From the IMG/VR virus record IMGVR_UViG_3300009790_000002, positions 1-29,323 of that record: DNA of 29,323 nucleotides. One strand, written 5' to 3'. The notes under the pieces are model-generated. The model was given only the letters and a program-made list of their open reading frames with translations, had not been told where the DNA came from and ran no database searches. Positions 1 through 29,323 of the stretch are shown piece by piece (position 1 is the first letter of the stretch; every line of letters begins with the position of its first letter). This stretch comes from a virus. The position numbers and the translations under genes are program-made.

Positions 1-123
1 CTATTTGAGTTTGTATAGCTGAGGTTACTCCATCTAAGTAGCCTATTTCTGTATCTGATACTCCAGATACTATAGCCTGCTTCCCATCTATTTGAGTCTG
101 TATGGCAGAAGTTACTCCATCTA
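1..123. repeat. Terminal direct repeat, left copy (circular overlap)
   Basis: These 123 bases are identical to 29201-29323. The neighbouring paralogous fibre repeats differ from them at many nucleotide positions, so an exact 123-base match is better explained by a circular or circularly permuted molecule assembled with an overlap than by ordinary repeat similarity. The unique length is then about 29,200 bp. Confidence 0.9.
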
Positions 124-670
124 GGTAGCCTATTTCAGTATCAGAAACTCCAGAAACTATAGCTTGCTTTCCATCCATTTGAGTTTGTATAGCAGAAGAA
201 ACGCCAGATAAATAACTAACCTCTGTAGAAGTAGCTGATCCTACAGCAACTTTGCCACTAGAATCAGATATAAGAACTTTAGAAGCTGTAAGAGTTTCAG
301 TGTCAATAGTAGTAGCAGCTCCTGTTATAGTGGGCTGCTTTCCATCTAACTGAGTTTGAATAGCGGATGTTACTCCGTCTAAATATCCTACCTCTGTATC
401 AGTTACATCAGAAACAGCTAATTTACCACTAGAATTAGATACTATTGCTCTGGAAGCAGTTAAATCTGTATCAGTTACAGTAGTAGCTCCTCCTGTTATT
501 TGGCTCTGCATACTATCTAACTGGGTCTGCACACTACTAGTTACTCCATCTAGATAACCTAGCTCAGTATCTGTTACAGCACTTACAGCAACTTTACCAG
601 AAGAATTAGAAACTACTGCTCTTGAAGCAGTTAAATTAGAGCCAGTTATAGTAGTTGCTGCTCCTGTTAT
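1..670. repeat. Tandem fibre repeats, left part
   Basis: On the minus strand this stretch encodes about three 57-aa repeats (ending YLDGVTS or YLSGVSS, then a Q/D-rich IQTQxDxKQ) and two short 29-aa units. The units are clearly related in protein but diverged in DNA, which suggests old duplication under selection. Confidence 0.85.
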
Positions 671-1141
671 AGTGTCCTGTTTAGTTGCTATTAAATTTGT
701 TATAGTAGTATAAAAGCTAGCATCATCATTTAAGGCGGCTGCAATTTCGTTTAATGTATCTAAAGTTCCTGGAGCGGAATCTACTAAAGCTGCTACAGAA
801 CTATTAACAAAAGCCTCAGTTGCTATATGCCTCCAGTCTGAATCATAAAATTCTAATTTGCTATCCGTAGTATTATATCTTATATGTCCTGAAGTACCTG
901 TAGGTCTTTGGGCATCAGTTCCTTTAGGCATGGCTACTGCATCAGTTTTAGAACTTATATCTAAAGAAACAGAAGCAGCTCCGCCTATTCCAAACACTCC
1001 ATCAGTATCTACATAAAGCCCTAAATTATTTCCATTCCCATCCGATAGCTGTTTTCCTGTAGTTCCAGCCTCTGCATTATCAGTAACTTTTACTAGTGAT
1101 TTATAAGTGTCTTTTATTTTAGTTCCTGTTAAAGTTGCCAT
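1..1141 (-). CDS. Repeat-containing tail fibre, N-terminal part (continues at 29200)
   Basis: This is the 5' part of a fibre gene that starts with ATG at 1141 (MATLTGTKIKD) and runs off base 1 into 29200 in the same frame. Across the join the gene is 3,795 nt, about 1,264 residues. The first 155 or so residues form a head region that includes YNTTDSKLEFYDSDW, like the short segments before repeats in many phage fibres. Then come repeats of about 57 residues carrying YLDGVTSxIQTQ(L/I)D, plus short 29-residue versions starting IVSGVSDTEIG. The gene follows three small proteins and a lysis cassette and has a promoter-like element at 1150-1177. Its role as a receptor-contacting tail fibre is inferred from architecture. 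Confidence 0.88.
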   Translation of the reverse strand, partial: MATLTGTKIKDTYKSLVKVTDNAEAGTTGKQLSDGNGNNLGLYVDTDGVFGIGGAASVSLDISSKTDAVAMPKGTDAQRPTGTSGHIRYNTTDSKLEFYDSDWRHIATEAFVNSSVAALVDSAPGTLDTLNEIAAALNDDASFYTTITNLIATKQDTITGAATTITGSNLTASRAVVSNSSGKVAVSAVTDTELGYLDGVTSSVQTQLDSMQSQITGGATTVTDTDLTASRAIVSNSSGKLAVSDVTDTEVGYLDGVTSAIQTQLDGKQPTITGAATTIDTETLTASKVLISDSSGKVAVGSATSTEVSYLSGVSSAIQTQMDGKQAIVSGVSDTEIGYLDGVTSAIQTQIDGKQAIVSGVSDTEIGYLDGVTSAIQTQI

Positions 1142-1149
1142 ACTTTATT

Positions 1150-1177
1150 TTTTTTACAAATTTACAATTTTTTTAAT
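1150..1177 (-). promoter_or_regulatory. Promoter-like element before the tail fibre (28-bp repeat, copy 1)
   Basis: The minus strand carries TAAATTTG at 1164-1157, fitting the Bacteroidota -7 box TAnnTTTG, 15 nt before the fibre ATG. The surrounding 28 bases recur exactly at 26091-26118 before the tail-tube gene. No convincing TTTG -33 box is seen, so this may be a phage-specific late promoter or a leader element. Confidence 0.6.
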
Positions 1178-1310
1178 GTTCCCAGTTATCATTATTGTCA
1201 TTAAATTCCTTCTTTATACTTGACCAGAAAAATAGCTTTTTAATTATCCTTCTCATTTTTTGAATTATCTTACTACTCTTTCCAAACCCTATATTAATTC
1301 CTAAACCCAT
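1173..1310 (-). CDS. Small protein of unknown function (45 aa)
   Basis: Begins with ATG at 1310, one base after the upstream stop at 1312 (TAA A ATG), and ends with TAA at 1173. The product starts MGLGINIGFGKSS, then a basic stretch with KMRRIIKKLFFW and an acidic/Asn-rich end (NDNNDNWEH). A 28-bp promoter-like element overlaps its last codons, so fibre transcription may start inside it. No family is recognised. The tight spacing on both sides and the open frame favour a real gene, perhaps a minor virion protein. Confidence 0.55.
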   Translation of the reverse strand: MGLGINIGFGKSSKIIQKMRRIIKKLFFWSSIKKEFNDNNDNWEH

Positions 1311-1311
1311 T

Positions 1312-1596
1312 TTACTTATGTAAATAACATATAACAATTCCAGAGGCTATAGATACACTAGTAAAATCTCCGTATAAAATATGACCTTCTTTTAAATCTA
1401 AACTACTTACAGAACTATCTCCAGTAGAAATATTAGAGCTGAAAGATATAACAGCATCTTTTAAACAATGAATAGTACAAAAACTTTCTCCACTAGTAGA
1501 ACTAGTAGTAGCATCCTCATCTAATAATCTAAAACCATAATCTCCAAAAGATAATCTGTGGTAGTGATTTGCGCTGTATAATTGTTTAGTAGCCAT
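1312..1596 (-). CDS. Small probable virion-associated protein (94 aa)
   Basis: Begins MATKQLYSANHYHRLSFGDYG from an ATG at 1596, three bases after the upstream stop. The C-terminal half reads as short beta strands ending in LKEGHILYGDFTS followed by ASGIVICY. Segments of the type 'ILYGDFTS...SG.V.AY' are familiar from small structural or decoration-like proteins near fibre genes in marine phages, from memory and not searched. It sits between a basic 45-aa protein and a second small gene directly upstream of the fibre. A role in the virion or host contact is plausible but unproven. Confidence 0.65.
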   Translation of the reverse strand: MATKQLYSANHYHRLSFGDYGFRLLDEDATTSSTSGESFCTIHCLKDAVISFSSNISTGDSSVSSLDLKEGHILYGDFTSVSIASGIVICYLHK

Positions 1597-1598
1597 TT

Positions 1599-1736
1599 TT
1601 ATCTCCCTTGACCTTTATAACTTTTACCATATTTTCTATTTCTATCCTTCAAAGATAAATTTTTAGAATGTTTATTTTTTCTTTTTTTCTTAGGTTTTTC
1701 TCTATACTCATTATTAATAGTTCTTATTCTAGCCAT
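1599..1736 (-). CDS. Small basic protein (45 aa)
   Basis: The ATG at 1736 overlaps the last 8 nt of the holin gene; the stop is TAA at 1599, three bases before the next ATG. The product begins MARIRTINNEYREKPKKKRKN and is extremely rich in Lys and Arg over its whole length, with no hydrophobic segment. Such composition suggests nucleic-acid or membrane-surface binding, but no family is recognised. The overlapping start and close packing in the operon are the main evidence that it is translated. Confidence 0.55.
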   Translation of the reverse strand: MARIRTINNEYREKPKKKRKNKHSKNLSLKDRNRKYGKSYKGQGR

Positions 1737-2145
1737 CCCTTTTTACTTTTGCTATTTTCTCAAATGATCTCCCTCCAAAATAACCAGCAAAAACTATCCA
1801 TAAAAGTTCTTTAACTACTTCTAGTTCTTTTATTTGCAAATACCATCCAACAACAAAAGAAACAGTTAAAAATGCTAGTGTTAAAGGTCTGACATTTTTA
1901 GCTAAAAAGCTATCAGATGCAGCATCTGACTCCCAACGTCTAGTTATTCCATCCATCTCAGACCTTTCTAACTCTAGCTTTCTTAAAGCTAATTCTTTAT
2001 CTTCTTGACTCATTCCAGAGCCGCCTATTATAGCCTCTATAACATTCCCTACTGGAGTATCTTCAGCTATTGCGCTTACTACAGAGGGAATCTTCTTTAA
2101 TAAAAATTGTCCTACTTTAGTATTCTTAAAAGCTTTTTTCTTCAT
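1729..2145 (-). CDS. Holin, 3TM/GTA-type
   Basis: 138 aa. The segment around residues 70-90, RRWESDAASDSFLAKNVRP, closely fits the signature of the 3TM holin family described in gene-transfer agents and phages (RWE.D..SD.WL.K..RP). Hydrophobic helices follow at about residues 86-103 and 112-126. A weakly amphipathic N-terminal region with an acidic/basic stretch (QEDKELALRKLELERSE) precedes them. It follows the M15 endolysin gene after 27 nt, which supports a lysis role: forming membrane lesions that release the endolysin. The next gene overlaps its end by 8 nt. Start ATG at 2145. Confidence 0.85.
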   Translation of the reverse strand: MKKKAFKNTKVGQFLLKKIPSVVSAIAEDTPVGNVIEAIIGGSGMSQEDKELALRKLELERSEMDGITRRWESDAASDSFLAKNVRPLTLAFLTVSFVVGWYLQIKELEVVKELLWIVFAGYFGGRSFEKIAKVKRDG

Positions 2146-2172
2146 TTTAAATTAATTGTACTTCCTTCAGTA

Positions 2173-2571
2173 TTAGTTATAGAGCCATATAACATCTGGA
2201 GCTTTATCTCCATGAGCATCTGCTCCGTCTGCATGGATGAAAACTTCATGTATTCCAATTCTGTTAATTCCAGCTTTAATGAGTCCATTAATAATTTTGT
2301 ATCTAGCTCTGGATCCCAAATAAGATATATCTGCTGCGCAGCATCCTTTTTCCCTTGTTGTAAGATGAGCGCTATCTGGTTTTCCTCCAACTTTTTTATT
2401 CCTCTCTGGAGTCCTTGCTCCGCTATTAATTTTATAGGGAACTCCACTAATCTCTCTGGCTTTATCCAGCTTAAGAAGAAAATTAAAATCCATATACTTA
2501 GCAGCGCTTCCTTTTTCATTAGGGCAATCAAATTCTTCTATTTTAAAATATTTTAATTCTTTCCTAGACAT
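2173..2571 (-). CDS. Endolysin, peptidase M15 family
   Basis: 132 aa from the ATG at 2571; a TTG six bases upstream is possible but less likely. The sequence fits the M15A/M15_3 D-Ala-D-Ala carboxypeptidase-like family: YFKIEEFDCP near the start, INSGARTPERNKKVGGKPDSAH (H69), CCAADI (D81), RIGI and FIHAD (H113), the three positions expected to bind zinc, and ending VIWLY. It would cut peptide cross-links of the cell wall at lysis. An odd insertion, TTREKGCC, sits between the first His and the Asp. The gene start overlaps the upstream membrane-protein gene by 19 nt, so lysis genes are probably translationally linked. Confidence 0.9.
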   Translation of the reverse strand: MSRKELKYFKIEEFDCPNEKGSAAKYMDFNFLLKLDKAREISGVPYKINSGARTPERNKKVGGKPDSAHLTTREKGCCAADISYLGSRARYKIINGLIKAGINRIGIHEVFIHADGADAHGDKAPDVIWLYN

Positions 2572-3008
2572 GAGCAATTATTTTCTCCGCAAATACATTC
2601 TTTTTTATTTTTTTTGTTATGGTTTTTGTTGTCGAAATCCATAGCAGCCTTTAGCATAAACTGATCTATTAAATCTATTTGCCCTTTAAGCATTTTATCC
2701 TGTAGATTTATTATTAGTTTTTCATATTCATCCTTTGATTTATTTAATAATTCAATTTGTTTTTCTTTCTTTTCTAAAGATGATTTTAATTGAGTCATTT
2801 CACTAGCTGAAGTTCCTGAAATTGAAGAAATTAAAACTGGAATACTAGCGCCTATAGTTCCTATTAAAACCATTACAACCTCTTTATTTGTTTCTAAAAC
2901 TGGGTATTGAATTAATGCTATTATAATTCCTAAAATAAATATAAAGACAAATAAGGAGCCAAAATATCCCCTCAATTCCTTTCCAATACCATTTTTAAAA
3001 ATCATCAT
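2553..3008 (-). CDS. Membrane protein with coiled coil and Cys cluster, lysis-cassette (151 aa)
   Basis: Two hydrophobic segments at about residues 17-36 and 45-63 are followed by a charged heptad-like stretch (about 68-107, SSLEKKEKQIELLNKSKDEYEK) and a polar tail with four cysteines, CICGENNCSC, at 138-147. It starts at ATG 3008, overlapping the TGA of the 53-aa gene before it, and its end overlaps the endolysin start by 19 nt. The position suggests a holin, antiholin or spanin-like function, but no named family is recognised. The Cys pairs could bind metal or form disulphides. Confidence 0.7.
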   Translation of the reverse strand: MMIFKNGIGKELRGYFGSLFVFIFILGIIIALIQYPVLETNKEVVMVLIGTIGASIPVLISSISGTSASEMTQLKSSLEKKEKQIELLNKSKDEYEKLIINLQDKMLKGQIDLIDQFMLKAAMDFDNKNHNKKNKKECICGENNCSCLGKN

Positions 3009-3166
3009 TTCTTTTTTATTTCATTTTTTAACTTATAATAAATCTGAATTACTGTATAAACTAAAGTAAATAATAATACTAATATTTGTAACATGGGCAA
3101 AGCGGTTTCAAATGCGCTGAAAATTAAAGCTCCAGCATTAACTCCGTAAATTTTTAAATCATTCAT
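3005..3166 (-). CDS. Small single-span membrane protein (53 aa), holin-like
   Basis: ATG at 3166, stop TGA at 3005-3007 overlapping the next ATG in an ATGA arrangement, which suggests translational coupling. The product begins MNDLKIYGVNAGALIFSAFE and has a strong hydrophobic span at about residues 23-45 (LPMLQILVLLFTLVYTVIQIYY), ending in KLKNEIKKK. One helix with a basic cytoplasmic tail and placement directly upstream of other lysis genes fit a small holin or antiholin. This is inference; no family is recognised. Confidence 0.65.
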   Translation of the reverse strand: MNDLKIYGVNAGALIFSAFETALPMLQILVLLFTLVYTVIQIYYKLKNEIKKK

Positions 3167-3168
3167 AA

Positions 3169-3606
3169 TTAATTTTTTTCAACTCTATTACTAACTTCTA
3201 CTACTGCTCTATAGTAGGTTCTATCTTTTAAATCTTCTTCTAAATATTGTACATTTTCTATTGTAGAAGTATAACAGCTAAACCCATCATCTGATAGATC
3301 TGGAAGCCCACTAGTTCTAGTTCTTAGTTTATTTATAACACTATCTGTAATCTGATTTACTTGAAGTTCTCCTCCAGAATCCCCATCAAAAGCAGTAACT
3401 ACCTCTACTCTTGTTTCACAATTAATGATATAAGAATCTTTGTTCTGATCTATTTCGCTAGTGCTTACTGAATATATTTTAATGTAAGGAGCTGTAGCGG
3501 ATCTAGGCACTTTATTATAAGCAGGAACTAGAGCGCTATTACTAGTAATAGTATTATTTAATCGAGCAAAAAAAATCTTCCTTAGATGGTGTAAAGCTTC
3601 ATTCAT
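3169..3606 (-). CDS. Tail completion / tail terminator-like protein
   Basis: 145 aa, with an N-terminal helix (MNEALHHLRKIFFARLNN), then APYIKIYSVSTSEIDQNKDSY, a strand-rich core (NCETRVEVVTAF) and RTYYRAVVEVSNRVE at the end. This pattern matches the DUF3168/gp17-like tail-completion group that caps the tail tube or completes the head-tail joint. Its position as the last of four consecutive connector genes (after connector, head closure and gp10-like genes) is the usual siphovirus order and is strong support. Confidence 0.75.
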   Translation of the reverse strand: MNEALHHLRKIFFARLNNTITSNSALVPAYNKVPRSATAPYIKIYSVSTSEIDQNKDSYIINCETRVEVVTAFDGDSGGELQVNQITDSVINKLRTRTSGLPDLSDDGFSCYTSTIENVQYLEEDLKDRTYYRAVVEVSNRVEKN

Positions 3607-3608
3607 TT

Positions 3609-4067
3609 TTATCTTTTTATAATTTTATTAATTCTTTTTTTTAATCTATCAAATAATTTTCTATATTCTACTCTTATACTAGGAAAGAAAAAAGGCTTTG
3701 CTGCTCTATCAATTTCTTTTATTCCTCTTCCTTTAAATTGCATAGCATAAGATGGAGGGATTCCCAACTGTAGCATATCATTTAAATTAACATCTTTTCC
3801 TAAACCAAATTCAATATATGGCGCATAATGTTTAGAAGTTTCTATATAAGCTGTTTTCCCTGATTTTCCAAAATTAGTAGCTTGCTTTAAACCTCCTCTA
3901 GAATGCTTAAAAGGAGTAGAGGCTAAAGTCTTTTTTATTCTAGCACTAGATAAAGAAGCAGTTTTCCCTATCTCATTGGTTAATCCTTTTTTAGATAGAT
4001 CTTCTAGTTGAGCCATTTTTCTTTTCAAATTGCTCATATCAACTTTATTTATTTTTAGACTAGTCAA
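3609..4067 (-). CDS. HK97 gp10-like head-tail protein
   Basis: 152 aa. YAPYIEFGLGKD in the middle and AAKPFFFPSIR near the end are the typical landmarks of the HK97-gp10-like family (YA.YIEFGTG ... PARPFL.PA), which acts at the head-tail interface or in tail completion. The only start that keeps the N-terminal part of the domain (KINKVDMSNLKRKMAQLEDL) is a TTG at 4067, overlapping the previous gene by 8 nt. An ATG at 4037 would lose ten residues. Basic C-terminus (RLKKRINKIIKR). Confidence 0.85.
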   Translation of the reverse strand: MTSLKINKVDMSNLKRKMAQLEDLSKKGLTNEIGKTASLSSARIKKTLASTPFKHSRGGLKQATNFGKSGKTAYIETSKHYAPYIEFGLGKDVNLNDMLQLGIPPSYAMQFKGRGIKEIDRAAKPFFFPSIRVEYRKLFDRLKKRINKIIKR

Positions 4068-4386
4068 TTTTTATAGCTCTTATAGTTGAATAATATTTAT
4101 GGCTACTATCAAACATCTCATTTATTCTATATTCATTACTAGCGCCTTCTATTTGGAGTATGTCAGTATCTTGTATAGTATCTGCTGTTTTTTTTCTTAC
4201 AATTAATTCTATATCTGTATATATTTTTCTATGTACATTATCAGAATTAATATCTCCAGACATATCTTTTTTAAAAGCCCAAATAGTAGATACTGTAGCT
4301 TTAGTAGAACTAAACCCTCCATAACCATCAGCAGATTTAGTTAATCTTTTTACCACCACTCTAGTATCTAATTTTCCAGCATCCAT
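4060..4386 (-). CDS. Head closure / head-tail adaptor (SPP1 gp16-like)
   Basis: 108 aa. MDAGKLDTRVVVKRLTKSADGYGGFSS at the start and ELIVRKKTADTIQDTDILQIEG in the middle fit the phage head-tail joining family (SPP1 gp16/HK97 type): a strand-rich protein that closes the head below the connector. ATG at 4386 shares its first base with the stop of the upstream connector gene, and its end overlaps the gp10-like gene by 8 nt, so four connector proteins are likely made from one message. Confidence 0.85.
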   Translation of the reverse strand: MDAGKLDTRVVVKRLTKSADGYGGFSSTKATVSTIWAFKKDMSGDINSDNVHRKIYTDIELIVRKKTADTIQDTDILQIEGASNEYRINEMFDSSHKYYSTIRAIKID

Positions 4387-4943
4387 TATATAAATACATT
4401 TTTTTCAGAAGCTAGAAAATCTTTAACGCTAGAAGGGATGGTAGCTACAATAGTACCAGTTACAAAATCTGATCTATTATCATAATAAGTAGATACTAGT
4501 TGTTTTATAGCATGTTCATAAATAGCGCCTGTTAATCCTGAAGTAACATAAGTTATTTTTAATTCACTTGCAGGGAGGCTATCTAGCTCTATAATTTCAT
4601 TATTTAATCCTTTAGCTTCATATTCAGCAGCAGATCCATCTACTAAAACGGAACTAATACTAGCTACTGGAGCAAAAGGGAGATTTATCCTATCATTTAA
4701 ATAAGGAGTATAGATGCTTCTATTTTTAGCCACTATATCTTTTCCTAAATAATTTTCTATATTTATTCTAGCTGTAGTTATCATTTGAGCTATTATAGCA
4801 TCATCCGCAGAAGTATCAACTCTTAAAAAAGTTTTAGCTTCAGAGGTAGGAACTATCTCAGATCCTGTTACTGAATTAACTTTTATTTGATAGTGATAAT
4901 CTTGCGGATTCTCGCTTCTATAACCTTGAGTTTTAAATGCCAT
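4386..4943 (-). CDS. Head-tail connector protein (gp6/gp15-like)
   Basis: 185 aa. The stretch PTSEAKTFLRVDTSADDAIIAQMITTARINIENYLGKD is typical of the gp6/gp15 connector family (S..EaK.hLRvd...Dd.li..li..A...ie.yt...). The later part contains INLPFAPVASISSVLVDG and ITYVTSGLT, also typical. The protein forms the ring between portal and head-closure protein. It begins at ATG 4943, sharing one base with the stop of the small upstream gene. Confidence 0.88.
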   Translation of the reverse strand: MAFKTQGYRSENPQDYHYQIKVNSVTGSEIVPTSEAKTFLRVDTSADDAIIAQMITTARINIENYLGKDIVAKNRSIYTPYLNDRINLPFAPVASISSVLVDGSAAEYEAKGLNNEIIELDSLPASELKITYVTSGLTGAIYEHAIKQLVSTYYDNRSDFVTGTIVATIPSSVKDFLASEKNVFI

Positions 4944-5161
4944 TATTTAGATTTTTTACTAGATCTTTTTTTACTTTTTTTATCTTCTTTAGTTTCTTTA
5001 GCTGATTTATCTTCTTTTTTAGAAGGAGATTTTCCATCCCATTGCTCTGCTATATTAACTCTTAAATAATGATTTAGCTCTTTTCCTTCTAAATCTACTA
5101 TCTCACCTTCACGCCTCCAGCCATTCTGACTCCAAACGTCTTTTAACAATTTTACTTTCAT
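4943..5161 (-). CDS. Small head-associated protein with Lys-rich tail (72 aa)
   Basis: The first 40 residues (MKVKLLKDVWSQNGWRREGEIVDLEGKELNHYL) resemble a short beta-barrel-like fold found in small proteins encoded next to phage capsid genes. After RVNIAEQWDGK the rest is almost all Lys, Ser, Glu and Asp (residues about 48-72), probably disordered. It is the first gene of the connector operon, preceded by a promoter-like box at 5179-5186 and a terminator at 5182-5215. Function unknown; a minor head or connector role is plausible. Confidence 0.65.
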   Translation of the reverse strand: MKVKLLKDVWSQNGWRREGEIVDLEGKELNHYLRVNIAEQWDGKSPSKKEDKSAKETKEDKKSKKRSSKKSK

Positions 5162-5178
5162 AATAATATATTTTTATA

Positions 5179-5186
5179 CAAAAATA
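5179..5186 (-). promoter_or_regulatory. TAnnTTTG promoter-like box, connector operon
   Basis: Minus-strand TATTTTTG followed by TA, 17 nt upstream of the ATG at 5161 and directly after the terminator hairpin. It fits the Bacteroidota -7 box. No clear -33 TTTG could be assigned. Confidence 0.45.
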
Positions 5187-5215
5187 AAAAAAAAGCGCCA
5201 CTATACAGCAGCGCT
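5182..5215 (-). terminator. Rho-independent terminator after the nuclease gene
   Basis: On the minus strand the 5-bp stem AGCGC/GCGCT (5215-5211 with 5198-5194) has a 12-nt loop and is followed by nine T, A, then five T. It lies 64 nt beyond the stop of the PD-(D/E)XK gene and would separate the cassette from the connector operon. Confidence 0.7.
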
Positions 5216-5278
5216 CTTGAACAAAAAAACCAAACAAAAAAAGTTAAAACAAAAAAACTTCTTTGAAGAGAAACAAAA

Positions 5279-5659
5279 TTAGTATTTTTTTAATAAATCA
5301 AAGTTATTATAGTAGATTTTATTTAAGCCCTTTAGAGAGGCTCTAAAACTTTGTTGGGTGCCATTGTTAGGAAATATAAAAAACCCCTCATAGAAGTTGC
5401 TAAAAACAGCAAAAAAATCTACTTTTTCTTTTGTGTACTTAATACTATAGCTATGGATAGGAATTAAAACAGAATTTACTCTATCAGTTGGAATTTTTCT
5501 ACTAGACTTTATTTGAATTTTATAAATTTTTTTTCCATTATCTACAATACAGTCATAATGGCTAGAATCTAAAGTAGGCATAGAAACTATAAACCCTCTT
5601 TTAGTACACTCAGCGCAGAATAAATATTCCGCATAACATCCAAAACTATTATTGTTCAC
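5279..5659 (-). CDS. PD-(D/E)XK endonuclease-like protein (126 aa)
   Basis: The sequence G-CYAEYLFCAECTKRG, then SSHYDCIV and KIYKIQIKSS fits the PDDEXK_5 group of restriction-like or Holliday-resolvase-like nucleases: candidate active residues E11, D36, Q49 and K51. The start is GTG at 5659; an in-frame TGA lies immediately upstream and the first Glu motif would be lost with later starts. The gene is isolated between two terminators and a 7-bp hairpin touches its start codon. In this setting it could process DNA junctions or attack host or rival DNA. Substrate unknown. Confidence 0.75.
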   Translation of the reverse strand: MNNNSFGCYAEYLFCAECTKRGFIVSMPTLDSSHYDCIVDNGKKIYKIQIKSSRKIPTDRVNSVLIPIHSYSIKYTKEKVDFFAVFSNFYEGFFIFPNNGTQQSFRASLKGLNKIYYNNFDLLKKY

Positions 5660-5679
5660 TCAGCTAGGTTTAAGCTAAG
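5659..5679 (-). other. Hairpin touching the GTG start of the nuclease gene
   Basis: Minus-strand CTTAGCT pairs with AGCTGAG (one G-U pair) around a 7-nt loop. The last paired G is the first base of the GTG start at 5659. It could limit translation, or fold with the terminator just upstream; effect not known. Confidence 0.4.
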
Positions 5680-5681
5680 TT

Positions 5682-5709
5682 AAAAAAAAACCTCCAGAAT
5701 ATCTGGAGG
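5682..5709 (-). terminator. Strong Rho-independent terminator
   Basis: Perfect 8-bp stem CCTCCAGA/TCTGGAGG with a 3-nt loop (5709-5691), followed on the minus strand by nine T. It ends the transcript of the small genes 7191-5797. Confidence 0.85.
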
Positions 5710-5710
5710 C

Positions 5711-5779
5711 TCTAAACTATAATTGAATAAACAGAGTAATAAAATAACTAATTAAAAAAGGTAATTATCATAGTTTAGA
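5711..5779 (-). other. Long-range inverted repeat; possible structured 3' RNA
   Basis: TCTAAACTAT at 5711-5720 is the exact reverse complement of ATAGTTTAGA at 5770-5779, a 10-bp perfect stem enclosing 49 nt. One base separates it from the terminator hairpin at 5691-5709. No protein gene fits in 5662-5796. It could be a small RNA or a 3' untranslated structure protecting the message. Confidence 0.4.
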
Positions 5780-5796
5780 TTTAATTAAAAATCAAT

Positions 5797-5949
5797 TTAT
5801 TTTTCATGTATAAAAACAGCTACCGCTAAAAGAGCCATCATTATAGCATCTACAGCAGCACCATATCTATATAATAGAGAGATTCCCCAAAGTGAGAAAA
5901 AACCTACTAAAAAATATTTAACTGTTTGAGCGTTTATTTTTTTTTTCAT
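5797..5949 (-). CDS. Small membrane protein (50 aa), cassette gene
   Basis: Starts MKKKINAQTVKYFLVGFFS at ATG 5949 and stops with TAA at 5797. The ATG overlaps the TGA of the upstream gene (ATGA). Two hydrophobic segments, about residues 11-26 and 31-47, are joined by LYRYGAAVD, so it probably forms a membrane hairpin. It ends IHEK. No family is recognised. It is the last gene before a strong terminator in a cassette of unknown genes; superinfection exclusion or membrane-acting functions are common for such proteins but nothing here proves it. Confidence 0.65.
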   Translation of the reverse strand: MKKKINAQTVKYFLVGFFSLWGISLLYRYGAAVDAIMMALLAVAVFIHEK

Positions 5950-6101
5950 ATATATAAGATTAAATTAAACAATAAAATAAAAACAAAATTAGCCACAACA
6001 TAAGATAAAAAAAATATAGCTAGAATTTCATAAGCAAATCTTTTCTTTAATTTTTGTTGTTTCTCTATTCTATTTAGAATTTCTAAATTTCTAGTATTCA
6101 T
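5946..6101 (-). CDS. Small membrane protein (51 aa), cassette gene
   Basis: ATG at 6101 gives MNTRNLEILNRIEKQQKLKK, a charged amphipathic N-terminus, followed by one strong hydrophobic helix (about residues 27-50, FLSYVVANFVFILLFNLILY). The frame is open upstream to 6179, but that start would overlap the preceding gene by 47 nt, so 6101 is preferred. The stop TGA overlaps the next ATG. It pairs with the 50-aa membrane protein, suggesting that they act together. Function unknown. Confidence 0.55.
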   Translation of the reverse strand: MNTRNLEILNRIEKQQKLKKRFAYEILAIFFLSYVVANFVFILLFNLILYI

Positions 6102-6132
6102 ATAAATTAAATTAGTTATACAATAAGAAGAT

Positions 6133-6342
6133 CTAATTATCAATAACTCTACAGATTTCAAAAGGATTTTTTTTATCAAAATCTAAATCCTCTATAAAAT
6201 TTTCTGCTAATTGCCTACTATTAAAAAGTCTAGCTTTATTGAACTTATCAGACCATTCTTTTTTTTTAGTTAAAAAGAGCTGAGGCTCTTTATACACAAC
6301 AAAGAAAACTAATTCTTTATTAATTTTTATTTTGCTTTTCAT
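6133..6342 (-). CDS. WS-FNKA family small protein, copy B (69 aa)
   Basis: Begins MKSKIKINKELVFFVVYKEPQ. The middle, LTKKKEWSDKFNKARLFNS followed by AENFI, matches the neighbouring 85-aa protein at many positions (K.P..LT...WS..FNKA..FNS...AE..I..L). The two genes are therefore tandem paralogues, this copy lacking the last 15-20 residues. Soluble, mixed strand and helix pattern. No known domain is recognised. Confidence 0.65.
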   Translation of the reverse strand: MKSKIKINKELVFFVVYKEPQLFLTKKKEWSDKFNKARLFNSRQLAENFIEDLDFDKKNPFEICRVIDN

Positions 6343-6353
6343 TATTTAATTTG

Positions 6354-6611
6354 TTATGTTACCTCTGATCTGTATTCTATATGATAATTATTCTTATAAA
6401 TGCATACATCCCAGACAGTTCTAATATTTGCCTTTCTTAATTTTAAAGTTCTTATTTTTTCTTCTGCCTCTGATTTAGAATTAAAATCATGAGCTTTATT
6501 AAAGTTACTGGACCATTTATTATTTTCTGTTAAGTATTCTGGTCCTTTTGTTATGATGAAATAATTAATGTCTTTTATTTCTTTTATTGTATCATCTAAG
6601 TAATTGTCCAT
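6354..6611 (-). CDS. WS-FNKA family small protein, copy A (85 aa)
   Basis: Begins MDNYLDDTIKEIKDINYFIIT, followed by KGPEYLTENNKWSSNFNKAHDFNS and an EAEEKIRTLKLRKA helix, then VWDVCIYKNNYHIEYRSEVT. It is a paralogue of the next gene downstream (6133-6342), sharing the WS..FNKA..FNS core. The pattern strand-WS-helix resembles short phage proteins of unknown function. ATG at 6611 follows an 11-nt gap from the previous gene. Confidence 0.65.
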   Translation of the reverse strand: MDNYLDDTIKEIKDINYFIITKGPEYLTENNKWSSNFNKAHDFNSKSEAEEKIRTLKLRKANIRTVWDVCIYKNNYHIEYRSEVT

Positions 6612-6622
6612 TTTTGTTTTTT

Positions 6623-6895
6623 TTATTCTACTAAATTTTTTTCCGTTAAATTATATTTATCTAAAACTGCTTCTAGCTTTTTATATATTTTTTTATACTT
6701 ACCCTCTACATGAATACAGCTTCCATTTAAAGAAATATACCAGCCTTTAAAAACTATTGATACATCACTACCTAAACTCCAGAGATCATTCATCCATTGT
6801 AGTTGTACTTTGTTTTCTCCATCCTCCCACTCTATAATATTAGGGAGGGAGGAAGTTTTTAAAAATTCCATTTGATCTTTTATAATTTTTCTCAT
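6623..6895 (-). CDS. Hypothetical protein, cassette gene (90 aa)
   Basis: Starts MRKIIKDQMEFLKTSSLPN at 6895, overlapping the stop of the upstream gene by 4 nt (ATGA). The middle is strand-rich with several Trp (IIEWEDGENKVQLQWMNDLWSLG, FKGWYISLNG), ending in a helical KKIYKKLEAVLDKYNLTEKN. No signal peptide or membrane span. I do not recognise the family. Translation is supported by coupling and normal codon use for this genome. Confidence 0.6.
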   Translation of the reverse strand: MRKIIKDQMEFLKTSSLPNIIEWEDGENKVQLQWMNDLWSLGSDVSIVFKGWYISLNGSCIHVEGKYKKIYKKLEAVLDKYNLTEKNLVE

Positions 6896-7191
6896 AAATA
6901 TTTAGAATAGCCTGAAGATCTAGGGAGGAAGTTTTTTTCTTTATTTACAAGCCCAATAATATCATGAGTAAGAACATCTCTTATAAGACCATAAGAATCA
7001 TTTACATTTAATGCTTTTTGATTTTCTATATACCTTACAAATCCTAAAAGATCTTTTTGAGTTTCTTCTTTTGATGAATTTATTAAGTGATTAAATATAA
7101 CATGAACTACATTACTAGTTTCACAATATTTTTTATAAACCCTTAAAACTTGAATAGCTAAAGGAGGTTCTTTTGTTTTATTTGTTTCCAT
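6892..7191 (-). CDS. Hypothetical protein, first main gene of the cassette (99 aa)
   Basis: Starts METNKTKEPPLAIQVLRVYKK, mainly helical with SKEETQKDLLGFVRYIENQK and LIRDVLTHDIIGLVNKEKN. It ends LPRSSGYSKYL, with its stop overlapping the next ATG. It is preceded by a 5' leader of about 160 nt and a well-formed promoter at 7362-7393. No family is recognised; the small helical form would suit a protein-binding inhibitor or regulator, which is only a guess. Confidence 0.6.
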   Translation of the reverse strand: METNKTKEPPLAIQVLRVYKKYCETSNVVHVIFNHLINSSKEETQKDLLGFVRYIENQKALNVNDSYGLIRDVLTHDIIGLVNKEKNFLPRSSGYSKYL

Positions 7192-7355
7192 TTTTTTTTG
7201 TTTTAATTATAGGTCTTTTAATTTGTCTGTGAGTAGGTGCGACCATTTTACACCCTTTTATAATTTATAGGATTATTCCTTTGTAGTATTTAAGCTAGGT
7301 AACTCTGACCTTTTACTCATTTTCCTTTAGTTAATTAATAACTTTGCTATCAACT
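7192..7355 (-). other. Leader region of the cassette with two possible mini-ORFs
   Basis: No gene of usual length lies between 7192 and 7484. On the minus strand the presumed transcript from about 7355 first meets a 15-codon ORF (ATG at 7320, MSKRSELPSLNTTKE, TAA at 7273), then a 22-codon basic ORF (ATG at 7246, MVAPTHRQIKRPIIKTKKNGNK, ending 7178) that overlaps the next gene's start by 14 nt. Either could be a leader peptide; neither is proven. Confidence 0.3.
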
Positions 7356-7361
7356 ACAAAA

Positions 7362-7393
7362 CAAACTTATAATAAATTTTTAAATATACCAAA
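7362..7393 (-). promoter_or_regulatory. Bacteroidota-type promoter of the cassette
   Basis: Minus-strand TTTG (7393-7390), a 20-nt spacer, then TAAGTTTG (7369-7362). This fits the Bacteroidota -33 TTTG / -7 TAnnTTTG arrangement, the only site here with both boxes well placed. It lies between the capsid terminator and the cassette genes. Confidence 0.7.
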
Positions 7394-7431
7394 CTTTTTT
7401 TATAAAATATTAAAATATTTTTTATCTATAT

Positions 7432-7460
7432 AAAAAAAAAGAGGACCTAAAAAGATCCTC
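7432..7460 (-). terminator. Rho-independent terminator after the major capsid gene
   Basis: Minus-strand stem GAGGA(T)CT with AG(G)TCCTC, 5 bp plus 2 bp around one mismatch, 4-nt loop, followed by nine T. It begins 24 nt beyond the capsid stop at 7485 and ends the head operon. Confidence 0.8.
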
Positions 7461-7484
7461 CTTTTAACTAATTTACTCTAAACC

Positions 7485-8696
7485 TTATGAAGTCTCTAGA
7501 GCTGTTTTAGCTGTGCTAAATGTCCCCTGAATAATTGCATTGGGCGCATATATAGCTAGTCCGCCTCTAAGTTGAGCACGGCATGTTACAAAGTTGCTTT
7601 GGAAGTTCGTACCATCTTCTCTTGAAAACTCGATAGAGAGATTTTCTCTAATCCAGTATTGACAAGCTGATCTTGAATCCATAACAGCAAACTTACCATT
7701 TGGAACCGCAGTATTAAGAGTAATTGGAACTCCATTTATTGCAGGCTGGATGCCTTGAATAATTTGGTTTCTCAAATACTCATTAGCTGTAGATTTAAGT
7801 AATACGATTTTATGGAAATCCGTAGGATTAACTAAAATAGTATCAGCTTGATAGTTGTTAAGAGCTAACTGGTTTAATGCTACAATTAAAACATCAAACT
7901 CATTAGCTGACTCTACAGACTGATAAAACAAACCTCCGCTAGAAGTAGTGAAAGCAGTTCCTGAAGTTAGGATCCCTTCCATGTTAGGGCTTGATCCATC
8001 TCCGCTCATTAACTCATTATCCTCTACAGATAGAACCTTTCCAGGTACTCTAGCTGCTAAGTAAGAAGATAAACCAGGAGTATCTTGAAGCATCTCGTCA
8101 GTGAGCTTTAAAAAACATCCCACCTTCTCCATCTCAACTGAGGTCGCAGTTACATCGAAGTCCGACTGTCCTAAGGCTGCTCCCTGAGCTTTGGCTGCGC
8201 CATTGTCAGTATAAGCAGACTCTTTAGGGAATCTTACTACTTGTGCATTTGTAGATCCATTAGGAATTAAATTTCTAATGTGAACAGATCTAGAAGGATC
8301 CCATTTGAAATCTTCTATAACTTGCTCTGCTGCTACTACTCCAGTATAAGTATTAGCTATTGTCATATCACTAGACTTCATTTCAAATCTAGCAGCATTA
8401 TGACTGCCTTTTCTCATATTGTCAATAGCTCCATCATTAAAGGCTTTTTCTAATTTACCTTTAAAGTTTAGTTGTGTAGAATTTTCAGCATCTTTTTTTC
8501 TAGCTAATTCTACGTCATCCATCCTTTTAGTTTGTGCATCAAATTTAGATACAAACTCTTCAGATAGATTTTTAATTTCTGCTTTAAGAATAGAATCATA
8601 TTCATTCTTTGCATTGTCTTTAATCTGACCTGCTGCCTTTTCAATTCTCTCATCTACTAAGTTGCCGATCTGATCTAAGTGCTTATTATCATTCAT
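7485..8696 (-). CDS. Major capsid protein, HK97 fold
   Basis: 403 aa. Residues about 1-80 are charged and helical (KNEYDSILKAEIKNLSEEFVSKFDAQTKRMDD), as expected for the scaffolding delta-domain removed by the prohead protease. The mature part has typical features of the HK97 major capsid family, including DFKWDPSR, FPKESAYTDNGAAKAQGAALGQSDF, LKLTDEMLQDTPGLSSYL, LMSGDGSSPNMEGIL and ADTILVNPTDFHKI. It directly follows the S78 protease (ATGA overlap) and ends the head operon before a terminator. Confidence 0.95.
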   Translation of the reverse strand: MNDNKHLDQIGNLVDERIEKAAGQIKDNAKNEYDSILKAEIKNLSEEFVSKFDAQTKRMDDVELARKKDAENSTQLNFKGKLEKAFNDGAIDNMRKGSHNAARFEMKSSDMTIANTYTGVVAAEQVIEDFKWDPSRSVHIRNLIPNGSTNAQVVRFPKESAYTDNGAAKAQGAALGQSDFDVTATSVEMEKVGCFLKLTDEMLQDTPGLSSYLAARVPGKVLSVEDNELMSGDGSSPNMEGILTSGTAFTTSSGGLFYQSVESANEFDVLIVALNQLALNNYQADTILVNPTDFHKIVLLKSTANEYLRNQIIQGIQPAINGVPITLNTAVPNGKFAVMDSRSACQYWIRENLSIEFSREDGTNFQSNFVTCRAQLRGGLAIYAPNAIIQGTFSTAKTALETS

Positions 8697-9391
8697 CTTT
8701 TTGAATTTAAATAGTTAAAAATAGTTTTATAATAATCATCCTCATTTTCTTTTACTACTATCGGCTCTGTGATTTCTATTTCTTTCGGCAAAGTGATTAA
8801 ATCTGAGTAAAGTTTTTTGAGTTTAAATATTTCAGATTCAATAGCAAAACCTAAATCATCTGAGATATTTCCTTTTCTAAGTAACTTAGCTAAATTATCA
8901 TAACGCTTTAAAATACTTTCTTTTTTATTTCCTTTAAAGTCTATTATTTTAGCTTCGTCATTTGCTGCTAAAGTTACACAAGAGATCTCATAGAGTTTAC
9001 ACTCAAAAATCTCTCTTTGTCCTTCTGCATTAATTTCTTTTCTTATAGGCATAATTCCTACTGAATTTTCTGTAATTATTCCAGTCTTAATTAATTCCAT
9101 AACATCTTTTCCTAGAGTAGTCTTAGCTATTTGTGCCTCAAATACTAATCCTTTTTGATCTTCCTCTAGATTTAATATTTTACCTATAGGCTTGTCCATC
9201 TCATGCTGGTATAAGTACTTAACTCTATTTCCGTTTTCTGAAACTGTTTTTAAATAGGATCCTTTCCTAATTATATCATTATCAGAATCTATATTATCAA
9301 ATACAGAAGCATAGCCTTTAATAATTCCAGCTTTATCATCTGCATCTACTAGCTCACCAACTGGCGCTCTTTTAAATAAAATATTTTTCAT
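8693..9391 (-). CDS. Prohead protease, HK97/S78 family
   Basis: 232 aa. IIKGYASVFDNIDSDNDIIRKGSY, LYQHEMDKPIG (catalytic His near 63), TENSVGI (Ser near 110) and YEISCVTLAANDEAKI form the standard S78 signature. It cuts the capsid delta-domain during maturation. The extra C-terminal part (about residues 160-232) is acidic, helical and low in similarity. Its ATG at 9391 is only 5 nt from a TATCTTTG box, and its TGA overlaps the capsid ATG, so the two are co-translated. Confidence 0.93.
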   Translation of the reverse strand: MKNILFKRAPVGELVDADDKAGIIKGYASVFDNIDSDNDIIRKGSYLKTVSENGNRVKYLYQHEMDKPIGKILNLEEDQKGLVFEAQIAKTTLGKDVMELIKTGIITENSVGIMPIRKEINAEGQREIFECKLYEISCVTLAANDEAKIIDFKGNKKESILKRYDNLAKLLRKGNISDDLGFAIESEIFKLKKLYSDLITLPKEIEITEPIVVKENEDDYYKTIFNYLNSKR

Positions 9392-9395
9392 ATTA

Positions 9396-9403
9396 CAAAG
9401 ATA
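9396..9403 (-). promoter_or_regulatory. TAnnTTTG box before prohead protease
   Basis: TATCTTTG followed by TA on the minus strand, 5 nt from the ATG at 9391. The box has a canonical form, but a transcript from it would be nearly leaderless. Confidence 0.4.
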
Positions 9404-9446
9404 TTAATTTTTATTTTTTTTATGTTATATATAATTACTATTAATT

Positions 9447-10337
9447 TTATAAATCTCTACTAACTGAAACTCCTCCAGTAATACCAGTTAAAGTTACATC
9501 ATCTCTTACCTCAGCATCTTCTTTAGGATAAACTGCTATAGTACATCTACAGTTAATTACATTAGAGGCAGAGGCTCCTAAAGATGTATCTCCTGGATGT
9601 TTCATTTTTTCTGGACCTCTAACAGTAGGAACCATAAATACATCATTATAATCTACTACTACACCATTCATCACTACATGATCCGCCTGATCTCTATTAG
9701 CAAATCTTCTGGTCCTAGAATCTCCTGAGCTAATCCATTCTTTTACTAAAGAATTTTCTCCATAAATATCAGTCGCAGCTTTCATAGTTCCTTTATTAGC
9801 CGCAGAAGTTGCTTCAGTTCTTACAATTCTCTCAGCTTGATAAGCAGAAACTTTATCAAATCTATTCTTTAGTATTCGCCCTTGTTGTTCTGCTCCTAAT
9901 TGTTGAAAGTCAGGATCTCTAAATAATCTTCCTATATTTTTTCTCAGCTCCTGCTTTGCAGTTGCTTTAATTATTTCTACTTTCTTTGCTGCCTCCAATT
10001 CTCCAAATCTAGAAAATTCTCTTTGCCATGTAGTTTCATCTCCATTATTTTTTGGCATTAAATCACTACTGTTTTTAGAATACCATTTAGCAAAATGTAA
10101 TCCTACATTAATATAAAGATCTATATAAAGTTCTTTTAGATCTACTAATTTAAAAAGAGCAACAAACCCAGACTCAGAAGAAGTATTTAAATATATATTT
10201 ACTCCCTCACTATATTGATTAAATAAATATTTTTTGAATCTAGAAACTTCTTTTTTTTCTACTTTATCTAATTGCTCTGTAAATAATTCAGACCAATTAT
10301 CTTTTAAGTTTTTTCTTTTTGTTTCTATAAGCAGCAT
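9447..10337 (-). CDS. Head morphogenesis protein, Mu F / SPP1 gp7 family
   Basis: 296 aa. The diagnostic part is ERIVRTEATSAANKGTMKAA in the middle and the later SGDSRTRRFANRDQADHVVMNG, HPGDTSLGASASNVINCRCTIAVYP. This is the Phage_Mu_F minor head domain, found beside portals and thought to act in head assembly or DNA passage. The N-terminal 130 residues are helical and charged. ATG at 10337 overlaps the portal stop (TAATG), which implies coupled translation in the packaging and head operon. Confidence 0.88.
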   Translation of the reverse strand: MLLIETKRKNLKDNWSELFTEQLDKVEKKEVSRFKKYLFNQYSEGVNIYLNTSSESGFVALFKLVDLKELYIDLYINVGLHFAKWYSKNSSDLMPKNNGDETTWQREFSRFGELEAAKKVEIIKATAKQELRKNIGRLFRDPDFQQLGAEQQGRILKNRFDKVSAYQAERIVRTEATSAANKGTMKAATDIYGENSLVKEWISSGDSRTRRFANRDQADHVVMNGVVVDYNDVFMVPTVRGPEKMKHPGDTSLGASASNVINCRCTIAVYPKEDAEVRDDVTLTGITGGVSVSRDL

Positions 10338-12295
10338 TAGTCATCTTTATTAACTGATTTATTCTGCTCTACAAAAGATAACATAGCAGCACCTCCAAAA
10401 GCATTATACATAATATAATCTTTATCTTTATATGGTTTGCCTTTAAATTTATCTTTTATTATAACGCTTTCTTTATTTTTTGTTAAAAACAAATAAATTT
10501 TATTTACATCATCCTGAGTTAAAGAATCTCTTTTAGCTAATTGTTCTGCTCTGGTCCATCCTTCTTTAGTTCCTACTTTACCTTTTAATTTATATTTTTC
10601 ATTCCACTCCAAAACTCTTTTAGCATTATTAGTAACAGTCTGAGGATAATTATTATATATCTTTTCAGATTCTTTGCTAACAAATTCCTGCTCTTCATTA
10701 TTATTATCTTCTTCATTTACTTGCTCATTTATAGATCTATAATATTCGTCTAATCTATTTTCTTTTGCTGCCTCATATTCCTCATGAGTTTTAAATGGCA
10801 TATAAACAGTAAACCCATCAAATAAATGTTCATGGTAAGATCCATCTCCTCCCATTTCAATACATCTCTCTTTAGCTTCTCTGATAGTAGTATATACATC
10901 ATTCATTCCAGCTACTTCTCTTTTCTGGTTTCTTTGATCCTCAAATAATTTAGATATATCTTCAGTTCCTATCTCTCCTTTTAATGGTAGTAAGCTTGAA
11001 GGTATATAATACTCATTCATGTTTTCATTCTCTTTATCTTGCCCATAGTTCATAGCTGCTCTTTTTTCATTAGGAGTTAGCCACCAGCTCTGACTCATTT
11101 GAGTTACTATTTTCTCTGTTTCCTCCTGAAGTTCTGGAATAGAAATAAAATCAAAATCTATATATAGTTTATTTCCATAAGTTGGAACTAACCATCTATT
11201 TAATTCTTCTCTAATCTTAATTAATTCTGGGATTATACTCATTTGATAAAGTTGCTTTTTAGCTTCCTTTACATTATTATAAGTAGAAGATTCTGTATTA
11301 TTTAAAAGAACAGAAGGAACGCTATAGATATTACATAGATCTTTTATGGAGGCGTTATATTGTTCTATTAAAGATAGATCTGAGGCACTCAGTCCAAAGT
11401 TTACCCATGATAGTTTTTTAGGAGTTATAATAATATCTCCAGCATTGTTAGAACCTTGATAGGTGTTTTTAAATTTATCTTTTAAAGTCTTAGCCTGAGA
11501 TTCTGTTATATCTCCCTCATCACTTACTAGCATACCTCTTGCTGTTTGATTTTGGAGGTATTTAACGCCAGTAGTTAAGCTTTCATTATTCATGTCCATA
11601 GATCTTAAACCAGCTTTTAAAGGCGACATCCCATATAAGTGAGAGCCTGATCCATCATAATAAGGATTAAAATTTTTAATATGACAAACATTATCAGCAT
11701 CTATCTTGTGAGTTCCATTATATTCTAAGCTATAATGGCTTACTGGTTTCATCAAACCAGCGCTGTGAATTTCTACCACCTGACTAGGTAGAACATATAG
11801 CTCCTTAAATTTATTTTGATTTGCTCCTGTTTCTGGAGTTATTCCGTAAATATATCTATTGCCAGTTAAAGCTCCAAAAGCCACTATCTCCTGAATCCAA
11901 CTATTATAGCTTTGAGCTGGGTTTGGTCTTTCTAATAACTCATGTAGCTCAGTATCATCTACCTCTACTAAAGCTCTTTTTTGAACTAATTTAGTATTTA
12001 AAAAAGTTTGGTTATCATAAATTCTAGAACTTAAAGCCTTATATCTTTTGAGTTCATTATTATTTTTTACTTCATATACTTGAAAAGGAATAGAAGAAGC
12101 TGCTTTACTTAATAAATTAACTATTGAGTAAATGGTAGAATTAAATCTATATCCTTTATTAATATAGCTATCATCATTCTCAGTAGAACTGATTAAGTTA
12201 TCTCCAATATATCTATATACTAATTTGTTAAATGCGTCATTTGTTCTCTGGGAACCTTTGGAAAGTAAATTCCTAAATCTATCTAAAAAAGCCAT
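10337..12295 (-). CDS. Portal protein, HK97 type with long C-terminal extension
   Basis: 652 aa from ATG at 12295. Residues about 1-420 fit the HK97-family portal: YSIVNLLSKAASSIPFQVYE, LLERPNPAQSYNSW, GNRYIYGI, PYYDGSGSHLYGMSPLKAG and YSVPSVLLN. The portal forms the ring through which DNA enters the head. The extension has IREAKERCIEMGGDGSYHEH (a motif also seen in other phage head proteins), an Asn/Glu-rich linker (EEDNNNEEQEF) and a final segment KGKVGTKEGWTRAEQLAKRDSL ending YNAFGGAAMLSF, like a small domain occasionally fused to phage portals or proteases. Extension function unknown. Confidence 0.92.
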   Translation of the reverse strand: MAFLDRFRNLLSKGSQRTNDAFNKLVYRYIGDNLISSTENDDSYINKGYRFNSTIYSIVNLLSKAASSIPFQVYEVKNNNELKRYKALSSRIYDNQTFLNTKLVQKRALVEVDDTELHELLERPNPAQSYNSWIQEIVAFGALTGNRYIYGITPETGANQNKFKELYVLPSQVVEIHSAGLMKPVSHYSLEYNGTHKIDADNVCHIKNFNPYYDGSGSHLYGMSPLKAGLRSMDMNNESLTTGVKYLQNQTARGMLVSDEGDITESQAKTLKDKFKNTYQGSNNAGDIIITPKKLSWVNFGLSASDLSLIEQYNASIKDLCNIYSVPSVLLNNTESSTYNNVKEAKKQLYQMSIIPELIKIREELNRWLVPTYGNKLYIDFDFISIPELQEETEKIVTQMSQSWWLTPNEKRAAMNYGQDKENENMNEYYIPSSLLPLKGEIGTEDISKLFEDQRNQKREVAGMNDVYTTIREAKERCIEMGGDGSYHEHLFDGFTVYMPFKTHEEYEAAKENRLDEYYRSINEQVNEEDNNNEEQEFVSKESEKIYNNYPQTVTNNAKRVLEWNEKYKLKGKVGTKEGWTRAEQLAKRDSLTQDDVNKIYLFLTKNKESVIIKDKFKGKPYKDKDYIMYNAFGGAAMLSFVEQNKSVNKDD

Positions 12296-12310
12296 CAATT
12301 AAATTTTATA

Positions 12311-12318
12311 CAAAAATA
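12311..12318 (-). promoter_or_regulatory. TAnnTTTG box before portal
   Basis: TATTTTTG followed by TA on the minus strand, 15 nt upstream of the portal ATG at 12295, within the short gap after the large terminase gene. No clear -33 box. Confidence 0.4.
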
Positions 12319-12322
12319 TAAA

Positions 12323-13507
12323 TTATATTACAAAGAATGATGATCTATTTCCCCAAATAGTATAAGCACAATATCTAAGACTATCTTGAAGATGGTCATT
12401 ATCTTTAATTGGCTTATTTACTATAGTCCCATCTTTTAATTCATCCCAAAGATAATTATAATATTCTTTTTCAAAGTTCTTAGATTCTTTAGATAAATGA
12501 ATATTAAATTCTTTTAAAAAACTTATTCCAGCATTTACAGATCCTCCACCTTTTCTGGATGCTTTAAATATATTTCCATTTTCCTCTAGCATCCTTAATT
12601 CATCTCCACTCTTAGGCTCTGCTGAATCATATACTGCAAATGTTTCTTTATATCCTTTCTCTTTAATGAAATTAGATATATCAGCATTAGTCATTCCTGA
12701 TCTATAGCAAAGCTCATGGACATATAAATTGTCCTTAACTCTTCTTACTTCACAAATAGCAGCAGGATGATTTGTATAACCAAAATCAATACCTAGATAA
12801 ACTTCATCAGTATCAGGGAAATCTTTATAATCTATAAACTTCCAATTATTATAGATTTGTCTTTTAGTAAATACTGCTCTCTGACCTTCTCCAAATACTC
12901 TATAGAAATCCTCATCTTTATCCTTAAAAGATTCTATCTGCCTTTTAATGCTATCAGATAAAAAGTGATTATCTCTATAAGTAGTCACCCATTCATCTTT
13001 TTGATCTTCTGGCAATTCATAAAGCCAACTCTTAACATCTGAAGGATTAAAAGTAAATATTAAAAAATTTTCTGTTCTAATATCTACCTGCCTGAAATCA
13101 TCTTCAGTTAATTCATTTGCCTCCTCTAGTAAAGCTATATGCCTTTTCCTTCCTCTAATCTTCTGGCTCATATCTAAAGAAATAAAAGATAAAATAGATC
13201 CTTTATAAGTAAAAGTATTCTCTGCCTTGTTGTGTTCTCCCTCCCAATAAATATTAGTTTCCTGTAGTATCTGGATCATATCTCTCATAATAGATCCTCT
13301 AAGACTAGGAAGAGTCTTTCTAATAATATCTATTAGCAAAGGTTCTTTTGTTGTTTGTAGTATATATGCCAAATATTGACAACACGCCCAGCTCTTTCCA
13401 CTTCTGGAACCTCCGCTATGAATACGGTATCTTCTATTAGAACGTAACAAATCATAAAACTGCCTATTTAAAAACTGTTCTACTTTTTGGACTCTGCTGG
13501 TTTCCAT
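12323..13507 (-). CDS. terL: Terminase large subunit
   Basis: 394 aa, packaging motor. ATPase: Walker A GGSRSGKS (residues 32-39), Walker B HIALLEEANE (123-132), coupling motif FTFNPSD (151-157). RNase H-like nuclease: GIDFGYTNHP (D241), AVYDSAEP (D294), DNDHLQDSLRY (D371 and D375). The family resembles the PBSX/Terminase_3 group. It overlaps the small terminase by 28 nt. The nuclease makes the cuts for packaging; whether by headful or cos mechanism is not shown, though the circular map fits headful packaging. Confidence 0.96.
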   Translation of the reverse strand: METSRVQKVEQFLNRQFYDLLRSNRRYRIHSGGSRSGKSWACCQYLAYILQTTKEPLLIDIIRKTLPSLRGSIMRDMIQILQETNIYWEGEHNKAENTFTYKGSILSFISLDMSQKIRGRKRHIALLEEANELTEDDFRQVDIRTENFLIFTFNPSDVKSWLYELPEDQKDEWVTTYRDNHFLSDSIKRQIESFKDKDEDFYRVFGEGQRAVFTKRQIYNNWKFIDYKDFPDTDEVYLGIDFGYTNHPAAICEVRRVKDNLYVHELCYRSGMTNADISNFIKEKGYKETFAVYDSAEPKSGDELRMLEENGNIFKASRKGGGSVNAGISFLKEFNIHLSKESKNFEKEYYNYLWDELKDGTIVNKPIKDNDHLQDSLRYCAYTIWGNRSSFFVI

Positions 13508-13842
13508 TCAATTAATGTAGATTCTATTGCGCCTTTGTGTTTGATTTCGGTTCTAGTACCTGATAACCTATGAGCCTCCTCTTCAGAAGCTATCATCTTC
13601 ATGGCTGCAATTTGTAAAGCATTAGATTCTGAATCAATCCAATTAGAAAGCATTTTAGTTTTCTTTCCCACTCTCATCTCTTCCACAGCCTTTTTTATAG
13701 CGTCAGATTCGTGTAGTTTATGATTATAAAAAGTTTCTTTAGAACATGGTAAAAAAGCCACTATATGCTCTATAAACATTAATTTATTCTTTTTAATAGC
13801 ACTTAAAGCCTTTTCTAACAATTCTTCTGTTTTATATGCCAT
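13480..13842 (-). CDS. Terminase small subunit
   Basis: 120 aa. Starts MAYKTEELLEKALSAIKKN, followed by a helix-turn-helix region (FIEHIVAFLPCSKETFYNHKL), then helices that would oligomerise (AVEEMRVGKKTKMLSNWID) and a short tail with ESTLIEWKPAESKK. This is the usual shape of a phage small terminase, which recognises the packaging site and recruits TerL. It overlaps terL by 28 nt and is one base from the preceding small gene. Confidence 0.88.
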   Translation of the reverse strand: MAYKTEELLEKALSAIKKNKLMFIEHIVAFLPCSKETFYNHKLHESDAIKKAVEEMRVGKKTKMLSNWIDSESNALQIAAMKMIASEEEAHRLSGTRTEIKHKGAIESTLIEWKPAESKK

Positions 13843-13843
13843 A

Positions 13844-13990
13844 TTAACCTAAATTAAAAATAAAAGTAATAAATCCTAAATGGAGGTAGAAAGTATAATA
13901 ATTATCTTTTTTAGTTGGATTTACAAATTCATATCCAACCATAAAACCCTCATGAGGAAACTTTAGATTAATTAATAACTCCCATTCCAT
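13844..13990 (-). CDS. Small phage protein (48 aa) upstream of terminase
   Basis: ATG at 13990 and TAA at 13844, one base from the small terminase ATG. It begins MEWELLINLKFPHEGFMVGYEFV and ends YYTFYLHLGFITFIFNLG: strand-like N-terminus and a hydrophobic end. Short proteins with the pattern 'GF.VGY.F..P....Y.T..L.LGFI...' seem familiar from Bacteroidota phages. Only 24 nt separate its ATG from a TAACTTTG box, so it may be the first gene of the packaging operon. Function unknown. Confidence 0.65.
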   Translation of the reverse strand: MEWELLINLKFPHEGFMVGYEFVNPTKKDNYYTFYLHLGFITFIFNLG

Positions 13991-14014
13991 AAATAGGAAA
14001 ATTTATATTATATA

Positions 14015-14022
14015 CAAAGTTA
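14015..14022 (-). promoter_or_regulatory. TAnnTTTG box, candidate promoter of the packaging/head operon
   Basis: TAACTTTG followed by TA on the minus strand, directly after the primase-helicase stop at 14024. The leader of about 24 nt to the ATG at 13990 fits a normal promoter position. Confidence 0.5.
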
Positions 14023-14023
14023 A

Positions 14024-15682
14024 TTAATCTTTTTCAGTTATTATTACTTTAGTATCTCCATTTAAAACCCTATAAAATCCTCCATTAATAAAATCTGGTG
14101 CTATTTCAAATATACCTTGAGAACCATTCTCTCTTCTCTTAACTTTTTGTACATGAATCTGAATTAAATCAGATCCAAATTTAGTCCTGTTGCCTAATTT
14201 TCTAAAAACTGTTAAGCAATTAAAACTCTTATTAAAAAAATCTGCTGAAGATGATATATCATAAGGAGTAGGAACTTTATAGGTTTTATTAAAATATTCC
14301 ATTTTTCTAGGATGTGCCACTAAAAATAGATGTGTGTTAGTTTTTTGACAAAACTGAGTAATTCTACTTAATGTTTTTGATATATAAGATAAATTATATT
14401 GGTCCTCATGCTGTAATAAATTATAAGGATCTATAACACAAATATTAATTCCTTTTCTAAAAACTAAATCTTTAAACTTATCTAATATATTTTTAAGAGT
14501 TATATCTTCTAAATCTATTTTAATAAAAAAGAAATGATCTTCTATAAAATCTTTAGTTTTATTTAATAATTCTTTGTCGCAATTAGTAGAATTAATTTTA
14601 TTAGCCAGCCTTCTTATATGTGCCTCATAAGGAAAAGACTCAGGAGAGAACATAGCTATTTTATGACCATGCATTAAAGCCAGATTAACACAAATTTGAT
14701 CTAAAAAATCTGATTTTCCGCTATTAGGAATACCAGTAATTGTGGACCATTCTCCCATCATAACCTTAAAAACTGAATCAGATCCTAAGCCTATAGAATA
14801 GTTCTTTACGCCTTGATCCTCCCAGTTTAAAACATTATTCCAAATATTATCAATATTTACAACTCCCTCTAAAGGAAAATCTAAAGGATTATTTATTATT
14901 TCTCTAAGTTCAGTAGATCCTTTATTAATTAATACCTCATTTGCATCCTTATACTCTTTAAAATCTAAATACTGGCATCTATACTGCCCAAATCTTCTAG
15001 CCAATTCATGCCTTAGAGATAAGCCACTTACATCATTATCAGTACAAATTATTATTTTTTCTTTGTCTTTAAAATATTCCCAACAATTATCTAAATATTC
15101 TAACCTTTGTGAGCCTTTAGAGGCTCCATTAGGTACTGAACAAACTGAATAAATGCCTACCTCATGAAAAGAAAGAGCATCTATTTCGCCTTCTGTTACA
15201 TATATTGTAGTGCTATTTTTAATATTATCTAAACCATAGAAAATTAATTCTGCTCCTGATACTAGTTTAAAATTTTTATCAGCATCTCTATATTTAACAT
15301 TAACTAAATCCCCATCTCTATAGTAATTAAAATTAATAGCCGATCTTTTTCTTTTATTTTGAGCAAAATATTCTTTGCTTTCTGTTATTTTCCAATTAGC
15401 TAAAGTAGATTCCGTTATTGCCCTATCATCAAACCATTTTAATAATTTTTTAGAAAGTCCTGATCTATTTTCTACTGGTTTTACAAATTCTTTCTTTTCT
15501 TTTATTTTTACGTTTCCCTTCCATCCGCAATAATGACAATTATATAACCCTTTTAAAATATGAACCGATAAAGATTTATCAGTTTTATTTTTTCTGTTAT
15601 TACTACATTTAGGACATTTCAATTTTTGTTTTACAGCATTTCCAGCAGGAGTTATGCCTATTTCTATAAAATCTTCAAACAT
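14024..15682 (-). CDS. Primase-helicase, T7 gp4/Twinkle type
   Basis: 552 aa. The N-terminus has a zinc site, CPKC at 23-26 and CHYC at 49-52. The TOPRIM primase domain follows, with YVTEGEIDALSF (about 161-172) and IICTDNDVSGL (about 211-221). The RecA-like DnaB-type helicase has Walker A GIPNSGKS (317-324), FSPES (345-349), Walker B INICVIDPYN (412-421) and HLFLVAHPRK (451-460). One protein would unwind DNA and make primers at the phage fork. It is the last gene of the early block and is followed at once by a promoter-like box. Confidence 0.94.
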   Translation of the reverse strand: MFEDFIEIGITPAGNAVKQKLKCPKCSNNRKNKTDKSLSVHILKGLYNCHYCGWKGNVKIKEKKEFVKPVENRSGLSKKLLKWFDDRAITESTLANWKITESKEYFAQNKRKRSAINFNYYRDGDLVNVKYRDADKNFKLVSGAELIFYGLDNIKNSTTIYVTEGEIDALSFHEVGIYSVCSVPNGASKGSQRLEYLDNCWEYFKDKEKIIICTDNDVSGLSLRHELARRFGQYRCQYLDFKEYKDANEVLINKGSTELREIINNPLDFPLEGVVNIDNIWNNVLNWEDQGVKNYSIGLGSDSVFKVMMGEWSTITGIPNSGKSDFLDQICVNLALMHGHKIAMFSPESFPYEAHIRRLANKINSTNCDKELLNKTKDFIEDHFFFIKIDLEDITLKNILDKFKDLVFRKGINICVIDPYNLLQHEDQYNLSYISKTLSRITQFCQKTNTHLFLVAHPRKMEYFNKTYKVPTPYDISSSADFFNKSFNCLTVFRKLGNRTKFGSDLIQIHVQKVKRRENGSQGIFEIAPDFINGGFYRVLNGDTKVIITEKD

Positions 15683-15729
15683 AATTTTTCTTTTTTTGGT
15701 TAGTTTTTTTTATTTTTTTAATTGGTTTT

Positions 15730-16221
15730 TTATAATTTATCTACTTTAATTTTATAAGCTTCTAAATGCTGTATATCGGATTTTTTTACTAATAAACAGA
15801 GATCTTTTCTATTCCATTTTTTTCTAGTGTACCATCTATAATAGACTTTTAAGTCTGATTTTTGCTTAAATTGTCTAGCAAATTTCATTAAATTCTCTCT
15901 TTTATAAAAAATAAATTCGTTAATTTCTTTATAAAACATTACAATATATTTTGCCTTACCTAACAGCCATCCATCATGCCCATAATTTCCTTTTGCTTCA
16001 AGCCAAACCTGATCACAAAAATCTCTATGCTTTACATCATATCCTATCCCATTAATAAAAAAATCTATATGCTGATATTTATTTTCATTTACTGTAGCTC
16101 TTCTAATATTTTTAAAATTTGTATTTAGTTTGCCTAAAACATTAATAACATAGAGGAATAATTCTTCTGTAGAAGCGCCTGCTCTTCTTTGTTCTTTCAT
16201 TCTTTTGCTTTCGTAATTCAT
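15730..16221 (-). CDS. Probable PD-(D/E)XK-fold protein (163 aa)
   Basis: STEELFLYVINVLGK, then QHIDFFINGIGYDVKHRD, gives a possible nuclease signature: E20, D53, then D62-V-K64, with WLEAKG further on. The second half is basic and Trp/Tyr-rich (YYRWYTRKKWNRKD), which suits DNA binding. The start MNYESKRMKEQRR is at ATG 16221. It lies between a repeat-rich gap and the primase-helicase, so a role in replication or recombination, such as a resolvase or single-strand nuclease, is plausible. The fold assignment is mine from motifs and is weaker than for the other nucleases here. Confidence 0.55.
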   Translation of the reverse strand: MNYESKRMKEQRRAGASTEELFLYVINVLGKLNTNFKNIRRATVNENKYQHIDFFINGIGYDVKHRDFCDQVWLEAKGNYGHDGWLLGKAKYIVMFYKEINEFIFYKRENLMKFARQFKQKSDLKVYYRWYTRKKWNRKDLCLLVKKSDIQHLEAYKIKVDKL

Positions 16222-16311
16222 TTAGGCGTATATAATAGTATATATATTTTTTTATTTTAGGTATAATTGTATATTATATATAATAGTATATATTATATAA
16301 TTATATACTAT
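16222..16311. repeat. AT-only repeat and palindrome region; candidate replication origin or operator
   Basis: The 86-nt gap holds two exact copies of TATATAATAGTATATA (16229-16244 and 16277-16292). ATAGTATATA of the second copy is repeated inverted as TATATACTAT at 16302-16311, forming a 10-bp palindrome with 9-nt spacer. Direct plus inverted repeats in an easily melted region beside genes for a DnaA-like protein and a primase-helicase suit an origin. A regulatory operator is the alternative. Confidence 0.45.
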
Positions 16312-16559
16312 GCTTTTTTAACTGTTCTTTTTAAGTTTTTTAGAAAATCCATAAACTCCTCATAAAGATATATTACCTCTGGAGTAGTTATTAATTCATC
16401 TCCAAACTTTTCAAATAAAACTTGCAGCAATATTTCAAACTCATTCTCATTAGCTAATCCGATAAAAGAATAATTAGTAATATTAGAGAAGTTATTACTA
16501 TTAGAAAATCTAATTTTTTGCCTCTCTTGATCCCAGAAAATCATCCTTTTTTTAAACAT
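16308..16559 (-). CDS. Hypothetical protein (83 aa)
   Basis: MFKKRMIFWDQERQKIRFSNSNN at the start, then FIGLANENEFEILLQVLFEKFGDEL and a helical end (EEFMDFLKNLKRTVKKA). Start ATG at 16559 overlaps the VRR-NUC stop by 8 nt; its stop lies in the right arm of the AT palindrome. Soluble and probably helical in its second half. No family is recognised. It is probably an accessory to the adjacent nuclease or replication proteins, judged only by position. Confidence 0.6.
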   Translation of the reverse strand: MFKKRMIFWDQERQKIRFSNSNNFSNITNYSFIGLANENEFEILLQVLFEKFGDELITTPEVIYLYEEFMDFLKNLKRTVKKA

Positions 16560-16923
16560 TTTTCATGTAATTATCTATTCGATCCAAAATTTCATCCAGC
16601 GAATTACTCCAAAATACCTCCCAATTTCTATTTTCAAGCTCTCTAAGGCACTTTTTTTGGTTCTCTGTGGGTTTGTTATACCCTGCTTTAATTTCTATCG
16701 CTAAACCGCTTAAATTTGATTTAGGATCAAAAATCATAACATCAGGCATTCCAGCTACTGCTCCCAAAATTTTAAATTTATATTGTTCAAACCTTGTTCT
16801 CTTGCCTTCATTTGGTATATGTACAACAAAACATTGAGGATATTGAGCCTTTATATAGTTCATAACCGCAATTTGAATCTTGTCCTCTTTTGTTAAATAT
16901 TTTTGGTAAGGGTTTATACTCAT
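16552..16923 (-). CDS. VRR-NUC domain nuclease
   Basis: 123 aa, all of it the VRR-NUC fold of the PD-(D/E)XK superfamily: EDKIQIAVMNYIKAQYP (E13), VVHIPNEGKRT, GAVAGMPDVMIFDP (D61), LAIEIKAG (E77, K79), KPTENQKKCLRELENRNW (Q89) and WSNSLDEILDRI. Stand-alone VRR-NUC proteins are common in phages and are thought to act on flaps or junctions. The first 38 or so codons are also read in another frame by the DnaA-like gene (116-nt overlap). The first conserved Glu sits inside this overlap, so the start cannot be moved past it. Confidence 0.92.
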   Translation of the reverse strand: MSINPYQKYLTKEDKIQIAVMNYIKAQYPQCFVVHIPNEGKRTRFEQYKFKILGAVAGMPDVMIFDPKSNLSGLAIEIKAGYNKPTENQKKCLRELENRNWEVFWSNSLDEILDRIDNYMKNV

Positions 16924-17290
16924 AATCTACATTTACATCAGACTCAAAATAATTTTCAGCTAGATTAATATAATCTTTTGCCTTAATTAATTCTTTTACA
17001 TCTTTAGATATTTCTTCAAATTTCGTAAAATAATTAATATCTTGAGTCAAAAGGCTATCTAATTGTCTTATACTATGCAATACTGTAGCATGATTTAATT
17101 TACAATTAGGAAGAGAATTTCCTATAGATCTTAAAGTCCTTCCTGGAGAAATTAATTTAAGCATAGCAAAATAAATTCTTCTAGCATCTATTATCCATCT
17201 CAGTCTAGATCTTTTATCAATATCTACCCTAAAAGTATTATTAACAATATTTTTTATAGTAGAATCTAAATCTTTAATATCTTTTTTCAT
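16808..17290 (-). CDS. DnaA domain IV-like DNA-binding protein
   Basis: 160 aa. Residues about 28-80 resemble the DNA-binding domain IV of DnaA: DARRIYFAMLKLISPGRTLRSIGNSLP followed by NHATVLHSIRQLDSLL, near the DnaA signature DH.TVl.a...i. There is no ATPase domain, so it cannot be a full initiator. It could bind the phage origin or titrate host DnaA sites. The last 39 codons overlap the VRR-NUC gene out of frame and look like a non-conserved extension (YKGSISSMFCCTYTK). Confidence 0.8.
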   Translation of the reverse strand: MKKDIKDLDSTIKNIVNNTFRVDIDKRSRLRWIIDARRIYFAMLKLISPGRTLRSIGNSLPNCKLNHATVLHSIRQLDSLLTQDINYFTKFEEISKDVKELIKAKDYINLAENYFESDVNVDYEYKPLPKIFNKRGQDSNCGYELYKGSISSMFCCTYTK

Positions 17291-17292
17291 GT

Positions 17293-17469
17293 CTATATTG
17301 GCATTATTTTATATCCGAAAGGATTAAAGATTAAATTTAATATCCAAAATATAAGTATATAAATAGGTATTTCAATTAAAAGTTGTAACCATAAAGGTTG
17401 CTTTAATTTCCATTGTCTAAATTTATTTTTACTTATTTTTTCTAAAAAATTATTATATATTTTTTTCAT
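17293..17469 (-). CDS. Small membrane protein (58 aa) in early block
   Basis: ATG at 17469 and TAG at 17293, two bases before the DnaA-like ATG at 17290 and 5 nt after the exonuclease stop. It begins MKKIYNNFLEKISKNKFRQW, with a basic N-terminus, then a strongly hydrophobic helix (about residues 28-47, LQLLIEIPIYILIFWILNL) and ends NPFGYKIMPI. One transmembrane span with a basic cytosolic tail is likely. Membrane proteins inside replication blocks may anchor the replisome or act in superinfection exclusion. Function not known. Confidence 0.6.
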   Translation of the reverse strand: MKKIYNNFLEKISKNKFRQWKLKQPLWLQLLIEIPIYILIFWILNLIFNPFGYKIMPI

Positions 17470-17474
17470 AATTT

Positions 17475-18275
17475 TTATAATAATAAAGATCCGTCAAATA
17501 AAAGATCATTGTCTTTAAATCTATTTTCCTCTCCAGTTTCTAAATAGTGTTTCCATTCATTTATAGCATACTTATAAGCTTTTCTCCCATCATTTATCTG
17601 TTTATTATTTAAAGTAGTTACAACTATTCTAAAAGGGTAGTTTTTCTCCATCCAAATAAATTTAAAATTATCTGGATCTATAGATAGCATATCACTATAA
17701 AAAACAGCTTGTAGATTATAGGCAAAATTCCAAACATGAGAATTAAATTGCTTTGCTCCAAAGCCATCAGTATAATTAAAAGAAGCAGATTTTATATCTG
17801 ATATAAAACCATCTCCTAATAAATCTGGTCTTACTCTAACATCTACTCCATCATAGTTTAAATAGTGAGATAATTCAGCTTCTCCTACTAAATATTCTTT
17901 AGCTAAAACGCTCATAGGGAGGCTTTTATCATTTAGATTAGTTTCTAAACCTTTTAAAATTAAATGATCTTCATAACTAACTAATTTTCTGCCTTCAGAT
18001 TGATCTAAATAACCATTATAAATAGCTTTTCCTTCTTTAGTTCTTTTATCTACCTTCTGATCTAAACAATAATAGTTCTTATTAAATTCTTCAGGTTCTA
18101 AAAAAAACTCATGAATTAAACTTCCTAAAAAATATGCAGGTTTATCTTGATAGATTTTCCTATTATAATCAAAAACGCTAGTGAGAAAAATACTTTTTAA
18201 CCCACTAGCGCTAATTGATTTGCTTGTATGATACTGCTTGTTAGTATCTTTTTTTACAACCAAATTTTTAATCAT
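17475..18275 (-). CDS. RecE/DUF3799-like exonuclease (PD-(D/E)XK)
   Basis: 266 aa. QYHTSKSISASGLKSI at the start, FLGSLIHEFFLEP (H55), VGEAELSHYL (E133), VRVRPDLLG (D151), ISDIKSAS (D160, K162) and NLQAVFYSDML (Q189) give the full set of motifs of the RecE-type/PDDEXK_1-like phage exonuclease family. It would resect double-stranded ends to leave single strands for the annealing protein encoded two genes upstream. The SSB-like gene lies between the two. Together they make a Red-like recombination module. Start ATG at 18275 follows 11 nt after the SSB-like stop. Confidence 0.9.
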   Translation of the reverse strand: MIKNLVVKKDTNKQYHTSKSISASGLKSIFLTSVFDYNRKIYQDKPAYFLGSLIHEFFLEPEEFNKNYYCLDQKVDKRTKEGKAIYNGYLDQSEGRKLVSYEDHLILKGLETNLNDKSLPMSVLAKEYLVGEAELSHYLNYDGVDVRVRPDLLGDGFISDIKSASFNYTDGFGAKQFNSHVWNFAYNLQAVFYSDMLSIDPDNFKFIWMEKNYPFRIVVTTLNNKQINDGRKAYKYAINEWKHYLETGEENRFKDNDLLFDGSLLL

Positions 18276-18286
18276 GTTATTTAATT

Positions 18287-18556
18287 TTAAAATGGAGAAT
18301 CATCATTATCCGCTCCTCCCATTCCATCAGGTCTGAGGGTGCAAATATTAATTTTAGAATCTTTAGGATCTTCTGCATCTTTATTCCAGAAAGTAATAGA
18401 TATATTTCCTTCTGCCCATTTTGCGCCTTGTACTTGTATTTGATTTCCGTACTCCTTATGCTTCCTTATGGCTTCAGGAATTTTTTTTATTTTATCTAAG
18501 TTATCTGTTTGTATGTATCCCCAGTATTTTTCTACTGGTCCATTGTTTTTACTCAT
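18287..18556 (-). CDS. Small SSB-like protein with acidic DDSPF tail
   Basis: 89 aa beginning MSKNNGPVEKYWGYIQTDN and ending GGADNDDSPF. The tail is like the C-terminal DDDIPF tip of bacterial SSB, which docks partner proteins. The body (NQIQVQGAKWAEGNISITFWNKDA) is strand-rich and could be a shortened OB-like fold, though I do not recognise a named family. Between the exonuclease and annealing genes, ssDNA binding with recruitment of recombination partners is the obvious hypothesis. Confidence 0.6.
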   Translation of the reverse strand: MSKNNGPVEKYWGYIQTDNLDKIKKIPEAIRKHKEYGNQIQVQGAKWAEGNISITFWNKDAEDPKDSKINICTLRPDGMGGADNDDSPF

Positions 18557-18576
18557 AGTTTTAAATTTTAAATTAA

Positions 18577-19128
18577 TTAATTGTTTTTAGTGTGTAATTT
18601 AGTTAGAGCTTGAGTTTGTTCTATTGTAAGCTCTCTGGTTTGAATGGCTTTTCTAGCCAAATCTTTATCTTTTTTTTGATAAAGTTTATTATATTCAGTA
18701 TCTGAGATATAATCTTTTTCTCTAGTCCATGCATTTAATCCTAAACCATGTAAAGCGCAGCCTTTTGCTAATGCTCTCATAATTGTATTAACTACATCTG
18801 TAGAATTAATATTTTCTTTTGGAATTGAGTTATTTCTGTTATCCATTATGGCTAAATCTACTATATGAGATATATTATTAACTGTAACTTTAACCACAAC
18901 CCAACCAGAATTATCATTAGTAAAATAATTATAATTGTTTGTCTTATCTCTAATAACTCTATAATTAGACTCAGGATGTTTTAATTTTAATCTATCCCAT
19001 GCCTTAGCCCAATTTAAATAATCTAAACCGCCTTTTTGTTCAAAGTGATTTCTTACTGGTATTTCTCTAAGATTTAGATAATAATTATTATCATCATCTT
19101 CTTTGATGTTTTTTTTGTTTTTTTCCAT
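18577..19128 (-). CDS. Single-strand annealing protein, Sak3/DUF1071-like
   Basis: 183 aa. After an acidic start, GGLDYLNWAKAWDRLKLKHPE (about residues 33-53), SGWVVVKVTVNNISHIVDLAIMDN and TDVVNTIMRALAKGCALHGLGLN follow the pattern of DUF1071 phage annealing proteins (L.YLSWAwAW ... V...  ... LPVMD ... iN.timR.l.KnlA.fGLGL). These Sak3-type recombinases anneal single strands in phage recombination. The C-terminal part, QTRELTIEQTQALTKLH, is helical. It is one of the first early genes, before SSB-like and exonuclease genes. Confidence 0.88.
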   Translation of the reverse strand: MEKNKKNIKEDDDNNYYLNLREIPVRNHFEQKGGLDYLNWAKAWDRLKLKHPESNYRVIRDKTNNYNYFTNDNSGWVVVKVTVNNISHIVDLAIMDNRNNSIPKENINSTDVVNTIMRALAKGCALHGLGLNAWTREKDYISDTEYNKLYQKKDKDLARKAIQTRELTIEQTQALTKLHTKNN

Positions 19129-19142
19129 TTGATTTTTTTTTG

Positions 19143-19328
19143 TTAATATTCTAATTTAAATCCTAACTCATTTAGTTTTTTAATGTTTCCAATAGTAAAT
19201 TTATCAGGATCTTTTATACGAGTTTGAAGTGTAGGAGCTGAGATAGATAATTCTTTTGCTATATTTTGTTTACTCATCTTCAATTTTAGCCTTTCAATAT
19301 CAAAAGCTAAATTAAAATTTTCTTCCAT
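19143..19328 (-). CDS. Small helix-turn-helix DNA-binding protein, Xre/Cro-like (61 aa)
   Basis: MEENFNLAFDIERLKLKMSKQNIAKELSISAPTLQTRIKDP: the segment SKQNIAKELSISAPTLQTRI is a classic helix-turn-helix of the Cro/C1 type. The rest (DKFTIGNIKKLNELGF) completes the five-helix fold. It is the first gene of the early block and has a TAnnTTTG box 18 nt upstream, so it probably controls early transcription, perhaps its own. No opposing repressor or integrase gene exists in the genome, so a lysogeny switch is not supported. Confidence 0.8.
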   Translation of the reverse strand: MEENFNLAFDIERLKLKMSKQNIAKELSISAPTLQTRIKDPDKFTIGNIKKLNELGFKLEY

Positions 19329-19346
19329 AGTTGTTATAAATTTCTA

Positions 19347-19354
19347 CAAATATA
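19347..19354 (-). promoter_or_regulatory. TAnnTTTG box, candidate early promoter
   Basis: TATATTTG followed by TA on the minus strand, 18 nt before the ATG at 19328, in an AT-only gap after the last tail gene. The next TTTG upstream lies 31 nt away, too far for a regular -33 box. Confidence 0.5.
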
Positions 19355-19380
19355 AAAAAAATTAATAAAATAAAAAAATA

Positions 19381-20655
19381 TTATTCAAATTGAGTTACAT
19401 AAGTTGTGCCAGTATCACAATCTTGATTAGCGACATGCATAGAAATTACTGCTTCAGCAGATTTAACTTTAAATTTTAAGGTGTCTAAATAACAACTCTG
19501 AAAATCTTGATAAACATTATTACCAAAATCTAAATGTATTTTATTATACAAGCTAATAGGATCATCAGCAAAAAGAGCATTATCTCTAAAGGTTCCCTCA
19601 TATCTAGTTAAATAATTTCTGCTATCATTTATCATCTCTGCTGATATACATTGTTCTAATTTTTTACCTACTGAATCCCTTTCTCTTTTAAAATCTCCTT
19701 CTATTTTACCTATAAAAAAATCAGTATCATCAGCTTCATTAGACAAAATTAAATCATCATGGTCATACTCAGCAGTATAATTCCCATTATTTGTTATTTG
19801 TTCTCTAGTAGATACTATTTTATCTCCTTCTAACTCATAAGATTCAGCTATATAAAAATTATCTATGAATAGTTTAGAGAAGCCTCCAGTACCCAGCCCT
19901 ACTCTTCTAATTTTATTAATAGAGATAGTCATAAACACATCACTATCTACAGAAGATGAAGAATAAGGCTCTATATCTACGCTTATTTTTCCCCATGCAT
20001 TAACTGTAGAGGTTTGATTTTCTTTTACTGACTGATCTGAAGAAGAAGAAGGAAAATTCTCCCATTTTTGTTCTTCAAAATTATAATGCTTTAATTCACT
20101 AGAAGAGCTATAAGATTCATCTAAACTAGCTTTTAAATTTAGAAAGAATTGATCTGTGCTATCTGTAGTAGCTATATAATAATTAAAGACTACTGTTAAT
20201 TTTTTTCTTTGTTTTATCTTATTATGCTCTTGATTTAAAGATATAGTAGCTAGATTAGTACCTGACTGATCTAAATTAGTAGAAACAAAATATCTATTTC
20301 CAGACAAAGCTTTAACATTTTCAGTAGCATCTGTTTGAATTTGATTTATTAAACCGCTTCCTGGAGTAGCTAAAATAAATCTATCATTTAAAGAAGAGTG
20401 TAAAAAATGAGCGTTTTCATTTTGAATAGATAATCTATTTAGATTAGTTTTTATATTAACTCTCTTTAAAGGTTTGTCTAATAATTTAACTAAATCTTTT
20501 CCTTTTGGTATAATTTTTTCAGGACACTTTTTAGCTACATTTTGAGTTTCTGTTTGCAGGTATGTACCATCATAATCAAAAACTTTAAAATCTATATTTT
20601 CTTTAGATCCTTCTAAATATTCTATTTGTTTATTTTTAATATTAGTATTTGCCAT
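19381..20655 (-). CDS. Distal tail / minor tail protein (424 aa)
   Basis: A mostly beta protein. KENIDFKVFDYDGTYLQTETQ starts the chain, then a region of Ser-rich loops (PSSSSDQSV, YSSSSVDSDV) inside a possible carbohydrate-binding-like beta sandwich (about residues 140-260). A second part has YRTRYEGTF-like strands (SRNYLTRYEGTFRDNALFADDPISLYNKIHLDFGNN) and ends CDTGTTYVTQFE. It is the last tail gene, after the tape measure and 730-aa baseplate gene. Host-contact or baseplate role inferred by order and composition. Confidence 0.7.
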   Translation of the reverse strand: MANTNIKNKQIEYLEGSKENIDFKVFDYDGTYLQTETQNVAKKCPEKIIPKGKDLVKLLDKPLKRVNIKTNLNRLSIQNENAHFLHSSLNDRFILATPGSGLINQIQTDATENVKALSGNRYFVSTNLDQSGTNLATISLNQEHNKIKQRKKLTVVFNYYIATTDSTDQFFLNLKASLDESYSSSSELKHYNFEEQKWENFPSSSSDQSVKENQTSTVNAWGKISVDIEPYSSSSVDSDVFMTISINKIRRVGLGTGGFSKLFIDNFYIAESYELEGDKIVSTREQITNNGNYTAEYDHDDLILSNEADDTDFFIGKIEGDFKRERDSVGKKLEQCISAEMINDSRNYLTRYEGTFRDNALFADDPISLYNKIHLDFGNNVYQDFQSCYLDTLKFKVKSAEAVISMHVANQDCDTGTTYVTQFE

Positions 20656-20657
20656 AA

Positions 20658-22850
20658 TTAAAAGCTCATTCCATTCTGAGTTAGTGTTAAAGTGTGTATA
20701 GTTGTAGATTCATCTAAAGTTACAAATTTTATCAGGGCATATCTAGCAGAATAAGTATTATTAGGAGATAAATATAAGCTAATAGATCTAGTAGCTTCAT
20801 TCCCTCCAGTAGTTCCTCCTCCTAAATTATTTCTAAGCTGAATAGTAACCCAATTAACTCTAGCGGTTCCTCCAGTATGTACTATAGCAATAACTTTAAA
20901 ACGCCCATTTAGTAAAGAAGTATTACTAGGATTAGAGATAAATTGATTATTATAAACAGCAGTAGAAAAAGCGCCTACTGTTAAAGCAGACTGAATAGTA
21001 ACCCCTGAAGTAATAGCAGTAGCATCACTATCATTATAAACTAAACCAGCTATAGTTACTGTTTCTGTTCTTTCCGTTCCAGTTGCGGTACCCTCTGGTA
21101 CTTCTCCGCTTACAGTTATTTCTACTTCTGTATCACTTTTCAGTCTTAATGATCTACTAACTAATCCTGTAGATCCTATAGTAGCAGTTATATCAGATAT
21201 AGAATTAAAATATTTATCTGTACCTGCTGTTAGTGTTACAGTTCCAGTAAAAACAGAATCAGGATGAGGTCTGGCAGGGCTGTTAAAAACTAAACTAGAA
21301 CTATCTAAAGTAGCATTAGAAACATTATTAGTAAAATTAACAGTAGTCTTGAATTTTTCTATTTCTAAAACGCCTACAATACTGAAACCAAAAGTACCAC
21401 CGCCACTAGGTAGAGTTACACTAGAGGTTATTTTGTAAGTTCCGTTACTATTATCAGAAATCGTAAGAGTTTGACCTACTCCAGCTAAAGAATAATTACC
21501 TACAGCTCTTAATTGATAACCTGCTTTTGGAGATAAAATAAAAGTAGGTGCAAAAGTATCTCCTACCTCATGATCTTCATAAGAAGCTACTGCTCTAATT
21601 GGCGTTAAAATAGCATTTTCAGGTATTAAATTACATTGTATTATAACATCTCCTCCTATTTCATCTGGCTCTGGATCATCTGGAGTAGATGAATCATGAG
21701 ATAAAGTAACAGAGTCCGCATGAGAGCCAGCAGTATTAGTTAAAGTTACCGCTACTACATCATTATTATTACTAGAATCTAAGTTATTTATGCTATATGT
21801 AGGGCTTTCAGTTCCGCCACTTTTAACAGTAGAACCATTTAAAGTAAAAACATAACTATCATGAGCAGAGGCTTTATTTGTATTTTGTGTACCAAAATAT
21901 ACAGTAGCATTATTCCTGAAAGAGTGTGTACTAACATCTAAACCATTAGTTAATATTTTAGCAATAGGAATAACAACCTCTTCAGTAGGATCAGTAAACT
22001 CAGTTGGATCTACTACAGTATCAGCGCCACTAGGACATAAAGCTAACTGGTCTATATCTTTTTCTATTAAATTTGAGTTAGAGGTAATATACCATGAACC
22101 TTTAGCGTGATATATTCTAGAGTTAGTAATTTTTAAAATTTGTTCTAATATTTCTTTAGCCTTTCTAAAAATTAAATTTTCAGTAAAAAAAGCGTAAGGA
22201 CTTACTTTAATATCATGAAAAATTGTATCATTTGCAGATCCATCAGTCTTTCTAATTTCATTAGCTATATAAATATTATGTTCATGACCTGTTAATTTTA
22301 AGATTTCTTTAACATAATAAAAAACATTTTTTGTAGCGGCAGTATCTGAAGTATCAAAAGGTGCATTAAAACTCCCTAAAGTTCCTAACCCATCAATAGC
22401 CTCTAACTTCATTTCATAAGGAGTAGATAATAATTGCTCTTTAAATCTATCTACTACTATATAACCAGTCCAAATTGGTTCCCAATAATTATCCCCTCCA
22501 GTTAAATCACTCCAGAGCTGAGGAGTTAAATCCCATTTTCCCTCTTCACTTTCCCAATAATAACCAGCAGAATCATGCTTTAAAATTCTTAATAAATATT
22601 CTCTTTCATCAGATTTATGAAATTCATCATAATTAGTATTCTCATTAACCATCAAACTTAAAGAACATCTAGAACCTCTTATTGGAGAATATATATTATC
22701 ATCTCCATCCCATTCTATTACAACTGGCTCAGTAGTTCCTATTAAAGATTCTACAGATCCATCATAACCTTTTTTTAAGATTTCTGCTTTAAAGTGTCTA
22801 TTTTTTACGTCTTGAAAATATAGCTCAAATTTTGGATTATATGTAGCCAT
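20658..22850 (-). CDS. Baseplate/distal tail protein with Ig- and BACON-like domains (730 aa)
   Basis: The N-terminal 250 residues (FELYFQDVKNRHFKAEILKKG, RCSLSLMVNEN, WTGYIVVDRFKEQLLSTPYEMKLEAIDGLG) have the feel of a baseplate hub or distal-tail domain; NLIFRKAKEILEQILKIT is a helical break. Residues about 290-620 are repetitive beta-rich segments like Ig-like modules. The last 100 (about 630-730) end TLTLTQNGMSF, similar to BACON domains common in Bacteroidota and their phages and linked to glycan binding. The gene starts 9 nt after the tape-measure stop. Confidence 0.72.
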   Translation of the reverse strand: MATYNPKFELYFQDVKNRHFKAEILKKGYDGSVESLIGTTEPVVIEWDGDDNIYSPIRGSRCSLSLMVNENTNYDEFHKSDEREYLLRILKHDSAGYYWESEEGKWDLTPQLWSDLTGGDNYWEPIWTGYIVVDRFKEQLLSTPYEMKLEAIDGLGTLGSFNAPFDTSDTAATKNVFYYVKEILKLTGHEHNIYIANEIRKTDGSANDTIFHDIKVSPYAFFTENLIFRKAKEILEQILKITNSRIYHAKGSWYITSNSNLIEKDIDQLALCPSGADTVVDPTEFTDPTEEVVIPIAKILTNGLDVSTHSFRNNATVYFGTQNTNKASAHDSYVFTLNGSTVKSGGTESPTYSINNLDSSNNNDVVAVTLTNTAGSHADSVTLSHDSSTPDDPEPDEIGGDVIIQCNLIPENAILTPIRAVASYEDHEVGDTFAPTFILSPKAGYQLRAVGNYSLAGVGQTLTISDNSNGTYKITSSVTLPSGGGTFGFSIVGVLEIEKFKTTVNFTNNVSNATLDSSSLVFNSPARPHPDSVFTGTVTLTAGTDKYFNSISDITATIGSTGLVSRSLRLKSDTEVEITVSGEVPEGTATGTERTETVTIAGLVYNDSDATAITSGVTIQSALTVGAFSTAVYNNQFISNPSNTSLLNGRFKVIAIVHTGGTARVNWVTIQLRNNLGGGTTGGNEATRSISLYLSPNNTYSARYALIKFVTLDESTTIHTLTLTQNGMSF

Positions 22851-22859
22851 AATATTTTT

Positions 22860-24881
22860 TTATATTATTCTACCTCTTTCTCTATTTGCTCTTTGCAAAG
22901 CCATTACAAGATCCTGACCTTGTACTCTAAACTCTCCTCCTACATCTACTTTATTAGTTCTCATCATCCCCTCTAATTTATTTAAAGGAGCTATAACTTC
23001 TGGATTACCTTGAGAAGCGCCAAAGTTATCTCCTACCATAGCTAAAGTAGGAGCTGATACAAGCCCTCCCTGAGCAAAAGCAGGAACTTTAGTAAAAGCG
23101 CCTTTAACAGCAGCAGTAGCTCCAGCTATTAATGCTGGTAAAACTATTGGAGCCAAAGGACCAGCTAAAAAAGAACCTTCAGCAGCAGCAGTTATAGAGG
23201 CTGCTACAGACTGAGCTAAATGCGCTGCTATAGCATCCATTGTAGAACCAATTAAAGTAGCTGTAAAGCTTCCTAAAGCACCTTCTCCTAAACCTAAACT
23301 ATGAACTAAAGTATTTCCTACATCACTAAAAGCCGACTGAAGAGAGGCTCCAACTACTTTACCATTTTCACTCATTTCCTGCAATTTTTCGTCTAAATCG
23401 TCTGATGATGAACCTGTAGCTGCTGTTGTTGCTACTATTGGTTCCTCTACTTTTGTTTTAAAAAAATCCACAAAAGGATTTAATCCTTCTAGAGTTTGAT
23501 TAATGTCCTGTAAAGTTACTTTAGATATAGGCTCTGCTAGATATGCTTCCTTATATGCGCCAGTAACATTTTTAGCAATTTCTACAGAAGAAGTTATTGC
23601 TGCTTCTTTTGCCGCAGCAAAAGCTGTATCTAATTGAGATTTACTAGCTTTAGCAAAATCTATAAAACCTTTAGCTATTTCCTTTTTATCTAATGAAAAA
23701 ACGCCAGAAATCATAGTTCCTATAGCTCCAAATTGATCCATAGTATTTTTAGCTAAAGCTTTAATCATAATCCACAAAGCTTTAATAGTAGCTCCAGCTA
23801 CACTAAACATGCTTTTAAATCCGTAACCTATACGAGATAAATTATATCTAAAATCTTCGCTTTTATTATATAATTCTATAAAATAATTAATAATATCTAC
23901 TATAACTGGACCAATAGAATCCCAGTTGTCATAAATAACATAAGCTATTCCAACAAGACCAGCAATTATTAAACCGATAGGAGATAATAATAATCCTAAA
24001 GCAGCTCCTACGCTACCTATTATAGATAAAGCTGGACCTAAAGCAGCTATAGCAGCCGCTATTCCTACTATCATTTTTTTAGTTTCTAAAGGAAGCGCTT
24101 TAAATCCTTTTAGCATATCATTAACACTTGTTAATAGATCTGTAAATAAAGGAAGTATAACAGCTCCAAACTCAGCAGCTACCTCTTTTAATGACTCCTG
24201 AAATATTCGCATTTGGTTTGCGGCTCCGTCTGAAGTTCTAGCAAAATCCCCTTGAGCGTTTCCTGTTTTGCTCATGATATACTCATAGCGCAGAGCCACC
24301 TTTTCCGCCTGAGTCATTTCTTTTACTTTCTTTTTAAGTCCTTTCTCCATAGCAAAAATCTGAAGATTTGCCTCAGTCATTACTATTCCCATTCTTTTTA
24401 AAGATTCTGTTTCTCCAGTAAATACTCCAGCTAAGGCAGTTTGAACTTCCTCAATATTAATATTTTTAAAAGATGCTAAATCTCCAGCTAAACCAACTAA
24501 AGAAGTAGAAAGACCAGAAGCCTCTTTAGTATTAATCCCCATAGAAGTAGCCATATCTCCAAATAGAGAAGCCATATCTAAAGCAGAGCTTTTAGCTATT
24601 CCAAATCTCTCTAGAGAAGTGTTTGCAAAATCTTCTACTGATTTTGAGGAGTCTTTAAAAGCTACTCTAACTTTATTTAAAGATTCTTCTGTATCAGAAG
24701 CAAATTTTATAGCACCAGCAGCAGCTAATCCTAAAGGCAAAGTTAATCTAGTAGATAGAGTAGATCCTATAGAGCTAACCTGACTTCCAAAACTTCTAAG
24801 CTTACTAGATGCTGTATTTAATGATCTAGTTAATCCTTTAGCACTTCCTAATATTTCTACTCTTAATTTCTGATCTGCCAT
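22860..24881 (-). CDS. Tail tape measure protein
   Basis: 673 aa. SNTEESLNKV-like N-terminal core (FASDTEESLNKVRVAFKDSSKSVEDFANTS, LFGDMATSMGINTKEASGLSTSLVGLAGDLASFKNI, NALAGVFTGETESLKRMGI) matches the TP901 tape-measure core. A long hydrophobic stretch at about residues 265-320 (IVGIAAAIAALGPALSIIG, then LLLSPIGLIIAGLVGIAYV) is typical of membrane-inserting tape measures. The end has a Gly/Ala-rich helix pair. At about 0.15 nm per residue the tail would be near 100 nm. It follows the tail-assembly chaperone. Confidence 0.94.
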   Translation of the reverse strand: MADQKLRVEILGSAKGLTRSLNTASSKLRSFGSQVSSIGSTLSTRLTLPLGLAAAGAIKFASDTEESLNKVRVAFKDSSKSVEDFANTSLERFGIAKSSALDMASLFGDMATSMGINTKEASGLSTSLVGLAGDLASFKNINIEEVQTALAGVFTGETESLKRMGIVMTEANLQIFAMEKGLKKKVKEMTQAEKVALRYEYIMSKTGNAQGDFARTSDGAANQMRIFQESLKEVAAEFGAVILPLFTDLLTSVNDMLKGFKALPLETKKMIVGIAAAIAALGPALSIIGSVGAALGLLLSPIGLIIAGLVGIAYVIYDNWDSIGPVIVDIINYFIELYNKSEDFRYNLSRIGYGFKSMFSVAGATIKALWIMIKALAKNTMDQFGAIGTMISGVFSLDKKEIAKGFIDFAKASKSQLDTAFAAAKEAAITSSVEIAKNVTGAYKEAYLAEPISKVTLQDINQTLEGLNPFVDFFKTKVEEPIVATTAATGSSSDDLDEKLQEMSENGKVVGASLQSAFSDVGNTLVHSLGLGEGALGSFTATLIGSTMDAIAAHLAQSVAASITAAAEGSFLAGPLAPIVLPALIAGATAAVKGAFTKVPAFAQGGLVSAPTLAMVGDNFGASQGNPEVIAPLNKLEGMMRTNKVDVGGEFRVQGQDLVMALQRANRERGRII

Positions 24882-24886
24882 AATTA

Positions 24887-24894
24887 CAAAATTA
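24887..24894 (-). promoter_or_regulatory. TAnnTTTG box before the tape measure
   Basis: TAATTTTG followed by TA on the minus strand, 5 nt before the ATG at 24881. It could start a nearly leaderless tape-measure transcript, but a chance match in AT-rich DNA is possible. Confidence 0.3.
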
Positions 24895-24906
24895 ATAAAT
24901 TAACAA

Positions 24907-25640
24907 CTAAGATTTTTCTTTTAATGAATCTTTGTTTTTATTTCTCTCTATCTGTTTCATAAACTTCTCAAAGGCTTCTCTTGTAGATTTAGGCTTTTGT
25001 TCTTTTTTAATATTGTCATGAGGTAATTTAATTAAATCTTCTGGCTTTTTCATTTGACTTTTTTTAGAGCAGTTTACGTTATGTATCATAGTAGCTAAAT
25101 ATCTCAATCTTTCCCATTCCAGATTTTGCTTTATATTATAAGACTCTCCTAAAAGCTGATTTTCAGACCATGTATTTGACCAAAAAAGGTCAGGCTGAAT
25201 CCCAACCTGACCAATATAATAATCTAATAAATCATCCCAACCTACTCTGGTGGTTTCTCTGGAGTCTGAGTTTCCGTTTTTTTTTCTTCCTCTGGGTTTC
25301 TTTTAATTCCCATGTTAAGCTCATTCCCTAAAATTTTAGAGTTCATCATAGCCTCTACAACTCCATTTAATTCTTTAGGATCCATCTCATCTAACCAGGC
25401 TCCTACAGTATAAATATTATACTCTATTTTCTTGTTATTTTCTCTATCAAAAGTAACTAAACCAGAAAATATTAATGCTCTTATAGCTGATAGTGATACT
25501 CCTCCTTCAAATATCTCTCCTAACTGTTCTAACTTTATCCCTAATTGATCACAAAACTCAGCCCAAAAATTCATGTTGAATCTCATCACTCTATCCTCTC
25601 CACCTAAGTTGAGAGTATAGTAACCTCTTTTGCTATTCAT
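24907..25640 (-). CDS. Tail assembly chaperone, -1 frameshift fusion (G-T type), 244 aa
   Basis: The upstream reading frame (from ATG 25640) meets A AAA AAA at 25284-25278. A -1 slip there continues as NGNSDSRETTRVGWDDLLDYYIG and remains open to 24907, adding 123 residues. The extension has GQVGIQPDLFWSNTWSENQLLGESYN and WERLRYLATMIHN, typical of the second part of lambda GT-like chaperones. A TTG 'start' at 25107 lies inside this extension and is not a separate gene. GT binds the tape measure during tail assembly; the ratio of G to GT is normally set by frameshifting. Confidence 0.85.
25182..25212 (-). terminator. Terminator-like hairpin inside the GT extension
   Basis: GGTCAGG pairs perfectly with CCTGACC (25212-25206 with 25194-25188), 11-nt loop, followed by six T on the minus strand. 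It lies just after the G stop at 25242, within the GT-coding sequence. It could weaken transcription into the tape measure or be a chance result of coding. Confidence 0.4.
25242..25640 (-). CDS. Tail assembly chaperone, unshifted product (G type), 132 aa
   Basis: ATG at 25640 (MNSKRGYYTLNLGGEDRVMRF), followed by MNFWAEFCDQLGIKLEQLGEIFEGG and ALIFSGLVTFDRENNKK, then YTVGAWLDEMDP, typical of gpG/TAC-type chaperones. It ends acidic and Pro/Thr-rich (EEEKKTETQTPEKPPE) with TAG at 25242. It lies between the tail tube and the tape measure, the conserved place for this gene. Most ribosomes are expected to finish here; some shift at the A9 run near its 3' end. Confidence 0.9.
   Translation of the reverse strand: MNSKRGYYTLNLGGEDRVMRFNMNFWAEFCDQLGIKLEQLGEIFEGGVSLSAIRALIFSGLVTFDRENNKKIEYNIYTVGAWLDEMDPKELNGVVEAMMNSKILGNELNMGIKRNPEEEKKTETQTPEKPPE
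25278..25284 (-). promoter_or_regulatory. -1 frameshift slippery heptamer A AAA AAA
   Basis: In the zero frame the codons are GAA AAA AAA ACG; the run is nine A at 25285-25277. Slipping back one base places the ribosome in the frame that stays open for 123 codons. This is one of the canonical slippery heptamers. No convincing stimulatory hairpin was found within 10 nt downstream. Confidence 0.8.
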
Positions 25641-25647
25641 ATATTAT

Positions 25648-26082
25648 CTATGAATTAGTAGAAATAGTTATAGCGCCTGTTCCAGTTATAGAACCTGAAT
25701 AAGTAACAGCACTCTCTTGCTCTCCACTTATTTCCAGACTAGAAAGCCATCCTTCGCCACTTAATAATTGATCTCCAGAAACAGCAGTTCCAAAAGTAAA
25801 ATCTACTTTAGTACGACTATTAATTAAGCTTATTAAATAATCTGCATTTTTCTTTCCTCCTGCTTCGTCTGTATAATCTACTAAACCATCAAAAGAAATC
25901 TCAAAAGATCTCATTCCACTAATTGCCTCAGAATAACCTGAAGAATCTTTAGTAGTAACATCTATTACATCATGAGTTAAAGAAAAAGAACATGAAGTTG
26001 AATGACCTAAAACTTCTAAAGTTCCAGTATCTTGAATCACTTTAAGAACTAAATTACTTCCATTAAATACACTACTTGCCAT
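25648..26082 (-). CDS. Major tail tube protein, TP901-1 type
   Basis: 144 aa. VFNGSNLVLKVIQDTG starts the chain; VLGHSTSCSFSLTHDVIDVTTKDS, SGMRSFEISFDGLVDYTDEAG and LLSGEGWLSSLEISGEQESAVTYSGSITGTG are the landmark strands and loops of TP901-1-family tail tubes. Many copies stack to form the tail tube. It has the 28-bp promoter-like element at 26091-26118 in its leader and precedes the chaperone by 7 nt. High expression is expected. Confidence 0.93.
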   Translation of the reverse strand: MASSVFNGSNLVLKVIQDTGTLEVLGHSTSCSFSLTHDVIDVTTKDSSGYSEAISGMRSFEISFDGLVDYTDEAGGKKNADYLISLINSRTKVDFTFGTAVSGDQLLSGEGWLSSLEISGEQESAVTYSGSITGTGAITISTNS

Positions 26083-26090
26083 AATTTTTA

Positions 26091-26118
26091 TTTTTTACAA
26101 ATTTACAATTTTTTTAAT
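26091..26118 (-). promoter_or_regulatory. Promoter-like element before the tail tube (28-bp repeat, copy 2)
   Basis: Exact duplicate of 1150-1177. It carries TAAATTTG at 26105-26098, 15 nt from the tail-tube ATG. Preservation in front of two highly expressed structural genes makes a promoter or leader role likely. Confidence 0.6.
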
Positions 26119-26120
26119 TA

Positions 26121-26528
26121 TTAATTTTCATTAATATTTATTTTTTTCCAACTCTTAGTTTCTTCCATCCATCTATAAGCATAACCTTCCTCTAGATTAT
26201 CTTTTGGTCTTTCTACTGGTGCCTCCCATAAACAAGTATCTTCATTCAATACCCAACTATCAAGCCCTTTAGGTTTTATAGGAATAAAAGCATCTCTAGA
26301 TTCATCATAAGTAAAACCTATTCCAGCATAATTTTTTCTATATGGAGTGCCTCCTAATTTATGAACTCCTCCTCTAGTATTATATGAGGTTTTTTTACAT
26401 CTTAATTTAGTGAACTTAGCGTATCCCTCCTCTATTTCTTCAATAGTTCTCCCATTAGATCCCTCATCCACTCCAACAATAACTCTTACTACTTCGTTTT
26501 TAATATTTAACAATGCATAATGTGCCAT
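26121..26528 (-). CDS. Fibre-linked virion protein of a family common in marine phages (135 aa)
   Basis: MAHYALLNIKNEVVRVIVG at the start, KKTSYNTRGGVHKLGG, YRKNYAGIGFTYDESRDAFIPIKP and WVLNEDTCLWEAPVERP form a pattern I know from many marine phage genomes, where it sits near fibres (RKNYAGIG.TYD..RDAFIPPKP...W.L.E.TC.W). Such proteins may be tail-fibre related or assembly factors; no proven function. ATG at 26528 lies 18 nt beyond the fibre stop, so it is probably translated from the same message, and its stop lies just upstream of the tail-tube element. Confidence 0.75.
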   Translation of the reverse strand: MAHYALLNIKNEVVRVIVGVDEGSNGRTIEEIEEGYAKFTKLRCKKTSYNTRGGVHKLGGTPYRKNYAGIGFTYDESRDAFIPIKPKGLDSWVLNEDTCLWEAPVERPKDNLEEGYAYRWMEETKSWKKININEN

Positions 26529-26546
26529 AATCTTTTATTTTATTTA

Positions 26547-29323
26547 TTAAGCTTCTGCCCAACTTATATTGTCCTCTCCAGCAGTAAAGGTTGTTATTTT
26601 AAATCCAGATACAGAAGAAGTATCTGTGCTACTTGTTAAACTACCTCCTACTGTAATATTTAAACTATCTGGATATTTTACTATAACTACTCCAGAACCA
26701 CCAGCTCCAGAGTTGTTTCCTGACATAGCGCCAGTTCCGCCACCGCCACCACCTCCAGTATTTGCAGTTCCATCAACACCCACAGCACCTCCGCCACCAG
26801 CTGAGGCAGTACCATCAGTTCCACTATATCCGCCACCAGCACCTCCACTAGCATAATAAGTACTTGATCCATCTGAGCTAATTGTAGTAGCATAACCAGC
26901 ACCACCATTTCCAGAGGCAGAACTTGTAGCATCCCCTCCAGCACCACCAGCTCCACCGCCTCCTCCTCCAAAATAAGTAAAAGGATATGTGGTATATCTT
27001 CCATCTCCTCCATCACTTCCTAAAGATCCAAAACTAGCTTCATTTTTAACACTATCTCCTCCAGCAGTATAACCATTGTCATTTCCACCACCACCAGAAC
27101 CACCATCAGCAGCGGCAGTTGTTCTCTTAGCTGCTCTCCCTCCTCCATTACAAGTATAATTAAAAGCTACACTTTGACCACTAGCAGTTAAAAATTTTGT
27201 ATCGTTTCCACTTGTTTCACTACCTACAGAGTCCGATCCTCCAGCACCTATTCCGACTGTATAGTTAGAACTTAATTCAATTTCCTGACCAGTAATAACT
27301 AGGAATTCTCCAGCTCCACCGCCTCCGCCTCCTAAGTTTACTGACGAACCAGAGAGCTGACCTGTGGAACATCCACCACCACCACCAGCAACAACTAAGC
27401 AACTGATTTCTATTGGTGCTGCTGCTAATACTTCCGTTCCTTCATTTGCTGCTCCAGCAATTAACCATCCTTTGGTATCTCCAGAAAAAACAAGTTCAAC
27501 CATTTGATTTTTTCCATCTAGAGCCATATCATCAGTGGAAGCTAAAATCTTTTTAGATGAAGTTAATACTGCTGAGTTAGTTTGAAAAGTTGCCGCATAA
27601 TCTAAAACAGCTACTACATCTCCAGCTGAAGGGCTTGAAGGTAGAGTTGCTGTAACAGCACCACTAGAAGTATCTATAAAATAACCTTTTCCTGATACTA
27701 CTGTAAAGTTTGAAGTTTTAGCAGTAGTTTCCCATTCTACTCCTCCACCGCCACCTCCAGCAGATACCGCAGTATCTACATAAGCGGTAGTAGCTACTTT
27801 AGTAGAATTATCTGAGGCGCTTTGAGTAGTAGCTGTAACTCCATTTGGTAAAGCTGCTGAATCATGTATCTTAGCGCCAGTTACAGCATCATTAGCTATA
27901 GTAACAGCGCCTGCATTTGTCATAGTTACATCTCCACTAAGAGAAGCAGCAGTAAATCCTGAGCCATCCCCTATAAGTATTTCAGTATCAGCTACAGCTT
28001 TTGCGCTTAAATCTCCAGAGCTATTAGCATCTCTAACTATTACTGTATTTGCTGCTTGATCTGCTATCTTAGCTAGTGTTACATTTCCATCTAATATTTT
28101 AGCTGTTACTACAGCATCATCAGCTAGAGTAAAAGCAAAATCTAATTTGTCATTAGTATCATCATAAGTAACAACAATTCCACCAGATTCAGTATTTCCA
28201 GAAACCATAGCTCCTACTATATCTTCTACCTGCTCTGCTGTTAATTGTGTATCTGTATCAGTTACAGTATTAGTAAAAGTAATTTTATCTCCATCTCTAG
28301 CTATTGTTAATCCAGTACCAGCCTCTAGTACCACAGCATCAGTACTAGAATCAGATCCAGTTAATACTATTTTTTCTTCATCTGAATTATCTCCATCAGC
28401 AGCAGATACTGTGTAAGTAGGTTTAGCGTCTAATTGAGTTTGAATAGCACTAGTAACGCCATCTAAATAGCCCAACTCTGTAGATGTAACAGCAGATACA
28501 GCCACCTTTCCACTACCATTAGAAACAACCGCTCTACTAGCTGTTAAGTCTGTATCATCTATAGTTGTAGCAGCACCTGTTATAGTAGCTTGTTTAGAAT
28601 CTATCTGAGTTTGAATAGCAGATGTAACACCATCTAAATAACCTATCTCAGTATCAGACACTCCAGACACTATAGCTTGTTTACCATCTATCTGAGTTTG
28701 AACAGCACTAGTAACACCATCTAGATAACCTAATTCAGTATTAGTTACAGCAGATACAGTAACTTTCCCTGTAGCGTTAGATATTAAAGCTCTATTTGCT
28801 GTTAGGTCTGTATCTGTTATAGTAACAGCTCCTCCAGTAATTGTAGCCTGCATGCTATCTAGCTGACCTTGAATACCAGAAGTTACTCCATCCAAATAAC
28901 CTAATTCAGTATCTGTTACATCTGATACTGCCACCTTCCCACTTGAATTAGATACTACAGCCCTTGAAGCGGTTAAGTTTGAACCAGTAACAGTAGTAGT
29001 AGCTCCTGTAAGAATAGCCTGCTTTGAATCAATTTGAGTCTGGACCGCAGAGGTTACTCCATCTAAATATCCTAATTCTGTAGATGTAACATCTGATATA
29101 GCTATTTTCCCTGAAGCGTTTGAAATAACTGCTCTAGATGCTGTTAAATCAGTATCATCTATAGTAGTAGCTGCTCCTGTGATAGTTGCCTGTTTTGAGT
29201 CTATTTGAGTTTGTATAGCTGAGGTTACTCCATCTAAGTAGCCTATTTCTGTATCTGATACTCCAGATACTATAGCCTGCTTCCCATCTATTTGAGTCTG
29301 TATGGCAGAAGTTACTCCATCTA
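26547..29323 (-). CDS. Repeat-containing tail fibre, C-terminal part (glycine-rich adhesin tip)
   Basis: This continues the gene that begins at 1141; bases 29201-29323 duplicate 1-123. The frame is open past the GTG at 28934, so that codon is internal. It carries the rest of the YLDGVTS repeats (to about residue 640), then a region with TKVATTAYVDTAV, a motif common in phage fibres. Residues of about 978-1223 are a glycine-rich domain beginning LVVAGGGGG and ending SGVVIVKYP. Such Gly-rich tips are known as adhesin or receptor-binding modules in other phages. The stop is TAA at 26547, and the next gene starts 18 nt on. As assembled there are ten YLDG/YLSG repeats, seven long and three short. 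The tip's receptor role is inference. Confidence 0.9.
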   Translation of the reverse strand, partial: DGVTSAIQTQIDGKQAIVSGVSDTEIGYLDGVTSAIQTQIDSKQATITGAATTIDDTDLTASRAVISNASGKIAISDVTSTELGYLDGVTSAVQTQIDSKQAILTGATTTVTGSNLTASRAVVSNSSGKVAVSDVTDTELGYLDGVTSGIQGQLDSMQATITGGAVTITDTDLTANRALISNATGKVTVSAVTNTELGYLDGVTSAVQTQIDGKQAIVSGVSDTEIGYLDGVTSAIQTQIDSKQATITGAATTIDDTDLTASRAVVSNGSGKVAVSAVTSTELGYLDGVTSAIQTQLDAKPTYTVSAADGDNSDEEKIVLTGSDSSTDAVVLEAGTGLTIARDGDKITFTNTVTDTDTQLTAEQVEDIVGAMVSGNTESGGIVVTYDDTNDKLDFAFTLADDAVVTAKILDGNVTLAKIADQAANTVIVRDANSSGDLSAKAVADTEILIGDGSGFTAASLSGDVTMTNAGAVTIANDAVTGAKIHDSAALPNGVTATTQSASDNSTKVATTAYVDTAVSAGGGGGGVEWETTAKTSNFTVVSGKGYFIDTSSGAVTATLPSSPSAGDVVAVLDYAATFQTNSAVLTSSKKILASTDDMALDGKNQMVELVFSGDTKGWLIAGAANEGTEVLAAAPIEISCLVVAGGGGGCSTGQLSGSSVNLGGGGGGAGEFLVITGQEIELSSNYTVGIGAGGSDSVGSETSGNDTKFLTASGQSVAFNYTCNGGGRAAKRTTAAADGGSGGGGNDNGYTAGGDSVKNEASFGSLGSDGGDGRYTTYPFTYFGGGGGGAGGAGGDATSSASGNGGAGYATTISSDGSSTYYASGGAGGGYSGTDGTASAGGGGAVGVDGTANTGGGGGGGTGAMSGNNSGAGGSGVVIVKYPDSLNITVGGSLTSSTDTSSVSGFKITTFTAGEDNISWAEA
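28420..29323. repeat. Tandem fibre repeats, right part
   Basis: This continues the YLDGVTS repeat array across the circular join. It contains four long units and one complete short unit, followed by the join-spanning short unit. Long units have the order LTASRAVVSNxSGKVAVS, then TELGYLDGVTS, then IQTQxDxKQ. Confidence 0.85.
29201..29323. repeat. Terminal direct repeat, right copy
   Basis: Exact copy of bases 1-123. Removing one copy joins 29200 to 1 and keeps the tail-fibre reading frame open, which supports circularity. It lies inside a repeat-rich gene, so the true number of fibre repeats could still be misassembled. Confidence 0.9.

Follow-up and report, generated by a model that had tools for sequence, protein, structure and literature searches.

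Morons, as described for lambdoid phages, are accessory loci that have their own promoter and terminator, and the homing endonuclease I-Ssp6803I is encoded within a group I intron that interrupts a cyanobacterial tRNA gene. In T4-like phages, endonuclease genes are also found free-standing: segD of T4 is located at 23/24, adjoining the capsid gene; SegH and Hef replace mobC and mobE, i.e. endonuclease genes interchange at one site; and some of these genes are immediately preceded by a hairpin and a late promoter (PMC2988022). Further, in the HEG islands described by Barth et al. (2023, PMC10448857), a nuclease gene borders a variable segment beside essential genes, as is the case at the locus described here. 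We analyzed a 29,323-nucleotide stretch of DNA (hereafter, the window) from a small marine flavobacterial phage, in which an accessory island separates the capsid gene from the tail-attachment genes. We consider it probable (roughly 60%) that positions 5191–7465 are a moron-type accessory island with a free-standing endonuclease of the homing type, for which both cleavage and homing are putative.

All features of the locus are on the minus strand. In line with the preliminary description of this DNA, seven ORFs lie between the major capsid protein (MCP) gene, which forms the upstream border (7485–8696; PF05065, E 5.8e-33), and a 72-aa gene conserved in relatives (4943–5161), which is the first past the island and is followed by the head-tail connector gene as the downstream border (4386–4943; PF05135, E 8.6e-9; phrog_442). 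From the MCP side, the ORFs encode proteins of 99, 90, 85, 69, 51, 50, and 126 aa, and thus comprise six small genes and a nuclease gene. The terminators proposed to bound them were readily recovered and, with 12–13 pairs each, are the three strongest within the first 20 kb. Terminator 1 (7436–7465; a 13-pair stem and T-run), predicted to close the head operon, is present at the MCP end in 64/64 relatives; terminator 2 (5687–5713; a strong stem) precedes the nuclease gene in 57 of 63 relatives; and terminator 3 (5191–5218; likewise a strong stem) follows it in 62 of 63. Overall, 14 terminator-like sites were found compared with 5.3 expected; a further strong terminator lies at 25188–25212.

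The putative cassette promoter (7362–7393; −33 TTTG and −7 TAAGTTTG, predicted start near 7357) had been singled out as the best in the genome. It is indeed the only strict −33/−7 match on the coding strand, but the strict pattern alone is at chance level (2 found compared with 1.3 expected). The pattern recurs, however, ∼90–105 bases past the MCP stop codon in many relatives (20/49 with a relaxed pattern, compared with 0.9 in shuffles), and because its position is kept, we consider the promoter to be real and rejected a chance occurrence. The predicted leader (7192–7356) is, at ∼165 nt, unusually long and contains two possible micro-ORFs of 15 and 22 aa; in relatives, the first cassette gene begins roughly 20–50 nt past the promoter. 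Two further elements have to be added to the inventory, the second of which had gone unmentioned. First, a weak −7 box (TAACTTAG, 5675–5682) is predicted before the nuclease gene, and a box of a loose pattern is present there in 48/48 relatives. Second, the connector operon has a −7 box (TATTTTTG, 5179–5186) directly past the T-run of terminator 3, which is kept in 37/37 relatives (compared with 6.4 in shuffles) and lies 15–16 nt before the ATG in 32 of them.

As judged by sequence signals, the locus thus consists of two stacked, separately transcribed units: the first comprises a promoter, cargo genes, small membrane protein genes, and terminator 2, and the second comprises the weak promoter, the nuclease gene, and terminator 3. 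This arrangement also follows from the comparison of relatives, as one relative (L020) has a single terminator-promoter junction, whereas the others have three. A single operon shared with the head genes was rejected, as terminators intervene. Like a moron, the island has its own promoter and terminator, lies between genes that are adjacent elsewhere, and is missing in one relative; the lambdoid morons differ in that two units are stacked here. The proposal of one undescribed system does not hold in that form: the two units are separate, and the nuclease is of a known homing endonuclease family and moves independently.

The nuclease gene is present between the MCP and connector genes in 63/64 distinct relatives and, when relatives fetched via the nuclease itself are left out, in 55/56. 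The exception is L020, in which the flanks are joined: only 130 bp separate the MCP gene from the next late gene, the site is nearly empty, and the nuclease gene is absent from the entire 28.9-kb contig. Similarly, the gap between the MCP and connector genes of Cellulophaga phage phi12:1 is ∼70 bp. In the 63 cassettes, the cargo comprises 80 families, with 48 families in the first position but no more than 10 in the last, indicating that the promoter side is hypervariable and the nuclease side conserved; cargo genes vary even between close relatives, which, together with the gap in L020, upholds the idea of a self-contained, moron-like insertion. The cargo of relatives includes DUF3310 and dATP/dGTP diphosphohydrolase-type genes, and in 60/63 cassettes one of the three final cargo genes or more is membrane-like. 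A nucleotide search in annotated phages did not find a related cassette, and scans of prokaryote genomes, which require short exact peptides, found no relative of the MCP or of the nuclease.

The first two cargo genes encode proteins of 99 aa (6892–7191) and 90 aa (6623–6895), for which relatives were sought and none found, for the latter also by a peptide scan of IMG/VR. The next two, encoding 85 aa (6354–6611; AlphaFold model of low confidence, pLDDT 58) and 69 aa (6133–6342), are the tandem paralogues noticed earlier (37% identity over 59 aa, E 3e-11) and belong to the c7 family. The paired small membrane proteins were likewise recovered, as the 51-aa (5946–6101) and 50-aa (5797–5949) ORFs share 4 bases and each product appears to span the membrane; of the former, which has a hydrophobic segment, the position but not the sequence is conserved, whereas the latter belongs to a family conserved beside the nuclease, with homologues in a large proportion of the relatives. 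None of the six small proteins had a usable match in Pfam, PHROGs, NCBIfam, or PADLOC, and PADLOC yielded only weak matches, none convincing as a defense family. Host-interaction roles for the cargo and membrane genes are only a guess.

The seventh gene (5279–5659, GTG start) encodes the 126-aa protein previously recognized as PD-(D/E)XK, an assignment substantiated by its match to PF11645 (PDDEXK_5; E 6.7e-11; 42.8 bits compared with a gathering cutoff of 26.1). In a Foldseek search of 350,542 chains with its AlphaFold model (pLDDT 93), the top four matches were all chains of 2OST, i.e. I-Ssp6803I (E 9e-8, TM up to 0.79), and archaeal Hjc resolvases were the second-best structural match (E 6e-6). 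We conclude from the model that the nuclease has the fold of I-Ssp6803I and belongs to this known homing endonuclease family, which it also resembles in length, in Pfam family, and in the active-site order E11-D36-Q49-K51, residues that are invariant in 60/60 nucleases. The two differ in that identity is only about 18–20% and in that I-Ssp6803I is intron-encoded, whereas here the nuclease is a stand-alone phage ORF between conserved genes, for which no group I intron was found. No broken copies were found among the representatives, and a dN/dS of 0.14 led us to reject diversifying selection.

Comparison of related contigs shows that nuclease alleles are exchanged almost exactly at the gene ends between otherwise near-identical phages. 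The surroundings of the gene in L071 and L078 are 98–100% identical, and the two contigs differ in one inserted cargo gene and in the nuclease ORF (55% at the amino acid level), with the 5′ breakpoint inside the first codons of the nuclease; L025 and L027 display a similar exchange. Conversely, L027 and L060 have nucleases that are 96% identical in divergent surroundings (connectors 67%), indicating horizontal movement between backbones. In the three swaps examined, no co-conversion of neighbors was seen and the exchange ended at the nuclease gene ends; co-conversion as the source of cargo variability was therefore not borne out, and the exchanges of nuclease and cargo were separate events. 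This apparent independence, and the presence of a single PD-(D/E)XK gene on one side only, distinguish the locus from the HEG islands (PMC10448857). Further, the gene is present or absent at other orthologous sites: in other phages, it occupies the TerS-TerL site in 25/48 contigs (in L259, an HNH_3 endonuclease gene replaces it), and, at a holin-endolysin site, it is found in 6 contigs and is missing from 8 close relatives; at the MCP site, 1/64 is empty. Between clades, the tree of the nuclease mostly agrees with those of MCP and connector, and much of the history of the nuclease is therefore vertical, which counts against homing. The likeness to the T4-like seg and mob genes is that of a nuclease gene standing by itself amid conserved phage genes, but those are GIY-YIG or HNH enzymes, they are patchy where this gene is nearly fixed, and the preferential inheritance demonstrated for them is putative here (PMC2988022).

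On the reading that we favor, the island occupies a point in the order of late genes that tolerates insertions. Unit 1, from the promoter at 7362–7393 to terminator 2, carries exchangeable cargo on the promoter side and the small membrane protein genes at its end; unit 2, from the weak −7 box at 5675–5682 to terminator 3, carries the I-Ssp6803I-type endonuclease, presumably expressed at a low level. Since every unit supplies a single promoter and a single terminator, neither the upstream head operon nor the downstream connector operon is disturbed. The nuclease most likely acts as a free-standing endonuclease of the homing type: it would cut the DNA of relatives in the same cell that have another allele or no copy of the gene, and repair copied from its own genome would then spread the gene. 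Some observations speak against homing. First, near-fixation at the MCP site is unusual, as homing genes are typically patchy. Second, the flanks of the swapped alleles are almost identical, and the target therefore cannot simply lie in the flanks, nor were neighbors co-converted in the three swaps; ordinary recombination within conserved flanks would yield the same picture. Third, I-Ssp6803I is intron-encoded, yet no group I intron was found here, the window having no Rfam match.

It is possible, though we think it unlikely, that the nuclease, perhaps together with the small membrane proteins, excludes competing phages that co-infect or superinfect the cell, and that this benefit, rather than selfish spread, maintains it. 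Its near-constant proximity to membrane protein genes and the exchange of alleles, as expected for a weapon under changing competition, would fit, but the gene also lies away from the island in other phages, dN/dS reveals no diversifying selection, and a terminator divides the two units in nearly all relatives. We are somewhat more doubtful that the phages have domesticated the nuclease as an enzyme that resolves Holliday junctions or branched DNA or trims DNA for packaging, in an island that this phage group retains as a stable accessory. Purifying selection, near-fixation, the Hjc match, and the position beside terminase genes in other phages argue for it; against it are the precise allele swaps, the substitution by an HNH gene or absence at other sites, and a separate VRR-NUC nuclease in 15/15 long contigs, including L020, which led us to reject the island nuclease as the sole resolvase. 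Equally tentative is the idea that marine flavophages have a fixed "competition and cargo" locus here, in which a selected allele-specific nuclease weapon would stand beside a promoter-driven slot for host-interaction genes, with terminator-promoter fusions insulating both units from the virion operons. The anti-defense, exclusion, or host takeover functions suggested in the preliminary description have no support yet, and a coordinated module for anti-defense or takeover seems improbable: it would account for a host-type promoter of its own, small hypervariable genes, and nucleotide metabolism genes in some relatives, but no defense-related family was convincingly matched, and the first genes differ among most relatives, and there is therefore no conserved system beyond the nuclease and membrane genes. 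Finally, that these genes belong to the core of the head operon and serve the virion or its assembly, a reading to which shared transcription and identical gene content in relatives would have pointed, was rejected as extremely improbable: the position between MCP and connector is constant, with the nuclease and small membrane genes in the same place in 63/64, but L020 lacks the entire island, phi12:1 has MCP and connector side by side, the island has transcription signals distinct from those of the head operon, and close relatives differ in the remaining genes.

The island provides a clear natural picture of how a promoter-terminator unit can be placed among virion genes and leave them undisturbed. 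It also represents a mapped slot for the exchange of small genes in flavophages and yields a short list of candidates for anti-defense or exclusion. Should the nuclease prove to be a homing enzyme of the free-standing kind, the PD-(D/E)XK homing family would extend from introns to intergenic phage genes, and a widespread group of marine phages would offer for testing dozens of naturally occurring alleles, along with swaps that are exact to the gene.

The first and last 123 bases of the window are identical (1-123 and 29201-29323), and we therefore regard it as a complete genome, circular or terminally redundant, with 29,200 unique bases. Its main genes all lie on the minus strand; those for a Sak annealing protein, an ExoVIII-like exonuclease, a DnaA_C-like protein, a VRR-NUC protein and a primase/helicase (14024-19128) lie ahead of the terminase and head genes and share their orientation, and an additional strong terminator (25188-25212) lies downstream of the gene at 25242-25640. 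The island (5191-7465) is bordered by the major capsid protein (MCP) gene (7485-8696, minus strand) and, on the other side, by a 72-aa gene (4943-5161, minus strand), after which comes a connector gene (4386-4943, minus strand). The preliminary description had placed genes of unknown or nuclease function here, and we counted seven ORFs, with the claimed tandem paralogues, the paired small membrane genes (which overlap) and the PD-(D/E)XK gene (5279-5659, minus strand; hereafter the nuclease) all present.

Relatives were collected by MCP-based scans of IMG/VR and a nuclease-based scan and clustered at 95%, giving 64 distinct loci of the phage group that span MCP to connector, window included. 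The nuclease stands directly before the 72-aa and connector genes in 63 of the 64, and in 55/56 once the eight nuclease-fetched loci are removed. In the sole exception, the related locus L020, MCP and the 72-aa gene are 130 bp apart, and no nuclease was found anywhere in the 28.9-kb contig. Outside the group, MCP and connector are nearly adjacent in Cellulophaga phage phi12:1 and separated by two small genes in phi10:1. In Flavobacterium phage 11b, MCP is followed by a number of small unknown genes.

Ahead of the nuclease, the 63 occupied loci carry 284 genes of 80 families (46 singletons); genes in first position past the promoter fall into 48 families and those in last position before the nuclease into only 10, and a membrane-like gene lies within the last three in 60/63. 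DUF3310 and dATP/dGTP diphosphohydrolase-type genes occur sporadically. Searches found no relatives of the 99-aa and 90-aa genes of the window, and its paralogue pair is confined to near relatives. In locus L002, two successive cassette genes each follow an almost identical ~65-bp intergenic unit made up of a hairpin and a leader (4705-4780 and 5090-5155), as if repeated junctions had joined them.

The three terminators of the island (7436-7465, 5687-5713 and 5191-5218) outrank all others found in the first 20 kb of the window. Across the loci, a terminator follows MCP in 64/64, and terminators stand ahead of and downstream of the nuclease in 57 and 62, respectively, of the 63 that carry it. 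The cassette promoter (7362-7393), described as the best in the genome, matches at chance level for the window by itself; we take it as real because of the relatives, 20 of 49 of which have a TT(T/G)G-N17-23-TAnnTT(T/A)(G/A) promoter past terminator 1 (0.9 expected, relaxed scan). The ~165-nt cassette leader of the window (7192-7356), with room for two possible micro-ORFs of 15 and 22 aa, contrasts with short leaders in relatives. Past the third terminator, a TAnnTTTG box directly follows the T-run in 37/37 loci (6.4 in shuffles), mostly 15-16 nt upstream of an ATG and in 0/37 with a -33 box; the flavobacterial -7 box covers -12 to -5 (PMC9723704). Of 37 relatives, 20 (1.9 in shuffles) carry a TTTGGTT motif ~63-73 nt upstream of the 72-aa gene start, before the terminator; in the window it lies at about 5230. 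Ahead of the nuclease, the box in relatives is often just 3-5 nt from the start codon, a spacing that predicts leaderless messages there, whereas in the window the weak box (TAACTTAG; 5675-5682, minus strand) lies ~15 nt from the GTG start, and the message would not be leaderless. Start codons are TTG or GTG in 58 of 86 uncut nuclease copies. These signals divide the island into two transcription units. Because L020 has one terminator-promoter junction and other loci have three, each inserted unit brings a single promoter and a single terminator, following the logic of a moron.

The nuclease matches PF11645, and its best match in a sequence search of solved structures was the I-Ssp6803I homing endonuclease (2OST, E 0.003), chains of which were also the four best PDB matches of its AlphaFold model (pLDDT 93). 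The residues E11, D36, Q49 and K51 do not vary among 60 nuclease sequences, none of the representatives is a broken copy, and selection is purifying (median dN/dS 0.14; MCP 0.11, connector 0.10). Around the nuclease, loci L071 and L078 share 98-100% identity, yet the nuclease ORF is just 55% identical at the protein level, with divergence beginning at the third codon and stopping about 30-40 bases short of the end; in a separate event, one of the two acquired or lost a further cargo gene. The same picture is seen for L025 and L027, and, conversely, the nucleases of L027 and L060 are 96% identical in diverged surroundings. The nuclease tree mostly tracks the backbone at clade level. We conclude that this homing-type nuclease is exchanged on its own.

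The family also occupies other sites. In other phages, it lies between TerS and TerL in 25 of 48 contigs and is absent from 23; there, L259 has an HNH_3 endonuclease gene in its place (Pfam), L265, L268 and L271 apparently have one by motif, some contigs have other genes, and L270 is empty. Two phages without the nuclease at this site encode a 246-aa protein there that is ParB-like by eye (L251 3955-4695; L272 3928-4668) and gave no match in a Pfam search. At a holin-endolysin site, the nuclease is present in 6 contigs and absent in 8 close relatives. Unlike endonuclease genes also swap at one site in T4-like phages, where SegH and Hef replace mobC and mobE and where segD adjoins the capsid gene (PMC2988022).

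Judged from these sequences, the nuclease may be homing actively today, may be a competition weapon or may have been domesticated. The two main objections to simple homing are its near-fixation at the MCP-connector site and the swaps without flank conversion. Archaeal Hjc resolvases were the next structural matches after 2OST, but the presence of a VRR-NUC gene in 15/15 long contigs tested, among them L020, which lacks the island nuclease, makes a resolvase role less likely. Overall, the island is an accessory locus of the moron type, and one idea is that it has an anti-defence role.
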